A stretch of 64,000 nucleotides of DNA from Burkholderia pyrrocinia (GTDB taxonomy: Bacteria; Pseudomonadota; Gammaproteobacteria; Burkholderiales; Burkholderiaceae), in contig NZ_CP024903.1 in assembly GCF_003330765.1 (NCBI RefSeq), positions 1,674,001-1,738,000 on the forward strand, in the 5' to 3' direction. The notes beneath the pieces are model-generated. The model saw only the letters and a list, made by a program, of their open reading frames with translations. It did not search any database and was not told the DNA's origin. Positions 1 to 64,000 of this stretch are shown here, piece after piece (the stretch's first letter is position 1; every line of letters begins with the position of its first letter). The position numbers and the translations under genes are program-made.

Positions 1-1
1 C

Positions 2-715
2 AACTTCACCGTCACCTACGACTACATGCTGCCGTTCGACCCGATGGGTTACGCGCAGAACTACTCGTGGGCGACGTCGTCGATGGCGACGGGCGGCCGC
101 AAGGACGGCCTGTTCACGCGCTCGTCGAACGCCGTGCGCTATGACGGAGAATTCAGCGGCTTCAAGTTCGGTGCGCTGTATGGCTTCGGCAACGTGCCGG
201 GCAGCGTGAAGACCAGCTCGAAGTACGACTTCGCGCTCGGTTACGAGAGCGGGCCGTTCGCGGCGGTGGTCACGTTCGACCGCCAGAACGGCGCGGCCGA
301 CAGCGTCACGCCGGCCGATCCGGTCAACTACATCCAGGGCATCCACGCGGGCCTGAGCTACGACTTCGGCAACCTGAAGACGATGGCTGGTTATCGCAAT
401 TACAAGCGTACGTACCACACCACTGCCGCGAACCAGTTGAGCGATATGGTCTGGATCGGCGGGTCGTACCAGTTCACGCCGACGTTCTCGCTGATCGCGG
501 CCGTCTATCACCAGAACATCAAGGGCGGCTCGGATGCCGATCCGACGCTCGTGTCGGTGCGTGCGCAGTACGCGCTGTCGAAGCGCACGGTGCTGTATGC
601 GGCCGGTGCGTTCGCGATCGCGCAGCACGGCGAGAAGGTCGGCGTGTCGCGCGATTTCGCGGGATACGGCACCTCGCAGGTCGGCGTGACGGCGGGGATT
701 CAGCAGCGGTTCTGA
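2..715 (+). CDS. Gram-negative porin, 3' part (5' end outside window)
   Basis: This is the C-terminal part of an outer-membrane general diffusion porin of the Burkholderia OmpC-like family, which forms trimeric 16-strand beta-barrels for small hydrophilic solutes. The reading frame is open from base 2, so the start lies before the window. The protein shows alternating amphipathic strands rich in Tyr, Gly and Asp (for example GLSYDFGNLK and ALGYESGPFA) and ends in the terminal phenylalanine (QQRF) that the BAM complex recognises. Roughly 237 residues are visible, against the 350-390 usual for the family. The barrel end looks intact, and the substrate cannot be told from this part. Confidence 0.9.
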   Translation, partial: NFTVTYDYMLPFDPMGYAQNYSWATSSMATGGRKDGLFTRSSNAVRYDGEFSGFKFGALYGFGNVPGSVKTSSKYDFALGYESGPFAAVVTFDRQNGAADSVTPADPVNYIQGIHAGLSYDFGNLKTMAGYRNYKRTYHTTAANQLSDMVWIGGSYQFTPTFSLIAAVYHQNIKGGSDADPTLVSVRAQYALSKRTVLYAAGAFAIAQHGEKVGVSRDFAGYGTSQVGVTAGIQQRF

Positions 716-725
716 GCCTGACGCG

Positions 726-752
726 GCGGGCGGCGGGGCATCTTTCGCCCGC
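726..752 (+). terminator. Possible terminator hairpin after the porin gene
   Basis: A 7-bp perfect inverted repeat (GCGGGCG...CGCCCGC) with a 13-base loop begins 10 bases after the porin stop codon. There is no T-tract behind it, so it may be a 3' stability hairpin or a weak terminator. Confidence 0.35.
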
Positions 753-861
753 GGCCGCCCTGCTTTCGCCCCACGCGCGGCGGCATCACGACGGATAGCC
801 GGTTGTCGCCGCGCGGCTCGCTCATCGCGCAGCGCCTGGCCCGCTGCGGTTCAGTCGCCGT

Positions 862-1824
862 TCACTCGCCCCGCATCGTGAACACCGGACGAACGAGACT
901 GTTCGTATCGTTCCAGTGTTCGCCGACGGCCGACAGCGGCACCGCGCGCGTATCGATCGCCAGGCCCGCCGGCCCGGCCACGTCGAACACACCGCGCACC
1001 GAGGCCAGCAAGCGCGGCAGCGACACGCTGCCGAGGCCGCTGCCCATCAGTTCGATCGCGGTCGCGCGCAATACGGCGCCCGGCAGCAGCACATCCGCGC
1101 CGCCGATCGCGCCGATCTGCACGAAACGCAGCGGCCGGCCATCCGGCGTCGCCTTCGCGGCGACAACCAGCAGCGCCTGTGCACTGGCGCCCCACAGATA
1201 GTCGAGCGCGATATCCACGCCCGCGCGGAAATGCGGTTCGAGCGCGCGGGCCAGATCCGCATCGTCCTGCTGCAGCGACACGACGGCGTCCGCGCCGGCA
1301 TTCAGCAATGCGTCCAGCGCGACCGCGTTGCGCCCCGTCGCGATCACCTTCGCGGCGCCGAGATGCTTCGCGATTCGCACCGCCAGCCGCCCCGACGTGC
1401 CCGTTGCGCCGTTGACGAGCACCGTCTCGCCCGCCACGAGCCGCGCGCGTTCGGTCAGCGCCGCCCACGACGACATCCCGGGAATCGCGATCGCCGCGGC
1501 CGTGACGTCGTCGAGCCCGTCCGGCAGCGGCACGCACCGCGCCTCGGGCGCGATCGTGCGCTCGGCCATCGCGCCGAACGGTGCGGGGGCGCCGAAGAAA
1601 TAAACGCGTTGCCCGTCGTCGAGACGGCCTACGCCGTCCACGCCGACGACGAACGGATAGGGTCCGTCCGACGAGTAATGCGTGCCGGACGCGCGCGCCT
1701 GCGCGATCCGGCTCAACGCGGACGCCGCCACGTCGATCAGACGGTGGCCCGGCATCGCACGCGGCGCTTCGAATTCCATATGAACGGGACGCTCGCCGGC
1801 GCCCGTCACGACTGCGGCTTTCAT
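862..1824 (-). CDS. Zinc-independent MDR alcohol dehydrogenase / quinone oxidoreductase-like protein
   Basis: This 320-residue cytosolic protein belongs to the medium-chain dehydrogenase/reductase superfamily. It has an N-terminal GroES-like fold and a Rossmann domain near residue 140 with the NADPH-binding sequence VNGATGTSGRLAVRIAKHLG, typical of quinone oxidoreductases. The cysteine-rich structural zinc loop of classical alcohol dehydrogenases is not seen. The start is supported by an AAGGAG ribosome-binding site about 7 bases upstream. It follows the small gene at 1871-2122 on the same strand with 46 bp between them, so the two are probably one transcript, divergent from an AraC regulator. 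The substrate is unknown. Confidence 0.85.
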   Translation of the reverse strand: MKAAVVTGAGERPVHMEFEAPRAMPGHRLIDVAASALSRIAQARASGTHYSSDGPYPFVVGVDGVGRLDDGQRVYFFGAPAPFGAMAERTIAPEARCVPLPDGLDDVTAAAIAIPGMSSWAALTERARLVAGETVLVNGATGTSGRLAVRIAKHLGAAKVIATGRNAVALDALLNAGADAVVSLQQDDADLARALEPHFRAGVDIALDYLWGASAQALLVVAAKATPDGRPLRFVQIGAIGGADVLLPGAVLRATAIELMGSGLGSVSLPRLLASVRGVFDVAGPAGLAIDTRAVPLSAVGEHWNDTNSLVRPVFTMRGE

Positions 1825-1870
1825 GGTGGCTCCTTGAATCGGGGATCTCGATCGACCGTTGCGGCGGACG

Positions 1871-2122
1871 TCAGCGCGCGTCGAGCCACGCGCGCAGCGC
1901 CGGATCGCGCACTTCCATCACGTCGAACAGGCCGAGCGCGCGCAGCGCGGGCAACGCATCGATCGCGTCGGCTTCCGCGCGTGCCCGGTCGGCGGGCGTG
2001 GCGCCGGGATCGGTCAGCACGCGCGCGTTGACCAGAAACGCGCCGACGGTGCCCTTGCGGATCGTCGTTCCGCCGGCATCGATCCGGTCGGCATGGTCGG
2101 GAAGCATCTGTTCGGCTCGCAT
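1871..2122 (-). CDS. Small conserved-looking hypothetical protein (83 aa)
   Basis: I do not recognise this 83-residue soluble protein. It is acidic and alanine-rich, with no signal peptide or membrane segment; the sequence reads as helix (ADRARAEADAIDALPALRALGLFDVMEVRDP). A GGAG sequence lies about 10 bases before the ATG. It is first in a two-gene unit with the quinone-oxidoreductase-like gene and is divergent from the AraC regulator gene 95 bp away, so the regulator may control the pair. Coding potential is supported by the frame and position rather than by a known domain. Confidence 0.6.
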   Translation of the reverse strand: MRAEQMLPDHADRIDAGGTTIRKGTVGAFLVNARVLTDPGATPADRARAEADAIDALPALRALGLFDVMEVRDPALRAWLDAR

Positions 2123-2217
2123 CGCGTCGTACTCCGGTTGTCATCGATGGACGCAGTGTAGGCGTGCGAATCCGGCCGATCTCCGGTATAACAGCCATTC
2201 GATACCGCTATCCGGCC

Positions 2218-3009
2218 ATGTCCGATCCGCTCCTGCCCGCCCGCTTCATCACGTCCGACGACGGCCCGTTCGTCGTTGCCGCCGTCCTGTCGCAACGCGA
2301 CCCGCGCGTGACTGCGCCGCACGCGCATGCGCGCGGCCAGCTCGTCGGCGCGCTGAGTGGGCTGCTGACGATCGGTCTCGACGACCAAGACTGGGTCGTG
2401 CCGGCGATCCACGCGATCTGGATTCCGCCGCATTGCCGGCATTCGCTGCGCTCGTTCGGGCCGATTTCCGGCTGGTCGGCGTTCGTCGCCGAAGCACGCT
2501 GCGCGGCGCTGCCGGATACGCCGCGCGCGATCCGGGCGTCGCCGCTGCTGCGGGAAGCCGTGCAGCGCGCGGCAAGCTGGGGCGATTCGGAACTCGATGC
2601 CGCGCAGACGCGGATCGCCGACGTGATCCTCGATGAAATCGCCGCGTCGGAAGTCGAATCGCTAAGTCTCGCGCGGCCTCGCGACGCGCGGCTCGTGCGC
2701 ATCACCGACGCGCTCGCCACGAACCTTGCGGACAACCGGCGGCTGGAGGAATGGGCCGAATGGGCCGGCATCAGCGCACGAACGATGAGCCGCCGCTTCG
2801 TCGCCGAGACGGGGCTGACGTTTGCCCAGTGGCGTCAGCAGGCAAGGCTGCTGCGGGCGCTGGAGAGAATCGCCGACGGCGTGCCGGTGACGACGATCGC
2901 GCTCGATCTCGGGTACGACAACGTGAGCGCGTTCATCGACATGTTCCGGCGGGCGTTGGGGACGACACCGGGGAAGTATATGGAGGCGGGCCGGCGAGCG
3001 GAAGGATAG
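2218..3009 (+). CDS. AraC-family transcriptional regulator with cupin-type sensor domain
   Basis: The protein has 263 residues. An N-terminal cupin-like region (PHAHARGQLVGALSG, then VVPAIHAIWIPPHCRHSL) resembles the RmlC-like sensor domain of many AraC regulators. The C-terminal 100 residues hold the two helix-turn-helix motifs; the second includes TIALDLGYDNVSAFIDMFRR followed by the family signature ending LGTTPGKYM. I chose the ATG at 2218; an in-frame ATG at 2164 would add 18 residues and sit close to the divergent gene. It probably regulates the divergent small gene and oxidoreductase. The 3' end of this gene is repeated, in decayed form, at 9884-10123. Confidence 0.88.
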   Translation: MSDPLLPARFITSDDGPFVVAAVLSQRDPRVTAPHAHARGQLVGALSGLLTIGLDDQDWVVPAIHAIWIPPHCRHSLRSFGPISGWSAFVAEARCAALPDTPRAIRASPLLREAVQRAASWGDSELDAAQTRIADVILDEIAASEVESLSLARPRDARLVRITDALATNLADNRRLEEWAEWAGISARTMSRRFVAETGLTFAQWRQQARLLRALERIADGVPVTTIALDLGYDNVSAFIDMFRRALGTTPGKYMEAGRRAEG

Positions 3010-3276
3010 GTGCGGCCGTCAGCAGGGGTGAATAGTCGCGGCTCACTTACTGATATATCGGATATTCGAACTGAACGGCCCACACTGTTATCACGCTGCA
3101 TCGCGATTCGATATCGATCATTCGGGTCTGCCGGGTCCTCAGTGACAGAACACTCCCGCCGTCCTGTTTCAAGACATCTCACCGCACTGCCCTCGACGGT
3201 GTCGCTCTTGCGAGCGATGGGCTTGGCGTCAACGATGACCGCCCCAGCCTACGTCGAATGCAGCACTACACCACTT

Positions 3277-4920
3277 TTAAAGAGTAATGGTGTAAATGCC
3301 GGCGGAACCCGTTTCTGCATTCGGGCTCCCCAAATAGGTCCATTCAACATCATCGTTCGCAATGTCGATGAATTGCTCGATAGGTGATGGAAACGCCCGC
3401 CCCTTTTCGACAAACGTTTGCTGATTCCATTGGTTAAACAAAGCGGCCATTGGATGGTCATCTGCAACGCGGCCTTCCCACACGCCTGTTTCCGTGCAGC
3501 GACGATCACCCGAGCACTTCACTGCCACCGGCTGCGCAGCTACCTCGCGCAATAATCCCGCTTCAACCATATTCGCCAAAAAATCTGCACGCTGTGGCGG
3601 CAGGCGGTACGCCTCACCGAGGAAATGCCATTGCACTCGATCCGGCGATAGCCATTCGTGCAACGGCAACTCGAACCGCTCTCCCGTTTCAAAGCGCTCT
3701 GGCGAGCCAGATCGAGCGATCAACCGCCCATCGGGCTCATTCGATGAACCATACAGTGCCAGCCAGTATCCCGTTTGGGGTACGCTTTGATCCCCACCGA
3801 CTGCAAGCGTGCTCGTCTCCAATGCGGCGACCGCATAACCATCGGGTATAAAAGAACGTCCCTGAAGCGCACTACTCTTTTGCCGACTGACTGGTGGAGT
3901 AACCGCCTTCGCGGCATTGATCAGCGTTTGTCCATCACCGTTCCATTTGGGTAGCGGCGCTGGTGGTAACGGCAGTATCTTGTCCAGGTTGGGAAGCTTC
4001 AATCGTCCGTCGTAAAGTTTCAAGATATCAGCAATTTTTCCGTACCGTTGAGCGCGCGCTTTGTCGATATGGCCTACCAGATTGGTTCCATTTTCGAGAT
4101 CCATCCCGTTAAATTCCGATACGAGGCTATCTGCACATTTGGTGCTCCCGAGCTTCACACCTTCATGCAAGACCTTCAGCGCGCGGAGCTTCGCCTCAAG
4201 TGTATTGGGACGCGCATAGATCAGACCCAGCTTCTCTGCGGCATCTCCATATCCCTGTGCAAAAGCGCATTCGAGCATCTTGGTTCCCACCGCTTGGTTG
4301 GCCCAAAAGCCCTCACTGGGGTTATCGTAAGACGCAGCCAACTTGTATCCCAGATACGCCATTGCAGCCGGACTACCCATATCCGCTGCTCGCTGGAAAA
4401 AAGCGTAAGCGCTCGTAGCGTCCCCCTCCTTTACCACGCCGTTGAGATGATATACACCCATCCTGTCGTACGCGTCGGGGATATCGAGCCTCATCGCCTT
4501 CTCGACCCATTGAATGGCGACTTCCGGATTGTGGTCTGGTACGCCGGAATGATCACTCAAGATCAACGACGCCAGATTCAGCATCGCTTTCCAATGATTT
4601 TTTTCAGCTGCTTGCAGATAGAGCTGATATACCTTTGTATAGTCGACGTTGTCAGCAGGTACCGCCGGGGCGTCCAGCCTCAACGCTTGCTGGAACCACA
4701 TTTCTGCCTGTGGATCAACGGACGGCACCCGTTGCGCCTCATATACACAGGTAAAGTCTTTTCGGTGTGGATCAAAGAGCGGTAGTTTTTCGTTTCGTGG
4801 CAGATCAGACATAGCAGTGGTCAACTTATTACCGATAGAAGTCAGGATGCCCGCATGCGCCGTAGTTATTAACAACAAAGCGGCGAGGGCAAAACGCAAC
4901 ACGTAGATAAAAATATTCAT
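3277..4920 (-). CDS. Sel1-repeat periplasmic protein, putative immunity protein to the Tle5-type effector
   Basis: The 547-residue protein starts with a clear signal peptide (hydrophobic residues 5-20, cleavage near TTAHA), so it should act in the periplasm. Residues about 80-260 carry Sel1/TPR-like helical repeats (for example YLQAAEKNHWKAMLNLASLI and AYAFFQRAADMGSPAAMAYLG). The C-terminal half is a separate region unknown to me, possibly the DUF6396 type found in similar proteins. Its ATG overlaps the stop of the phospholipase D gene (ATGA), which suggests coupled translation. In Pseudomonas aeruginosa the immunity proteins of the Tle5b phospholipase carry Sel1-like repeats, and this is the basis for the call. 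The DNA is less GC-rich than its surroundings. Confidence 0.75.
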   Translation of the reverse strand: MNIFIYVLRFALAALLLITTAHAGILTSIGNKLTTAMSDLPRNEKLPLFDPHRKDFTCVYEAQRVPSVDPQAEMWFQQALRLDAPAVPADNVDYTKVYQLYLQAAEKNHWKAMLNLASLILSDHSGVPDHNPEVAIQWVEKAMRLDIPDAYDRMGVYHLNGVVKEGDATSAYAFFQRAADMGSPAAMAYLGYKLAASYDNPSEGFWANQAVGTKMLECAFAQGYGDAAEKLGLIYARPNTLEAKLRALKVLHEGVKLGSTKCADSLVSEFNGMDLENGTNLVGHIDKARAQRYGKIADILKLYDGRLKLPNLDKILPLPPAPLPKWNGDGQTLINAAKAVTPPVSRQKSSALQGRSFIPDGYAVAALETSTLAVGGDQSVPQTGYWLALYGSSNEPDGRLIARSGSPERFETGERFELPLHEWLSPDRVQWHFLGEAYRLPPQRADFLANMVEAGLLREVAAQPVAVKCSGDRRCTETGVWEGRVADDHPMAALFNQWNQQTFVEKGRAFPSPIEQFIDIANDDVEWTYLGSPNAETGSAGIYTITL

Positions 4921-6980
4921 GCGTACACATTTTCAGGAGAGCCACCGAGGCCACCGCCATTTGGCACGGAGATCGACCCGTACAGCGTCGTGGTCGAACG
5001 ATGCTCGATGAATGGCAACAAAAACCCCGTCATCGGCTGCGTACCCGCTTGCTGGATGTCTTGATTCTTGCTCATCCGTCGATTCCAATTCCTGAATGTA
5101 TCCGGCATATCTTTCGGGTGACCGCTATATTTAACATCGCCACCATAGAGCAATCCGAATACACGCTCGCGAAGATCAGCCGCATAAATACTACCGGTTG
5201 CAGCTATATTAATTTCACTATCAATAGCCATGCTTCGCTGGTTCAGGTTTGCACTACCCACCGTAATAAACACATCATCAATGATCATCAACTTCGAGTG
5301 AATATAGATTTCCCGATAAGACATGTTTTGATCAGCATCGGGACCACTCGTTCGCAATCTCGCGACACTGACAACGACACCCAGCGTTTTCTCGAGATTT
5401 TCCACACTAGGTCGATCAAGCACTTCACCACGACCTCTGCTGCCCTTTTCATAGACAAAATCAAGTTTCCCTTTATCGACAAGCCCCTTTTGCTCAGACA
5501 TCGAATCACCAGCCCCAAGCAGGGTCAGAGTATCGTATGTTCGAGGCACCATTTCCTCCCGCTCCGGATGTGGAATCACGATAAAAAGATGCAGCTTCGG
5601 CATTTCAGTAACTGGCTTATTTGCCATCCTCATCCAGTCATCGCAATATTTTTTCCGTGTTTTGATCAGGTGACGGGCGAATTCCGGGTAAAAGAAATAC
5701 TGATTTTCCATGTAAATGTAGTTGCGTGCACTACTGGTAGCCTGGAAATACACCTCCTTGATCGATTTTTCTCGTTCACGAGGTTGCGTGCGCACAATTT
5801 GCACAAGATGCGCCGGATTTCCTGCTACCCGCGGAATCTTCGCTGGTGGTGCTGGAGGAATCTGGTACGGCAATTCTCCAACGTTGAGTGCCACAGCCCA
5901 TGCGTTTTCAAAATTGAAATGCAGCTGCGCAAGCGCCGGCCCTACAACTCGGCACGCGTAGTCCTGAAAGGGACGTCCATGCACGTAGTTTTCGTGCCCT
6001 ATTCCGCGCTGCACGTCGTTTTTCGAAAGCCTGTTTTTCAGGCCCTGGTACAAACTAGTTTTTGCTGGCGCAGTCTGCGTTGAAATTTCTCGCTTCAGCT
6101 CGTCTTCAATAAGTGGCGAAGACAAGATCTCACGCTTTCGATCGTCGATTTCGTGAACGGTCCGATCCCAGTAGTCGGTAACCGAATTTAGCCCCATGAC
6201 GTAACCAACCGCCTTACTTCCGTTGTCGTAATCGTAATCGATCAGGATTGGTTTCTGGTGATGTGTCCCATAGTCCTCCATCCCGCTTCGCTCATCAACA
6301 ACACTGAATGTACTGGTTACAGGCTTGTCCTCTTCTGCAGGCGCAGTAGTCATCAAGGCTTTCGCATCGGCAGGCGAAACTTCACGCAGTACAACACGAA
6401 GGCGAGGATTCTTTCCGCTATTGATTTTTCCTCCGGGTAGGTTCTCGGCCCACCATGCAACACAGGCCTTGTGACGCTCGCTATTCTCATCGCCATACGC
6501 GGGCCCCTGTCGAAGATGGTAAACAATAGGACCACTAGTCCAATTTTCCTGCACATCTGAAAAACCGGGCATATTGTTTTGGACAGCGGAGCCCCGGGGG
6601 GTAGACCAGATCAGCAATCGCACTGTGACAGGATTTTCCTTGCGGGTAGTGATCTCGTCCAATAACTGTCCGTAGGTTTGCCCACGTGGCCACGTTTCAC
6701 CGCCTCTCTCGAGCTCCATACCTGGATCAAAACCCCAGCAGACGATATCTGCCGATTTCTTCGCATCGCGCAAGTCTTTGGCGATCCGCTTGAATCCCTC
6801 TTCGCCGCAAATGATGAAGCTGAGCTTGTTTCCCTTTGTAATCGGGCAGGTGCCGTCCCCATTCTTTTCTTTCACGTCGCGGTGCTCAACAAGAAATTGC
6901 ATCGCATTCTTCGCCGACCTTGATTGTTCATCGATCGCGACTGTTGCGTGTTTGTGAGTTTTAAGTGGGAAATCTGCCAT
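4917..6980 (-). CDS. Tle5-type phospholipase D, type VI secretion lipase effector
   Basis: The 687-residue protein carries both HKD motifs (HxKxxxxD) of the phospholipase D superfamily: HQKPILID at residues 241-248 and HSKLMIID at 561-568, the second followed by the usual GSANLNQRS. No signal peptide is present, as expected of a cargo loaded in the cytosol onto a VgrG spike. It lies 39 bp after a vgrG gene and overlaps the putative immunity gene by 4 bp, the classical order vgrG-effector-immunity. By family knowledge it should hydrolyse the head groups of phospholipids such as phosphatidylethanolamine in a rival's periplasm. The base composition is visibly poorer in GC than that of the flanks. 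Confidence 0.9.
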   Translation of the reverse strand: MADFPLKTHKHATVAIDEQSRSAKNAMQFLVEHRDVKEKNGDGTCPITKGNKLSFIICGEEGFKRIAKDLRDAKKSADIVCWGFDPGMELERGGETWPRGQTYGQLLDEITTRKENPVTVRLLIWSTPRGSAVQNNMPGFSDVQENWTSGPIVYHLRQGPAYGDENSERHKACVAWWAENLPGGKINSGKNPRLRVVLREVSPADAKALMTTAPAEEDKPVTSTFSVVDERSGMEDYGTHHQKPILIDYDYDNGSKAVGYVMGLNSVTDYWDRTVHEIDDRKREILSSPLIEDELKREISTQTAPAKTSLYQGLKNRLSKNDVQRGIGHENYVHGRPFQDYACRVVGPALAQLHFNFENAWAVALNVGELPYQIPPAPPAKIPRVAGNPAHLVQIVRTQPREREKSIKEVYFQATSSARNYIYMENQYFFYPEFARHLIKTRKKYCDDWMRMANKPVTEMPKLHLFIVIPHPEREEMVPRTYDTLTLLGAGDSMSEQKGLVDKGKLDFVYEKGSRGRGEVLDRPSVENLEKTLGVVVSVARLRTSGPDADQNMSYREIYIHSKLMIIDDVFITVGSANLNQRSMAIDSEINIAATGSIYAADLRERVFGLLYGGDVKYSGHPKDMPDTFRNWNRRMSKNQDIQQAGTQPMTGFLLPFIEHRSTTTLYGSISVPNGGGLGGSPENVYA

Positions 6981-7019
6981 GTCTGCTGTTCTCAGTAGTG
7001 GATGCGATTGGCGTTGCTC

Positions 7020-9758
7020 TCAGGCATACCGCTCACCTTGATTCGTGCGTTGATCCGGGTGATCAGATTCTTCGTTGAGCGCATCCTTGACGTTTAAATG
7101 GTATTCTGCGCCGTTGCTGAGTTTAGCAGTGTAGGCTTGGGTACCTGCCTGGTGGTCGTCCACAACGATCCGACCGAATTCGTCAGTGACGCCTGCGCCG
7201 ATCTTTGCGCTCCCCTTGTATAGCTCATAGGGCTCGCCGGAAATCAAATGCCCTTCACCCGGTAACGCCTGCAAAGCGAAGTGCAGTTGCTCCTTCTCTG
7301 GCGGCAACGCAGGAATATTCGGCGCGCTTACGCTATCAGGACCAACGAACGTCTGGCTTGCTGAATGCACTTCAAAGCCGCCCGATGTGCCGCTCTTGAT
7401 TTGCCCGCTTGTCCACCGGGTATAGCTCCCGCCCCCGTTGATCTCGACCTCCTGCTGCGCACTAATCGTGATTTTCGTGGCCGTCACCGTAACGTTCAGC
7501 TTCGCCAGCAGATTGATGCTGTCCTTTAGTGCCTTCACGTCGATGTCGCCGGCCGCCGCAACGAGCCTCATACCGGCCTCATAGGCGAACAGGCGCAGCG
7601 CTCGACGTGCACTGGCGAAAAATCCACCGCCCGTACTGACGGACATATGTTCGCCAGTGGTAACTGCAGTGGTTTTGCCACTGCTCAGGTGAATCTGTTC
7701 GTCAGTCGTGGCCGCGACGCCTGCAGGGCTGGCCAACACCAAATACGGCCGCTCGAACTGTTTGAGCGTACCGCCACCTTTTATCGAGTTCGCCTGGCTC
7801 TTCAGCGAATTGGCAATAGCCTTTTGCTCGCCATCTTGCGCGCCTGCTGCCTGGGCCGACTGCGCGACGCCGGCGGCGATATCCTGCGCGTTCACAAGTT
7901 GGAGATTCACCTCGTCGACACTGAAAGTATCCCCAGTCGCCCCGGGGCGGGCATGCGTCGACAGGAGCATCCCGCGTGCGCCGCGTACCGCAACGTGACC
8001 ATCCGTGCGCAACTCCGCACCCTCACCACGCTTCTCGCCGCGCCCAGTGGGTTCGCTGACTCGCGTGAGGTAGCCCAAATGCAGTCCTGACTCAAGATGA
8101 TCGCTCCGAATCTGGGTCTGCACTTGCCCCGCCGTGTCGTCTTTCAGCCAGACGTTGTTCTGCTCTCCACCAATCTCCTTGCTGACGAAACCCGACAGGG
8201 CATGTTGATCGGGAAGATTCCACTGCGGCCGATGCGTGCCGTTCCCCACACGGGCCGTGATCACCGGCCTGTCAGGGTCACCATCGAAAAATGGCACGAC
8301 CACCTCGTCACCGACTCTCGGTAACTGGATACCGCCAAACTGAGCGCTGGACCACGGCTGTGCAACCCGCACCCAGCACGAGCTGCGCTCGTCACGTTTT
8401 CCAATGCGATCCCAGTGGAACTGCACCTTCACGCGCCCCAGTTCATCCGTATAGACTTCCTGACCTTGCGGACCCACCACAGTAGCCGTCTGCATCTGCA
8501 TGACTGGCTTGCGGTGTTCGAACGGGCTGCGATACGGAACGGCCTTTCTTTGCGCCTCTATCTCGACGAGAAAGAAGCCTTTGGCTCCATCATCGTGCAC
8601 AATGATCGATGTGTTTCCGATGCCCCGGCTCGCCATTGCGTCGGACAGACGCCCCTGCAGTCCATGAGGGAAGTTAGCGTGATGACTTGAGCCTGGGAGG
8701 TTGTTCTCAATCAGCCATACGGTTTCGATAATCGCGAATTCACGCCGCTCGGCAGAATCCCGATCGTGCTCTGGATGCCCGGTGAATTCGAACCACCTGC
8801 CCGCATCGGCCGCACGCAGGCTGCCAGTACCGTAGAACCGCTTGGCGCTCGACTCCCACTCCTCCATTTGCACCTTGGCAAGGTGATCTCCTCGCTCTTG
8901 CTTCAGGTAGGTGTACGGGCCGGTGTACTCGTACATCTCCAACTGTTCGGGCAATTCGGGCAACACTGTCGGTACATTAGTGCCCTTGGGATTTCCCAGG
9001 GAAGATGGATTCTTGTAGTCGAACGTGCGCGTCGTCAGCACGGCGCTATGCAGGACTCGCACTCCGGACCAGTGAACCAGTGCGTCGACCTCGCTATTTG
9101 CACCGTCTCGCGAAAATTGAACCGCTTGCGGAGCAGATTGCTCACAAGTGTCTAGGCGATCAGTAACTGTCAGCATGTGCGATTTGCCATCGCCAGCCTG
9201 CGTCCAGATGCCGAACAGTCCTTCTGCTTCCATGAGCCGGTGAACGAAGTTCCAGTCGTCCTCGTACTGAGTGCAATACGATCTTGGCGGCAGCGGCTTT
9301 GAAAGTGCGAACTTGAACTGTCCTTTCGCTTGCGGATGGGCGTTGAACACGTCGCTGAGGATTTCATCGACAGGCTTGTCCTGCCAGATACGTTGATCCC
9401 GGCGAAACTTGAGGAAATTCATCCACGATGCGAATCCGATCTGGTAGCTGGTCAGCCCACCTTCCGCTCCCAGCCGTCTTATCGAATAAACATAGCCATG
9501 CCGAGGCAGATACGACTTGTTCGCCTGCTGGATCCACAGGGTTATGGGTTGCCCGATCAGTTTCTTCAGTTTGAGATCGTTGCGCGTCGACAACACATCG
9601 AGCGTGAAGTCGTACTGCCGTCCGATCCGAGACCAGCCCGCTACGCGATGCGGTAGCAGCACGTTGGTGCCCAGCGGGGTATCGAGTTTCAGCAGACGGT
9701 CTTGCTGAAGCAATCCGCCGTGAAGGGCCCTCACAATATCTTGCGCGTCCATTCCCAT
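7020..9758 (-). CDS. VgrG (TssI) spike protein with C-terminal transthyretin-like extension
   Basis: The 912-residue protein is the trimeric tip of the type VI secretion needle. Residues about 20-560 form the gp27/gp5-like Rhs/VgrG core (RYDFTLDVLS-like start, QTATVVGPQGQEVYTDELGRVKVQFHWD, then RVAQPWSSAQFGG), followed by a DUF2345 region to about 800. The last 90 residues (PGEGHLISGEPYELYKG, VTDEFGRIVVDDHQAG) look like a transthyretin-like domain, a known docking platform for Tle lipases. The effector and putative immunity genes follow downstream. No structural tss genes are present here, so this is an orphan vgrG island serving an apparatus encoded elsewhere. Confidence 0.93.
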   Translation of the reverse strand: MGMDAQDIVRALHGGLLQQDRLLKLDTPLGTNVLLPHRVAGWSRIGRQYDFTLDVLSTRNDLKLKKLIGQPITLWIQQANKSYLPRHGYVYSIRRLGAEGGLTSYQIGFASWMNFLKFRRDQRIWQDKPVDEILSDVFNAHPQAKGQFKFALSKPLPPRSYCTQYEDDWNFVHRLMEAEGLFGIWTQAGDGKSHMLTVTDRLDTCEQSAPQAVQFSRDGANSEVDALVHWSGVRVLHSAVLTTRTFDYKNPSSLGNPKGTNVPTVLPELPEQLEMYEYTGPYTYLKQERGDHLAKVQMEEWESSAKRFYGTGSLRAADAGRWFEFTGHPEHDRDSAERREFAIIETVWLIENNLPGSSHHANFPHGLQGRLSDAMASRGIGNTSIIVHDDGAKGFFLVEIEAQRKAVPYRSPFEHRKPVMQMQTATVVGPQGQEVYTDELGRVKVQFHWDRIGKRDERSSCWVRVAQPWSSAQFGGIQLPRVGDEVVVPFFDGDPDRPVITARVGNGTHRPQWNLPDQHALSGFVSKEIGGEQNNVWLKDDTAGQVQTQIRSDHLESGLHLGYLTRVSEPTGRGEKRGEGAELRTDGHVAVRGARGMLLSTHARPGATGDTFSVDEVNLQLVNAQDIAAGVAQSAQAAGAQDGEQKAIANSLKSQANSIKGGGTLKQFERPYLVLASPAGVAATTDEQIHLSSGKTTAVTTGEHMSVSTGGGFFASARRALRLFAYEAGMRLVAAAGDIDVKALKDSINLLAKLNVTVTATKITISAQQEVEINGGGSYTRWTSGQIKSGTSGGFEVHSASQTFVGPDSVSAPNIPALPPEKEQLHFALQALPGEGHLISGEPYELYKGSAKIGAGVTDEFGRIVVDDHQAGTQAYTAKLSNGAEYHLNVKDALNEESDHPDQRTNQGERYA

Positions 9759-9883
9759 CCCTTTATTACTTTTTGCTTACTTATTGTCATTAATATGACA
9801 TGGGCTCTCTTGCGCGATTCTAACTGCACTCAGATCAGTATTGCATCAGGTTTACAAAAACTTGGCGTACCGAGGCACAACGG

Positions 9884-10123
9884 CTCGCGCGGCCACAGGG
9901 TCTGCGGTTCAGGAAGATCACCGATGTACTGGCTACGAATCTCGCGGACAACCGGCGACTGGAGGAATGGGTCGAATGGGCCGGCATCGGTGAACGGACG
10001 ACGTGCCGCCGCTTCGCCGCCGAGACGGGGCAGACGTTCGTGCAGTAGCGCCAGCAGGCCAGACTGGCGCGAGCGCTGGGGACGACGCCCGGGAACTATA
10101 TGGAGGCAGAACGACGCGCAGAA
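9884..10123 (+). pseudogene. Decayed 3' fragment of an AraC-family regulator gene
   Basis: This stretch matches the last part of the intact AraC gene in the same orientation. Bases 9917-10079 align without gaps to 2701-2863 with 136 of 163 bases identical by hand count, and 10071-10123 align to 2951-3003. The 96 bases between are missing, as if deleted between two near-identical GGGCGCTGG/GGGCGTTGG words. The tryptophan codon TGG at 2830 has become TAG at 10046. The match fades upstream of about 9884. It is therefore non-functional. It could be the leftover of a second AraC paralogue, or a duplicated end of the insertion site of the type VI module. Confidence 0.85.
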
Positions 10124-10212
10124 TGGGCAGCTCTGCACGCACATGAAGTCGCAGGACGGCAGGCCGGAGGTCGGAGGTCGGCAGACCAAAACCGCCGCGC
10201 GCAGCCGCTGCG

Positions 10213-11016
10213 TCAATACGTGCCGTCGCCCTTCTTCGCGTCGCCGCCGCGGCCCTTGAACTGCGCGGCGAGCCGCTCCGCGCTCCGTGCCAGCAGCGTC
10301 GTATCGACGCCGACCGCGACGAACAACGCGCCCGCTTCCAGATAGCGCCGCGCCGCCACTTCATCCGCACTCAAAATACCGGGCGCCTTGCCGGCCGCCT
10401 TGATCGTCCGGATCGCGCCGTCGATCGCGGCCTGTACGTCCGGATGCCCCGGATTGCCGAGATGCCCGAGATCGGCCGCCAGGTCCGCCGGCCCGATGAA
10501 CACGCCATCGACGCCTTCGACACGTGCAATCGCATCGATCGCATCGAGCCCCGCGCGCGTCTCGACCTGCACGAGCACGGCCATTTCATCGTTCGCACGA
10601 TGCAGGTAGTCGCCGACGCGATTCCACCGCGACGCGCGCGCCAGCGCGCTGCCGACGCCGCGAATCCCGTGCGGCGGGTAACGCGTCGCCGCCACCGCCG
10701 CGCGCGCTTCGTCGGCGCTCTGCACCATCGGCACGAGCAGCGTCTGCGCGCCGAGATCGAGCACCTGCTTGACGATCACCGGATCGTTCCACGGCACGCG
10801 CACGACCGGCTGCGACGGATACGGCGCGACCGCCTGCAGTTGCGCGAGGATCGACGGCACCGTGTTCGGCGCATGTTCGCCGTCGATCAGCAGCCAGTCG
10901 AAACCGGCGCCCGCGACCACTTCCGCGCTGTACGGATTAGCGAGGCCGAGCCACAGCCCGATCTGCGCATCGCCGCGCGCAAGCGCGGCCTTGAAGACAT
11001 TCGAAGGAATCTGCAT
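10213..11016 (-). CDS. hpaI: 4-hydroxy-2-oxoheptane-1,7-dioate aldolase (HpaI)
   Basis: The 267-residue class II aldolase of the HpcH/HpaI family cleaves 4-hydroxy-2-oxoheptanedioate to pyruvate and succinic semialdehyde, the last step of the homoprotocatechuate pathway. Visible marks are [13 protein letters not shown], the arginine in GIRGVGSA, and the metal ligands in VQVETRAG (Glu) and [10 protein letters not shown] (Asp). The ATG at 11016 is preferred because the protein then begins [12 protein letters not shown] like known HpaI; upstream in-frame codons run into hpaH. It lies 7 bp after hpaH as the last gene of the operon. Confidence 0.95.
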
Positions 11017-11023
11017 CGTTCGC

Positions 11024-11827
11024 TCACTCGAAGTAGCACTGGATCGTCCCGAGCGGGCCGTAGTCGACGCTGAACGTGTCGCCCGGCCGCGCCGCACACG
11101 GCCGCGTGAACGAGCCGCCGAGCACGATCTGCCCCGGCTCCAGCGCGACATCGAAGCGCGACAGCCGGTTCGCGAGCCACGCGACGCCGTTCGCCGGATG
11201 GTTCAGCACGCCGGCCGCGACGCCCGTTTCCTCGACCACGCCGTTGCGCGACATGATCGCCGCGACCCAGCGCAGGTCGACGTCCTGCGGCCGCACCGGC
11301 CGGCCGCCGATCACGACGCCCGCGTTCGCCGCGTTGTCGGCGATCGTGTCGAACACCTTGCGCGGCCGCTTCGTGTCGGGATCGATCGACTGGCTGCGCG
11401 CGTCGATGATCTCGAGCGCGGGCACCACGTAATCGACCGCGTCGTACACGTCGAAGATCGTGCAGTTCGGGCCGGTGAGCCGCTTGCCGAGCACGAACGC
11501 GAGCTCGACCTCGACACGCGGCACGATGAAGCGGCCGGTCGGGATCGTGCCGCCGTCCGCGAAGAACATGTCGTCGAGCAGCGCGCCGTAGTCGGGCTCG
11601 TCGATCTGCGACGTGTTCTGCATCGCCTTCGACGTGAGGCCGATCTTGTGCCCCTTCAGCGTGCGACCTTCCGCGAGCTTGAGGGTCACCCACGCGCGCT
11701 GGATCGCATACGCGTCGTCGATCGTGATGTCCGGGTGGTCGAGCGAGATCTGGCGGATCTGCCGGCGCGCGCGCTCGGCGTCGTGCAGGCGCTGCGCAAG
11801 CTGGTCGATGAGGGCGGGTTCGAGCAT
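11024..11827 (-). CDS. hpaH: 2-oxo-hept-4-ene-1,7-dioate hydratase (HpaH)
   Basis: The 267-residue hydratase of the fumarylacetoacetase/MhpD fold adds water to 2-oxohept-4-ene-1,7-dioate, forming the substrate of HpaI. It has the family sequences [27 protein letters not shown] with metal-binding glutamates, and a GGSFTRP region near the end. The length is that usual for HpaH. It lies 21 bp after hpaF and 7 bp before hpaI in the same transcript. Bacterial homologues need a divalent metal ion. Confidence 0.95.
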
Positions 11828-11848
11828 GGTCGGATCGGGAATTGGGGT

Positions 11849-12241
11849 TCAGCCGGCCCGCTTGTAGCGGGCGTGGATGTTGTTGTGCTTGTACGAGCCG
11901 CTTTCGCTGAACTCGGTCAGTTCCATCGACAGCGCGAGGTAGCGTTTCGCGTACAGCTCGGCGAAATGTGTCTTGATTGCGTCGAACAACGCGTCGCACG
12001 CGGCTTTCTTCGTGTCGTCGCTGCGGCCCGAGCCGATCTTCAGCGTCACGTGGACGAACGCGTCGTCCTCCGTGCCGTCGGCGACGCAGTAGTCTTGCAG
12101 CTCGATCGCGCGCGAGCGGATGCCGCCTGTCGGAAACACGCCGCCCTGCGCAATCAGCGTCGCGTTGATCGTGCGCAGCAGCGCGGGGATACGCGCGTCG
12201 TCGCGGATGTTCGCGGTGTATTCGACGACGATGTGTGGCAT
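11849..12241 (-). CDS. hpaF: 5-carboxymethyl-2-hydroxymuconate delta-isomerase (HpaF)
   Basis: The 130-residue enzyme belongs to the tautomerase superfamily and begins MPHIVVEYTANI, leaving Pro-1 as the catalytic base after removal of the initiator methionine. It isomerises 5-carboxymethyl-2-hydroxymuconate in homoprotocatechuate breakdown. The length equals the family norm. A 34-base strong hairpin lies in the 89-bp gap between this gene and the upstream hpaD, the widest gap in the operon. Confidence 0.95.
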   Translation of the reverse strand: MPHIVVEYTANIRDDARIPALLRTINATLIAQGGVFPTGGIRSRAIELQDYCVADGTEDDAFVHVTLKIGSGRSDDTKKAACDALFDAIKTHFAELYAKRYLALSMELTEFSESGSYKHNNIHARYKRAG

Positions 12242-12256
12242 AGCTAATCTCCTGTC

Positions 12257-12290
12257 GACCCGAGTTAGCGCTTTAGCGCTTACTCGGGTC
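12257..12290 (-). repeat. Long inverted repeat between hpaD and hpaF
   Basis: Two 15-base arms (GACCCGAGTTAGCGC and GCGCTTACTCGGGTC) pair with one mismatch around a TTTA loop. It lies wholly between two operon genes and has no T-tract on either side, so an mRNA processing or stability element, or one copy of a dispersed intergenic repeat, fits better than a terminator. Confidence 0.75.
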
Positions 12291-12330
12291 CCATGCTTTG
12301 CAGTCGGATGTCGGATGCGTGGCGCGGCGC

Positions 12331-13179
12331 TCAGGCCAACGGGAAGATCGCGTTGATCTGCCCCGTGCCCGAACTCGCGAAATAGTCGGTGACGATCTCG
12401 ACGGGCTTGTCGTAGCGATCCCAGCCGAGCAGGCCGAGCAGCATCGCGGTGTCGTGCATGCCGCCTTCGCCGTGGCAATGCGTGTTGTACTCGGGCAGCA
12501 TCGCGCAGAAGGTCTTGAAATCGCCCTGCTTCCACAGCTCGACCACGCGCAGGTCGACCTGCCGGAAGAATTCGCGGCTGATCTGGTGGATCGATTCCTC
12601 GGGGCTGCCGTTGTCGTTGAAGCGATGCGACAGCGAACCGCTCGCGAGGAACGCGACGTTCGAATCGCTCTTCCCGATTGCTTCCAGCAGCGCCTCGCCG
12701 AAGCGCCGGCTTTCGTCGAGCGCGTGCCACATGCACCAGCCCGCGATCGAAACGACCTTGAAGTGCTGATCGCCGTTCATGTAGCGCATCGGCACGAGCG
12801 TGCCGTATTCGAGCTCGAGGCTGTCGATCTCGTGCGCGCGCGTCGCGACCCCGCGTGCGGTGGCCGTCTCGGCGATCAGCCGGCCGAGCGCCGGGTTGCC
12901 CGGATACGCGTACTCCATGTCGCGGATGAAATGCGGCAGCTCGTTGCTCGTATACGTGCCGGCGAACCGCGCATTGCAGTTCACGTGATAGCCCGCGTTG
13001 ACGAGCCAGTGCACGTCCGACACGACGATCGTGTCGACGCCGAGCGCGCGGCAGCGCTCGCCGATCAGCTGATGGCCGCGAATCGCCGCCTCGCGGCAGC
13101 CATGATGCCTGCCGGGCAGTTCCGACAGGTACATCGACGGCACGTGCGTGATCTTCGCGGCGAGGGACAGTTTGCCCAT
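12331..13179 (-). CDS. hpaD: 3,4-dihydroxyphenylacetate 2,3-dioxygenase (HpaD)
   Basis: The 282-residue extradiol dioxygenase of the LigB-type family opens the ring of homoprotocatechuate to 5-carboxymethyl-2-hydroxymuconate semialdehyde. Histidines expected to bind the ferrous iron are seen in KITHVPSM and VSDVHWLVNAGYH, with a further acidic and histidine-rich stretch near the end (EYNTHCHGEGGMHD). The length agrees with other HpaD proteins. It follows hpaE with a 43-bp gap. The hydroxylase genes hpaBC that supply the substrate are not in this window. Confidence 0.95.
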   Translation of the reverse strand: MGKLSLAAKITHVPSMYLSELPGRHHGCREAAIRGHQLIGERCRALGVDTIVVSDVHWLVNAGYHVNCNARFAGTYTSNELPHFIRDMEYAYPGNPALGRLIAETATARGVATRAHEIDSLELEYGTLVPMRYMNGDQHFKVVSIAGWCMWHALDESRRFGEALLEAIGKSDSNVAFLASGSLSHRFNDNGSPEESIHQISREFFRQVDLRVVELWKQGDFKTFCAMLPEYNTHCHGEGGMHDTAMLLGLLGWDRYDKPVEIVTDYFASSGTGQINAIFPLA

Positions 13180-13222
13180 CGTGAGTCTCCGTATTGTGCT
13201 TGCGGCGAAACGCCCGCGCCCG

Positions 13223-14686
13223 TCACACGCCCCAGCGGGGAATGTGGTGCGAACCCATCGAGATGCAGACGTTCTTGATCTCCGCGAACACCTCGAAACT
13301 GTACTCGCCGCCCTCGCGCCCGGTGCCCGATTCCTTCACGCCGCCGAACGGCTGGCGCAGGTCGCGCACGTTCTGGCTGTTCACGAACACCATCCCGGCC
13401 TCGATGCCGCGCGCGAGGCGATGCACCTTGCCGACGTCCTGCGTCCAGATGTACGACGCCAGGCCATAGGCCGTATCGTTCGCGAGCCGCAGCCCCTCTT
13501 CCTCGTCCTCGAACGGAATCACGCATGCGACCGGCCCGAAGATCTCTTCCTGCGCGATGCGCATCCGGTTGTCGACGTCGGCGAACACGGTCGGCCGCAC
13601 GAAGTTGCCGTTGCGCAGATGGTCGGGCAGGCCTGCCGGCTTGTCCGCGCCGCCGGCGACCACGCGCGCGCCTTCCTGCTCGCCGATGCGGATGTAGCCC
13701 GTCACCTTCTCCCAGTGCTGGCGCGTGATCATCGCACCGAGCTGCGTGGCCGGATCGGACGGATCGCCGACCACCAGGTTGTTCGCGCGGCGCGCGAATT
13801 CCTGAACAAAACGATCGTAGATCGTGCGCTGCACGAAGATGCGCGAGCCCGCGGTGCAGCGTTCGCCGTTGATCGAGAAGATCGTGAACAGCGACGCGTC
13901 GAGCGCACGGTCGAAATCGGCGTCGTCGAAAATCAGCACCGGCGACTTGCCGCCGAGCTCCATCGAATACTTCTTGAGACCCGCGCGCTCCATGATCCGC
14001 TTGCCCGTGACCGTGCCGCCGGTAAACGACACCGCACGCACGTCCGGGTGGCGCACCAGCGCATCGCCGGCCGTCGCGCCATAGCCCTGCACGACGTTCA
14101 GCACGCCGGGCGGGATGCCGGCTTCGAGCGCGAGCCGGCCGAGCTGGTCGGCCGTCAGCGGCGACAGTTCGGACATCTTCAGCACGGCCGTGTTGCCGAG
14201 CGCGAGGCACGGCGCCGTCTTCCACGTCGCGGTCATGAACGGCACGTTCCACGGCGACACCAGCGCGCACACGCCGACCGGCTGGTAGAGCGTGTAGTTC
14301 AGCATCTGGTCGTCGACCGGGTAGGTGCGGCCGTTCATCTGCACGCACACTTCCGCAAAGAAGTTGAAGTTCTCGGACGCGCGCGGAATCAGCTGCTTGC
14401 TCGTCTGTGCGATCGGCAGGCCGGTGTCCTGCGTCTCCAGCGCCGCGAGCATCGGCACGTTCTTCTCGATCAGTTCGCCAAGCTTGCGCATCAGCTTCGC
14501 GCGCTCTTTCGCGGGCGTATTCGCCCACTTCGGGAACGCTTCCTTCGCCGCGCGCACGGCCGCGTCGACTTCGGCTTCGCCGCCCGCCGCGACGTCGGTG
14601 ATCACGTCGCCGGTCGCGGGATTCAGCGTCGTGAAGGTCTCGCGGCTCTCGACTTCGCGGCCGTCGATCCAGTGCTTGATGGTCAT
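13223..14686 (-). CDS. hpaE: 5-carboxymethyl-2-hydroxymuconate semialdehyde dehydrogenase (HpaE)
   Basis: The 487-residue NAD-dependent aldehyde dehydrogenase oxidises the ring-cleavage product to 5-carboxymethyl-2-hydroxymuconate. It has the family features in order: the PWNVPFM cofactor segment near residue 155, FTGGTVTGKRI, the general-base glutamate in MELGGKSPV and the catalytic cysteine in NGERCTAGSR near residue 290, and the EIFGPV motif. The start begins MTIKHWIDGREV, typical for HpaE. It lies between hpaG2 and hpaD on one transcript. Confidence 0.95.
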   Translation of the reverse strand: MTIKHWIDGREVESRETFTTLNPATGDVITDVAAGGEAEVDAAVRAAKEAFPKWANTPAKERAKLMRKLGELIEKNVPMLAALETQDTGLPIAQTSKQLIPRASENFNFFAEVCVQMNGRTYPVDDQMLNYTLYQPVGVCALVSPWNVPFMTATWKTAPCLALGNTAVLKMSELSPLTADQLGRLALEAGIPPGVLNVVQGYGATAGDALVRHPDVRAVSFTGGTVTGKRIMERAGLKKYSMELGGKSPVLIFDDADFDRALDASLFTIFSINGERCTAGSRIFVQRTIYDRFVQEFARRANNLVVGDPSDPATQLGAMITRQHWEKVTGYIRIGEQEGARVVAGGADKPAGLPDHLRNGNFVRPTVFADVDNRMRIAQEEIFGPVACVIPFEDEEEGLRLANDTAYGLASYIWTQDVGKVHRLARGIEAGMVFVNSQNVRDLRQPFGGVKESGTGREGGEYSFEVFAEIKNVCISMGSHHIPRWGV

Positions 14687-14708
14687 GTACTCTCCTTGGG
14701 CGACGGGC

Positions 14709-15473
14709 TCAGCCGGCGCGATAGTAGTCTGCTTCGCCGACGATCGTGTTCACGAGCCGGCCAATCCCTTCGATTTCGGTCACGACCTCGTCGCCCGGCT
14801 TCGTGTCCGCCAGCCCCTCGGGCGTGCCGGTCAGGATCAGGTCGCCCGGCGAGAGCGTCATGAAGCCGCTGATGTGCTCGATCAGCGCCGGCACGTCGAA
14901 AATCATGTCGCGCGTGCTGCCGCGCTGCGTCTCCCGGCCGTTCACCGTCGTGCGCAACGTCAGGTCGCCCGCGTCGCCGATCTCGTCGCGGCTGACGAAC
15001 CACGGCCCGAGCGGCGTGCAGGTGTCGCGGTTCTTCACGCGCAGGTTCGGGCGGTAGTAGTTCTCGAGATAGTCGCGGATCGCGTAGTCATTCGCGACCG
15101 TGTAGCCGGCCACGCAGTCGAGCGCCTGCGCGCGGCTCACGTTGCGCGCGGGCCGGCCGATCACGACGGCCAGTTCGCACTCGTAGTGCATGTGCGTCGC
15201 ATCCGCCGGGCGCACGGTACGCGACCGGTGGCCGATGAACGTGTTCGGTCCCTTCAGGAAGATCAGCGGCTCGCTCGGCGCCTTGAACGCGAGCTCCTTC
15301 GCGTGGTCGGCATAGTTGAGGCCGAGCGCGAACGTCGTGCGCGGCGCGACGGGCGGTAGCCATGCGACCCCATCCTCGGCGACCACCCGCCCCGTGTCGA
15401 GGCGGATCATGCCATCGCCGGCCGGTTCGGCCGCATGCAGTGCGCCGTTGTAGATCACGCGCGCCGTCTTCAT
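14709..15473 (-). CDS. hpaG2: HpaG2: 5-oxopent-3-ene-1,2,5-tricarboxylate decarboxylase subunit
   Basis: The 254-residue protein has the fumarylacetoacetate hydrolase fold and corresponds to the C-terminal half of the bifunctional Escherichia coli HpaG (decarboxylase side). It contains LGLNYADHAKEL, the metal-binding YECELAVVIGRPARN and the conserved GDLILTGTPEGL segment. The start codon overlaps the stop of hpaG1 by 4 bp (ATGA), so the two halves are translated together, probably to form a complex. It is followed by hpaE after 22 bp. Confidence 0.93.
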   Translation of the reverse strand: MKTARVIYNGALHAAEPAGDGMIRLDTGRVVAEDGVAWLPPVAPRTTFALGLNYADHAKELAFKAPSEPLIFLKGPNTFIGHRSRTVRPADATHMHYECELAVVIGRPARNVSRAQALDCVAGYTVANDYAIRDYLENYYRPNLRVKNRDTCTPLGPWFVSRDEIGDAGDLTLRTTVNGRETQRGSTRDMIFDVPALIEHISGFMTLSPGDLILTGTPEGLADTKPGDEVVTEIEGIGRLVNTIVGEADYYRAG

Positions 15474-16159
15474 CGTGTTTCCTCCGCAATCAGCGTGTGC
15501 CGCAACGTGCCGATGCCAGCGGCGGCAATCTCGATCGTGCTGCCCGCACGGGCACGCGGCGCACCGCCCGCGACACCGAGCAGCAGCACATCGCCCGCGT
15601 CGAACGACATGAAGGCCGTTACGTCGGCGATCAGTTCGCGCACGGGGCGGATCAGCGTGGCGGTCGACACGGATGCGGCCAGCTCGCCGTCGATCCGCAC
15701 GGTCAGTTCGATCGCGTCGACATCGGCAAGCGCGGCGGCCGGCACGATTTCCGGACCCAGCGGGCAGAAGCCGTCACGGCACTTGAAGCGGACGGCCGGA
15801 CGGTAGTAATCGGGATGCGGCACCGACACGTCGCTCGCGAGCGTGAAGCCGTGCACGTAGTCGAGCGCCTGCGCGGCCGGCACGCGCGTGGCGCGCCGGG
15901 CGAACACGACGGCCACCGACGCGCCGATCTCCAGCGCGTCGACGCCGCCCGGCACGACGACGGCCGAGCCGTCGGCCGCATGGGTATTGGCCGGCTTGAT
16001 GTAAAGGATCGGCGCCTGCGGCGGACGGCCGTAAGGCGGCGCGGTCACGGCATCGCCGAGCGCGTCGAGCGCCGCGCGCTCGTTGAGCAGCGCACCGTAG
16101 ACGGTACCGATGGCGACCGGCAACGGCAGCGCCGCGGCGGTCGTGCAAGACAGCTCCAT
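15470..16159 (-). CDS. hpaG1: HpaG1: homoprotocatechuate pathway isomerase subunit
   Basis: The 229-residue protein is the other fumarylacetoacetate-hydrolase-fold half of HpaG, corresponding to the N-terminal half of the fused enzyme and credited with 2-hydroxyhepta-2,4-diene-1,7-dioate isomerase activity. Seen are ILYIKPANTH, a GASVAVVFARRATRV segment where HpaG2 has its metal-site glutamates (the first glutamate position reads Ala/Ser here), and GDVLLLGVAGG. It is the first gene of the operon and starts 125 bp from the divergent hpaR. Confidence 0.9.
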   Translation of the reverse strand: MELSCTTAAALPLPVAIGTVYGALLNERAALDALGDAVTAPPYGRPPQAPILYIKPANTHAADGSAVVVPGGVDALEIGASVAVVFARRATRVPAAQALDYVHGFTLASDVSVPHPDYYRPAVRFKCRDGFCPLGPEIVPAAALADVDAIELTVRIDGELAASVSTATLIRPVRELIADVTAFMSFDAGDVLLLGVAGGAPRARAGSTIEIAAAGIGTLRHTLIAEETR

Positions 16160-16284
16160 GCGTCATTCCCCTGCCGCGCGTCGCGGCGCATCGTCAATAG
16201 TTAATATCTTAAGTAAACAATCGGGCGCTGGCAACCTCGATTACCCTGAGATGCGAAATTCATCACCTTCGGCTGTTAAGATTG
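16160..16284. promoter_or_regulatory. Divergent hpaG1/hpaR control region
   Basis: The 125 bp between the two start codons should hold both promoters and the HpaR operator. An AT-rich island (16197-16220) with a CTTAAG core stands out from the GC-rich surroundings and is the likeliest site for promoter and repressor. No clear -35/-10 pair could be fixed by eye. Confidence 0.45.
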
Positions 16285-16755
16285 ATGCGTCCCCGTCCTC
16301 TGCCCACCCCGATGAACCGTACGCTCGACCATCGCAACCTTGCCATGCTGCTGCTCGAGGCCCGCGAAACGCTGATGGGCCTGTTCCGCCCCATTCTCAA
16401 GGAATTCGCGCTGACCGAACAGCAATGGCGGATCATCCGCGTGCTCGACAGCGAACCGGCGCACGCGCTCGAAGCGGGACAGATCGCGCGGCGCTGCTGC
16501 ATCCTGAGCCCGAGCCTCACGGGCGTGCTGGAACGGATGGAGCGCGACGGCCTGATTACGCGCACGCGCGCGCAGGAGGATCAGCGCCGGCTGCTGGTCA
16601 GCCTGACGCCGCAAAGCAAAAAGCTCGTCACGGAAATCGGTCCGCGCATCGACGAGCAGTACCGGCAGCTCGAGTCGCGATTCGGCCAGGACGGCCTGGA
16701 AGACATCTACCGCGCGCTCGACCGGCTCATCGAACTCGGCGGCAACGCGCAATGA
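16285..16755 (+). CDS. hpaR: MarR-family repressor of the hpa operon (HpaR)
   Basis: The protein of about 156 residues is a winged-helix MarR regulator and matches HpaR closely: LLEARETLMGLFRPILKEF, LTEQQWRIIRVL, and the wing region LERMERDGLITR followed by DQRRLLVSL. In E. coli HpaR represses the meta-cleavage operon until homoprotocatechuate or a related acid is bound. The ATG at 16285 is annotated; a TTG just before it, and an internal ATG at 16312 giving MNRTLDHRN, are also possible and the latter matches HpaR length well. It is divergent from the operon it should control. Confidence 0.92.
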   Translation: MRPRPLPTPMNRTLDHRNLAMLLLEARETLMGLFRPILKEFALTEQQWRIIRVLDSEPAHALEAGQIARRCCILSPSLTGVLERMERDGLITRTRAQEDQRRLLVSLTPQSKKLVTEIGPRIDEQYRQLESRFGQDGLEDIYRALDRLIELGGNAQ

Positions 16756-16807
16756 TGGCGCCCGTTCCCGCCAGCCGCGGGAACAGGTGCCGATACGGCG
16801 CGGGCGG

Positions 16808-18019
16808 TCAGTGCACCGCGCCGCGCATCAGCTCGGTCACCGCGACGCCGCGCGACGTGCGCATGCATTCCTCGACGTAATCGATGAACGGCAACGGCTC
16901 GAAATCGATTTCATCACGCACGCGGCGGTTGTCGAACACGCGATCGACCGTCGCGAATTCCGCGCAGCGCTGCAGCGCCCGGCCGATCACGCGCTCGAGT
17001 GCCGGATCGGGCCGCCCGAGCACGTCGCGCACCACGAGCGGCAGTTCGGCCGGCGCGCACGCCGCGTAGCGCGGCGCCCCCGTCATCCCCGCCGCCTCGT
17101 CCATCGCGCGCACGATCTGCGCGACCTGCGGCGCCTCGTCGCCGGCCGACACGTGATAAAGGTCGTGCGCGAGCGTCGGCTTGACTGCCAGCAGCATCGT
17201 CGCGCGCGCGACGTCGTCCACCGACACGATGTCGATGCGTGTCATCGGCCGCGCGGTGAAGCGGCGCGCGGCATGCGCAAGACGGAACATCCAGAACGAA
17301 TTCGGCGCGGGCCGCGTGCCGAGCACCGTATGGCCGACGACGTGCGACGGCCGCACGACGACGAGCGGCAGCCCGAGCCCGCGCAGGCGCTGCTCCGTTT
17401 CCGCCTTTGCGTGCAGGTAGTCCGCCGCGAGCACCGCCCCCGGCAGGCCTTCGTCGTCTTGCGCGACGTCGTTCGCCGCGTCGCGCGCCGCCTCTTCGTG
17501 CACGATCCCGCCGCGGCCCGCATGCGCGTAGGCCGTGCCGACGTACACGAAGCGCTGCAGGCGCGGCGCCCGCGCGAAGCGTTCGGCGAAGCGCACCGAA
17601 TCGGCGATGTCGGCCTGCAGGTGCGCGCCGTCGGCCGGCGACGCATGGCCGGCGCAGTGGATCACGTGCGTCGCGCCGGCGAGACGCGGCGCGTCGGCGC
17701 CCTGCCACACGTCGCCGAGCGCGCCGACGATCACGTTCGCGTCGGTCAGGCGCGACGCCCAGTACGGCGCGAGCCCCGCGCGCAACGCCGCGTCGCGCAG
17801 CCGTGCGACGGCGTGGCCGCGATCCTGCGCGCGCACGACGCACACGATGCGTTCGAGCAGCCCTGCGTTGACGAGCGCCGTCAGCACGGTACTGCCGATG
17901 AAGCCGGTCGCGCCGGTCAGCACCAGCCGTCCGACGTTCGCCGCCGCGACCGGCGCGCTGGCCGGCGACACGAGGCTCGTCCGCCAGTTGAGCGACAACG
18001 CGGTTTTCCAGATCAGCAC
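16808..18019 (-). CDS. NAD(P)-dependent epimerase / thioester-reductase-like SDR protein
   Basis: The 403-residue protein is an extended short-chain dehydrogenase. The Rossmann motif TGATGFIGSTVL lies near residue 35 and the active-site pair is YLHAK (YxxxK) near residue 200. The general layout resembles the reductase domains that release thioesters (male-sterility/thioester-reductase family) as well as sugar epimerases. The GTG at 18019 is taken as start because an AAGGAG ribosome-binding site lies 6 bases before it; an upstream ATG at 18079 has none. It ends 52 bp after hpaR in the opposite direction. The substrate is unknown and it does not look like part of the hpa pathway. Confidence 0.8.
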   Translation of the reverse strand: MLIWKTALSLNWRTSLVSPASAPVAAANVGRLVLTGATGFIGSTVLTALVNAGLLERIVCVVRAQDRGHAVARLRDAALRAGLAPYWASRLTDANVIVGALGDVWQGADAPRLAGATHVIHCAGHASPADGAHLQADIADSVRFAERFARAPRLQRFVYVGTAYAHAGRGGIVHEEAARDAANDVAQDDEGLPGAVLAADYLHAKAETEQRLRGLGLPLVVVRPSHVVGHTVLGTRPAPNSFWMFRLAHAARRFTARPMTRIDIVSVDDVARATMLLAVKPTLAHDLYHVSAGDEAPQVAQIVRAMDEAAGMTGAPRYAACAPAELPLVVRDVLGRPDPALERVIGRALQRCAEFATVDRVFDNRRVRDEIDFEPLPFIDYVEECMRTSRGVAVTELMRGAVH

Positions 18020-18668
18020 GATAATCTCCTTCGAAGAGTCGGCCGGGCGGCGCGGCGCCCGCGGTTGCGGGTTGTGCACGGCTCACCGGCCGGGCCGGGG
18101 CTGACGCGCGCCCTGACAGTCCCGAGCGGGCGTGCGGCCCGCGATCGCTTCGATCGCGTCTCTGGCACGAAGCGGCGGCAGCCGCCGAGGACGGGCGTCC
18201 GCGGCACAGGATCGGGAAGTTCCCAGTGTGGGGCCCGATCGCATGCAAGTCTGTCCCGAAAGTTTCGTGAAAGTGTGCCGATTTGTACGCGATTGTCGGA
18301 GTGTGTCGTTCCGGTCGCGCCGTCAACACGCTGAAACATCCGGTCGGGCCGCATTCGAACGGTGCCATGTTGCATCGGTCGCCCGGTTTCAGCGGCCGGT
18401 CGCACGCGACAGATCGACGCGCCCCACGGCCATGTCATCCCATGTCTCGCACGTCGGCCAGACACGCGTTAACACCAGACTCACCGGTGCCGTCTGCGTT
18501 TGAGCGCGCTGCCGGAACGACCGCGAATCGTCAGACGTCGTTTCATCTGAAACCGCAATCGACTCAATACGGATTTATTGCGGATTATCACTTGCGTTTC
18601 ACCGCAGTCTATCTAGACTGTTCAAGTCAAAACGGTCGAATGTGTCAATTTTTTTAGGAGACGATCCA
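18020..18668. other. Intergenic region without a convincing gene
   Basis: The first 480 bases are GC-rich and hold no frame with a plausible start signal and family match. The last 130 bases become AT-rich and carry the promoter-like elements of the small gene at 18669. Confidence 0.6.
18593..18620 (+). promoter_or_regulatory. Possible promoter with overlapping operator for the 18669 gene
   Basis: A TTGCGT hexamer at 18593 is followed by TAGACT around 18614, usable as -35 and -10. The latter lies in a 16-bp inverted repeat, CAGTCTA-TC-TAGACTG (18605-18620), which could be a repressor or activator site. This is inference from pattern only. Confidence 0.35.
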
Positions 18669-19013
18669 ATGCGCCTCACTATTCGGATTAATGGCAGCGA
18701 ATCGGCAACCCGGCACTCTTTCGCGGTACTGTGGGTCGATACCGATGAGGGGCTGTGGTCGCGCGAGGCACATCAGGACATGGATCTTCCGACCTGGGGC
18801 AAGGTACGCGACGTCGAGGGCGCGATGGCGCTCTGCGCGGCCGACGGCGGGAATGCCGTATGCCAGTTGACGGGACTGTCGTTCGATGCGACGCAGCGCG
18901 AACAGGGCCCCGCCGTGCTCGCCGGCAATCACGCCGGCGCGTGGCGGCTGCAGGCCGTCGATCCCTGCACGATCCAGCCGGAATACCGGGAATTCATTTC
19001 CGTCGCCCGATAG
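18669..19013 (+). CDS. Small orphan hypothetical protein (114 aa)
   Basis: I do not recognise this protein. It begins MRLTIRINGSESATRHSFAV and continues with alternating beta-strand-like segments (LWVDTDEGLWSREAH, AWRLQAVDPCTIQPE), suggesting a small soluble beta-rich fold. It has three cysteines and no signal peptide or membrane segment. A strong AGGAG ribosome-binding site lies before the ATG, a possible promoter with inverted repeat stands upstream, and a clear Rho-independent terminator follows, so it appears to be a self-contained single-gene unit. Confidence 0.7.
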   Translation: MRLTIRINGSESATRHSFAVLWVDTDEGLWSREAHQDMDLPTWGKVRDVEGAMALCAADGGNAVCQLTGLSFDATQREQGPAVLAGNHAGAWRLQAVDPCTIQPEYREFISVAR

Positions 19014-19445
19014 AAATCATTGATGTAAATCGTCTGCGGTTTTCGGGTTTATTCCAGTTTCAGCGATATTTATTTCGATATTCAGAATTACCGGCGCCTC
19101 CTTTCGGGGCGCTTTTTCATTTTCCGGTTTAAAAAAATAACCACGGTCCGGGCAATTGATCGCACTGCGGTGACGGTCGGAATCGACCGGGTACCGGATA
19201 TCGTGCGCCGGGATCGACACGCAGCGGATCGCCGGCCTTTCGCCGTCTGCTGCGGCGGTGAAATTCCGCTTCCACCCCGCCTTGCCTGCCCCCTTTCCTG
19301 CCCCCTTTCCGCGCTCCGCCGGATGGCCGCCGCCCACTTTTCGCGGGGCCGGAACACACTTTCCCCACACGGCGTTTACTCATTTATTACAATCGCATTA
19401 TTCAGACTGACTTGCCGCCATCCGGCGGCCCGACCCGGCCATTGC
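19014..19445. other. Intergenic region between the small gene and the penicillin-binding protein gene
   Basis: It holds the terminator at 19094-19124, then an AT-rich patch and GC-rich DNA leading to the PBP start. No further gene is seen. A run of near-repeats (TGCCCCCTTTCC twice around 19288-19311) is the only other pattern. Confidence 0.6.
19094..19124 (+). terminator. Rho-independent terminator after the 18669 gene
   Basis: A 7-bp stem (GCGCCTC with GGGGCGC, one G-U pair) and a 5-base loop are followed at once by TTTTTCATTTT. It ends the single-gene unit about 80 bases after the stop codon. Confidence 0.85.
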
Positions 19446-21338
19446 ATGAGCGTGAAAAAGAAGACCCACCCCGCCGATCCGTACGCGGCCGCAACCAAGA
19501 ATCCGATGCTCGCGTCGCGCCTGCCGATGTGGCGCTCGAAGCTGGTCGTGATCATCGTGTTCCTTGCATTCGCCGCGCTGATCGCGCGTGCCTTCTGGGT
19601 GCAGGTCGCGAACCAGGATTTCTATGTCGGCCAGGGTCAGAAGCGCTACCAGCGCACGATCGAGCTCGACGCGATGCGCGGGCGCATCGTCGACCGCAAC
19701 GGCGCGATGCTCGCGGTCAGCCTGTCGACCTATGAAATCTGGGCGAACCCGAAACAGGTCGCCGATACCGACTACCCGCAGATCTCGAAGCTGCTCGACA
19801 TGCCGCTCGTCGAGGTCAAGCGGCGTCTCGGCCACGACCGTACGTTCGTGCTGCTCAAGCGGCAGGTCGACGCGGACACCGCAGGCCGGCTCGACAAGCT
19901 CGCGATCGACGGCATCACGCAGATCGCCGATTCGAAGCGCTTCTACCCGGAAGGCGAATCGGCCGCGCACGTGGTCGGCTTCACGAACGTCGAGGACAAA
20001 GGCCAGGAAGGCGTCGAGCTCGCGGCGAATGCGCGCCTGTTGGGCACGGCGGGGCAACGCGAGGTGATCCGCGACCGGCTCGGCCGCATCGTATCGGACA
20101 CGCGCCCGCTCGTCCCCGCGCAGCACGGCGCGACGATTGAGCTGACGATCGACCGCCGCATCCAGCAGCTCGCGTTCAGCCAGCTCAAGGCGGCCGTGGT
20201 CGAGAACAACGCGGTGGCCGGCAGCGTCGTGGTGCTCGACGCGCAGAACGGCGAGATCCTCGCGCTCGCGAATTACCCGACCTTTGACCCGAACGACCGC
20301 GCGCGCCTCACGGGCCAGCAGTTGCGCAACCGCGCGGTGATCGACACGTTCGAACCCGGCTCGACAATCAAGCCGCTCGTCGTCGCGCTGTCGATCGACG
20401 AGCGCAAGGTCACGCCGAACACGATCATCAACACGTCGCCGGGCACCTACAAGATCGGCCCGGCCGTGATCCACGACACGTCGAACCACGGCTCGCTGAC
20501 GGTGTCGCAGGCGCTGCAGAAGTCGAGCAACGTCGCGCTCGCGAAGCTCGCGCTGAACCTGCCCGCCGAAACCATCTGGAACAAGTACCAGGAATACGGG
20601 ATCGGCCGCGCGCCGGAACTGACGTTCCCGGGCGTCGCGTCGGGCCGGCTGCGCGGCTACAAGCGCTGGCGGCCGATCGAGCAGGCGACGATGGCGTACG
20701 GCTACGGCCTGTCGATGTCGCTGCTGCAGATCGCGCAAACGTACACGGCCTATGCGGGCGACGGCACGCTGCACCCCGTGTCGCTGCTGAAGAACGGCAC
20801 CGACCAGCAGACGATCGACGCGCATCGCGGCCACCGCGTGACGTCGCCGCAAACGGCCGCGTCGATCCGCTCGATGCTCGAGATGGCGGTCGGCGAAGGC
20901 GGCACGGGGCGCCGTGCGCGCGTCGACGGCTACCGGATCGGCGGCAAGACGGGCACCGCGCGCAAGCAAGTCGGCGCGACCTATGCGAAGGGCAAGTACC
21001 GCGCGCTGTTCGCGGGGATGGCGCCGATGAGCAACCCACGCCTGATCGTCGCGGTGATGATCGACGAGCCGCGCGGCAAGGGCTACTACGGCGGCACAGT
21101 GGCCGGCCCGGTGTTCGCGTCGGTCACGAGCGGCTCGCTGCAGTTGCTCGGCGTACCGCCCGACGCGCCGGTCGAGCCTGAGACGAATGCGCAGGCCAAG
21201 GCGGCGGCACCGAAGAAGACAGTCGCAGCGCCGAAGGCGGTGGTTCAACCGAAGACGGCTGCCTCAGTGAAAGCCACCGCGCCGGTGAAGACAGCCGCGC
21301 AGTCGGGCGCGGCCGTACAGGCGAAGGCGGCAAGCTGA
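19446..21338 (+). CDS. Class B penicillin-binding protein, FtsI/PBP3-like transpeptidase
   Basis: The 630-residue inner-membrane protein cross-links peptidoglycan in the periplasm. It has one N-terminal membrane anchor (residues 32-50), a pedestal domain with RGRIVDRNG near residue 78, and the transpeptidase domain with the three active-site motifs: STIK (serine 306, lysine 309), SSN (360-362) and KTG (501-503). An alanine/lysine/proline-rich tail of about 70 residues follows. The start MSVKKKTHP at 19446 is preferred over upstream in-frame codons that give no sensible protein. It stands alone, not in a division-gene cluster, so it is probably a second FtsI-type paralogue. Confidence 0.93.
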   Translation: MSVKKKTHPADPYAAATKNPMLASRLPMWRSKLVVIIVFLAFAALIARAFWVQVANQDFYVGQGQKRYQRTIELDAMRGRIVDRNGAMLAVSLSTYEIWANPKQVADTDYPQISKLLDMPLVEVKRRLGHDRTFVLLKRQVDADTAGRLDKLAIDGITQIADSKRFYPEGESAAHVVGFTNVEDKGQEGVELAANARLLGTAGQREVIRDRLGRIVSDTRPLVPAQHGATIELTIDRRIQQLAFSQLKAAVVENNAVAGSVVVLDAQNGEILALANYPTFDPNDRARLTGQQLRNRAVIDTFEPGSTIKPLVVALSIDERKVTPNTIINTSPGTYKIGPAVIHDTSNHGSLTVSQALQKSSNVALAKLALNLPAETIWNKYQEYGIGRAPELTFPGVASGRLRGYKRWRPIEQATMAYGYGLSMSLLQIAQTYTAYAGDGTLHPVSLLKNGTDQQTIDAHRGHRVTSPQTAASIRSMLEMAVGEGGTGRRARVDGYRIGGKTGTARKQVGATYAKGKYRALFAGMAPMSNPRLIVAVMIDEPRGKGYYGGTVAGPVFASVTSGSLQLLGVPPDAPVEPETNAQAKAAAPKKTVAAPKAVVQPKTAASVKATAPVKTAAQSGAAVQAKAAS

Positions 21339-21358
21339 AGCCGCCACGGCGCGCGCCG

Positions 21359-23074
21359 TCAATGCGCCGCCGCGACCGGCTTCACCATCCTGCCGAGCAC
21401 GTGCTCGGTCATCCCGCGCGCGAGTTCGGTCTCGCCCATGAACACGGTGCCGATGCCTTCGCTCGACAGCAGCGCGGCCTCGTCGCCGCTGTTCGTGCAC
21501 AGCACGACCTCGAGCGTCGGGTTGAGCGTGCGCGAGATCTCGACGATCTGCCGCACGTCGAACACGTCGGGCAGCGTGACGACCAGCATCCCGGCGCGCG
21601 CGATATGCGCCTGCACGAGTACGATCGGCTCGATCGCGTCGCCCGACACGGCGGCGACGCCGTCCTCGCGCAGCTTCTCGACGAGCTCGCGATTCTGCTC
21701 GACGACGACATACGCGATCCCGCGCTCGTCCAGCGCGTGCGCGATCCGCGTGCCGACCTTGCCGTAGCCGACGATCACGACCTGCCCGGTCAGGTGCGTC
21801 TGCGGCGTCGACATCGGCAGCGCGGCGAGCGGATCGTCGCGCGCCTCGAGCCTGCGCGCGAATGCCGAATGCTTGCGGATCCATGCGAGCGCCGGATCGA
21901 TCATCGCGAACAGCAGCGTATTCATCGCGATCGAGATCAGCGCGACCGCGAGGATCAGGCTCTGCCCCTCGGCCGACAGCAGCCCGAGCGCACGGCCGAG
22001 CCCCGCGAGGATGAACGAGAATTCGCCGATCTGCGCGAGGCCCGCGCCGACCGTCAGCGCGGTGTTCAGCGGATAACGGAACGCGATCACGAGCGCGACC
22101 GCCGCGAGCGTCTTGCCGACCAGCACGATCGCGGCGACCTCGATCACGTGCAGCGGCTGGTCGAGCAGCACCTTCGGGTCGAACAGCATCCCGACCGAGA
22201 TGAAGAACAGCACCGAGAACGCATCGCGCAGCGGCAGCGTCTCGTCGGCCGCGCGCCGGCTGAATTCCGACTCGCGCATCATCATCCCGGCGAAGAACGC
22301 GCCGAGCGCGAACGACACGTCGAACAGCTTCGCCGCGCCGAACGCGATGCCGACCGCCGCCGCGATCATGCACAGCGTGAACAGCTCGCGCGAGCCGGTG
22401 CGCGCGACGAGCCACAAAATACGCGGGAACACGCGCTTGCCGACCACGAGCATCAGCGCGATAAACGCCGCGACCTTCAGCATCGTGACGCCGAGCGTGC
22501 CCCAGATGCTGCCGCCGTCCGCATGCGCGTCGCCGGGCGGCGTGCCGCCGAGCAGCCCCGCGACGGGTGGCAGCAGCACCAGCACGAGCACCATCACGAG
22601 ATCCTCGACGACGAGCCAGCCGACCGCGATGCGCCCGTTGACCGTCTCGACGAGCCCGCGCCCTTCGAGCGCGCGCAGCAGCACGACCGTGCTCGCGACC
22701 GACAGCGCGAGCCCGAACACGAGCGCCGCACCGAAGCTCCAGCCCCACGTGAGCGCGAGCCCGCCGCCGAGCAGCGTCGCGACGGTGATCTGCACGACGG
22801 CGCCCGGCAGCGCGATCTTGCGTACCGCGAGCAGATCCCCCAGAGAGAAATGCAGGCCGACGCCGAACATCAGCAGCATCACGCCGACTTCGGCGAGCTG
22901 CTGCGCGAGCGACAGGTCGCCGACGAAACCGGGCGTGCCGGGGCCGATCACGATCCCGGCGAGCAGGTAACCGACGAGCGGCGGCATTTTCAGCAGCGAC
23001 GCGAGGTAACCGAAGATCATCGCGAGACCGAAACCGGCCGCGAGCAACGCAATCAGGCTGACGTCATGAGGCAT
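21359..23074 (-). CDS. Kef/YbaL-type monovalent cation:proton antiporter
   Basis: The 571-residue inner-membrane protein has about 12 membrane segments of the CPA2 sodium/hydrogen exchanger domain (beginning MPHDVSLIALLAAGFGLAMI), then a cytosolic TrkA-N nucleotide-binding domain near residue 405 with VVIVGYGKVGTRIAHAL. This matches YbaL/RosB and KefB-like potassium-proton antiporters. The ATG at 23074, with GGGAGG before it, is taken as start; a TTG 12 bases upstream has no ribosome-binding site. It is convergent with the PBP gene, 20 bp apart. Ion specificity cannot be decided from sequence. Confidence 0.9.
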   Translation of the reverse strand: MPHDVSLIALLAAGFGLAMIFGYLASLLKMPPLVGYLLAGIVIGPGTPGFVGDLSLAQQLAEVGVMLLMFGVGLHFSLGDLLAVRKIALPGAVVQITVATLLGGGLALTWGWSFGAALVFGLALSVASTVVLLRALEGRGLVETVNGRIAVGWLVVEDLVMVLVLVLLPPVAGLLGGTPPGDAHADGGSIWGTLGVTMLKVAAFIALMLVVGKRVFPRILWLVARTGSRELFTLCMIAAAVGIAFGAAKLFDVSFALGAFFAGMMMRESEFSRRAADETLPLRDAFSVLFFISVGMLFDPKVLLDQPLHVIEVAAIVLVGKTLAAVALVIAFRYPLNTALTVGAGLAQIGEFSFILAGLGRALGLLSAEGQSLILAVALISIAMNTLLFAMIDPALAWIRKHSAFARRLEARDDPLAALPMSTPQTHLTGQVVIVGYGKVGTRIAHALDERGIAYVVVEQNRELVEKLREDGVAAVSGDAIEPIVLVQAHIARAGMLVVTLPDVFDVRQIVEISRTLNPTLEVVLCTNSGDEAALLSSEGIGTVFMGETELARGMTEHVLGRMVKPVAAAH

Positions 23075-23139
23075 CCCCCCTCCCAAGTTCTTGTAACTAT
23101 TTAGTAAGGTTCAAGAGTGGAAGGATAAGGGATGAGACG

Positions 23140-23183
23140 AAAAAATGGCGCGACGCCGCGAAATTTTCACGCGGCGGCGCGCC
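23140..23183 (-). terminator. Strong Rho-independent terminator of the dehydrogenase operon
   Basis: On the minus strand two 14-base arms (GGCGCGCCGCCGCG and CGCGGCGTCGCGCC, one mismatch) enclose a 9-base loop and are followed by ATTTTTT. It lies about 100 bases after the stop of the cytochrome gene. Confidence 0.88.
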
Positions 23184-23281
23184 TTTGCGGGGTGCAACCC
23201 CGACGCAACGAAAGGCGCCGAGCGGGCTCGCCGGCGCGTTGAAGCGGATCGGACAGGCGGGGCCGGCGCCCCGCCGCCGCG

Positions 23282-24694
23282 TCAGCGCGACGCTTGCGGG
23301 AAGCGCGCGCCCGGCGGCGCTTCGGGCCGCGTCGACGGCACGCTCTTGCGCACCTTCGCGACTTGCGCGGCCGTCACCGGCGCGCCCGTGTTGCCCCAGC
23401 TCGTGCGCACGAAGTTCGACACGTCCGCGACTTCCTGGTCGGACAGGCGCCAGCCGAACGGCGGCATCGTGAAGGTCGACGGCGCGGTGCGTGTGCCCTC
23501 TAGCGCGCTGCCTTCCAGCACGACGTGGATCAGCGACGTCGGATCGTCGCCCTGCACGACCGGGTTGCCGGCAAGCGCCGGGAACACGCGCGTGTAGCCG
23601 TGGCCGTCGCTGCGGTGGCAGGCCGTGCAGTTGTCGCGATAGACGGCCGCGCCCGGCTTGCTCGCGTCGCCGGTCTGCAGCGCCTTCGCGGCGGCCGCGT
23701 CGTACACGTGCGGCTGCTCGCCCTGTACGCGCGGCGGCAGCGTCTTCAGGTAGCGCGCGATCGCGTTCAGGTCCTCGTCGGTCATGTGCTGCATGCTGTG
23801 GCCGACCACGTCCGTCATCCCGCCGAACGCGGCCGTGCGCAGCGTGCGGCCGGTCTTCAGGAACTGCACGATCTCGGTTTCCGTCCACGTGCCGAGCCCC
23901 GTGCGCTGCTCGCCGCGCAGGCTCGTCGGCACCCAGCCGTCGATCGCAGCGCCGCCGGCCAGGAAGTCCGGGCCGTCCGCGTCGGTCAGCCCGCGCTCCT
24001 GCATCGTCGGCGCGCGCGGCGTGTGACACGCGCCGCAGTGGCCGAGACCCTGCACGAGATACGCGCCGCGCGCGACCACCGGGTCGGTGTACGGCGCCGC
24101 GTCGAACGGCTTCGGCGACGGCGCGAACATCTTGCGCCAGATGCCGAGCGGCCAGCGCATCGACAACGGCCACACGATGTCGACCGCGCGATTCTCGTGC
24201 TCGACGGGTGCGACACCGTGCATGAAGTACGCGTACAGCGCCTTCACGTCGGCGTCGGTCAGCCGCGCATAGGACGGAAACGGCATCGCCGGGTACAGCG
24301 TGTCGCCGTTCTTGCGCACGCCCGCTCGCAGCGCACGGTCGAACTCGTCGAGCGTCCAGCCGCCGAGGCCCGTCTTCGGGTCCGGCGTGATGTTGGTCGA
24401 ATAGATCGCGCCGATCGGCGTGTCGAACTTCAGCCCGCCCGCGAACGGCTTGCCGCCGCTCGCGGTGTGGCATGCAACGCAGTCGCCCGCGCGGGCCAGG
24501 TACGCGCCGCGGGCCACGAGCGCATCCGCGGACTGCGCGGCAGGCGTCGCGGCCGGGCCCGAAGCCGCCGCGGGCGCTGCCGCCGGTTGCGCGAACGCCG
24601 TCGTGCCCGCAAGGCCGAACATCGCCCAGGCCGCACCGGCCGTCAGCGCGCGCGATACACGCCGCGCGGCGTTGTGGTTCATCGTCCTCTTCAT
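23282..24694 (-). CDS. Trihaem cytochrome c subunit of a membrane gluconate/alcohol dehydrogenase
   Basis: The 470-residue protein has a signal peptide (cleavage after TTAFA, about residue 35) and three haem-attachment motifs: CVACH, CGACH and CTACH, one in each third, giving the three cytochrome c domains typical of gluconate 2-dehydrogenase and related complexes. It carries electrons from the flavoprotein subunit to ubiquinone at the periplasmic face. Its ATG overlaps the stop of the GMC gene by 4 bp. A strong terminator follows, so it is the last gene of the operon. Confidence 0.93.
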   Translation of the reverse strand: MKRTMNHNAARRVSRALTAGAAWAMFGLAGTTAFAQPAAAPAAASGPAATPAAQSADALVARGAYLARAGDCVACHTASGGKPFAGGLKFDTPIGAIYSTNITPDPKTGLGGWTLDEFDRALRAGVRKNGDTLYPAMPFPSYARLTDADVKALYAYFMHGVAPVEHENRAVDIVWPLSMRWPLGIWRKMFAPSPKPFDAAPYTDPVVARGAYLVQGLGHCGACHTPRAPTMQERGLTDADGPDFLAGGAAIDGWVPTSLRGEQRTGLGTWTETEIVQFLKTGRTLRTAAFGGMTDVVGHSMQHMTDEDLNAIARYLKTLPPRVQGEQPHVYDAAAAKALQTGDASKPGAAVYRDNCTACHRSDGHGYTRVFPALAGNPVVQGDDPTSLIHVVLEGSALEGTRTAPSTFTMPPFGWRLSDQEVADVSNFVRTSWGNTGAPVTAAQVAKVRKSVPSTRPEAPPGARFPQASR

Positions 24695-26469
24695 ACGGTC
24701 ACCAGCGGGGCGGGATTCTTCAGGTATTGCTCGCGGATCGCGCGTGCCGACCAGTAGGCCAGCGCCGCGATGATCCCGGTCGGGTTGTAGCCGATGCCCT
24801 GCGGCAGCGCCGATGCGCCCATCACGAACACGTTGTGCACGTCCCAGCACTGCAGGTAGCGGTTCAGCACGCTCGTCTTCGGGTCGGTGCCCATGATCGC
24901 GCCGCCGACGAGGTGGGTCGTCTGGTACGCGCGCGAATCGAAATGCTTGCCGAACTCGCGCGTCGACACACCGATCGCCTTCGGCCCCATCGCCTCTGCG
25001 ATCTTCTTCATCTGCCCGGTCACGTACTGCGCCATCTTGATGTCGTTGTCCTTCCAGTCGAAGGTCATCCGCAGCAGCGGCTGGCCGTACGAATCGCGAT
25101 AGGTCGGATCGAGGTCGAGATACACGTCGCGATACGACATGTTCGTGCCGTGCGCATCCATCGAGATAGTGTGCGCGTAGTAATCCTTCACGGACTTCTT
25201 CCACGCCGAGCCCCACTGCGGCGTGCCGGGCGGCGTCGCGATGCCGCTGACCGGCTTCACGCCGGCCTGGTTGACCCACAGCGGCGAGCCGCCGACGAAG
25301 CCGAGCGGGCCGTGGTCGAAGTTGTCCGCGTTGAAGTCGTCCACCGCGACGCCGTTGCCGCCCGCGCCGATGAACGGATTCGTGTAGGTGTCCTTGTCGA
25401 AGAACGCCTTGATCGTCGACAGGTTCTGGTACGCGAAATTGCGGCCCACGACACCTTCGCCCGAGATCGGGTCGTACGGCTTGCCGATGCCCGACAGCAG
25501 CAGCAGGTGCACGTTGTGATACTGGAACGCGGCCACGATCACGAGATCGGCCGGCTGGTGCACTTCACGCCCGGCCGGGTCGACGTAGGTCACGCCCGTC
25601 GCACGCTTCTTCGTGTCGTCGAGGTCGACGCGCAGCACGTGGCACTTCGAGCGCAGCTCGAAGTTCGGCGCCTGCTTCAGCGCGGGCAGGATGTTCAGGT
25701 TCGGCGACGCCTTCGAGTACATGTAGCACGCGTAGCCGCTGCAGTAGCCGCAGAAGTTGCACGGGCCCATCTGCACGCCGTACGGGTTCGTGTACGGGCC
25801 CGACGTGTTCGCCGACGGCAGCCGGTACGGATGCAGGCCGAGCGACTTCGACGCATCGAAGAAGCGCTGCGCCGAATACGTATTGAGCTGCGCGGGCAAC
25901 GGGAAGCTGTCGCTGCGGTTCGCTTCGAACACGTTGCCGTCGCCGACCACCTTGCCGCCGACCTTGTACGCCTGCCCCGACGTGCCGAACACCTTCTCGG
26001 CGAAATCGAAATGCGGCTCGAGCTCGTCGTAGCTGACGCCCGTGTCCTGGATCGTCATCCCTGCGGGGATGAACTTCTTGCCGTAGCGCTCTTCATAGTG
26101 GCTGCGCAAGCGCAGTTCTTCCGGCGTGATCCGGAAATGCACGCCCGACCAGTGCAGCCCGGCACCGCCGACGCCCTCGCCCGGCAGGAACGCGGCGAGC
26201 TGCCGGTACGGCAGCGCGGTGTCCTGCACGCCGTGGCGAATCGACACGGTCGTCTTCGACAGGTCGAGGAACAGCTTCTTGCGGATGTTGTAGGTCAGCT
26301 CGTCGATCGTGTTCGGATACGCGCCGTCCGGATAGGTGTCGCGATATTCGCCGCGCTCCAGCGCGACGACCTTCAGGCCCGCTTCGGTCAGTTCCTTCGC
26401 GAGAATCGCGCCGGTCCAGCCGAAGCCGACGATTACCGCATCGACGTGCGGTTTTTTCTCTGCGGCCAT
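24691..26469 (-). CDS. GMC-family flavoprotein subunit of gluconate 2-dehydrogenase type
   Basis: The 592-residue GMC oxidoreductase binds FAD through VDAVIVGFGWTGAILAKEL (GxGxxG, residues 11-20) and ends with the usual GMC segment GASALPQGIGYNPTGIIAAL that carries catalytic residues. The middle part GGAGLHWSGVHFR and a cysteine group (MGPCNFCGYCSGYACYMYSK) fit the large subunits of gluconate, 2-ketogluconate and sorbitol dehydrogenases, which bind an iron-sulphur cluster there. Its ATG shares one base with the stop of the small-subunit gene. The real sugar substrate is not fixed by sequence. Confidence 0.92.
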   Translation of the reverse strand: MAAEKKPHVDAVIVGFGWTGAILAKELTEAGLKVVALERGEYRDTYPDGAYPNTIDELTYNIRKKLFLDLSKTTVSIRHGVQDTALPYRQLAAFLPGEGVGGAGLHWSGVHFRITPEELRLRSHYEERYGKKFIPAGMTIQDTGVSYDELEPHFDFAEKVFGTSGQAYKVGGKVVGDGNVFEANRSDSFPLPAQLNTYSAQRFFDASKSLGLHPYRLPSANTSGPYTNPYGVQMGPCNFCGYCSGYACYMYSKASPNLNILPALKQAPNFELRSKCHVLRVDLDDTKKRATGVTYVDPAGREVHQPADLVIVAAFQYHNVHLLLLSGIGKPYDPISGEGVVGRNFAYQNLSTIKAFFDKDTYTNPFIGAGGNGVAVDDFNADNFDHGPLGFVGGSPLWVNQAGVKPVSGIATPPGTPQWGSAWKKSVKDYYAHTISMDAHGTNMSYRDVYLDLDPTYRDSYGQPLLRMTFDWKDNDIKMAQYVTGQMKKIAEAMGPKAIGVSTREFGKHFDSRAYQTTHLVGGAIMGTDPKTSVLNRYLQCWDVHNVFVMGASALPQGIGYNPTGIIAALAYWSARAIREQYLKNPAPLVTV

Positions 26470-27209
26470 CAGCTGCGCTCCCCGTTGATCGAGACGGGGC
26501 CGTACGGATAGGGCTTGCCGTTCTGGTTGACGAAATCCATGAAGTCCGCGCGCGCGCCCGGAAAGCCGATCATCTTCCACGCAGCCATGTCGTGATTGCC
26601 GCCATGCACCGGATCGCTGAAGTAGCCTTCGCGCGTGTTCTGCAACAACTGGCCGAAGAACACGCCGGGCGGCACGTCGTCGATCTGTGCGCCGCCCTTC
26701 TCCAGCGCACCGAGCACCGTGTCGCGCGTCGGCGCGTCGAGATCCACGAAGGCCTTGCCGTGGGTCTTCTCGCAATAGCGGTTGACCGCCGCGATGCCGA
26801 GCCGGTAGATGTCGCGCGGCACGAGCTTCAGCTGGTAGCCGAGCTCGGGCACGCCCTGCTGGAACGGCCCCTGCATGTACCACGTCGCGCCGTGCGCATA
26901 CGGCGTCTCCATCTGGCGGTCGATGAACTCGGGCACGCCCGATTCGAGCGCGCCGGGGCCTTCGGCGTCGGCCGGAATCAGCCGGTCGACGGCGGCCTGG
27001 ACGAACGTCCATTCCTTCGCATCGAAGAAGGTCGGCTTGTACGGCGCGCGTTCGGCGTTGGCCGATGCGGCCGACGCGTTGCCGGCCGTCGTCGCCGGCT
27101 GCGACGACGAGCGCAGGTCGCAGCCGGCGACCGACGCGATCGGCACGAGCGCGACCGACGTGCGCAGGAAACGGCGACGCGAGTTGGGTTTGTCAGGTGG
27201 CGTGGACAT
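26469..27209 (-). CDS. Gluconate 2-dehydrogenase subunit 3 family protein, Tat-exported
   Basis: The 246-residue small subunit begins with a twin-arginine signal (SRRRFLRTSVALVPIASVAGC, SRRRFL being the Tat motif), with a possible lipid-type cysteine after the hydrophobic stretch. The mature part is the DUF1338-unrelated, gluconate dehydrogenase gamma-subunit fold (FFDAKEWTFVQAAVDRLIPADAEGPGALESGVPEFIDRQ is split here over residues 52-90). It helps export and assembly of the flavoprotein, which itself lacks a signal and probably rides out with it. It is first in the operon. Confidence 0.9.
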   Translation of the reverse strand: MSTPPDKPNSRRRFLRTSVALVPIASVAGCDLRSSSQPATTAGNASAASANAERAPYKPTFFDAKEWTFVQAAVDRLIPADAEGPGALESGVPEFIDRQMETPYAHGATWYMQGPFQQGVPELGYQLKLVPRDIYRLGIAAVNRYCEKTHGKAFVDLDAPTRDTVLGALEKGGAQIDDVPPGVFFGQLLQNTREGYFSDPVHGGNHDMAAWKMIGFPGARADFMDFVNQNGKPYPYGPVSINGERS

Positions 27210-27708
27210 GGTCGGATGTTGATCGTTGGGGATCGGGTCCGGACGCGCGCATTCCGCATGCGGCGTGCCGGCACGGCAGCCATGCCGCACGCGGCTGGCC
27301 GTCCTGTTCTTTCGTGTATTGCGAACAACCTCGATGCGGGCGCGCCGGTGCCGGAGGCGCTGCGCGGATCGACCGCTTCGCGGGCCGGATCCTCAGACAA
27401 ATACCGGCCTGTCGGCCCGAACCTGCCCGCCATCGCCTGACCCTGATTCAACTTAGACGCCGCGTTTGCCGACAGCAAGCGCAACGTGCACGACCCTCTT
27501 TGCGGGTCCGGCGACGAGTGCCGCGAATTATAACTGGAACCGGTTCCATTTCGAGGGGGTTCAATGCAATTCAATGCATCGAAAATCGCAACAATTGAAA
27601 AAACAGGAAGCCGGAATGCACAAGGATGGCGCGATTGCCGGCCGATCCGCGCGTCGGGCAGACGATTGTTCTGCGTTGGGCCGGGTTACCTGCTGCGCTG
27701 CGTGCCGC
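27210..27708. other. Leader and promoter region of the dehydrogenase operon
   Basis: No gene is seen in these 499 bases. They contain the promoter and palindrome at 27527-27548, which leave an unusually long 5' leader of about 310 bases before the first start codon, and beyond it direct repeats of TTCAATGCA (27560-27577). Confidence 0.6.
27527..27548 (-). promoter_or_regulatory. Perfect -10 box with adjoining PtxS-like palindromic operator
   Basis: On the minus strand TATAAT (27527-27532) is preceded two bases upstream by the perfect 14-bp palindrome TGGAACCGGTTCCA (27535-27548), which would fill the spacer between -10 and -35. It differs only symmetrically, at one position per half, from the PtxS operator TGAAACCGGTTTCA of pseudomonads, where the LacI-family repressor PtxS controls gluconate and 2-ketogluconate genes. 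A LacI-family repressor is therefore expected to block this operon. Confidence 0.65.
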
Positions 27709-28125
27709 TCACCCCGGCCAGAACATCGACGCGATGGATAGCGCCAGGGCCGCGCAAAGCGGCGAGTAATACAGCGTGTCCATCCGCGCGAAACGCGACC
27801 CGCGAATCCGCTTGAAGAAGCCGACGTGGCGGAAATCGCCGACGGCCCGCACCGCGAAGATCAATGCGAGCGCAACGACCGCGAACGCGATCGTGCCGGG
27901 ATACGCGTTCCGCCCAAGCCAGCCGGCCCGCGCGGCGACCACGCATGCGCCGGCCAGCAGCGCCGCCGCGACGGCAAGCGTGCCGACGGCAGTCGGCCGC
28001 AGCAGCGGCACGCCGTCCTGTTCCGGAATGGCCGCACGCTTGCCGAGCCGCCCGCCGAACGCCCAGTAGACGTGAACGAGCGCAATCGCGCAAAGCGTCG
28101 GCACGCTGAAATACGCACCGGTCAT
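27709..28125 (-). CDS. Small integral membrane protein, DUF3995-like
   Basis: The 138-residue protein has four predicted membrane helices, starting MTGAYFSVPTLCAIALVHVYWAFGG; the HVYWAFGG segment is typical of the DUF3995 family. The function is unknown. It stands alone between the dehydrogenase promoter region and the divergent alanine dehydrogenase gene. Confidence 0.8.
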   Translation of the reverse strand: MTGAYFSVPTLCAIALVHVYWAFGGRLGKRAAIPEQDGVPLLRPTAVGTLAVAAALLAGACVVAARAGWLGRNAYPGTIAFAVVALALIFAVRAVGDFRHVGFFKRIRGSRFARMDTLYYSPLCAALALSIASMFWPG

Positions 28126-28450
28126 GTCGGTAAGTGTCCTCGTCTCGTTGTCTCGTTGTTCTGCCGGAAGGGTTCCGGCCCGCGGCCCCGGCCCGCGACA
28201 CGCATGACGATACCGAAACCCGGCAGCGTGCGCATTGCGACGTCCGGTCGCAAGCCGCGGCAACGCATGTTGCGATGCAGTGCGCAGGCATCGTCGCGCC
28301 GGCCGGTCGCTTGACTTCCCACCGCGCACTACTACCCTGTTATTCCAGTACTGCCGTCGGCACGCCCCCTGCGCAACCGGCCGCACGTGCATCGCTCGCC
28401 CGGCCGCGCACATGCACGACAAACGATAACGAAGGCCATGGAGGTGACTC
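28126..28450. other. Intergenic region upstream of alanine dehydrogenase
   Basis: These 325 bases should hold the divergent promoters of the DUF3995-like gene and ald. A TTGACT at 28312 could be a -35, but no good -10 at proper spacing was found. No gene is seen. Confidence 0.5.
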
Positions 28451-29566
28451 ATGCTGATCGGCGTGCCGAAAGAGATCAAGAACCACGAATACCGCGTCGG
28501 CCTCACGCCGGCCGGCGCGCGCGAACTCACGCGGCACGGTCATGGCGTACTCGTGCAGCGCGGCGCGGGCACGGCGATCGGCCTGCTCGACAACGACTAT
28601 GCGGCTGCGGGCGCGTCGCTCTGCGACGGCGCCGACGAAGTATTCGCGCGCGCCGACATGATCATCAAGGTCAAGGAGCCGCAGGCGACCGAATGCGCGA
28701 TGCTGCGGCGCGGGCAAATCCTCTACACGTACCTGCATCTCGCGCCCGATCCCGAGCAGGCGGCCGCACTGGTGAAGTCCGGCGCGGTATGCATCGCATA
28801 CGAAACCGTGACGGGCCCCGGAGGCGGCCTGCCGCTGCTTGCGCCGATGAGCGAGGTGGCCGGACGCATGTCGATCCAGGTCGCGGCGACCCACCTCGAA
28901 AGCCCGCGCGGCGGCCGCGGCCTGCTGATGGCCGGCGTGCCCGGCGTGCCGGCCGCGCACGTGGTCGTGCTCGGCGCGGGCGTCGTCGGCACCGGCGCGC
29001 TGCAGATGGCGGTCGGCCTCGGCGCGCGCGTCACCGTGCTCGACACCAACGTGGGCCGGCTGCGCCAGCTCGACCTGGTCTTCGCCAACCGGATCGCGAC
29101 CGTCTGCTCGAATGCGCACACGATCGACGAAGCCGTGCGCGATGCCGACGTCGTGATCGGTGCCGTGCTCGTACCGGGCGCGTCGGCGCCGCGGCTCGTC
29201 ACGCGCGACATGATCGCGACGATGCGCACGGGTGCGGTCGTCGTCGATGTCGCGATCGACCAGGGCGGATGCTTCGAGACATCGCATGCGACGACGCATG
29301 CGGACCCGACCTTTGTCGTCGACGGCGTCGTGCACTACTGCGTCGCGAACATGCCCGGCGCGGTCGCGCGCACGTCGACCTTCGCGCTGAACAACGCGAC
29401 GCTCGGGCATGCGCTCGCGCTCGCCGACAAGGGCTGGAAGCAGGCGATGGCCGACGATCCCCATCTGCGCGCGGGCCTGAACATATGCAACGGGCACATC
29501 ACATACGAAGCGGTCGCGCTGGCGCTCGGCCTGCCTTATGTGCCGGCGGCCGGCGTGCTGGCGTGA
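28451..29566 (+). CDS. ald: Alanine dehydrogenase
   Basis: The 371-residue cytosolic enzyme reversibly deaminates L-alanine to pyruvate with NAD. It starts MLIGVPKEIKNHEYRVGLTP, the AlaDH/PNT family signature, with the catalytic lysine in MIIKVKEPQ near residue 75 and the active-site histidine in YTYLHLAPD near residue 96. The NAD-binding Rossmann motif VVVLGAGVVGTGALQMAVG lies near residue 170. The length is the family norm and a strong GGAGGT ribosome-binding site precedes the start. It is a single gene convergent with polX. Confidence 0.97.
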   Translation: MLIGVPKEIKNHEYRVGLTPAGARELTRHGHGVLVQRGAGTAIGLLDNDYAAAGASLCDGADEVFARADMIIKVKEPQATECAMLRRGQILYTYLHLAPDPEQAAALVKSGAVCIAYETVTGPGGGLPLLAPMSEVAGRMSIQVAATHLESPRGGRGLLMAGVPGVPAAHVVVLGAGVVGTGALQMAVGLGARVTVLDTNVGRLRQLDLVFANRIATVCSNAHTIDEAVRDADVVIGAVLVPGASAPRLVTRDMIATMRTGAVVVDVAIDQGGCFETSHATTHADPTFVVDGVVHYCVANMPGAVARTSTFALNNATLGHALALADKGWKQAMADDPHLRAGLNICNGHITYEAVALALGLPYVPAAGVLA

Positions 29567-29599
29567 CCGGGCTGGCCTGACGTTACCGCACGAACGCAC

Positions 29600-29623
29600 G
29601 GCTGGCGGCATGCGCCGCCAGCC
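29600..29623. terminator. Hairpin between convergent ald and polX
   Basis: A perfect 10-bp stem (GGCTGGCGGC/GCCGCCAGCC) with an ATGC loop lies midway between the two stop codons. There is no T-tract, but the place suggests a two-way transcription stop or 3' stabiliser. Confidence 0.55.
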
Positions 29624-29627
29624 GCCT

Positions 29628-31394
29628 TCACGCGCCCCTCGACCGGCTCCGCTTCGACACACCGCCCGCGCCCATCGTGCGCGCCAGCAGCGGCCGCAGT
29701 TGCGCGAGCGTGCGCGTGTTGAGCACGTCCTGCCGCGTGAGCCAGCCGCGTCGTGCCTGATCGACACCGTACGCGAGATTGTCGAGCTCGCTCGCGCTGC
29801 ACGCATCCGAGCCGATCGCCACCAGCACGCCGGCCTTCGCGGCCTCGCGGCACCAGATGTCCGGCAGATCGAGCCGTCGAGGCTGCGCATCGAGTTCGAC
29901 GAAGCAGCCGCGCGCCGCAGCCTGCGCGATCACGCGCGGCACGTCGAGTTCGCATGCGTCGTGCTCGCCGAGCACGCGGCCGGTCGGGTGCGCGAGAATC
30001 GTGAAATGCGGATGGTCCATCGCACGCAGCATGCGATCGGTCTGTGCGTCGCGCGACAGGTCGAAGCCGTCGCGTACCGCGCCGATCACGAGATCGAGCC
30101 GGCCGACCATGGCATCGGGCACATCGAGGCTGCCGTCCTCGCGAATGCCGGCCTCCACGCCCTTGAGCAGCACGAAATCGTCGAACGACGCATTGACGCG
30201 ATCGATCTCGTCGAGCTGTCGCGCGAGCCATTCGAAGCCGTTTCGGCCACGGCCGGCATGCGGCGTCCGATCGGTGACGGCCAGATACGCGAGCCCGCGC
30301 GAGCGCGCCGCATCGGCCATCGCGCGCAGGCTGTCGCGCCCGGCCGACGCGTCGGTATGCGCATGCAGGTCGCCGTGGACATGCTTGCGCTCGACCAGCG
30401 CCGGCAGCGTGCCGGCGCGCGACGCGTCGATCTCGCCGCGATTCTCGCGCAGTTCGGGCGGCACGTCGTGCAGCCCGATGGCGTCGTAGACCGACGCCTC
30501 CGTCGCGCCGGCAATCCGCTCGTCGCCGCGAAACACGCCGTATTCGTTGATCTTCAGCCCGCCGGCCTGCGCGATCCTGCGCAGCGCGATGTTGTGCGCC
30601 TTCGATCCCGTGAAGTAGACGAGCGCCGCGCCGAACGCATCGGCATCGACGACGCGCAGGTCGACCTGCAATCCGCTGGCCAGCACGACACTCGAACGCG
30701 TCTTGCCGTGCGCGAGCACGCGCGCCACGTCGCCGTAGCCGACGAACGCTTCGGCGACGGCAACCGGATCGCGCGCGGTGACGAGAATGTCGAGATCGCC
30801 GACCGTCTCGCGGCGGCGGCGAAAACTGCCGGCCGGCACGGCCTTGCCGACGCCCGCGACCGCGCGCAGGCGTTCGAGCAACGGCATCAGCGATTGCGCG
30901 GCATCCGGCAGCAGAAAGCGTTGCGGTTCGCGCTGCAGGCGGTCGTCGATCGCTTCGAGCAGATGCGCTTCGGTTTTCGCGCCGAAGCCCGGCAGCTCGC
31001 GCACGTGCCCGCTCTTCGCTTCGGCGCGAAGCTGTTCGAGCGAATCGACATGCAGCGCGTCATGCAGCGCCTTCACGCGTTTCGCGCCGAGCCCCGGTAC
31101 GTCGAGCAGCTCGACGATCGCGCCCGGCAGCGCATGGCGCAGCGTTTGCTGCAGTTCGCAGGTGCCGGTCACGGCGATCTCGCGCAGCTTCGACGCGAGA
31201 TCGGGCCCGATCGACGGAATCTTCCCGAGATCGTCGCCGTTCGCGATCATCGTCGGGATATCGCGCCCGTAGTCGGCGATCGTACGCGCGGCGTTGCGGT
31301 AGGCACGCACGCGGAACGGATTGGCGCCCTGGATCTCGAGCATGTCGGCGATCTCGGCGAACACGGCCGCGCACTCGGCATTGTGGATCGGCAT
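29628..31394 (-). CDS. polX: Family X DNA polymerase with PHP exonuclease domain (PolX)
   Basis: The 588-residue protein is a gap-filling repair polymerase. Order of domains: N-terminal 8-kDa-like helix-hairpin-helix region (IPSIGPDLASKLREIA, VPGLGAKRVKALHD), polymerase palm with the metal-binding GDLDILV near residue 200 and VDLRVV near 245, and from about residue 340 a PHP domain (GDLHAHTDASAG, then HPHFTILAHPTGR and SDACSASEL) that gives 3'-5' exonuclease activity. The length is that usual for bacterial PolX. No operon partners are seen. Confidence 0.95.
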   Translation of the reverse strand: MPIHNAECAAVFAEIADMLEIQGANPFRVRAYRNAARTIADYGRDIPTMIANGDDLGKIPSIGPDLASKLREIAVTGTCELQQTLRHALPGAIVELLDVPGLGAKRVKALHDALHVDSLEQLRAEAKSGHVRELPGFGAKTEAHLLEAIDDRLQREPQRFLLPDAAQSLMPLLERLRAVAGVGKAVPAGSFRRRRETVGDLDILVTARDPVAVAEAFVGYGDVARVLAHGKTRSSVVLASGLQVDLRVVDADAFGAALVYFTGSKAHNIALRRIAQAGGLKINEYGVFRGDERIAGATEASVYDAIGLHDVPPELRENRGEIDASRAGTLPALVERKHVHGDLHAHTDASAGRDSLRAMADAARSRGLAYLAVTDRTPHAGRGRNGFEWLARQLDEIDRVNASFDDFVLLKGVEAGIREDGSLDVPDAMVGRLDLVIGAVRDGFDLSRDAQTDRMLRAMDHPHFTILAHPTGRVLGEHDACELDVPRVIAQAAARGCFVELDAQPRRLDLPDIWCREAAKAGVLVAIGSDACSASELDNLAYGVDQARRGWLTRQDVLNTRTLAQLRPLLARTMGAGGVSKRSRSRGA

Positions 31395-31543
31395 GATCGG
31401 CGTGGCTCCCTTCCACGTGGATGGCGCCGCGCGCGTGCGCGACGGCGTCTGCCCGCCCGGCGACGCATGTCGACGCCGCCGGGCGCCCGTTCGTCATCGT
31501 ACGCCGGCCGCGCATCGCGTGCAGCGCGAAGGCGGCCGCGACG

Positions 31544-31936
31544 TCAGAGCGATGCGCGCGGCGTCGTGGCGTATCGTCGCTCGTAGAGCGATTGGCAATG
31601 CGTGCAGCGTTCGGCGGTCGGGCGCGCCATCAGGCGCTCGTAGTCGACCGACGCATCGCAATCGATGCATTCGCCGTAGCTGCCGTCGCGCATCCGCTGA
31701 TGTGCGCGTCCGATCGCGCGCAGTTCGGTCAGCTTCATGCCGATCAATGCATGATCGACGTCGACGAACAGATCCGCGTTCGCCTCGTCGCCCTCGTCCG
31801 GCGCCGCGCCGGCGAGATCCGCATAGGATTCCGACGCGCGGTGGTCTTCGCTCGTGCGGATCTCCGCACGCAACGCCTGCTCGCTCTCGTTCAGCCGCTG
31901 TTTCAGCGTCTGCCGTTGTTGTTGGTCGAGCGCCAT
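31544..31936 (-). CDS. TraR/DksA-family zinc finger protein
   Basis: The 130-residue protein has an N-terminal helical hairpin and a C-terminal four-cysteine zinc finger (C90, C93, C111, C114; CIDC and CTHC), as in DksA/TraR factors that enter the RNA polymerase secondary channel. The coiled-coil tip carries acidic residues (PDEGDEANAD). The ATG at 31936 is preceded by AAGGAGAGG, which excludes longer in-frame versions. It is shorter than canonical DksA and is probably a paralogue with an accessory role. Confidence 0.88.
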   Translation of the reverse strand: MALDQQQRQTLKQRLNESEQALRAEIRTSEDHRASESYADLAGAAPDEGDEANADLFVDVDHALIGMKLTELRAIGRAHQRMRDGSYGECIDCDASVDYERLMARPTAERCTHCQSLYERRYATTPRASL

Positions 31937-32304
31937 GGCCACCTCTCCTTGTCCGGGTTCCGCGCGGAAAGTGCGGCGCGCGGTGTCGCGCCGGCGCGCG
32001 GCGGGCAGACATAACCGGCGCCGCCGCGCCCGGATGCACGCCCGGACGCACGAAGCGCCGGACGCATTCGACGCAGGATAAACCCATTGAACACCCGTGT
32101 GTTGACCGGAATCAGCGTGCCGACGACGCACGCGACACGCCTGCATAAACTGGGGACGGACGCGAAATCACGACGCGCGACGCACGCCGCAGCGCAGCAA
32201 TTCGCCGCGTTGCCGCGCGATTCCGTCGGCACGACGGGACCCGCGTCGCCCCCGTCGGTGCGATCGCTCGCACGACGCGACGCTTTCCAAATCATTCGTT
32301 CTAC
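31937..32304. other. Intergenic region without visible gene
   Basis: The 368 bases upstream of the DksA-like gene carry its promoter and the 3' side of the polysaccharide operon. No terminator with T-tract or other clear element was found. Confidence 0.5.
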
Positions 32305-33720
32305 TTAGAAAGCATTGCGACCGATAAAGCCCCGCACGACCGTCAACAGGATGATCTTCATGTCGAACCAGAAGCTCCAGTTCTGCATGTAGAACAGATC
32401 GAACTTCACGCGCGCTGCCATCGCCTCGACCTTGCGCGTCTCGCCGCGATAGCCGTTTACCTGCGCCCATCCGGTGATGCCGGGCCGCACGCGGTAGCGG
32501 TACATGTAGCAGTCGATCAGTTGCCGATAGAAGTCGTCGTGCTCGATCGCATGCGGACGCGGGCCGACGACCGACATCTGCCCGAACAGCACGTTGAAGA
32601 ACTGCGGCAGCTCGTCGAGCGACGTGCGCCGCAGGAACGCGCCGACGCGCGTGATGCGCGAATCGTTGCGCGACGCCTGCCGCACGACGCCCGGCAGCGC
32701 GCGATGCACACGCATCGTCCTGAACTTCAGGATGTCGAACTCGCGGCCGTCCACGCCCTTGCGGCGCTGCCTGAACAGCACGGGCCCCGGCGACGACAGC
32801 TTGACCGCGAGCGCCAGCATCGACAGCAGCGGCAGCAACGGAATCAGCACGCCGAACGCGAACAGTCGGTCGAACGCGAACTTCGCCCACAGCTCCGGCG
32901 CGGAGCGCGGCGTGGTCGCGAGATTGATCGCCGGCATGCCGAGCACGTCGGTCGCAGAGCGATCGACAACCGCCATCTGCCGCACGTCGGGCAGCAGCCG
33001 CAGCTCGACGAATTCGTCGCGCAGCTCGCGCACGATGCGCTGGATCCGCCACTCGTGCGACATCGGCAGCGTGAGCCACACCTCGTCGATCTCGCCGCCG
33101 CGAATCATGTCGCGCAACGCGTTCCAGTCGTCGATCACCGGCACGCCGCCGATGCCGCCCGCGGCAGCCGGTGCATCGTCATCGAATACGCATGCCGCCA
33201 CGAAAGGGCCGTTCGACGCGAGCTGCATCCGCTCGATCGCCACGCGCCCGTACGCCGTTGCGCCGACGACGGCGACGCGGCGCTGCCGCGCGCGCGGGTC
33301 GTCATGCGTCAACGCGAGTGCCAGCAGCGCGGCACGGCCGAGCAGCAGCGCAGCGTCACCGGCCAGCACCGTGCGCACGATCCAGCGTGTCGTGACCGTG
33401 CCGCCGCGGTTCATGATCCACATCGTGCCGGCCACCGTCAGCACGCTCGCGCAGACGACGGCAATCATTGCCTGCGTCAGCACGTAAGCACCGCCCTGCG
33501 GCGCCACGCCGCCGCGCACGGTGCGCAGGTAGCGCGGCAGCAGCGCCACGGTCATCACGCACAGCAGCGCGATCGCGCCACGCTGCGCGTCGGACAGTTC
33601 GCGCCAGGCAAGGCCCGACGCCGCCTGCGCCGCAAGCGCCCCTCCCAGCACGAGCACGACGTCGGCCGCCGCGATCGCGGCACGCCGCATCGCATTCGTT
33701 CCACCGGACCTCGACTGCAT
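32305..33720 (-). CDS. Undecaprenyl-phosphate sugar phosphotransferase (WcaJ/PslA-type), EPS initiation
   Basis: The 471-residue inner-membrane enzyme starts polysaccharide assembly by placing a hexose-1-phosphate on undecaprenyl phosphate. The N-terminal half has four or five membrane segments and a CoA-binding-like domain (RVAVVGATAYGRVAIERM). The C-terminal bacterial sugar transferase domain contains RQRRKGVDGREFDILKFRTM, RRTSLDELPQFFNVLFGQMS and VGPRP followed by RVRPGITGWAQVNGYRG. The start follows the stop of the CRP-like gene by 2 bp, so both are one transcript, driven by the sigma-54 promoter at 34681-34698. Confidence 0.93.
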   Translation of the reverse strand: MQSRSGGTNAMRRAAIAAADVVLVLGGALAAQAASGLAWRELSDAQRGAIALLCVMTVALLPRYLRTVRGGVAPQGGAYVLTQAMIAVVCASVLTVAGTMWIMNRGGTVTTRWIVRTVLAGDAALLLGRAALLALALTHDDPRARQRRVAVVGATAYGRVAIERMQLASNGPFVAACVFDDDAPAAAGGIGGVPVIDDWNALRDMIRGGEIDEVWLTLPMSHEWRIQRIVRELRDEFVELRLLPDVRQMAVVDRSATDVLGMPAINLATTPRSAPELWAKFAFDRLFAFGVLIPLLPLLSMLALAVKLSSPGPVLFRQRRKGVDGREFDILKFRTMRVHRALPGVVRQASRNDSRITRVGAFLRRTSLDELPQFFNVLFGQMSVVGPRPHAIEHDDFYRQLIDCYMYRYRVRPGITGWAQVNGYRGETRKVEAMAARVKFDLFYMQNWSFWFDMKIILLTVVRGFIGRNAF

Positions 33721-33722
33721 CG

Positions 33723-34505
33723 TCACGCACCATGTGCCGGGAATCCGCAACGCACCTCCGGCATGCGGGGGCGAACCGGCGCCGGCCTCGCATTCCCGCG
33801 CGCGCCGAGCAACCGGCGATAGTCGGCGCGAATCAGGTCGTAGCATTCGCACGCGTGATGTTCGAGGCCGTCGCGGTCGAGCACCGTGATGCGGCCGCGG
33901 CGCTGCCGGATCAGCCCGGCTTCCTGCAGGTTGCCGGCCGCTTCCGTCACGCCTTCGCGCCGCACGCCGAGCATGTTCGCGATCGTCTGCTGCGTGACGG
34001 TCAGCTCGTCGCCGTCGATACGGTCGTGCGCCAGCAGCAGCCAGCGGCTGAGCTGCTCGCTGACCGAGTGGTGCCGGTTGCACAGCGCGCTGCGCGAGAT
34101 CTGCGCCATCGTCGCCTGGCAGTAGTTGAGCAGCAGCCGGTAAGTCGCAGGCGACCGCTCGAATTCGGCGCGCATCACGCAGCTCGGCACGCGATAAGCC
34201 ATCCCGCCGATGCGGACCTCGACCCGGTTCGACGCAGCGGTGCCACCGACCAGCGTCGCAAGCCCGACCACCCCCTCGCGGCCGACCACCGCCACCTCGA
34301 CCATCGCACCGTCCTCCATCAGGTGCTGCACCGACATCATTGCCGTCGTCGGGAAATGCAGATGGCGCATCGGCTCGCCGACCCGGTCGAGCATGCCGGC
34401 CTTGATCCGGACCAGTTCGAGATGCGGTGCGATGGTGCGGATGCTGTCCTCCGGAAGGGCATCGAGGATGGCATTCGCCGAGTAGCTCGAATGAAGATGA
34501 AGCAT
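33723..34505 (-). CDS. CRP/FNR-family transcriptional regulator, paralogue of the BerA-like protein
   Basis: The 260-residue protein has an N-terminal cyclic-nucleotide-type jelly roll (residues 15-140) and a C-terminal winged helix (TQQTIANMLGVRREGVTEAAG, then LIRQRRGRITVLDRDGLE). It resembles along its whole length the regulator encoded at 35429-36211. The classical cAMP-pocket arginine motif (RSA) is not seen, so another ligand is likely. The start MLHLHSSYSANAIL is preceded by GAGGG. It is co-transcribed with the sugar phosphotransferase, which suggests local control of polysaccharide initiation. Confidence 0.85.
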   Translation of the reverse strand: MLHLHSSYSANAILDALPEDSIRTIAPHLELVRIKAGMLDRVGEPMRHLHFPTTAMMSVQHLMEDGAMVEVAVVGREGVVGLATLVGGTAASNRVEVRIGGMAYRVPSCVMRAEFERSPATYRLLLNYCQATMAQISRSALCNRHHSVSEQLSRWLLLAHDRIDGDELTVTQQTIANMLGVRREGVTEAAGNLQEAGLIRQRRGRITVLDRDGLEHHACECYDLIRADYRRLLGARGNARPAPVRPRMPEVRCGFPAHGA

Positions 34506-34680
34506 GTCTGTATCCCTCTTATTGTCCGCGCCGCCTGCAGCCGCGTGCATGGAACTCGTTATCGCGATGCGCGCCCGGACGTTGACGGTGGTTGCGGCCC
34601 GCAACCCTGAATCCGACTGACCATCGGCTTGTCACCGCCGGATCGAGTCGGCCGTCCCGTTTCGACACGCCAGCCCGAAT

Positions 34681-34698
34681 AAGCGATTTACGTGCCAA
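34681..34698 (-). promoter_or_regulatory. Sigma-54 (RpoN) promoter
   Basis: On the minus strand the sequence TTGGCACG-TAAA-TCGCTT matches the RpoN consensus TTGGCACG-N4-TTGCW at all but one base. The invariant GG (-24) and GC (-12) are exactly 10 bases apart. It points to the CRP-like gene starting at 34505, giving a leader of about 165 bases. A sigma-54 activator gene lies in the same locus. Confidence 0.82.
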
Positions 34699-35279
34699 TA
34701 CCCGCCCATCCTTAATATATGAATCACACCCGATTTAAATCACCCGAATAACCCGCCTCAAACCAAAAAAAACGTCTCATTTCCGGACACTCTTCCGCTC
34801 GACGGACACAGCGCACCATTCGACTGACCAATTCGCGCGCATCGAACCGGGGCAGGCGCATCGGTGCCGCAAAGCTTATCGTTCAAATACTTACATTCGA
34901 TTTTCAATTGTTTCCGCGATGCACGGGGCAGCCTGCCGCAGCGGCCCTACGCTTCACACGCTCGTTTGAAACTGTCTCAAATTTGAATCGGCGCACTAAT
35001 TTCAGGCTCTGTACGCTATCGCACACATCCAACACAAGCCATTGATATTAATGAACAATATTGCGCATCCCGTTTATTTGTCAAATAATGTTCAATGTGC
35101 GCCCGGCACTTTCTCTGTACGATGTGCAGCGTTATGCGATTGACTCCCGATTGGTATCGAATAGCCGATCCGCGCACCACTCCGCTTCCGGATGATTAAT
35201 TTCATCAAATCGAATCATTAAATCCGGATAACGTTTGCACGCAATCCGAATCGTCAAACTTTGTGAGATGACGCAATAT

Positions 35280-35301
35280 GCAATTGAATTAATTCAATTG
35301 C
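35280..35301. promoter_or_regulatory. Perfect 22-bp palindrome upstream of the BerA-like gene
   Basis: Eleven-base arms GCAATTGAATT and AATTCAATTGC meet without a spacer, 127 bases before the GTG start of the regulator gene. In this GC-rich genome such an AT-rich perfect palindrome is unlikely by chance and fits an operator for a dimeric protein such as a CRP-like regulator. Confidence 0.7.
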
Positions 35302-35428
35302 GTGCTAGCCTTTTCGCCAGCATCGACATGCTATTTTCGATGAACACAAGTCCGCACGATCGTGCTAATTCCCCTTTTCCGGGGGATCGCCGCGACGACG
35401 CGCGACAGCCACCCTACGAGGATGCGCC

Positions 35429-36211
35429 GTGACTCACCAGGCCCACGACGCCGTCGCGCATGCGAACGGCATGATCGAGCTTTCCCACAGCTTCGATGCC
35501 AACCGGTTTCTCGCGGCCATCGACCGCGACGAGCTCGCCACGCTGGTCCCCCACCTTCAACTCGTCCACCTGAAATCGGGGCAAGTGCTCTGCGAACCCG
35601 GCGAAATGCTCGCCGCGGTCTACCTCCCCGTCACGACGGCGATTTCGCTGCAGTACGTGTCGTCCGGCGGCATGACGCTGGAGGTCGCGGAGATCGGTAG
35701 CGAGAGCGTGGTCTGCGACGACGTGATCGGCGGCAGCGGCCGGATGCCTTGCCGTGCGGTCGCCTGCCGCGACGGCTTCGTCTATCGGCTCGACCGGCGC
35801 GTATTCACCGCCGCGTTCGATGCGTCGCCGGTGATCCGCCATCTCGTGTTCGTCTGCGTGCGACTGCTGATGGTACAGGTATCGCAGATCACGTTCTGCA
35901 GCCGTCATCACGTGCTCAAACATCAGTTATGCAGATGGTTCCTGCTGGCGTACGACCGTACGCGCAGCATCGAGATCCAGGTGACGCACAGCATGCTGGC
36001 GCAGATGCTCGGCGTGCGGCGGGAAACGGTCACGGATGCCGCCGGCGAAATCCAGAAACTCGGCCTGATCCGGCAATACCGGAGCTCGATCGAGCTCGCC
36101 GACCTCGACGGGCTCGAAAAGATGTCGTGCGGCTGCCGCGCGATCGTGCGCGACGAGATGAAGCGCATCCTGTCGGCCGACTCGGGCGTGCCGGCCGCAT
36201 CGCGCGCCTGA
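35429..36211 (+). CDS. berA: CRP/FNR-family regulator, BerA-like c-di-GMP effector
   Basis: The 260-residue protein has the jelly-roll ligand domain (residues 20-145) and a winged helix (THSMLAQMLGVRRETVTDAAG, then LIRQYRSSIELADLDGLE). The protein type and its place, beside a carrier-protein block, a sigma-54 activator and an exopolysaccharide cluster, agree with BerA (Bcam1349) of Burkholderia cenocepacia, a c-di-GMP-binding activator of biofilm exopolysaccharide genes; the name rests on this synteny and recall, not on an alignment. The start is GTG with GAGGA upstream. It probably controls one or more of the neighbouring transcription units. Confidence 0.8.
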   Translation: MTHQAHDAVAHANGMIELSHSFDANRFLAAIDRDELATLVPHLQLVHLKSGQVLCEPGEMLAAVYLPVTTAISLQYVSSGGMTLEVAEIGSESVVCDDVIGGSGRMPCRAVACRDGFVYRLDRRVFTAAFDASPVIRHLVFVCVRLLMVQVSQITFCSRHHVLKHQLCRWFLLAYDRTRSIEIQVTHSMLAQMLGVRRETVTDAAGEIQKLGLIRQYRSSIELADLDGLEKMSCGCRAIVRDEMKRILSADSGVPAASRA

Positions 36212-36376
36212 TTGGCGTGCCCGATCAGCGCGGCGCTTCAGCACCGCCTGCATGCGGGGTCAGCTGTTTGTAGGGTGGCGAACAGAACGCCGTGTCTGCC
36301 AATGGTCTACTGATGCCGGACTGCCGGGGGGATGTCAGCGCTTGTCGCGCGTCTGCCCGAGCGGACGACACCACGC

Positions 36377-36643
36377 ATGCCGGAGCAGCACGTGAAAAAC
36401 GAAATCAGAACCATCCTCAAGCACGTCGCCCATCTCGAAGCCGCGATCGATTCGATCGGTGACGGGGACGACCTCTACGAAGCGGGCCTCTCCTCGCTCG
36501 ACACGATCCAGCTGATGCTCGCGATCGAGAAGCAGTTCAACATCGAGATTCCCGACGAGATGCTGAACCGCAACCTGTTCCGCAGCATCGACGCGCTCGC
36601 GAACACGGTCGCCACGCTTCAACGCACCGAGCATTCCGCATGA
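36377..36643 (+). CDS. Acyl/aminoacyl carrier protein
   Basis: The 88-residue protein is a four-helix carrier protein. The serine in GLSSLDTIQLM (residue about 39-40) should carry the 4'-phosphopantetheine arm, and the acidic helix II follows (LAIEKQFNIEIPDEM). An upstream ATG at 36332 would add 15 residues of arginine-rich sequence unlike carrier proteins and has no well-spaced ribosome-binding site, so MPEQHVKNEI is preferred. It overlaps the next gene by 4 bp. The context says that it is the acceptor for the amino acid:[carrier protein] ligase two genes on, rather than the fatty-acid ACP. Confidence 0.9.
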   Translation: MPEQHVKNEIRTILKHVAHLEAAIDSIGDGDDLYEAGLSSLDTIQLMLAIEKQFNIEIPDEMLNRNLFRSIDALANTVATLQRTEHSA

Positions 36644-37836
36644 GCGGGCTGCTTCCCGAACTCGCGGCCGACAGCGAATCGCATCGGCTCGACGAGGCCG
36701 CGCACGCCGTCGCGCAGATCGCCGCCCAGCACGCGGATGCGGTCGATCGCGACGCGCGCTGCCCCGTCGAGGCGATCGAGGCGATGCGCGCGCGCCGGCT
36801 GCTGGGCGCGATGGTGCCGACCCATCTCGGCGGCGCTGGCGCGTCGCTGGAAGACATCGCCTCGGCCTGTTCGATCCTCGGCCAGGCCTGCGCATCGTCG
36901 GCGATGGTGTTCGCGATGCACCAGATCCAGATCGCCTGCATCGTCGACCATGCCGCCGACCAGGGCTGGCACAAGCTGTTCCTGCAGCAGCTCGTGCGCC
37001 ACCAGTGGCTGCTCGCGTCGGCCACGTCGGAAGACGGCGTCGGCGGCAACCTGCGCGCGAGCCAGTGCGCGCTCGACACCAGCGGCGGCGAATTCCGGCT
37101 GCGCAAATCCGCGCCGACGATCTCGTACGGCGACTATGCGGACGGCATTCTTGCGACCGCGCGACGCGATGCCGACGCGCCGGCTTCCGAACAGGTGCTC
37201 GTCACGCTGCTGCGCGACGGCTATACGCTCACGCGCCGCGGCGAATGGGACACGCTCGGGATGCGCGGCACGTGCAGCAACGGTTTCGCGCTCGACGCGC
37301 AGGGCGCCGCCGTCCAGTGCCTGCCGGTGCCGTTCGCGAAGATCGCCGAAGAAACGATGGTGCCGGTTTCGCACATCCTGTGGGCCGCCGTATGGATCGG
37401 CGTGGCCGGCGACGCATTCCATCGCGCGCACCAGTTCTTCCGCGCGCAGGCACGCCAGACCGACGGGGCGCCGTCGCCCGCGTCGCGGCGCATCGCCGAA
37501 TCGCTCGCGCTGATGCAGGCGATGCAGGCCCGTGTCGACAACGTGCTGCGTCTCCATGCGAATGCGTCGGCCCGCTCGTGGTCGGCCGGCATGGCCTGGG
37601 CCGCCGAGATCAACACGCTGAAGACCTATGTGTCGACGACCGCGCTGGAAGTCGCGCAGCAGGCGATGATGATCTGCGGGATGGCCGGCTACAAGCAAGG
37701 CACGCCGTTCAGCATCGGCCGTCACCTCCGCGACCTGCACGCGGCGCCGCTGATGATCAGCAACGACCGCATTGCCGCCAACACCTCGAACCTGCTGCTC
37801 GCGCTGCGTCCTGCGACGCTGGAGAAACATACGTGA
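36640..37836 (+). CDS. Acyl-CoA-dehydrogenase-fold flavoprotein acting on a carrier-protein substrate (inferred)
   Basis: The 398-residue protein has the three parts of the acyl-CoA dehydrogenase fold: N-terminal helices (VPTHLGGAGASLEDIASACSILG at residues 66-88), a beta domain (LLASATSEDGVGGNLRAS, GEWDTLGMRGTCSNGF) and C-terminal helices. The C-terminal catalytic YEG motif of classical members is replaced by RDLHAAPLMISNDRIAANTS, which is closer to the dibenzothiophene-monooxygenase/type-2 branch. Its reaction could therefore be a desaturation, an oxidation next to nitrogen, or a hydroxylation. It overlaps both neighbours by 4 bp, which ties it to the carrier protein and the ligase. Confidence 0.85.
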   Translation: MSGLLPELAADSESHRLDEAAHAVAQIAAQHADAVDRDARCPVEAIEAMRARRLLGAMVPTHLGGAGASLEDIASACSILGQACASSAMVFAMHQIQIACIVDHAADQGWHKLFLQQLVRHQWLLASATSEDGVGGNLRASQCALDTSGGEFRLRKSAPTISYGDYADGILATARRDADAPASEQVLVTLLRDGYTLTRRGEWDTLGMRGTCSNGFALDAQGAAVQCLPVPFAKIAEETMVPVSHILWAAVWIGVAGDAFHRAHQFFRAQARQTDGAPSPASRRIAESLALMQAMQARVDNVLRLHANASARSWSAGMAWAAEINTLKTYVSTTALEVAQQAMMICGMAGYKQGTPFSIGRHLRDLHAAPLMISNDRIAANTSNLLLALRPATLEKHT

Positions 37837-38807
37837 ACGATCGCCTCGCCGTGCCCTCCACCGCCTCCACGCCCGCCGACGCACCGCTCGACCGCGCGGG
37901 CGTCAACCCGCTGCGCGATGCGCTGATCGACTCAGGCCTGCTGGTATCGACCGGCATCCAGGGCCTGTTCGGCCGCAGCGAACGGTTCGAGCGCGTCGTG
38001 CAAGCGCTCGACGCGTTCGTCACGCGCATCGGCGCCGACCAGCAGGCCGAGGTGCTGCGCTTCCCGCCGGCAATGAGCCGCACCGAGTTCGAGCGCAGCG
38101 AATACATGAAGAGCTTCCCGCAACTGGCGGGCAGCGTGCATGCATTCTGCGGCGACGAGCGCCAGCATCAGCGCCTGTTGCAGTGCCTCGATCGCGGCGA
38201 CGACTGGACCGAAAACCAGAAGCCGACCTACGTCGTGATGACACCGGCCGCGTGCTACCCTGTCTACCCCGTCGTCGCGCGCGCGGGCGCGCTGCCCGCC
38301 GACGGACGCACCGTCGACGTGTTCTCGTACTGCTTCCGTCACGAGCCGTCGCTCGATCCGACCCGCATGCAGCTGTTCCGGATGCGCGAGTATGTGCGGA
38401 TCGGCACGCCGGAGCAGATCGTCGCGTTCCGCGAGACGTGGATCGAACGCGGTACGCGAATGATCGACGCGCTGCGCCTGCCAAACGCGATCGACCTCGC
38501 GAACGACCCGTTTTTCGGGCGCGGCGGCAAGATCGTCGCGAACAGCCAGCGCGAGCAGAGCCTGAAGTTCGAGTTGCTGATCCCGATCGAGCACGACAAC
38601 CGCCAGACCGCGTGCCTGAGCTTCAACTACCACATGGACCATTTCGGCCTGCTGTGGGACATCCGCACCGCGCCGGGCGACGTTGCGCACACCGGTTGCG
38701 TCGGCTTCGGCCTCGAACGGCTCACGCTCGCGCTGTTCCGCCACCACGGCTTCGACATCGACGCATGGCCGCGCGAAGTCCGCGACGTGCTGTGGGGCAC
38801 ACCATGA
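37833..38807 (+). CDS. Class II aminoacyl-tRNA-synthetase-like amino acid:[carrier protein] ligase
   Basis: The 324-residue protein is a truncated class II synthetase core with no tRNA-binding domain. Motif 2 is FRHEPS (residues 168-173) and motif 3 is GFGLERLTLALF (291-302). C141, E186 and C289 have the spacing of the zinc ligands I recall for the Bradyrhizobium and Agrobacterium homologues of atypical seryl-tRNA synthetase, which activate glycine or alanine and load it on a carrier protein. The GTG start overlaps the previous stop (GTGA). The amino acid used here is not known; glycine or another small residue is the first guess. It acts in the cytosol with the carrier protein encoded at 36377. 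Confidence 0.9.
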   Translation: MNDRLAVPSTASTPADAPLDRAGVNPLRDALIDSGLLVSTGIQGLFGRSERFERVVQALDAFVTRIGADQQAEVLRFPPAMSRTEFERSEYMKSFPQLAGSVHAFCGDERQHQRLLQCLDRGDDWTENQKPTYVVMTPAACYPVYPVVARAGALPADGRTVDVFSYCFRHEPSLDPTRMQLFRMREYVRIGTPEQIVAFRETWIERGTRMIDALRLPNAIDLANDPFFGRGGKIVANSQREQSLKFELLIPIEHDNRQTACLSFNYHMDHFGLLWDIRTAPGDVAHTGCVGFGLERLTLALFRHHGFDIDAWPREVRDVLWGTP

Positions 38808-39859
38808 GGTTCGTTTCCCGCGACGGCGAAGACGCGTCGTTCGAGGATGTGCGCCACCGTGCGCGCCACTACCGGCCGCACCCGCTGCACAGCCAGGAGA
38901 TGGTCTGGAAACAGACCAACTGCTACGTCGACATGTGGCTCGAGGTGCTCCGGTGGTGGGGCTTCAACCCGTACGCGGCGCTGCCGTTTACGATCGCGCT
39001 CGATTTCGAGGGCGACCAGTTCACGTTCTTCAAGTTTCCGCACGACGAACTGGAGCGGCTTTACGGCATCGTCGTGCAGGAGCACTCGATCTACGAGCCG
39101 CTCGACCAGCACATCGAAACGCAGGTCGCACGCGGTCACCTGATGATCGTCGAGGTCGACGCGTGGTTCCTGCCCGACACGCGCGGCAGCAGCTATCGCA
39201 CGCAGCACACGAAGACGACGATCGGCATCGATGCGATCGACCGCTCGAAGCGCCAGATCGGCTACTTCCACAACAGCGGCTACTACGTGGCCGAAGATTT
39301 CGACTACAACGGGCTGGTCGGCGACAGCTCGCCGATGACGCTGCCGCCGTACGTCGAATGCGCGAAACGGCGCTTTGCGCCGCTCGACGAGCGCGCGCTC
39401 TGCGAAGCGTCGCTCGCCGCGCTGCAGCGCCATCTGCGGCGCCTGCCGGTCGTCGATCCGATCGCCGCATTCCGGCGGCAGTTGCAGACCGACGCGAGGA
39501 TGCTCGCCGATTCGCCGCTCGAACACTTCCACGCGTACTCGTTCAATTCGGTGCGGCAGCTCGGCGCGAATTTCGAACTGTTCGGCCACTACGCGCGCTG
39601 GCTGCAGGCCAGCGGGTGCGCCGGGCCGTTCGCCGAGATCCGCGCCGCGTGCGATCGCATCGCGGCCGAAGCGATGGTGCTGGAATTTCGGCTCGCGCGC
39701 GCCTGCGCGCGCGGCAAGGAAGAACGCGGCGATTCGACGCTCGAAGCGATCGAGACCGCGTACGCTGACCTCGTCGCCTGCGCGCGGCAGATCGGCGCGC
39801 CGCTGCGGCACATGACGCCCGCGCGCAGCGATGCGGCGCCCGTGCCGGCCATGCGGTGA
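38804..39859 (+). CDS. DUF1839-family protein, partner of the amino acid:[carrier protein] ligase
   Basis: The 351-residue soluble protein belongs to DUF1839, which as far as I know occurs next to ligases of this kind and has no settled function. It has conserved-looking aromatic and acidic stretches (KQTNCYVDMWLEVLRWWGFNP, FEGDQFTFFKFPHDEL, YRTQHTKTTIGIDAID, GYFHNSGYYVAEDFDY). The pair of early Cys-40 with later His and Asp residues (QHTKT, FHNSGYY) could form a papain-like or transferase active centre, suggesting that it takes the aminoacyl group from the carrier; this is inference. It overlaps both neighbours by 4 bp. Confidence 0.82.
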   Translation: MRFVSRDGEDASFEDVRHRARHYRPHPLHSQEMVWKQTNCYVDMWLEVLRWWGFNPYAALPFTIALDFEGDQFTFFKFPHDELERLYGIVVQEHSIYEPLDQHIETQVARGHLMIVEVDAWFLPDTRGSSYRTQHTKTTIGIDAIDRSKRQIGYFHNSGYYVAEDFDYNGLVGDSSPMTLPPYVECAKRRFAPLDERALCEASLAALQRHLRRLPVVDPIAAFRRQLQTDARMLADSPLEHFHAYSFNSVRQLGANFELFGHYARWLQASGCAGPFAEIRAACDRIAAEAMVLEFRLARACARGKEERGDSTLEAIETAYADLVACARQIGAPLRHMTPARSDAAPVPAMR

Positions 39860-42339
39860 CGCGCGCGCGTGCCCTGCCCGCGTGGTCGATGCTGGCGACG
39901 GCCGCGGGCGCCGTGCAGGAACCGCGCGACCTCCCGGCCGCCGGCGACGGCTGGATCGCGGCGCCCGTGCCCGGCACGGTCGCGCAGGTGCTTGCGCAGG
40001 CCGGCCGTCTCGACGAAGCGGCATCGCTCGACGAGCGCGACCACTGGTACCGGATCGAACTGCGCGGACGCGGGCCGCGCATACTGCGCTTTCACGGCCT
40101 CGCCACGCTCGCGCAAGCCTGGCTCGACGACACGCCGATCCTCCGCTCCGACAGCATGTTCGTCGCGCACGATGTTCCCGTGTCGCTCGACGGCACGCAC
40201 CGGCTGACCCTCTGCTTCCGTGCCCTCGCCCCGCACCTGCGCGACGCGCGCGCGCCGCGCCGTGCGCGCTGGCGCACGCGGCTCGCCGAGCCGGCCGCGC
40301 TGCGCACGATCCGCACGTCGCTGTTCGGACACATGCCCGGCTGGTTTCCGCGCTGCGTGCCGATCGGCCCGTGGCGGCCCGTCGAGGTGCTCGATCCGGC
40401 CGACGGGCCCGTGCTGGTCGATTGCGACCTGCATGCGCGCGTCGAAGGCGACACGGGCTGGCTCGACGCGGAACTGACATTCTCCGCGCCGCTGCCCGAC
40501 ACGCTCGCGGCCCGGCTGTCGTGCGGCGAACACCACGCAACGCTCGAACGCGCCGGCGCCGACCGGCTGCGCGCGAGCGTCGCGGTGCCCAACGTGCGCC
40601 GCTGGTGGCCGCATACGCACGGCGAGCCGGCACTCTACGAGATAACGCTGCACATCGGCGACGAACGGCTGCCGCTCGGCTCGACAGGCTTCCGCACGAT
40701 CGAGATCGACGCCGGCGCCGACGGCAAGGGCTTCGGGCTGTGCATCAACGGCGTGCCGGTGTTCGCGCGAGGTGCGTGCTGGAGCAGCGCCGCGCCGCTC
40801 GCACTGCACGCGGACGATGCGACCTACGGCCGCCTGCTCGGGCTCGCGCGCGACGCCGGCTTCAACATGATCCGCGTCGGCGGCACGATGACCTACGAGG
40901 CCGACGCGTTCCACGCATGGTGCGACCGGCTCGGGCTGCTGGTCTGGCAGGATTTCATGTTCGCGAACTTCGACTATGCGCTCGACGATCCCGCGTTCGC
41001 GGCCAACGTCGACCGCGAAGCCGTGCAGTTCCTCGCGCGCCACGGCGCGTCGCCGTCGCTCGCGGTACTGTGCGGCGGCAGCGAGATCGCGCAACAGGCC
41101 GCGATGTCGGGGCTCGGGCCGAAGCAGCGCTTCCTCGAACTGACCGCCGACCGGCTGGCCGGCCATGCGGCCGCGCGCCGGCCCGACGTCCCGTACGTGC
41201 CCGATTCGCCCGACGGCGGCGTGCTGCCGTTCGCGCCGCGCGAACGCGTGTCGCACTACTACGGTGTCGGCGCGTACCTGCGCCCGCCCGACGATGCGCG
41301 CCGCGCAGACGTGCGCTTCGCGAGCGAATGCCTCGCGTTCGCGAACGTGCCATGCGAGGCAACGCTCGCCGAGCTCGGCTGGCCCGGCGTGCACGAGCCG
41401 CGCTGGAAAGCGGCCGTGCCGCGCGACCCCGGCACGTCGTGGGATTTCGAAGATATCCGCGACCACTATCTGCAAACGCTGTATGACGTCGCGCCCGACC
41501 GGCTGCGGCGCGAGGATCCGGCTCGCTACTTCGAGCTGTCGCGCGCCGTGATCGCGGACCTGATGCGCGAGACGTTTTCCGAATGGCGGCGCACCGGCTC
41601 GCGCTGCGCCGGTGCACTCGTATGGCAGTTCCAGGACGTGATGCCGGGCGCCGGATGGGGCGTGATCGACGCCGCGCATCGGCCGAAATCGGCATGGTAT
41701 GCGCTGCGCCAGGTACTGCAGCCGGTGCAGGTGTTGCTCGTCGACGAAGGTTTGAACGGGCTCGACGTGCACGTGGTCAACGAGCGCCCGGCGCCGCTGT
41801 CGGCGGCGGTCGAACTGGTCGCGCTGCGCGACGGCCGCACGCCGGTCGCGCGGGCCGGCTGCCTGGTGCGGATCGCGGCGCACGACATAGTGCGGATCGG
41901 TTCGGCCGAGCTGCTCGGCCGCTTCTTCGACTGGACCTATGCGTACCGCTTCGGCCCCTGCGAACACGACACCGTCGTCGCAACGCTGCGCGCCGACGAC
42001 GGCACGCTGCTGTCGCAGGCGTTCCATTTCCCGTCCCGCACGCATCCGGCCGTGCTGGCGCGCCGCGAACTCGGGATCGAAGCGTGCGTGTCGCGCACCG
42101 GCGACACATGGCACGTCGACATCGACACGCGGCACGTCGCGCGCCACGTGCAGATCGCCGCGCCGGGGTTCATGCCGCGCGACGACTGGTTCCATCTCGC
42201 GCCCGGCACGCCGGCGCGTGTCGCGCTGGTTCCGCTGGACATTGCCGGGAAGCATCCGGCCGCCGCCGACGCGCCGACCGCCGTGGACATCCGGGCGGTA
42301 AACACCGCAAGAACGGTGCGCGCCACGCAGGCCGGTTAA
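39856..42339 (+). CDS. Family 2-type glycoside hydrolase (beta-mannosidase-like) in the carrier-protein operon
   Basis: The 827-residue protein has a jelly-roll sugar-binding domain at the N-terminus (HWYRIELRGRGPRILRFHGLA), immunoglobulin-like parts, and a TIM barrel from about residue 280 (NGVPVFARGACW, GFNMIRVGGTMTYEADAFH, LGLLVWQDFMFANFDY). The acid/base glutamate is probably E410 in CGGSEI and the nucleophile E491 in FASEC, placed as in GH2 beta-mannosidases, though the usual NE of the first is SE here. No signal peptide is visible, so it should be cytosolic. The start is GTG overlapping the previous stop. It may trim a sugar conjugate made by this operon, or be a GH2-fold glycosyl-transfer enzyme. 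Confidence 0.85.
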   Translation: MTRARALPAWSMLATAAGAVQEPRDLPAAGDGWIAAPVPGTVAQVLAQAGRLDEAASLDERDHWYRIELRGRGPRILRFHGLATLAQAWLDDTPILRSDSMFVAHDVPVSLDGTHRLTLCFRALAPHLRDARAPRRARWRTRLAEPAALRTIRTSLFGHMPGWFPRCVPIGPWRPVEVLDPADGPVLVDCDLHARVEGDTGWLDAELTFSAPLPDTLAARLSCGEHHATLERAGADRLRASVAVPNVRRWWPHTHGEPALYEITLHIGDERLPLGSTGFRTIEIDAGADGKGFGLCINGVPVFARGACWSSAAPLALHADDATYGRLLGLARDAGFNMIRVGGTMTYEADAFHAWCDRLGLLVWQDFMFANFDYALDDPAFAANVDREAVQFLARHGASPSLAVLCGGSEIAQQAAMSGLGPKQRFLELTADRLAGHAAARRPDVPYVPDSPDGGVLPFAPRERVSHYYGVGAYLRPPDDARRADVRFASECLAFANVPCEATLAELGWPGVHEPRWKAAVPRDPGTSWDFEDIRDHYLQTLYDVAPDRLRREDPARYFELSRAVIADLMRETFSEWRRTGSRCAGALVWQFQDVMPGAGWGVIDAAHRPKSAWYALRQVLQPVQVLLVDEGLNGLDVHVVNERPAPLSAAVELVALRDGRTPVARAGCLVRIAAHDIVRIGSAELLGRFFDWTYAYRFGPCEHDTVVATLRADDGTLLSQAFHFPSRTHPAVLARRELGIEACVSRTGDTWHVDIDTRHVARHVQIAAPGFMPRDDWFHLAPGTPARVALVPLDIAGKHPAAADAPTAVDIRAVNTARTVRATQAG

Positions 42340-42386
42340 CGCGACGCTCGCGGCCGCCGCGCGCCGCGATCGTCACCTGTCGAGCC

Positions 42387-43778
42387 TCAGTCGGACGAGC
42401 CCGTGCCGCGCGGCCGCTCGATCCCGTACGCTTCCATCCAGCGATACAGCGTCGCGCGCGACACGCCGAGCTCGCGCGCGGAAGCCGCGATGCGCCCGCG
42501 CGTGCGCAGCAACGCGGTTTCGATCGCCTCGCGCTCGATCGACTTGCGGATGTCGGCCACGGACGGCGACGCCGCGTCGAGACAGTATTCGAGTTCGAGG
42601 TCCTGCGCGGTGATCAGGCGCCCTTCCGTCATCACGACCGCACGGCGCACGCGGTTGATCAGTTCGCGGACATTGCCGGGCCAGTCGTGCTTGTAGAGCG
42701 CCGTGATCGCATCCGTCGAGAAGCCGCGCACGCGATGGCGCGCGTCGCCGCGGAAGCGTTCGAGCATGTGGTGCGCGAGCAGTTCGATGTCCTTGCCGCG
42801 CGCGCGCAGCGGCGGCTGGTCGATACGCATCACGCACAGACGGTGAAACAGGTCCGCGCGAAATCGCCCTTGCTCCATCGCTTCGCGCAGGTCGACGTGC
42901 GTCGCGGAGACGATCCGGACGTCGACCGGCACCGGATCGCTGCCGCCGAGGCGATGGATCGAGCGCTCCTGCAGAAAACGCAGCAGGCTGGCCTGGCTCT
43001 CGTGCGGCAGGTCGCCGATCTCGTCGAGCAGCAGCGTGCCGCCGTTCGCCGCCTCGACATAGCCGATCTTGCGCGCGTTCGCGCCGGTAAACGCGCCGCG
43101 CTCATAGCCGAACAGCTCCGATTGCAGCAGATGCGGCGGAATCGCGCCGCAGTTGACCGCGACGAACGGGCCGTTGCGCCGCTCCGAATGACGATGGATC
43201 GCGACAGCCGTCAGTTCCTTGCCGGTTCCCGTTTCGCCGAACACGAACACCGGTGCGTCGGTGCGCGCGAAGCGCCGCACCGTATCGAACAGCCGCAGCA
43301 TCGCGCTGCAGGTGCCGACGATGCCTTGCTCCTCCGATTCGAGACGTTCGCGGTCGCGCGCGAACAGGCATTCCATGCCGTACGCATGGCCGACCGTATC
43401 GGCGATCCGCTGGTGCGACGCGGGCAACGTGACATAGTCGAAGCAATAGTCGCGCAATAGCGCGCGCACGTTCGGCGAAGCGGTCTGGCCGACGTCGACG
43501 AGCGCAACCCACACGACGTCGCGCATCGACGCGCAGGTCGACGCGATGCTGCCGATCGCATCGGCGTGGCCGCCGCTCAGGTCGAGGATGCCGCAGGTGA
43601 TTTCACCGGACGTATCGCGCAGCTCGTTCGCATGCGCGACGACCGAAACCTTCCAGTCGCGTCGCGACAGTTCTTTTCGCAGCATGACGGACGGCGACTG
43701 CGTCCAGTAAATCAGCGGACGCTGCCCGTTACCGCTCCCCCTGCCGGCGCTCTTATCGCGCGTTATTGGCATATTCAT
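42387..43778 (-). CDS. berB: Sigma-54-dependent enhancer-binding activator, VpsR/BerB-like
   Basis: The 463-residue activator has an N-terminal receiver-like domain of VpsR type (residues 20-140), an AAA+ domain with Walker A GETGTGKE (181-188), the sigma-54-contacting GAFTGA loop (228-233) and Walker B LLLDEIG (249-255), and a Fis-type helix-turn-helix at the end (IAASARELGVSRATLYRWM). VpsR-like proteins bind c-di-GMP and activate biofilm polysaccharide genes; BerB of B. cenocepacia is of this type and lies in the same surroundings, which is why the symbol is given. The sigma-54 promoter at 34681-34698 is a likely target. It is convergent with the GH2 gene. Confidence 0.88.
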   Translation of the reverse strand: MNMPITRDKSAGRGSGNGQRPLIYWTQSPSVMLRKELSRRDWKVSVVAHANELRDTSGEITCGILDLSGGHADAIGSIASTCASMRDVVWVALVDVGQTASPNVRALLRDYCFDYVTLPASHQRIADTVGHAYGMECLFARDRERLESEEQGIVGTCSAMLRLFDTVRRFARTDAPVFVFGETGTGKELTAVAIHRHSERRNGPFVAVNCGAIPPHLLQSELFGYERGAFTGANARKIGYVEAANGGTLLLDEIGDLPHESQASLLRFLQERSIHRLGGSDPVPVDVRIVSATHVDLREAMEQGRFRADLFHRLCVMRIDQPPLRARGKDIELLAHHMLERFRGDARHRVRGFSTDAITALYKHDWPGNVRELINRVRRAVVMTEGRLITAQDLELEYCLDAASPSVADIRKSIEREAIETALLRTRGRIAASARELGVSRATLYRWMEAYGIERPRGTGSSD

Positions 43779-44825
43779 AACGAACCATCACTTTCTCCAC
43801 TCCGCGAACCGTTCGCGTGCACTGCGGCCGGCGGCGCATGGCCGCCTGTCCGCGCCGCGTTTCCGCAGCTTTGGCGAAGATCGAAACTGCACACGGCGAG
43901 AGCCCCGGAGGTCGAGCCGGATGTCATCCGGCCTCGTTGTCATCGAACTCGAACGGAACGCGCGGCCGCTGGAGCCACGACGTTCCGGCTTTGATGCGAC
44001 CCGCCATCAGGCGGGGCACGTCGGCAAACGGGAATTCCGTCCGCATGTGCATCGCGTCGTACACGACAGTCGCGCCCGATGCTGAACCGGATGGCCGTCA
44101 ACCCGCTTTCGGAATGACCGCCGCATTTCATCCGCTCCTGAATTTACACCCCGTTTCGAGATGGTCTTGTTACCAAAAGATAAACCTGAATCAGCGGGTT
44201 ACGCCACCGGTCGCCCCGCACGACGCGCCTTTGACCACTGAGATTTGATTATCTATGACCATTCCCGTCAATCAGTGGCAAATACTACTTTTCCGCAAGA
44301 TGGGTGCCGTCGATTGCCCGCGATTTTCAACGAAATCCGCGAATAAGGCCGGCACCGCGTTTCACGCATCGCATAATCGCGCGCGCCGTCGGACGGCCGC
44401 ATCGTGTCGCGACGGCGCACGGCCCGCCCATCCGTTACACGCCGTAATCAACAACGCCGCTCGTGCATGCCGTTCTCCGGCGAATCGCCATTGCCCCGCG
44501 TGAAATCGGCGGTGCCGGCACGCGCGTCCCGCAGCGCAGCACGGCCGTCCGGCACGCAGCGCGTGAACGCATCGCGGCGGGCCACCAGGATGGATCAATT
44601 ATGGAAAAGCACCGGCCCCGGCGGTGTGTGCTACCGCACATTGCGGCGTTCCCGGGGCACGCGCGCCACCGCGCATCCCGCGCCGGCCGCGCGAATCCGG
44701 AGCGTGAGTACGCTGTCGAACAGACCGGTGCACGGCGCATCCGGATGATGAAGATCGCCGCGTCGCACGGAACGATCGCGTCCGTGCGGCACGGCGTGCC
44801 GAAGGCATCACGCGAGGACAGCATC
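43779..44825. other. Long intergenic region between the sigma-54 activator gene and the EPS genes
   Basis: No convincing gene is seen in 1047 bases. It should contain the promoter of the activator gene and that of the acetyltransferase-manC unit, with an AT-rich section at 44130-44310. A perfect inverted repeat GCCGGAT-GTC-ATCCGGC lies at 43916-43932. No complete -24/-12 sigma-54 site was found, although GTGGCAAATACTAC at 44275 has half of one. Confidence 0.55.
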
Positions 44826-45410
44826 ATGGAATGGCATTGTTGTGAATTCGAACATCTGAGCGCAGTGGATCTCTATGCAATCCTGCGCGCGCGCAACGCC
44901 GTGCTGGTGGTCGAGGACGCGCACACGCATCTCGACATCGACGGCAAGGACGCGGGCGCGCTGCATGTCTATGTGAGCGTGCGCGACGGCGACGCGACGG
45001 AAGTCGCGGCCTACGCACGCATCCTGCCCGGCGACGACATCGATCCGGACGTCGTGATCGACAAGGTGCTGACGAGCGAGAGCTGCCGCGACGACGACAC
45101 GCTCGAGCAGTTGATCAGGCGCGCGCTCACCGCCGCGCAGGCCGCGTGGCCGGATGCCGCGGTGCGCACGCACGTACCCGTGCCGCGCCAGGCGTTCTAC
45201 AAGCGCTTCGGATTCCGCAAGGCCTACGGCCCGTATCTCGAACAGGGAGCGCCGTTCGTCGGCCTGGTCCGGCCGGCCGACCGCGCCGCCGGCGCGCTGC
45301 GTCACCTGCTGTCCCGGGCCGTCCCGACACCGCGGTCGCGCAACGACGACACGCGCACCGACAGCCGCGCACACAACCGGCTGCCCGCCGATACCGGAGC
45401 CATCCGATGA
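44826..45410 (+). CDS. ElaA-family GNAT N-acetyltransferase
   Basis: The 194-residue protein resembles ElaA: FEHLSAVDLYAILRARNAVLVVED near the start, HLDIDGKDAGALHVYV, and the acetyl-CoA region with PVPRQAFYKRFGFRKAYGPYLEQGAPFVGL. It has an extra basic tail of about 40 residues. The ATG has GAGGA upstream and the stop overlaps the manC start (ATGA), so it is translated with a sugar-nucleotide enzyme and probably acetylates an amino sugar or another precursor in the same pathway. ElaA itself has no settled substrate. Confidence 0.82.
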   Translation: MEWHCCEFEHLSAVDLYAILRARNAVLVVEDAHTHLDIDGKDAGALHVYVSVRDGDATEVAAYARILPGDDIDPDVVIDKVLTSESCRDDDTLEQLIRRALTAAQAAWPDAAVRTHVPVPRQAFYKRFGFRKAYGPYLEQGAPFVGLVRPADRAAGALRHLLSRAVPTPRSRNDDTRTDSRAHNRLPADTGAIR

Positions 45411-46981
45411 TCCGCACCCTTCGCCCGGTTCCCGAACCCGATCTGCCGCGCGTCCTGCCGGTGATCCTCGCCGGCGGCGCCGGCACGCGGCTGTGGCCGC
45501 TGTCGCGCGAGCAGTATCCGAAGCAGTTGATCGAGCTGGTCTCGAACGAGTCGCCGCTGTCGGCGACGGCGCGCCGACTGAACGGCATCGCGAACGCGTC
45601 GCTCGACGACACGCTGCTGCTGGTATGCGGCGAGCAACATCGCGTCATGAGCGCTGCGCAGGTGCTCGGCCGCGCGGCGCCCGCCCGCATCCTGCTCGAA
45701 CCGGCCGCGCGCAACACCGCGCCCGCGCTGACGCTTGCCGCGCTCGACGCGAGCGTGCTTGCCGACGATCCCGTGCTCGCGGTGATGCCGGCCGATCACG
45801 TGATCGCCGATGTCGGCGCGTTCCAGGATGCCATCGCGCGCGCGGCGCGCTACGCGCAGGAAGGCGCGATCGTCACGCTCGGCGTGCTGCCGCGCCGCGC
45901 GGAAACGGGCTACGGCTACATCCAGGTCGGCGAGCCGCGCGCGGGCCGCCACGGCGGTCAGGGCGGTTACTCGATCGGGCGCTTCGTCGAAAAACCCGAT
46001 GCGGCGCTCGCCGATCGCTACCTGCACTCAGGCGATTACTGGTGGAACAGCGGGATTTTCGTCACGCGCGCGTCGGTCTGGCTGAAGGCAATCAGCGCGC
46101 TCGCGCCGGCAATCCACGCGGCCTGCGAGACCGCTTGGCGCGCGGGCGTCGCCGAGGATCCGTTCTTCCGGATCGATGCGGCGGCCTTCGCCGCGTGCCC
46201 GTCGGACTCGATCGACTATGCGGTGATGGAACGGCTTGCGGAGCACGCCGAACTCGGCATCGAAGGCATCGTGGTGCCGCTCGCGGCCGGCTGGTCGGAC
46301 GTCGGCACATGGGATGCGATCTGGGAAATCATGCCGAAGGACGATCACGGCAACGTCGCGCGCGGCCCGATCGTGTTCGAGGACACGCAGGACAGTCTCG
46401 TGCGTTCGGAGGGCCGCCTCATCGCATGCGTCGGGATGAAGGACGTCGTCGTGATCGAAACGCCCGATGCGGTGCTGGTCGCGAACAAGCACGACGTGCA
46501 GCGCGTGAAGAACATCGTCGCGCGCCTGAAGACCGACCGGCGCCCGCAGGCGAGCGAGCACCGCAAGGTGCAGCGGCCGTGGGGCCATTACGATTCGATC
46601 GATCTGGGCGAGCGCTTCCAGGTGAAGCGGATCGTCGTCGAGCCCGGCAAGCTGCTGTCGCTGCAGATGCACTATCACCGCGCCGAGCACTGGATCGTCG
46701 TGCGCGGCACCGCGAAGGTGACACGCGGCAACGAGACGTTCCTGCTTTGCGAGAACGAATCGACTTACATCGCCGTCGGCGAAGTGCATCGTCTCGAGAA
46801 TCCCGGCCGGATCCCGCTCGAGATCATCGAGGTGCAGTCGGGCGACTATCTCGGCGAGGACGACATCGTCCGATTCGATGATCAGTATGGGCGCGCTGTC
46901 GATGCACGCCCGCCACAACCTGCTCCGCCCGCGTCGCAGAAATCGCACGCGCAAGCCACCGTGCCGGACGTCGCTCGATAA
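45407..46981 (+). CDS. manC: Mannose-1-phosphate guanylyltransferase / mannose-6-phosphate isomerase
   Basis: The 524-residue bifunctional enzyme makes GDP-mannose. The N-terminal nucleotidyltransferase has LAGGAGTRLWPLSREQYPKQ (residues about 20-40), FVEKPD and AGWSDVGTWDA. The C-terminal cupin is the type II isomerase with QMHYHRAEHWIVVRGTAKV and EVHRLENPG. About 35 Ala/Pro-rich residues extend the usual end. It matches PslB and BceA in length and order. It shows that the polymer contains mannose or a sugar made from GDP-mannose, such as rhamnose or fucose. Confidence 0.95.
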   Translation: MIRTLRPVPEPDLPRVLPVILAGGAGTRLWPLSREQYPKQLIELVSNESPLSATARRLNGIANASLDDTLLLVCGEQHRVMSAAQVLGRAAPARILLEPAARNTAPALTLAALDASVLADDPVLAVMPADHVIADVGAFQDAIARAARYAQEGAIVTLGVLPRRAETGYGYIQVGEPRAGRHGGQGGYSIGRFVEKPDAALADRYLHSGDYWWNSGIFVTRASVWLKAISALAPAIHAACETAWRAGVAEDPFFRIDAAAFAACPSDSIDYAVMERLAEHAELGIEGIVVPLAAGWSDVGTWDAIWEIMPKDDHGNVARGPIVFEDTQDSLVRSEGRLIACVGMKDVVVIETPDAVLVANKHDVQRVKNIVARLKTDRRPQASEHRKVQRPWGHYDSIDLGERFQVKRIVVEPGKLLSLQMHYHRAEHWIVVRGTAKVTRGNETFLLCENESTYIAVGEVHRLENPGRIPLEIIEVQSGDYLGEDDIVRFDDQYGRAVDARPPQPAPPASQKSHAQATVPDVAR

Positions 46982-47487
46982 GCGTGTTTCGAACCTGCCG
47001 TCGCGCTCGTAAAAGATAGGCGCGCGCGGCAGAACAGCCTGCTGCATTTCATGCAGGCCCCTCCGATACGCCCGAAGCGCGATCGACTACGCTTCGGCCG
47101 CCCAATGTAAGCCATCGCACCCAGCGCTTCGCGCATGCGTAGCACAATGCTTCAGACACACGGAATCAGGCGCCCTCGAGCAGATATTCACGGTTGCATG
47201 AGGTAAATCGTCCGGCCGCTTCTACAGGTAGCGAAGTGTTCCGCCCTCTCGCTATATCGGCCCGGCATCGGGCGGCCCAAGCCCCCTGACGACGCCTGCA
47301 TATCGTGCGACTGACCGAGGCGGAACGGACATAGGCGACAAGGTTTAAGTTCAATCTAACATTCAGTAATACATATCTTTTTTATTCTATCCAGCGAATG
47401 GATTGATCGTCATCGACATCGCGATTCGTCGGATATTCGTTCTTACGGTCGATCACGCAACACCCGGTCGAACAGACTGCCCCGAAG
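46982..47487. other. Intergenic region between manC and the first glycosyltransferase
   Basis: No gene is seen in 506 bases. The last 130 bases are AT-rich (47340-47400) and probably contain the promoter of the two glycosyltransferase genes. A small CCTGC/GCAGG hairpin near 47037-47056 may serve manC transcription end, without a T-tract. Confidence 0.5.
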
Positions 47488-48636
47488 ATGACCATACAAA
47501 GGATCGTTCACATTGTCGAAGCGTTTGGCGGCGGAGTACTTTCGATGCTCGTCCATCTCGCCAACCACGCCGCGGCAACGGGCGTCGATGTGACTGTGCT
47601 GCATGCCATACGACCAGAAACGCCGGCCGATTTTTCTACGCTCTTCCAGCCTGGCGTCAAGCTCGTCTACGTCGAGATGGCGCGCGAAGTCAGCGTCAGG
47701 AAAGACCTGCTCAGTTTGCGCGCGCTGGCCAAAATCCTTCGAGAATGCGATCCAACGGTAATCCATCTTCATTCTTCGAAGGCTGGCGTGCTGGGACGGG
47801 CCGCCGCGAAGATAGCCGCGCCTGGTGCGAGGGTGCTCTATTCTCCACACGGACTTTCGTTTTTGCGCTGCGATGTTTCCCGCGCGAAGCAGTTCGCCTA
47901 CTTGAGTTTCGAGCGAATGGCAGCCCGCCTGGGTGGAACCATTGTCGCCTGCTCGGACAGCGAACTCCGGGAGATCAAAGGAAGGGTTCGAGCGAAATCG
48001 GCGGTGCTCGTGGAAAACGGCGTCAATGTCGCCGAGATCCCTTCGCGTCGGGCGCGTGGCGATCACAAAATTGCCATCGGAATGAGTGGGCGCGCCTCGT
48101 TCCAGAAAAACCATGAAGCCTTCGCGCAACTGGCTGCCGAACTGCATGGTTCCGACGTCGAGTTTCTCTGGATTGGCGGCAACCCCGGCGAAATTCCGGA
48201 TCCTCGCGAAAGTCAGGCGATTGTCTGTAGCGGCTGGGTGACGCGCGCGCGCGCGCTCGAGCTGACGTCCGGACTGGATATCTACGTCCAGACATCCCGC
48301 TGGGAAGGCATGCCTGTCGCACTGATCGAAGCTCAAGTGGCCGGCCTGCCCGCCGTGGTGACGGATGTCGTCGGAAACCGCGACGTGGTTATTCACGGTG
48401 TTACCGGATATATCGCGTCAAGTGCTGACGAGATGGCCCGGTATGTGGCCATGCTCCGCGACGACCGACAACTTCGGGAGCAAATGGGGGAATCGGCCAG
48501 AAAGTTCGCACTCCATCGGTTTTCCATGAACGCCATATTCCGACAGTGGCATTCCCTTTACGGACTGAGCGCGAACACACGTCGTGCCGATGCCCTGTAT
48601 TTCGAACATGCCGCTCCCGATCAGGTTAAGGCCTGA
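47488..48636 (+). CDS. GT4-type glycosyltransferase
   Basis: The 382-residue cytosolic or membrane-associated enzyme has the GT-B fold of family 4: an N-terminal acceptor domain (IVEAFGGGVLSMLVHLANHAA, with IHLHSSKAGVLGRAAAK) and a C-terminal sugar-nucleotide domain with the EX7E motif EGMPVALIE near residue 280, followed by GLPAVVTDVVGNRDVV. It should add one sugar of the repeat unit on undecaprenyl diphosphate. It is followed by another glycosyltransferase after 56 bp. Base composition is somewhat lower in GC than the genome core. Confidence 0.92.
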   Translation: MTIQRIVHIVEAFGGGVLSMLVHLANHAAATGVDVTVLHAIRPETPADFSTLFQPGVKLVYVEMAREVSVRKDLLSLRALAKILRECDPTVIHLHSSKAGVLGRAAAKIAAPGARVLYSPHGLSFLRCDVSRAKQFAYLSFERMAARLGGTIVACSDSELREIKGRVRAKSAVLVENGVNVAEIPSRRARGDHKIAIGMSGRASFQKNHEAFAQLAAELHGSDVEFLWIGGNPGEIPDPRESQAIVCSGWVTRARALELTSGLDIYVQTSRWEGMPVALIEAQVAGLPAVVTDVVGNRDVVIHGVTGYIASSADEMARYVAMLRDDRQLREQMGESARKFALHRFSMNAIFRQWHSLYGLSANTRRADALYFEHAAPDQVKA

Positions 48637-48692
48637 CAGGCTGCGGAAATCGACACGGACCTTGGTCGCACGTCGATTGCACCGGATTTGAC

Positions 48693-49772
48693 ATGAGCAA
48701 CTTCAAAAAACCAAAAAAACTCGTATATAACGGCCGATTCACCACCCAAAAAACAACGGGGGTGCAAAGAGTCGCACGTGAGTTGATCGCCGCACTGGTC
48801 ACGTTGCAGCCGCAAGATTCGATAACGGTTCTCGTTCCCCCGCATGCCGACGGCGTGGTGAACGGCACCAGGACGATTAAGGCCGGTTTTTCCAAAGGCG
48901 TGATCTGGGAACAACTGGCACTTCCTCTTTTTGCACACCGCAACCGCATCGTCAACCTTGGCAATTCCGGGTCCATTTTCCTCGGCAACCAGATCATCTA
49001 TATGCACGATGCGGCGGTGTTCGACACACCCGCGCACTTCTCCCGACTGTTCCGGGCGTGGTACCGCGTCATGTTCTGGATTCTTGCGCGCACCTCTATT
49101 TGCGTGTTGACCAACTCCTGCTTCTCACGCGATCGCCTCGCTCACCACTGCGGTGTTTCAACGGAAAAAATCAGCGTCGTGCCACTTGGTTCGGACCATC
49201 TCGACGCTTTGGAACCGGACACGAGCGTATTGAAAGAGCACTCGCTCACGCCGGATCGGTTCGTGCTCGCAGTCAGCAGCATGAATCCCACCAAGAACTT
49301 TGGCCGGCTGATCGCGGCATTTCGGCAAATCAACGATCCGTCAATAGATCTTGTCATCGTCGGCATGCGCAATGCCGCCGTTTTCGGGACACAGGACGAT
49401 ATCTCAGCGACCGAGCCGAACATCAAGTACGCCGGATATATCAGCGACGAGAAGCTGAAGGCACTGTATCAAAATGCGGCGTGCTTCCTCTACCCGTCGA
49501 TCTACGAGGGCTTCGGAATTCCGCCTCTTGAAGCCATGCGATATGGGTGCCCAACCCTGGTGGGAAGATCCGCGGCCCTGCCGGAAGTTTGTGCCGATGC
49601 GGCACTTTACTGCGACCCTTACTCTCCTGACGACATTGCGGAAAAATTGCGAAACTTGCTTGATTCCGCCGAACTCAGGGCGGACCTGAAATGCCGAGGA
49701 TTTTTGCACACCGAGAAATACCGCTGGAGCAAAAGCGCGGAAATGATGGCCGAAATATTCAACACGCTTTAG
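48693..49772 (+). CDS. GT4-type glycosyltransferase (mannosyltransferase-like)
   Basis: The 359-residue enzyme is of the GT-B, family 4 type: LVYNGRFTTQKTTGVQRVAREL at the start, SRDRLAHHCGVSTEKISVVPLG in the middle, and EX7E motif EGFGIPPLE near residue 272 followed by GCPTLVGRSAALPEVCADAA, typical of mannosyltransferases such as WbdA/PslF relatives. It lies 56 bp after the previous glycosyltransferase and is convergent with the Wzc-like gene. The donor sugar cannot be fixed, though GDP-mannose is supplied by ManC. Confidence 0.9.
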   Translation: MSNFKKPKKLVYNGRFTTQKTTGVQRVARELIAALVTLQPQDSITVLVPPHADGVVNGTRTIKAGFSKGVIWEQLALPLFAHRNRIVNLGNSGSIFLGNQIIYMHDAAVFDTPAHFSRLFRAWYRVMFWILARTSICVLTNSCFSRDRLAHHCGVSTEKISVVPLGSDHLDALEPDTSVLKEHSLTPDRFVLAVSSMNPTKNFGRLIAAFRQINDPSIDLVIVGMRNAAVFGTQDDISATEPNIKYAGYISDEKLKALYQNAACFLYPSIYEGFGIPPLEAMRYGCPTLVGRSAALPEVCADAALYCDPYSPDDIAEKLRNLLDSAELRADLKCRGFLHTEKYRWSKSAEMMAEIFNTL

Positions 49773-49816
49773 CGCGACCGATACACGCCGTCAAGGACGC
49801 GCACTTCGATCGCCCC

Positions 49817-49839
49817 CAAAATTCCGCTGTCCACAGCGG
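49817..49839 (-). terminator. Probable terminator of the minus-strand EPS operon
   Basis: On the minus strand a 6-bp stem CCGCTG/CAGCGG with a 4-base loop is followed by AATTTT, about 95 bases after the stop of the Wzc-like gene, in the gap between convergent units. Confidence 0.5.
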
Positions 49840-49933
49840 TAAGAAGCGCAATCCGGAACGCGTTCGAATTCACGCCTTCTTCCCGGTTCCGCCCTCGCCG
49901 CTACGCGGCCCCGCGACACGGAGATTTCCAAAA

Positions 49934-52183
49934 TTACACCCTCTGGCGCTCCGTCGAGCGAACCGGAAAGCCGCGCGCGCGCACGCGTTTGACGACCTGT
50001 TTTTTCGATCCCGTGTATGCGTTGAAGACGTGCCCCGTAATATCCGCTCCGATGCTCTGCAAACGCGACAGCGCAGCCTCAACGTCGGAGGCGCGTGTCA
50101 AGCCGCTGCGCGAGACAAGCACGTGCGCGTCGCAATTCGCGTCGACGATGCCGAGCGCGTCATTGCTCGGCAAGAGCGGCGGCCCGTCAATGACGACGAA
50201 GTCGTAACGGTGGCGTAGCGATGCGATGAGCTTCGCGAATCCAGCGCCTTCGAGCAACTCGCCGGGTGACGTTGTGCCCGGTGAGCCAGCTGGGATGATC
50301 GACAGACGGCTACCGGCCACGCGTAGTGTCACGGCATCGGGCAACACGGAGCCATCGAGCACCTGTGTGAGACCTGGGCCGCCGGCCACCGGCGATGCCC
50401 GCAAATCCGCGTTGATCAGCAGCACGCTGGCGTTCGTTCCCGTCAGCAGATACCCGAGATTCGACGACACGAAACTGCAGCCTACGCCGGCTGTCGCCCC
50501 CGTGAACAGCAAGACCTTGCCCCCGCCGTCCTGACGACGCTCCGCGAGCGCAACCTTCAGGCTCGCACGCAATGCGCGCACCGAATCGATGCCCGCGTCG
50601 TCCGGATGCGTCGCAGCCAGCGGCAACGCTGCCGAGCGAGGCCCGCCAGGCTCGGCAGCCAATGCGGGCGACGACGCCACGATCGCGAGACACGGTCGGC
50701 CGGTCAACCTGGTCAGCGTGTCCGGCGAATGTAGTTCACGGCGGTACAGCGACAGCAAATGCACGCCCGTCAATGCAAAGAACACGCCTGCGAACAGCGC
50801 ACCGAGCACGATGATGCCGCGCTTGGGCCAGACAGGCCGAAACGGCGCGACCGCCCAGTCGACGGCTGTCACACCCGGCGCCGCGCTGGAGATAGCGATC
50901 TCGAGCTGCTGCGCGTTGGTCAGCACGCTCGTGTAAAGCTGCGTCGCTATCGTCACCTGACGCGACAGCCGCACGAATTCGCGCTGAGTCGTGGGCAATT
51001 TGGCTGCCACTGCGCTCGTATCGCGGATCTCGCGCTTCACCTGGTCGAGCTGCGACTGCACGGTCTGATACTGGAGGCTTTTTGGCAGAAAGCGCTGCCT
51101 GACGTCGTCGAGCGAGATCTGCAACTCGGTCTGATGCTCTGCGAGCGTATTCAATCGGCTGATCAGCGCGGCGCCTTGTTGATCGACGTCGATCGCGCCG
51201 GTCTGTGTCCGGTATCGGTTCAGGTCGTCTTCGGCTTTTTGCAAGTCGTGCTTCAGTGCCGGCAACCGCTGACGCAGCGAATCGAGATTGCGCCGTGCGC
51301 GATCCGTTCGAAACGCGAGGTCACGCTGCAGATATTGCTGCACGATCGCGTCGACCATCTTTTTCGCTTCCCGTGCACTGTCGGCCCGGTAGCTGAGACG
51401 GATCATCGAAGGCGATTCCAGTGTCGAGTCACGGTTCGGCACGATCGTCTTCAGATGCTTCGATACGTTTTCGTAAACGAGCGGCTCCGGCTGCTTGCGC
51501 ACCGTGAATGCAATGCCGGGACGCGCGCGCAACACGTCCACGCGCAATCGGCCGGCCGTTGATTCACCAGGGAGCCTGAATGGCACCGTTTCTCCGACCT
51601 TGCCGTGCGCGAGCGCGTCGTTGTCGTCGTCATAGAGCGTCCAGTTGCTTGCATCTTCCGCGATGATCCTGAATCGATCGCCGAGCGCATTTTTTTTCGG
51701 AATCGAGAGTTCGCCGATGTCGAGCCTCTCGCCGCCCCACGCGTAGCCGGTCAGCCCGAGCGGCGCTGGCGCGAGCGCGTCTTCCGAATCGAAGCGCGAG
51801 GCAAGAAGCGGACCGATCAGCGGAAACCGGCTTGCGTTGCGGATATCGAGATCCGCACCGGCAGCGTCGATCGCGTTGTCGATCACCGCGCGCGAAATCA
51901 GCATCTCGCTTTCGTCGGACGCGGACGGTGACGCCGCGATCGTTCCGGAAACGTCCGAGAGCGAACTGATCGACGAGCCCGGCTTGGTCTGGACGCGTAG
52001 AAGCGCTTCGGCCCGATACTGCGGTGTGGCCAGCAGCGCATACAGCACGCCCGTCGCAAGCGTCGCACCGATCGTTGCAAAGAACAGGCGACGATGTTGT
52101 GCGACGGCATGCCAGAGCTGCTTCATCCCGGATTCGTCCGGTATCCGCTGCGGGTATTGGATGTTTCGTGCGTTGAATTTCAT
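49934..52183 (-). CDS. Wzc-like polysaccharide co-polymerase with degenerate tyrosine-kinase ATP site
   Basis: The 749-residue inner-membrane protein controls chain length in Wzx/Wzy systems. It has a first membrane helix (about residues 32-50), a large periplasmic coiled domain with Wzz features, a second helix (about 455-475) and a cytosolic BY-kinase-like domain. Walker A reads GATAGVGCSF, with cysteine 569 where the phosphate-binding lysine belongs, and the Walker A' reads LLINADLR, with asparagine 591 for the first aspartate; Walker B (VVIDGPP) is kept. The C-terminal tail has no tyrosine cluster. It is probably a PslE-like co-polymerase without kinase activity. It ends the minus-strand operon. 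Confidence 0.9.
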   Translation of the reverse strand: MKFNARNIQYPQRIPDESGMKQLWHAVAQHRRLFFATIGATLATGVLYALLATPQYRAEALLRVQTKPGSSISSLSDVSGTIAASPSASDESEMLISRAVIDNAIDAAGADLDIRNASRFPLIGPLLASRFDSEDALAPAPLGLTGYAWGGERLDIGELSIPKKNALGDRFRIIAEDASNWTLYDDDNDALAHGKVGETVPFRLPGESTAGRLRVDVLRARPGIAFTVRKQPEPLVYENVSKHLKTIVPNRDSTLESPSMIRLSYRADSAREAKKMVDAIVQQYLQRDLAFRTDRARRNLDSLRQRLPALKHDLQKAEDDLNRYRTQTGAIDVDQQGAALISRLNTLAEHQTELQISLDDVRQRFLPKSLQYQTVQSQLDQVKREIRDTSAVAAKLPTTQREFVRLSRQVTIATQLYTSVLTNAQQLEIAISSAAPGVTAVDWAVAPFRPVWPKRGIIVLGALFAGVFFALTGVHLLSLYRRELHSPDTLTRLTGRPCLAIVASSPALAAEPGGPRSAALPLAATHPDDAGIDSVRALRASLKVALAERRQDGGGKVLLFTGATAGVGCSFVSSNLGYLLTGTNASVLLINADLRASPVAGGPGLTQVLDGSVLPDAVTLRVAGSRLSIIPAGSPGTTSPGELLEGAGFAKLIASLRHRYDFVVIDGPPLLPSNDALGIVDANCDAHVLVSRSGLTRASDVEAALSRLQSIGADITGHVFNAYTGSKKQVVKRVRARGFPVRSTERQRV

Positions 52184-52226
52184 GTTTGTTTTCTGGATGA
52201 TTCGACCGTTCCCGATCTTGCTCCGG

Positions 52227-53579
52227 CTATCGGCCAGTCGCCGAGACGATGAACACCGGGCCTTGCTCCTCGCGGATGGTCAGTCGACGACGCGCAATGT
52301 CGAGTGGCGCTCCGTAAAGACCGGATGCGGACGTACCCGTGGCGGGTAATTGCGACAGGTCGACGTCGACCGCGTTGTTGCTTTCATAGCACCAGACCAC
52401 GTATTTCACGACGTCTTCGGCACGAAATTGCAAGACGGCGAAGCGGCGAACAGGATCGAGAAACACTCTCGCGGCGTGTGCGTTCGCGGTAAACGAGAAA
52501 AGATGCCGAACCGCGATGTACGCCGGCAGAGGCGTGTTGTCGGCGTCCAGCAGCCCGAAGTTATGTTCCATGTTCTTCGGGTCGCGGCCGTCGTTGCGCA
52601 TGTCGTAGTAAGCGGTGAGCCCGATCTGCGCAATCCAGTCGACCAGGAGGCGTCGCACCGCGTAGCGAGCCTGGCGCTCGCGCGCGTCAGGATCATGGCC
52701 GTCGCGGGTGTGCGACACGTACTTGTATCCATAGGTCGGATACGACCACTCGGTTGCCCAAATGGCAGGCACGGTGCGATACGTGGCGAGATCTCGCGCG
52801 AGCGTGGCGTAGTCGTGCAGAGCGGTCTCCGGCACCTTCTGTCGATACGGATGCACGCTGACCGCGTCGGGTGCGGGCTGCGACGCGCTGCCGATATCGC
52901 CTACCGCCCGTATGAACGTCAGGTCGACCTGCTGAACGCCGCCCGTCGCAACGACTGCATCCGGATTCGCGGTTTTGACCGCCCGAACGGTTGCCTTCAA
53001 CAGGTTCCGGTACTCGATCGGCGATGGAGGCGCAAGCCAGTAGTCCTTGTGATCTTCCTCGTTCCAGACTTCGAAGCGTACGGGCTGATCGCGATAGTGC
53101 CGCGCGGCCTGCGTCGCATACTCGGCGAATGCGTCGAGCTGTGCGGGCAACGTTGGCGGTTGCTTGGGAGCGTGTTTCGGATGCTGATAACCGAGAATGA
53201 ACAGCGCACCGAGCCCGCGCGCACGCAGGTTGGCGACGAGTGCGTCGTAGCGCGAGAAATTCCAGCCTTGCGGCGTTTCCACCGAATCCCAAAACAGGTC
53301 GGTACGGACGAAGGAGAATCCGGCGTCTCGTACTGCATCGAGCAGCGCGGGATCGTCGATCTCGTGAATCGCGACACCAGAGTTCGCGCGCGTGTCGAAA
53401 AAGCGCGGAAGGACGACGAACGGCAGCGTCGACGTTTGCGCCGCATTCGGCAGGACGAGCGGCGGTTCGTCCGAACTGGCGGGACTCGATGCTGTCGAGA
53501 TGGCGACCGCCGCGAGCAGCGCGGTTGCGAACCATTTCGCCCACGACCTCATGCGCGCGTGTTCGATGGCCATACTCAT
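52227..53579 (-). CDS. PslG-like periplasmic glycoside hydrolase (GH39-type)
   Basis: The 450-residue protein has an N-terminal membrane anchor or signal (residues 11-30) and a TIM-barrel glycosidase domain. The acid/base is probably E174 in VWNEED and the nucleophile E277 in ATEWSYPT, as in clan GH-A enzymes; a beta-sandwich follows. In Pseudomonas PslG, a GH39-type hydrolase in the psl operon, cuts the polymer in the periplasm. The ATG overlaps the stop of the Wzy gene (ATGA). The substrate is presumably the polymer made by this locus. Confidence 0.87.
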   Translation of the reverse strand: MSMAIEHARMRSWAKWFATALLAAVAISTASSPASSDEPPLVLPNAAQTSTLPFVVLPRFFDTRANSGVAIHEIDDPALLDAVRDAGFSFVRTDLFWDSVETPQGWNFSRYDALVANLRARGLGALFILGYQHPKHAPKQPPTLPAQLDAFAEYATQAARHYRDQPVRFEVWNEEDHKDYWLAPPSPIEYRNLLKATVRAVKTANPDAVVATGGVQQVDLTFIRAVGDIGSASQPAPDAVSVHPYRQKVPETALHDYATLARDLATYRTVPAIWATEWSYPTYGYKYVSHTRDGHDPDARERQARYAVRRLLVDWIAQIGLTAYYDMRNDGRDPKNMEHNFGLLDADNTPLPAYIAVRHLFSFTANAHAARVFLDPVRRFAVLQFRAEDVVKYVVWCYESNNAVDVDLSQLPATGTSASGLYGAPLDIARRRLTIREEQGPVFIVSATGR

Positions 53580-54832
53580 GGATTTCCCGCGCAAGTCGCC
53601 GCGTGACCAAAACCGTCGCGACTGGAGCGATTCTCCCGGCCGGCATGCACGGTAAGCGTGCGGATCGCGAGGCCCGCGAAGAGCAAACAGCCAAGCGCTT
53701 CGAAGATATCGGTCGTCACGCCGCTCAACAACACGAAGAGCAGCATCAGCCATGTTCGCGGGTCATCGGCGCGACTTGCAAGCACGCGCTGCACGAACAC
53801 GAGCATGACGAGCAAGGCCCCCGCTACACCGATATTCGCGACAAGATAGAGCGCGGCGTTGTCGGAATAGCCGGTATTGAAACCGAAATCGGCCGTATAG
53901 TACGCCGTCGCGGAACCGAATCCACCGGGCCCGACGCCAAACCAAAGCAGGTTTGCACTCGCCATGCCATCGAGCAGTTTCGGCCAGGTATTCAACAGCC
54001 GGTCCTGCATCGAAGCGAGCGAACCCGTATCAGCGACACCCACATTGGTCGTGGCAGCGATCACCCATCCCGCGAGTGGCAATGCGATCATCAAACCCGT
54101 CAGGACGATACAGGCACGCCTGAGGCCTGGTGTTTTCAGCATCGCGAAACAGAGCAGCACGAGCGAAAGCGCGATGAGTGTCGTCTTGTTGGTGGTTGCC
54201 CAGATCGCAAGCGCCGACATCGCGAGCAGCGCCACAACAGCCATCGCGCTGCGCTGGCGCGGGACGAGCCATGTGGTCAGCAGGCCGATCACGAGGCCGG
54301 TCGTTGCACTGCTTCGACCGAAGCCAGGCAGGCGCGGTACGGTGCCGACGTAAGTGGACGTCGCGAGCTGCACATTGACGCCGTCGACGTCGATGCTGCC
54401 GCCAACCCAGGGCAGGTGTACAAACCAGTTGAGCATGACCCCTGCGCAGCAGGCTGTCGTCAACACGACGAACGCGAGCCGGATCGCGCGTGATTCGAGC
54501 ATGTCGATTGCACCGGGGGGCATGTGGAGTACAAACAGCAACGGCGCAACCGTCCATATCCAGAAGCACGCGGCCACGAGACTGACGCCGTTCGCGAGCG
54601 AAACACACAGCTGCACGGCCAGGTAACTTGCGACGAGCAGGGTGTCGACGCGCGGGCGTATCACGAGACCGAACACGATGCAGCCGACCATCAGCGCCTT
54701 GGGTAGATAGCCGAGCAACGAAATGCCCGCAAGCGACGTGTAATAGCGGATCGCGCCGGAAAATACTTCGCTCGCGATCGCGGTCATTAATGTTGCGGCC
54801 CATAGCCGGTCAATCGATCGGTTTCCGTTCAT
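53576..54832 (-). CDS. O-antigen ligase/Wzy-type polysaccharide polymerase
   Basis: The 418-residue inner-membrane protein has about 12 membrane helices with one large periplasmic loop (GSIDVDGVNVQLATSTYVGTVPRLPGFGRSSATTG, given here only by its place, residues about 145-180) and the family region LLWFGVGPGGFGSATAYY near residue 310. It should join repeat units at the periplasmic face. It overlaps the glycosidase gene and lies 304 bp after wzx. PslJ is the analogous protein in Pseudomonas. Confidence 0.85.
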   Translation of the reverse strand: MNGNRSIDRLWAATLMTAIASEVFSGAIRYYTSLAGISLLGYLPKALMVGCIVFGLVIRPRVDTLLVASYLAVQLCVSLANGVSLVAACFWIWTVAPLLFVLHMPPGAIDMLESRAIRLAFVVLTTACCAGVMLNWFVHLPWVGGSIDVDGVNVQLATSTYVGTVPRLPGFGRSSATTGLVIGLLTTWLVPRQRSAMAVVALLAMSALAIWATTNKTTLIALSLVLLCFAMLKTPGLRRACIVLTGLMIALPLAGWVIAATTNVGVADTGSLASMQDRLLNTWPKLLDGMASANLLWFGVGPGGFGSATAYYTADFGFNTGYSDNAALYLVANIGVAGALLVMLVFVQRVLASRADDPRTWLMLLFVLLSGVTTDIFEALGCLLFAGLAIRTLTVHAGRENRSSRDGFGHAATCAGNP

Positions 54833-55136
54833 GATGCTGGATACACATTTTTGCGAGCGGAGCGACGCGAAGGCGTTGCGCGTGATACGGTTCGCGCGAC
54901 GTCGTGGAGGAGAAGGTCATCAGCGCGTTCGCGAGAGCCGATCCGTGCGAATTGCGCTGACCAGGAGCGGTGAATCGTCGCCGGCCTGCCCTACTGTCTC
55001 GTCAGTATAGTGGCGCGTAACCGGGAGAAAAGTTCGACAACCCACACTTTCAGTGGCAGCGGCGCGGAAGGATTTCGGAGCCGACGATCGCGCTGCCGCG
55101 ATGCACATACGTCGTGTGTGCAGAGCGCGAATCGCC
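54833..55136. other. Intergenic region between wzx and wzy
   Basis: No gene is seen in 304 bases. A TATACT on the minus strand near 55013-55018 may be part of an internal promoter for wzy and the genes after it, but no matching -35 was found. Confidence 0.45.
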
Positions 55137-56390
55137 TCACCCCGAACGCGCCGACACGTTGATCAGGCCGACCCGTTCACGACGGAGTACATACACGAGC
55201 GCGACGGCCACGGCCGTTTCGACGATCAATACCGCGATAGCCGCGCCGCGCTCGGCAAACAGCGTGGCAAGCGGCGGCAGCAAGGTCACGTTCAGCACAC
55301 CGGACGAGATCAGGATGACGCTGAACGCGCGCTTCATGCCGAGCGGCAGCATCGTTTGAACGCCGAAGAGATCGGTCATGCATGCCATGAACGGCACCAG
55401 GGCCAGGCAACGCAGCACGCCGATCGTCGGCGCAAACGAGCTGCCGTACAGGATCCGGACGGCGATCGGCGCGCATGCATAGATCGTTGCCGACATTGCC
55501 AGCACCAGCGCGCCCTGCACGACGATCAGCTTGCGCAAGAACGCGAACGCTTCGTCACGCGCGTGATGCATCAGATGAGTGATGTGCGGATAGGTTGCCG
55601 CCCTCAGTGGCTGCAACAGGCCGACTGCGGCGCGAATCAGCTTGTCACCCGCGGCAAAATAGCCGGCGGCGACGTTACCGGAGACGATACTCAGCAGGAC
55701 GGTATTGGTCGACGCATAGAACGAGATCGACGTCGATGCGAGGAAGACCTGCGAACCGCCTTTCAGGGCGGCGGCGATGTCGGCGAACCGCACGCGCACG
55801 CGCTCGATCTCGCGATGGAAGAACAGGTACGCAAGCAACGTGACCCCGCAAAGCAACGGCACCGCCGCGTTGATGGCGACCGCGTGCAAGAGATCGCCTG
55901 GCGTGCGTACCCACAGGAAGAAGGCGGCGACACTGAGTGCACGGTACACAACCACCGTGACACTGTATACGCTCAACTTCTGGATTCCCTGAAAGTACCA
56001 GCCCGGCGTAAGCGCGGCACCGATTGCCATCCCGAATCCGATCAGCAGTGCCGTGCGTTCCGCAGCGAAATGCGGGATGAGCATGGTCAGCGCTACGAGC
56101 ACGACGAAGCCGGCGGCGGCGATCATCCATTGGGCGCAAACTGTTGTCCAGAAAATACGGGATCGCTCCACCCTGCCGTTCGCGAGCGCGACACGCGGCG
56201 TTGCAGTCAGGTCGAAACTGTAATTCGCCAGGTTGATGAAATACGTTGTAACCGCGAGCACGAACGACAGCCGTCCGTACTGTTGGGGGCCGAGCACACG
56301 CGTCAGGAGTGGCAACGTGACGAGCGGCACGAGATAAGTCGAGATTTGCAACGTAAACAACAAAGCGAAGTTTTTTCGAACGGCGATCAT
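55137..56390 (-). CDS. Wzx-type oligosaccharide flippase
   Basis: The 417-residue inner-membrane protein has about 12 to 14 membrane helices and the start typical of polysaccharide flippases (AVRKNFALLFTLQISTYLVPLVTLPLL, residues 3-29), followed by RVLGPQQYGRLSF. It moves the undecaprenyl-linked repeat unit across the inner membrane. The ATG at 56390 is preferred; an upstream in-frame start at 56441 would overlap the glycosyltransferase gene. It lies 38 bp after that gene on the same strand. Confidence 0.88.
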   Translation of the reverse strand: MIAVRKNFALLFTLQISTYLVPLVTLPLLTRVLGPQQYGRLSFVLAVTTYFINLANYSFDLTATPRVALANGRVERSRIFWTTVCAQWMIAAAGFVVLVALTMLIPHFAAERTALLIGFGMAIGAALTPGWYFQGIQKLSVYSVTVVVYRALSVAAFFLWVRTPGDLLHAVAINAAVPLLCGVTLLAYLFFHREIERVRVRFADIAAALKGGSQVFLASTSISFYASTNTVLLSIVSGNVAAGYFAAGDKLIRAAVGLLQPLRAATYPHITHLMHHARDEAFAFLRKLIVVQGALVLAMSATIYACAPIAVRILYGSSFAPTIGVLRCLALVPFMACMTDLFGVQTMLPLGMKRAFSVILISSGVLNVTLLPPLATLFAERGAAIAVLIVETAVAVALVYVLRRERVGLINVSARSG

Positions 56391-56428
56391 CGTGCTTTCT
56401 GGGCTGAGAGTGAACAGTGCGCCGACTG

Positions 56429-57619
56429 TCAATGTGCCCACGTGCGCGGTACATCCACGACGATGCCGAGTACGGCATACAGCGACGACGCATAGCAGTC
56501 GACCGAGTAACGCGACCAGTCGTACTGACGATTTTCGTTGTCGAGGTGCGCACGCAGTTCGGTGAGTGCGCGTACGAAGTCTTCGGGCGTACTCCGGTAG
56601 CGAATCTTGTTGCCGATCTCGTCGCCGAATGTCGACAGGCTTCCGATGTCGTGCACCAGCGCCGGCAGGCCGAGCATCGCTGCTTCGACGATCACAAGGG
56701 GCGCGTTTTCCACCCAGATCGACGGCATTACGAGGGCATCGTGCGTTGGCAGCACAGCGAAAAGCGTTGCGTGATCGAGACGTCCGGCGAACCGCAGCCT
56801 CCCCGATTCGACGAGTGTCGCGTGATGTTTCTCGAGGCTGCTCCGTTCCGGCCCGTCGCCGTAGACCGTGAGCGACGCAATCGCATCGCCGGCCGATTCC
56901 GCCATAAGCGCAAGAAGCGGAGCCAGGCCCTTGTCCGCCTCCAGACGACCGACGAACGCCAGATCAAGACGATCGCCTTTCGCTGGCTTCGGCGGACACG
57001 GAACCAGCGTTGCGTCAATCGGGTTCGGCAGAAGCGTGGCGGGTGTTCGACCGCATCGCGCGATCAGGTCGCGCATGAACGGACTCGGACAGAGGATCTC
57101 GTCGAACAGGCCAAGCGGGTCAAAAAGCGCATTGACTGCGTGCCAATGCAACTTCTTCGCGACGTCGTGAAGAAAGCCGCGCGGACTGGCGGTGAAGACG
57201 ATACGCCTGCCGCGACGCAACTGGTCGAGCGACAACGGTTGCGCGCGTCCGCGGGAATAGACAAGCAGGCTCGGGTTGTAAAACACGAGATGGTAGTCGT
57301 GCGCGGTCATGTATAAGCCACATCCCGAGCGCCGCTTGTAGCGGGCGAGCACGGGCAGGATCGCACTCGACAGCAGATTGTGATAATTGTGCACGAGGAT
57401 CCGTTGCGGACGAAATCGCTCGAGCAGTGCGACGAGAGCACGTGCAGCGGCAGGCGACCACGCACGCACACGCTGACTATTTTCAATATCGGACAGTGTG
57501 TGCTCATCGAATGTTTCGACCACAACGTCGTTGCGTGCGCGAAGCACGTCGACGGACACCCGGTACACCTCCTCGGCACCACCCTTGCGAACGAAGTCGT
57601 TGATGACCAACACACGCAT
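56429..57619 (-). CDS. GT4-type glycosyltransferase
   Basis: The 396-residue enzyme is a family 4 GT-B glycosyltransferase. It begins MRVLVINDFVRKGGAEEVYR, with the acceptor-domain glycine loop, has LDLAFVGRLEADKGLAPLL near residue 215, and the EX7E motif ENAPLVIVE near residue 305. Longer in-frame versions start far upstream without a better signal. It should add a further sugar to the repeat unit and is followed by wzx. Confidence 0.9.
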   Translation of the reverse strand: MRVLVINDFVRKGGAEEVYRVSVDVLRARNDVVVETFDEHTLSDIENSQRVRAWSPAAARALVALLERFRPQRILVHNYHNLLSSAILPVLARYKRRSGCGLYMTAHDYHLVFYNPSLLVYSRGRAQPLSLDQLRRGRRIVFTASPRGFLHDVAKKLHWHAVNALFDPLGLFDEILCPSPFMRDLIARCGRTPATLLPNPIDATLVPCPPKPAKGDRLDLAFVGRLEADKGLAPLLALMAESAGDAIASLTVYGDGPERSSLEKHHATLVESGRLRFAGRLDHATLFAVLPTHDALVMPSIWVENAPLVIVEAAMLGLPALVHDIGSLSTFGDEIGNKIRYRSTPEDFVRALTELRAHLDNENRQYDWSRYSVDCYASSLYAVLGIVVDVPRTWAH

Positions 57620-57945
57620 CACGACGGACCTATTTGGCGCGTCGCCTGCGGAGCGTAGCGTTTGGTCATTTTTCGGCATCCACGGCGATTTCGTTGCATC
57701 AACATTCCTGAGGGGCCTCATGGCGCCGACGCCGTCGAAAACGGGCGACGCAAGCGATAGACACCGCCACGATAATGTGTCGAAAACCAGGGATCTGTTC
57801 GCGCGGTTACTTTCGGACGGTTTCAAACAGGTTGCCGGCGCACCAGCGCGTGATCCGTCCCGTTCAGCGGAATCCTGCCAGTCGTCCGGCCCTCTCCGAC
57901 ACGTCGGCCCGCCGCGTTTGACCTGGTGAGGCGCTTGCCCGAATG
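57620..57945. other. Intergenic region between the double hydrolase and glycosyltransferase genes
   Basis: These 326 bases contain no gene with a supportable start. They may carry an internal promoter for the glycosyltransferase-wzx-wzy part; no clear elements were found. Confidence 0.45.
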
Positions 57946-59733
57946 CTACGGCGTTGCGCGGTTCGGTTTCGTTTTTGTTTCCGCGGTCGCGGCGAGCTCT
58001 GCCGGCGCACGCCAGCAGGCGAGCAGCGCGCCGCAGCGGTCTATGACATATTGCGCGGCGGTGTTGCCGTTCAGCGAATGATCGAGTGCGTCCTGCAGGT
58101 CGACCGATACATTCGGCAAGTGCGCGAGCGCGCAGGACACGGGACCGAAATGCCGGACCAGTGTATCGACGCCCGGATCGAACGTGCCGTAGATGAGATG
58201 CGTCCGGATGCCGCGCGCAGACATGTCACGCAGCAATCCCCGTGGCGTGTCCTTGCCCGGCCCCCTGCCGACATGCTCCATGAGGCGCCTGATCGGCACT
58301 GTCATGAAATCCGCGAGGAACCGGAATAGCGCACGCAGTACCGGACGCAGATCGCGACCTTCGAGCAGCAGGCGGCGCCACTTGTCGACGCTGCGCAATG
58401 ACGCAACGTAGCCGCGCATCGAATTGGTCTGGTTATGGAATACATTCGCCAGCGTCTCTCCGCGCGGCCATACAAAAACCGGGAGATTGACCGCGATCAC
58501 GCCGGCGAACGGACCACGCGCGGCGGCATGAAGCGATGCGTACGCACCGGAACAGATTCCGAACGCGACTATCCTGTGGTGCCCCGCTTCTTTCAGCCAA
58601 CGTGCGGCGGAAATCATGTCGACAATCATCTGGTCCGAATACGGAATGTCTGATTGGTCGTCGCGTGCACGCGGGCTGCTGTCTCCAATGCCGCTCGAAT
58701 CGATGCGCAGGCTGCGGATGCCGAGCGCCGCGAGCGACCGGGCCAGCCGAACGGCAAGCCGCCCGTCAGCGATACGCGGATTTGCGGCCGTATTGGCAAT
58801 CAGCAGTGTGGGTGCAGCGGCGCGCACGGTGTCGCCAGACGGTTCGCACAGCACTCCGACCAGTTGGTGTGGCCCCACGCGAATCACGCGTTCGACGCTG
58901 CCGTTACCGGCCAGTACGATGCCGGACACAGGGCGTTGCGCGAAGGAGCGAACGGCTGCGTCAGGACCGTCGTCGATCCAGTTAGCGATCGTGTCGAGCA
59001 ACGCATCGGGCAGCCGCGACCAGTGTGGTTCCCGCATGGCGACCGCCCAGTCCGAACACGTGTGGATGCTCACCGCGACGCCGCGTGCCTCCAGCGCGTC
59101 CGATAGCGCAGGACTGTCGCCATACGGCGCATCGATGAGCAACGCGCGTGCCGGCAACGTACGCATCTGGCCGGCAGCATGGCACAGGTCGATGCGCCGG
59201 AGCGCGACGACGAGATCGTCGGGATATGCGTGGCCGAGTACATTGAACGGCTGTTCGTCGCGAACCGCATTCTGCACGGTCGGTGGCATGTTATCGAGCC
59301 AACGTTGCGCGACGAGGGAAAGTTCGCGCACGTAGCTGCGGCCACGTACAACGGGCGCAAGTGCGACGAAACGCGTGAGCCCGGGTATACCATCCGCCGC
59401 GAGGAGCGCAAATGCCGCCCCGGCACGCACGCCAACGAGCGTCAGGCTGTCCAGCGCGGCGCGTTCGTGCAACGTCTGAACCGCATGCCGGATGCTCGCA
59501 AGCATGTGGTCGAAGCGTTCGGAATCCTGTTCGTCGCCAAGCGAATCGCCGCTCGCCGGATAGTGAAAGCGCAGCACCGGGAAGCCACGGTCGGCAAGAT
59601 GCTCGGCGAGTGAGCGCACAAGTTTGTGGAGCCAAAGCGCCTCATGGCCAAGCGGCTCGCAAATGACGATGCCATGTGGTCGATTGCCCTCGTGCAGCCA
59701 ACCGACGCATCCATCGAACTGGATGGGTGTCAT
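57946..59733 (-). CDS. Tandem alpha/beta hydrolase protein, related to exosortase-associated hydrolases 2 and 1
   Basis: The 595-residue protein has two alpha/beta hydrolase domains in one chain. In the first (residues 1-260) the nucleophile elbow reads GVRAG, with arginine 103 in place of serine, as in exosortase-system hydrolase 2. In the second (about 285-575) it reads GICSG, with cysteine 394 as likely nucleophile, as in exosortase-system hydrolase 1; a histidine in DALDHSL could complete the site. Such proteins accompany some exopolysaccharide clusters, but no exosortase is seen here. A role in removing or moving acyl groups on the repeat unit is inferred. No signal peptide is visible. 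Confidence 0.8.
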   Translation of the reverse strand: MTPIQFDGCVGWLHEGNRPHGIVICEPLGHEALWLHKLVRSLAEHLADRGFPVLRFHYPASGDSLGDEQDSERFDHMLASIRHAVQTLHERAALDSLTLVGVRAGAAFALLAADGIPGLTRFVALAPVVRGRSYVRELSLVAQRWLDNMPPTVQNAVRDEQPFNVLGHAYPDDLVVALRRIDLCHAAGQMRTLPARALLIDAPYGDSPALSDALEARGVAVSIHTCSDWAVAMREPHWSRLPDALLDTIANWIDDGPDAAVRSFAQRPVSGIVLAGNGSVERVIRVGPHQLVGVLCEPSGDTVRAAAPTLLIANTAANPRIADGRLAVRLARSLAALGIRSLRIDSSGIGDSSPRARDDQSDIPYSDQMIVDMISAARWLKEAGHHRIVAFGICSGAYASLHAAARGPFAGVIAVNLPVFVWPRGETLANVFHNQTNSMRGYVASLRSVDKWRRLLLEGRDLRPVLRALFRFLADFMTVPIRRLMEHVGRGPGKDTPRGLLRDMSARGIRTHLIYGTFDPGVDTLVRHFGPVSCALAHLPNVSVDLQDALDHSLNGNTAAQYVIDRCGALLACWRAPAELAATAETKTKPNRATP

Positions 59734-60164
59734 GGTTTGGTCCTTTTTCTAAGTGTCTGACAGGCCGGATTTTCAATGCATGCTTGCCGCTGGCCATGGG
59801 GCAAGGGGTCGATCATTGCTCGCGTGAGCGAAGAGAGGCGCGCGTATGACGCGCGAGCATTCGCCGAGGACCACCCCGATCCGCGGGCTCTTCGAGGTTG
59901 AGACTGGTTTTGAGAATGTTCTTAATTCGCACTCCGTCATATCACCATTTTTCACGCCGGATGACCTCGATGCGTCAGGCAGACGGCCCCGCTCGAATGT
60001 CCACGGGTAGTAGATCATTCAAACCTGACGTATTTCGTACGCCACATTACAATTTCAATACTTGCCGCCTCACCGTCGCACGGGTCAAGCCGGGATGAAG
60101 AATTCGACCGGCATCGCTCCGGCAGGCATGTGAAAAGTCGCGATCGCGACATTCGAAACGGAGT
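59734..60164. other. Intergenic region between wza and the double hydrolase gene
   Basis: No gene is seen in 431 bases. It holds the probable terminator after wza (60132-60150) and an AT-rich section near 59915-60065 that may carry the promoter of the downstream minus-strand genes. Confidence 0.5.
60132..60150 (-). terminator. Possible terminator after wza
   Basis: On the minus strand the perfect palindrome GTCGCGATCGCGAC (60137-60150) can fold into a 5-bp stem with a GATC loop and is followed by TTTTC, 15 bases after the wza stop. It may end or reduce transcription into the rest of the cluster. Confidence 0.5.
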
Positions 60165-61352
60165 TCACGGCGTCACGGCTCGGGAAGTCAGCGCGCCCTG
60201 CGCCGCAGACGGAATCAGCAGGTTCACGACGCGGCTCCAGCGCACCAGCGATGACGCATCGACGAATACGACGTCGCGACGCTCGAGCGCGAACTGGTCG
60301 GCGAGCGCGTACGATGCCGGTGCACGCCCGTCCAGGTGATAGACCTGCGGTCGGTTGCCTGGCCCGCGGCGCACCACGTAGATCTGCCGCGCGTCCGACG
60401 TGTACTGGCTCACGCCGCCCGTGTCGCCGAGCGCTTCGCCCAGGCTCATCCGTCCGTCGGTCAACGTCAGCGTCGCCGGACGCGACACCTCGCCGAGCAC
60501 GAACACCTTCGCGTCGCTCGCCGCGCGCACGCGCACCAGATCGCCGTCGCGCAGCAGGATGTTCGACGGGTTGACGCCTGCCGCAATCATTGCCGGCAGG
60601 CTCACGTTCACCGTCTTGCCACCGCGTGTCACCGAGACTTGCGAACGATCAGCGCCGGTCGTGAAGCCGCCCGCGCGATCGATCGCCTCGGGCAGCGTCA
60701 TCGGCATGTCGTTGACGATCTGCAGCCCCGGCGTGCGCACTTCGCCGTCGAGATAGACGCGCTTGCTGCGATACGCCTGGATCCGCAGCGCAATCTGTGG
60801 CTTGCGCACGTATTCGCCCAGCCGTCGGGTCAATGCCGCGCGCGCCTCCGCCTCGGTCAGCCCCGCTACGCGGACGAGGCCCGCGTACGCGAACTGCACG
60901 TTACCGCTCGCATCGACCGTGTAGCCCGCCGCAACCGAGTTGGTGCCGATATTGTCGCCGTTCGTCGTCTGGGCCGTGGGCAGGCTCAGTTCCGGGTGAT
61001 CCCACACGACGATGTTCAGCACGTCGCCGGGGCCGATCACGTATGCCTTCGGCGTGCCGAACAGGTGCCGGACTTCAGCGTCGACGCTGGCGGAATGCCC
61101 GGCGTGCTGCTGTTCGACGAACGCAGGCGTGATCTCGATCAGGTCCTCGCTCGACACGTTCTGCACGCCGTCGAGGCCACCCGAGCCCGATGCGGCGACG
61201 CCCACGCGCGCATTCGCGTCGCGTTCGGCCGGCGCCTGATATGTCATGCCTGGCGCAAATGCACACGCACTCAGCGCACACACGGTCACCGCCGCCACCA
61301 CGCGCAGTCGCGGTAGACCGAGCCTCGATTCCTTTTGTGTAGTAGTTGACAT
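60165..61352 (-). CDS. Wza-type outer-membrane polysaccharide export lipoprotein
   Basis: The 395-residue protein has a lipoprotein signal with the lipobox ALSAC (cysteine 30), then the poly_export domain (YVIGPGDVLNIVVWDHPELSL, near residue 100, and FAYAGLVRVAGLTEAEARAAL) and two SLBB domains (VYLDGEVRTPGLQIV, VFVLGEVSRPATLTL). It forms the octameric outer-membrane channel. It belongs with the Wzc-like, Wzy and Wzx proteins encoded downstream on the same strand and is the first gene of that strand's EPS series. Confidence 0.94.
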   Translation of the reverse strand: MSTTTQKESRLGLPRLRVVAAVTVCALSACAFAPGMTYQAPAERDANARVGVAASGSGGLDGVQNVSSEDLIEITPAFVEQQHAGHSASVDAEVRHLFGTPKAYVIGPGDVLNIVVWDHPELSLPTAQTTNGDNIGTNSVAAGYTVDASGNVQFAYAGLVRVAGLTEAEARAALTRRLGEYVRKPQIALRIQAYRSKRVYLDGEVRTPGLQIVNDMPMTLPEAIDRAGGFTTGADRSQVSVTRGGKTVNVSLPAMIAAGVNPSNILLRDGDLVRVRAASDAKVFVLGEVSRPATLTLTDGRMSLGEALGDTGGVSQYTSDARQIYVVRRGPGNRPQVYHLDGRAPASYALADQFALERRDVVFVDASSLVRWSRVVNLLIPSAAQGALTSRAVTP

Positions 61353-61614
61353 CGCATCTTTCCAAACTGTGCAGGAACCCGCCCAACGCGACGGACTACC
61401 GCATTACGCTTGCCGGCACGGCTCGCGTTGCATTGCCGCACTTCCCTTGCCCCACACGTCATTCCGTGCAGTTCATCATGAGCGGCTCTTCGTCGCGCTT
61501 GTCTGCATCCTGTCGACCAGCGCGCCTCACGACAAAGTGCTGCGCACCGACTCGCCTATGCATTGCCGTCTCGAACGTCGCCCGAGACAATATTGGACGG
61601 TCCGCACCGGCGCC

Positions 61615-61641
61615 GCCCTGCCGGTCGTGCTCCGGCAGGGC
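61615..61641. repeat. Strong hairpin in the wza leader region
   Basis: A perfect 10-bp stem (GCCCTGCCGG with CCGGCAGGGC) and a 7-base loop lie about 270 bases upstream of the wza start. It could be an attenuator or a structured RNA element in a long wza leader. Confidence 0.6.
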
Positions 61642-61897
61642 CGCTCACGCGGCAATACTGGATTGGACACTGTCTGGCGCAGCGTGTATGTGAGCAACCC
61701 CACCCAAAACCTATCTTCATACGAACATGGGATCGCGCCTCAAAAAACCGCTCAACCAGCCGCCCTCTTCACCAACGCATTGCCCCCGCACAAACGCTTG
61801 TACCCAGGTACTTCTTACCCCGCCACGCATGCGCGATCGGGAACGATGACCGTCTTTCGGCCACGTCACGCAACCATGCCGAATAAAGATCGTACGT

Positions 61898-61932
61898 ATC
61901 GGTAGAAACACCGATGCTGTAGTCAAACTACA
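61898..61932. promoter_or_regulatory. Two adjacent inverted repeats, possible operators
   Basis: ATCGGT-N6-ACCGAT (61898-61915) and TGTAGT-CAA-ACTACA (61918-61932) stand side by side, about 240 bases before the glucosidase start and 550 before wza. The second has the shape of a dimer-binding site. Confidence 0.45.
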
Positions 61933-62173
61933 TTCATACCATTAGTCGCAGCAGAGAATCGCTACATCCGATTCGGCAGCGTCGGGCGGCCTGTGCGGCG
62001 CCGCCCACGTTAGCCGGTCGAGCCCAACCGGCCGTAACGATTCCCCGCCTGGCCTGGCATGCCGACGCGCAACCACCCTGTATCGCCAGCCGAATACGTC
62101 CGGTGCGAACCACCGGACGTGCGCAGCTCCAGACATCATCCGAACAACCGGCAATACGATCATGGAGAGCAAC

Positions 62174-64000
62174 ATGCGGGACACATTCTGGCCGGCCGTC
62201 GTGCTGGCAGCGACCCTCTGCACCACCGCCTACGCGGGCAACGCCGACTTCAACTCGCAGGGCGACGCCACCGATGCGTTCGCGTCGGCCGCCGCACAAC
62301 GGCGCGCCGACCTGCTCGTGCGCAAGATGACGCTCGACGAAAAACTTCAATTCATTCATTCGCAATACGAAATGTCGAAGGTGCCGGGCGGCGGCGCCGG
62401 CTACATCCAGGGCGTGCCGCGGCTCGGCATTCCCGATCTCAACATGGTCGATTCGGCGACGGGTTCCGGCAGCACGTCGCAGGCCAGCACGACGTTCCCC
62501 GCGACGATCGCCGTCGCCGCGAGCTGGGATCGCCGCCTGTCGTACGACTACGGCAAGCAGGTCGCGATCCAGTTGCGCGCGCAAGGGTTCGGCATGGGCC
62601 TCGCCGGCGGCACCAATCTCGCGCGCGAGCCGCGCGGCGGCCGCCTGTTCGAGTATCTCGGCGAGGATCCGCTGCTCGCCGGCGACCTGCTCGCCGAACG
62701 CACGCTCGCCACGCAACGGCAGAAAGTCATCGCAACCATCAAGCACTATGCCGGCAACGAACAGGAGCACGGCCGGATGGGCGGCAACACGCAGATCGAC
62801 GAACGCACGCTGCGCGAGCTCTACCTGCTGCCGTTCGAGATCGCCGCGAAGCGCGGGCGGCCGGGCAGCGTGATGTGCAGCTACAACCGCCTGAACGGTA
62901 CGTACGCGTGCGAAAACAATCACCTGCTGAACGACGTGCTGAAGAACGAATGGGGCTTCCAGGGCCAGGTGCAGTCCGACTGGGGCGCCGCGCACAGCAC
63001 TGCCGCCTCGATCAACGCCGGGCTCGACGAGGAAGAAGACGTCGGGCCGACCGTGTACCTGACGCCGGCGGCCGTCAAGCAGGCGATCGCGAACGGCTCG
63101 GTGTCGACCGCCCGCCTCGATGACATGGTGCGCCGCAAGCTCGCCGTGATGATCCGCGTCGGCGTGATGGACGATCCGGCCAGGGGCGGCGGCACGATCG
63201 ATTTCGCGGCCGCGAACCGGTTCGCGCAGGCGGCCTCCGAACAGTCGATCGTACTGCTGAAGAACGACGGCAACCAGTTGCCGCTTGCCGCGTCGGCGCT
63301 GTCGCATATCGCCGTGATCGGCGGCCATGCCGATGCGGCCGTGCTGTCGGGCGGCGGCTCGGGCAACACGCGTGACCCGGTGACGGGTTCGTTCGCGGGC
63401 TGCGGTGGCCTGACGTTCGGCGCGTCGACGGGCTGCAGCTGGTGGCGCAATCCGTGGCTGAAGGTCGACGTGCCGATCGTCGCGGCGATCCGCGCGCTCG
63501 CACCGGCCGCGCAGGTCACGTACGCGGGCAACAGCGACCAGCAGTCGCCGTTCCGCGCGTATACGCAGCAGGAGATCGACCAGGCCGCGGCGCTCGCGGG
63601 CCGCTCGGATGTCGCGATCGTCGTGGTCGCGCAGCCGGCCGGCGAGGATTTCGGCGACCTGCAGAGCCTGAGCCTCGCGAACCCGTCGAACCAGGATGCG
63701 CTCGTCGAAGCCGTCGCGCGTGCGAATCCGCATACGATCGTCGTGGTCCAGAGCGGCAATCCGGTGCTGATGCCGTGGAAGGATCAGGTGTCCGCGATCG
63801 TCGAGGCGTGGTATCCGGGCGAAGCCGGCGGCAAGGCGATCGCGAACGTGCTGTTCGGCGCGGTCAATCCGTCCGGCAAGCTGCCCGTCACGTTCCCCGC
63901 GCGCGACCAGGATTCGCCGACCTGGGGGCAAAACGGCGCGTTCGACAACGATCCCGTCTACGCGGAGAAGCTGAACATGGGCTATCGCTGGTATGACGCG
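62174..64000 (+). CDS. Secreted GH3-family beta-glucosidase (3' end outside window)
   Basis: The first 609 residues of a GH3 glycosidase are present and the frame is still open at the window end. It starts with a signal peptide (MRDTFWPAVVLAATLCTTAYA), so it is exported. The TIM-barrel domain shows TIKHYAGNEQEHGR and the nucleophile aspartate in GQVQSDWGAAHS near residue 274; the second domain begins SEQSIVLLKNDGNQLPL. Family length is about 700-740 residues. The ATG at 62174 has GGAG 7 bases upstream; an in-frame ATG at 62162 is less good. Divergent from wza, it may turn over the polymer. Confidence 0.92.
   Translation, partial: MRDTFWPAVVLAATLCTTAYAGNADFNSQGDATDAFASAAAQRRADLLVRKMTLDEKLQFIHSQYEMSKVPGGGAGYIQGVPRLGIPDLNMVDSATGSGSTSQASTTFPATIAVAASWDRRLSYDYGKQVAIQLRAQGFGMGLAGGTNLAREPRGGRLFEYLGEDPLLAGDLLAERTLATQRQKVIATIKHYAGNEQEHGRMGGNTQIDERTLRELYLLPFEIAAKRGRPGSVMCSYNRLNGTYACENNHLLNDVLKNEWGFQGQVQSDWGAAHSTAASINAGLDEEEDVGPTVYLTPAAVKQAIANGSVSTARLDDMVRRKLAVMIRVGVMDDPARGGGTIDFAAANRFAQAASEQSIVLLKNDGNQLPLAASALSHIAVIGGHADAAVLSGGGSGNTRDPVTGSFAGCGGLTFGASTGCSWWRNPWLKVDVPIVAAIRALAPAAQVTYAGNSDQQSPFRAYTQQEIDQAAALAGRSDVAIVVVAQPAGEDFGDLQSLSLANPSNQDALVEAVARANPHTIVVVQSGNPVLMPWKDQVSAIVEAWYPGEAGGKAIANVLFGAVNPSGKLPVTFPARDQDSPTWGQNGAFDNDPVYAEKLNMGYRWYDA

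Follow-up and report, generated by a model that had tools for sequence, protein, structure and literature searches.

Mocibob is said to have described, in 2010 and 2013, the amino acid:[carrier protein] ligases Bll0957 and Atu2573. The role of carrier protein aminoacylation by these ligases was called unknown in the excerpted text of a 2022 review (PMC9437257). Excerpts of PMC12930378 describe the Dlt and AlmEFG systems, in which an amino acid is first loaded on a carrier protein and then attached to a glycopolymer or glycolipid of the cell surface. The genes analyzed here lie in the same locus as the becA-R/bep exopolysaccharide cluster (PMC5507470, PMC3584217, PMC9684580). According to the excerpted text of PMC5507470, 14 bec genes match BCAM1334-BCAM1350, becD is the homolog of BCAM1349, becG is named as an acyl-CoA dehydrogenase, becL is the homolog of BCAM1342, a sigma-54 regulator, and the bec cluster of another Burkholderia, becG included, was hit in a biofilm screen. 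By position, becF-K would be the carrier protein, acyl-CoA dehydrogenase (ACAD)-fold flavoprotein, ligase, DUF1839 protein, GH2 enzyme and tandem hydrolase, as in loci L020 and L121.

We assign a probability of roughly one half to the reading that the first five of these form a self-contained aminoacyl-transfer module, its group being passed to a polysaccharide sugar where the genes stand in Wzx-type loci. The first-pass annotation had said that a link between tethered amino acids and polysaccharide or biofilm control would be a new system. The biofilm link is partly known from the bec screen (excerpts of PMC5507470), yet a search of the text of that paper found neither "carrier protein" nor DUF1839. 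The texts of the bec/bep papers so searched hold nothing on a carrier protein, DUF1839 or Bcam1342-1348, and no mention of BCAM1344, BCAM1345 or BCAM1347 was found in the open-licence literature searched.

The five-gene cassette

In the window (the whole 64,000-nucleotide stretch of Burkholderia pyrrocinia DNA analyzed), five open reading frames run uninterrupted and contiguous end to end on the forward strand. They encode an 83-residue carrier protein (36392..36643; PF00550, NF005480), a 398-residue ACAD-fold flavoprotein (36640..37836; PF02771/PF00441), an amino acid:[carrier protein] ligase with a class II aminoacyl-tRNA synthetase catalytic core (37833..38807; NF005479, PDB 4h2w), a DUF1839 protein predicted to be a papain-like carrier-protein-dependent acyltransferase (38804..39859), and a GH2 beta-mannosidase-like glycosidase (39856..42339; PF22666, PDB 5n6u at 6.3e-42). 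The four 4-bp overlaps described in the first-pass annotation are exact (ATGA 36640, GTGA 37833, ATGA 38804, GTGA 39856), and profile matches to PP-binding/NF005480, ACAD, NF005479, DUF1839 and GH2 agree with the families it named. Its start for the carrier protein, ATG 36377, is rejected by conservation, that position being ACG in all 11 aligned Burkholderia relatives; the start common to relatives is GTG 36392, preceded by CCGGAG.

The order of the five genes is kept in 129 of the 143 loci examined, where order means adjacency among the searched families, between which unlabeled genes may intervene; because so many loci repeat it, the arrangement is not due to chance. L033 has a gap of about 1.2 kb upstream of GH2. 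L070 and L076 retain DUF1839 without the ligase and without a detected carrier protein, which counts against the module. A second ligase that might rescue ligase-less loci was sought in seven genomes and is rejected: six have none, and the sole match, in G036, falls under the cut-off. An ANL-type replacement ligase in L117 is likewise rejected, none being present among the L117 proteins scanned.

Predicted activities

The carrier protein scores 145.6 bits against NF005480 (cut-off 72) and has the motif GLSSLD, in which Ser35 would bear the phosphopantetheine. The 324-residue ligase scores 557 bits against NF005479, above the curated cut-off of 357, and aligns over 29-321 with Bll0957 (PDB 4h2w) at 1.8e-93; these results uphold both identities. 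It keeps the Cys-Glu-Cys of Bll0957, which we take to be zinc ligands, and is a catalytic core without a tRNA-binding domain. From gene adjacency it is predicted to load the neighboring holo-carrier protein; on homology with tested ligases it would adenylate a small amino acid of the Gly/Ala class and transfer it to the phosphopantetheine.

The flavoprotein matches ACAD domains PF02771 (41.7 bits) and PF00441 (38.5 bits), with DnmZ as its best PDB match (2.9e-13). Inspection by eye from the RD anchor found no catalytic Glu in 40 flavoproteins at the YEGT or isovaleryl-type position, which we take as the reference site of the ACAD catalytic Glu. Where that residue is missing, the 40 aligned sequences show an invariant H245 and N375-D376-R377 (NDR); H94 is invariant too. 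This protein may oxidize the tethered aminoacyl group. Were that group glycine, which has no beta carbon, only the C-N bond or the nitrogen could be oxidized.

The DUF1839 protein scores 423 bits on its own family (cut-off 22.5), and its fold matches the papain-like carrier-protein-dependent acyltransferases CcbD, CtaG and AziU3 in a structural comparison confined to a fold list, on which families such as BtrH do not figure. C40 is invariant in 104/104 DUF1839 sequences and lies at the N-terminal end of the first core helix (helix 40-51). H135, H156, E117 and D119 are conserved and are candidates for the His and acidic residue of the triad; a C-(T/S)-H triad is modeled in PMC10318531. A profile of the 104 sequences, searched against PDB sequences, detected no homology to CcbD or CtaG, which counts against the module. 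It returned just two hits at E<=10, the better at 0.65, and both are designed proteins without relation to the family. Sequence searches found no solved relative of DUF1839. The fold fits aminoacyl transfer onto a sugar. Given its fold, its conserved Cys and the pairing of the genes, DUF1839 would act in the manner of CcbD, accepting the group on Cys40 and handing it to a sugar amine or hydroxyl.

AziU3 and CtaG belong to natural-product pathways. These structural neighbors count for another reading, which we consider rather unlikely: that the product of the module is a small, diffusible metabolite or signal derived from an amino acid, such as an amide of an oxidized Gly/Ala unit, and that in Burkholderia the module is only co-regulated with polysaccharide synthesis. 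A plasmid cluster in Priestia joins the core trio of carrier protein, ACAD and ligase to an alanine permease and an alanine racemase and looks like an antimetabolite locus; Bll0957-type loci pair the trio, by eye, with apparent ANL-ligase, SDR and TPP enzymes; and, in excerpts of PMC12930378, the Vibrio autoinducer DPO is fed by activated alanine. The cassette has no exporter, however, and the presence of GH2 and of the hydrolase suggests glycans.

In the GH2 enzyme the N2 domain (PF22666) is detected, and E410 and E491, kept in 23/23 sequences, align with glutamates of BtMan2A that are presumably the catalytic pair. The Asn before the acid/base is replaced by Ser409 in 23/23, unlike in GH2 beta-mannosidases. 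No signal peptide was seen on inspection by eye. A sixth partner, a tandem alpha/beta hydrolase (57946..59733, reverse strand) with hydr2_PEP-like and hydr1_PEP-like halves, is 51% identical to the gene that follows GH2 in L020; against XrtA hydrolases 1 and 2 (TIGR03100/03101) it scores 89 and 73 bits, short of the curated cut-offs of 168 and 203. Under the aminoacyl-transfer reading, the acceptor sugar in Wzx-type loci could belong to the repeat unit of the polysaccharide or to a precursor of it linked to a lipid or nucleotide. The GH2 enzyme, predicted to be cytosolic, and the tandem hydrolase would perhaps trim or proofread the product.

Polysaccharide setting and distribution

The cassette lies, as first annotated, between a BerA-like CRP/FNR regulator (35429..36211, forward; PF13545, PF00027) and a BerB-like VpsR and sigma-54 activator (42387..43778, reverse; PF20161, PF00158). 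Each has a syntenic counterpart in B. cenocepacia L008 (97% and 98% identity), orthology being based on synteny and domains. With this placement, the module in Burkholderia is probably controlled by c-di-GMP. A conserved non-coding block in the gap after berA (36266..36340, forward) is perhaps the cassette's own promoter or control site; sigma-54 and sigma-70 consensus scans led to no promoter assignment, their scores being no better than those of shuffles.

The cassette had been placed at the head of an exopolysaccharide locus. It is instead inside the locus, because a gene homologous to the initiating sugar transferase (32305..33738, reverse; Bac_transf type, 46% to the PF02397 protein of L041:15033-16439) lies on the other side, and genes for Wzc, Wzx, glycosyltransferase and export proteins extend to 61352. 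These are a Wzc-type chain-length kinase (49934..52183, reverse; tblastn match to an L058 protein with Wzz/WZC_N domains), a Wzx-type flippase (55137..56441, reverse; PF01943, 6.5e-38), a GT4 glycosyltransferase (56429..57826, reverse; PF00534) and a polysaccharide export protein (60165..61352, reverse; PF02563, SLBB). A recurrent neighbor, a GNAT/COG2153-type acyltransferase (44826..45410, forward), has no Pfam match itself and resembles L042:6345-6896, which has GNAT domains. The next gene (45404..46981, forward), syntenic with a B. cenocepacia gene at 93%, encodes a putative ManC-type GDP-mannose enzyme. BCAM1340 is ManC (PMC3584217).

The berA/berB tie did not hold as a general feature: of the 80 loci of assigned genus, only 20 have a BerB-like gene close by (19 Burkholderia and one Paraburkholderia, L024), with three more among Burkholderiaceae loci (L117, L118, L121). 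The proposed tie to exopolysaccharide and biofilm stood in part, since polysaccharide-assembly genes recur beside the cassette, yet many loci have none. Such genes are missing from the stretch around the cassette in 35/48 alphaproteobacterial and 8/71 betaproteobacterial loci, which counts against the module; among the cassettes without them are many alphaproteobacterial ones, some from Paraburkholderia, and those of Mycetohabitans, Azospirillum and a Caballeronia plasmid. Fisher p values for the association are 5.6e-4 (alpha) and 2.4e-6 (beta) and overstate independence because the loci are related; control loci were placed manually, at round coordinates, in 11 genomes of Alphaproteobacteria and 3 of Burkholderiaceae, and the queries derived from case-set loci, of which the sources L041, L057, L058, L107 and L113 were left out of the compared counts while their close kin remain. 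Fifty loci, called alphaproteobacterial because the tree groups them with named alphaproteobacterial loci, were chosen for long sequence, and six Burkholderiaceae loci partly for oddness. The queries missed a Wzc/GumC-like cluster found de novo at 13 mostly alphaproteobacterial loci (a count in the case loci), and Shinella L129 was scored "none", yet genes for GumC, an O-antigen ligase and glycosyltransferase lie 6-12 kb from its cassette.

The Azospirillum, Mycetohabitans, Caballeronia plasmid and R. leguminosarum cassettes without annotated polysaccharide-assembly genes favor a diffusible metabolite; polysaccharide neighbors gained repeatedly on the tree, where 7 named loci and the window stand for Burkholderia, argue against it. 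Distribution is patchy (85/200 Burkholderiaceae, 16/398 Pseudomonadota, 5/385 in the class of G242), and 59 plasmid records match, as would suit a metabolic module, for example for amino-acid oxidation, hitch-hiking in accessory clusters, its polysaccharide tie a genomic-island effect. We regard this as improbable, given that a Wzx-hydrolase fusion and recurrent partners occur in separate lineages and that mutants in becG and other bec genes show a biofilm phenotype (excerpts of PMC5507470).

The same excerpts place becF, by position the carrier protein gene, in the screen library and not among the genes recovered, which counts against the aminoacyl-transfer reading. So does the published Bep repeat, which carries no amino-acid group (PMC7084887), although both extraction and measurement of Bep used 0.3 M alkali. 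Such alkali would strip esters, whereas an amide should survive. The chain is all-alpha, with no obvious bond for a beta-mannosidase-like enzyme, which counts against a module acting on Bep. Transfer to a lipid or lipid A-like glycolipid, and not to exopolysaccharide, would account for the substituent-free chain and has a functional analogy in AlmE-AlmF-AlmG (excerpts of PMC12930378). Yet a family scan of the five cassette proteins found no ANL ligase and no AlmG/LpxL- or MBOAT-type transferase, and Wzx, Wzc and export genes are frequent neighbors; we judge this alternative very improbable.

Comparison with known systems

Bll0957 and Atu2573 share family, fold and Cys-Glu-Cys positions with the cassette ligase, and Bll0957-type loci also hold a carrier protein and an ACAD-like gene. 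Those ligases, however, form a separate group (59-72% to Bll0957, versus 51-57% for full-length cassette ligases), so that Bll0957 is rejected as a direct ortholog, and ten such loci examined have no DUF1839. In lincosamide synthesis the papain-like CcbD/LmbD, whose fold DUF1839 shares, moves an amino acid tethered to the carrier protein domain of CcbZ/LmbN to an amino sugar; there is no detectable sequence similarity, the product is an antibiotic and not a polymer, and activation is by an NRPS-type adenylation protein, whereas the cassette has a ligase resembling aminoacyl-tRNA synthetases. CtaG (closthioamide) and AziU3 (azinomycin), of the same structural group, use carrier-protein-linked substrates and non-sugar acceptors. 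XrtA (exosortase A) polysaccharide loci have hydrolases 1 and 2 resembling the two halves of the sixth partner, with all matches below curated cut-offs. The bec/bep papers treat the five genes as members of the cluster.

If the module passes an amino acid to a glycan, DUF1839 (PF08893) and an atypical ACAD branch would each gain a reaction, and the role of carrier protein aminoacylation by these ligases would be explained. It would also identify a chemical modification of the biofilm polysaccharide through which insolubility or cohesion could be controlled. The module can be tested directly, its five proteins all being predicted to be cytosolic. Dlt and AlmEFG likewise load an amino acid on a carrier protein and differ in ligase and transferase families. 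Tentatively, and with more doubt than confidence, we suggest that ligase, dedicated carrier protein and CcbD-like DUF1839 make up a third, unrecognized route, in addition to Dlt and Alm, by which an oxidized amino acid is added to precursors of cell-surface polysaccharides. The route would occur in Alpha- and Betaproteobacteria and, shortened, in Actinobacteria; in Burkholderia it would be switched on by c-di-GMP, and its alkali-labile or substoichiometric decoration would have been missed in the Bep structure.

An amino acid:[carrier protein] ligase operon

The five genes at 36392-42339 (+), in the order carrier protein (CP), ACAD, ligase, DUF1839 and GH2, form an operon built around an amino acid:[carrier protein] ligase, with DUF1839 as the probable transferase. 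Family matches agree with the first-pass annotation in all five identities (CP, ACAD-fold flavoprotein, amino acid:[carrier protein] ligase, DUF1839, GH2), and the four successive 4-bp overlaps that it described are all exact in the window sequence. Its CP start, ATG at 36377, reads ACG in 11 of 11 aligned relatives and was rejected; GTG at 36392, downstream of CCGGAG, is common to 11 aligned relatives. Between the CRP/FNR regulator gene berA (35429-36211, +) and the CP gene, a non-coding block at about 36266-36340 is near-invariant across 12 aligned Burkholderia sequences; a genome search with its core, TTGTAGGGTGGCGAACAGA, found no second copy at fewer than 3 mismatches. A second CRP-type regulator gene (33723-34604) lies divergent from berA, and adjoins it in 21/21 Burkholderia-type loci (L002-L022).

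The ligase (324 aa) aligns over residues 29-321 with the solved ligase Bll0957 (1.8e-93) and keeps its Cys-Glu-Cys positions, which have a zinc role. It very probably loads the CP, with an amino acid that, by homology, would be Gly or Ala. Bll0957-type ligases form a separate group (59-72% to Bll0957, versus 51-57% for full-length cassette ligases). At ten Bll0957-type loci, ORF calling recovered ACAD in nine, CP in eight, the ligase itself in seven and DUF1839 in none. A Priestia ligase homologue is likewise accompanied by ACAD and CP (identities: ACAD 40%, ligase 41%, CP 37%). Because both kinds of locus also pair the ligase with ACAD and CP, this trio looks like an old core. The Priestia plasmid cluster (L131:8148-16695), with acpS, ACP, ACAD, ligase, transporter, ATP-grasp, hydrolase, alanine permease and alanine racemase genes, looks like an alanine-antimetabolite locus.

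In a PDB search the flavoprotein matched DnmZ, a nitrososynthase, best (2.9e-13), and then dehydrogenases and monooxygenases. Among 40 aligned sequences N375-D376-R377 and H245 are invariant, and none has Glu at the usual ACAD catalytic position, counted by eye from the RD motif. Were glycyl-CP the substrate, alpha,beta-dehydrogenation would be impossible, so imine formation or N-oxidation would remain. The GH2 protein is a beta-mannosidase relative (PDB 5n6u, 6.3e-42) with invariant acid/base E410 and nucleophile E491 in 23 sequences; its sugar recognition is probably unusual, because Ser replaces the BtMan2A Asn before the acid/base in 23/23. No signal peptide was apparent by eye, so GH2 would perform a cytosolic step.

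Distribution and gene order

DUF1839 is present in 85/200 Burkholderiaceae genomes, 16/398 Pseudomonadota genomes, 5/385 genomes in the class of genome G242, and 29/151 and 31/149 in two families of that class. We compared 143 loci: a main set (the best 80 of at least 571 relatives), 50 alphaproteobacterial loci, seven plasmid loci picked from 59 plasmid records, and six further Burkholderiaceae loci. The five genes keep the same order in 70/80, 49/50, 7/7 and 3/6 loci, respectively. The ten main-set exceptions are truncated where their contigs stop (L011, L013, L034, L062), look eroded (L029, L030) or are partial (L036, L070, L076, L081); elsewhere, no GH2 was seen at L168, neither ligase nor GH2 at L117 and L118, and L122 is rearranged with two DUF1839 genes. 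L118 (Burkholderiaceae), whose DUF1839 locus lacks the ligase, also encodes an LRR + NEL protein a few kb away (288-2489). In Cupriavidus-type loci (L119, L120, L034, L069, L079) the polysaccharide locus contains a further DUF1839 gene, standing alone and adjoining ManC/CRP, that forms a separate clade on the tree.

A sixth partner, a tandem alpha/beta hydrolase (hydr2_PEP-like and hydr1_PEP-like halves), occurs within the stretch in 21/80, 33/50, 3/7 and 5/6 loci of the same four sets, and overlaps GH2 by 4 bp in Azospirillum. In the window it lies at 57946-59733, in the operon's own polysaccharide locus.

Association with polysaccharide loci

The first-pass annotation placed the operon at the head of an exopolysaccharide locus; it sits within one, of Wzx type, which is the bep/bec cluster. 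An initiating sugar transferase homologue occupies one flank, and on the other follow the VpsR + sigma-54 activator gene berB (42387-43778, -), a GNAT-type gene, ManC, glycosyltransferases, Wzc, a GH5-like enzyme (52227-53753), Wzx, a glycosyltransferase, the tandem hydrolase and an export protein. Six alphaproteobacterial loci (L114, L115, L136, L139, L142 and L145) have in common a secreted protein close to the cassette that by eye resembles a cellulase.

Polysaccharide-assembly genes were sought with initiating transferase, export protein, Wzc, Wzy and Wzx sequences as queries. Once the query-source loci were removed, they were found near 63/71 betaproteobacterial loci versus 0/7 Burkholderiaceae controls, and near 13/48 alphaproteobacterial loci versus 0/33 alphaproteobacterial controls. 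On a tree of 136 DUF1839 proteins the polysaccharide-neighbour label needs a minimum of 21 changes, 15 of them forced by well-supported branches (shuffles, 43), so the module moved into or out of polysaccharide loci many times.

Individual loci point both ways. A Wzx-type flippase and the tandem hydrolase are one fused protein at L107:14372-17698, with members of the same protein cluster at L112 (2456-5767) and L145. In Tsukamurella (L132:3165-14900) a ligase, CP, phosphopantetheinyl transferase and tandem hydrolase homologue (BLAST to 1.3e-17; profile 1.6e-38, searched against 3 sequences) lie inside a Bac_transf/Wzx/glycosyltransferase cluster that lacks ACAD, DUF1839 and GH2; a 472-aa protein with no Pfam match adjoins it. 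Shinella has polysaccharide genes 6-12 kb upstream of its cassette, missed by the queries used in the counts. Against the tie count the cassettes of two Azospirillum plasmids, Mycetohabitans, a Caballeronia plasmid and R. leguminosarum, where no polysaccharide-assembly genes are annotated. On a Rhizobium gallicum plasmid (L128:12297-19490) the cassette follows nifHDKENX and fdxB and precedes an ACC-deaminase-like gene; the gene adjoining CP carries the annotation "exopolysaccharide production repressor".

Published biology and known systems

BerB and RpoN activate berA, and BerA activates bep, as stated in PMC9684580. In PMC5507470, 14 bec genes match BCAM1334-BCAM1350 (becL matches BCAM1342; becD is the BCAM1349 homologue), and mutation of becG, which is named there as an acyl-CoA dehydrogenase, reduces biofilm. 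Within bec, the primary pellicle screen described there missed only becF, becM and becO, of which becM and becO were absent from the library and becF was present. By position we infer becF to be the CP gene; left unhit though in the library, it argues that the CP is not essential, barring a silent insertion or a substitute CP. PMC7084887 gives the Bep repeat unit as Gal-Glc-Gal-Man without substituents, after extraction in 0.3 M NaOH and measurement in 0.3 M NaOD, alkali handling in which esters would be lost and amides should survive.

We consider it likely that DUF1839 is a CP-dependent acyltransferase; it groups with CcbD/CtaG/AziU3 by fold, not by detectable sequence. We give even odds to its putative acceptor being a polysaccharide-pathway sugar; the chief rival reading is that the module makes a diffusible amino-acid-derived metabolite. 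The module resembles lincosamide synthetase in its working, a CP-bound amino acid being passed to a sugar, and Dlt/Alm in its purpose.
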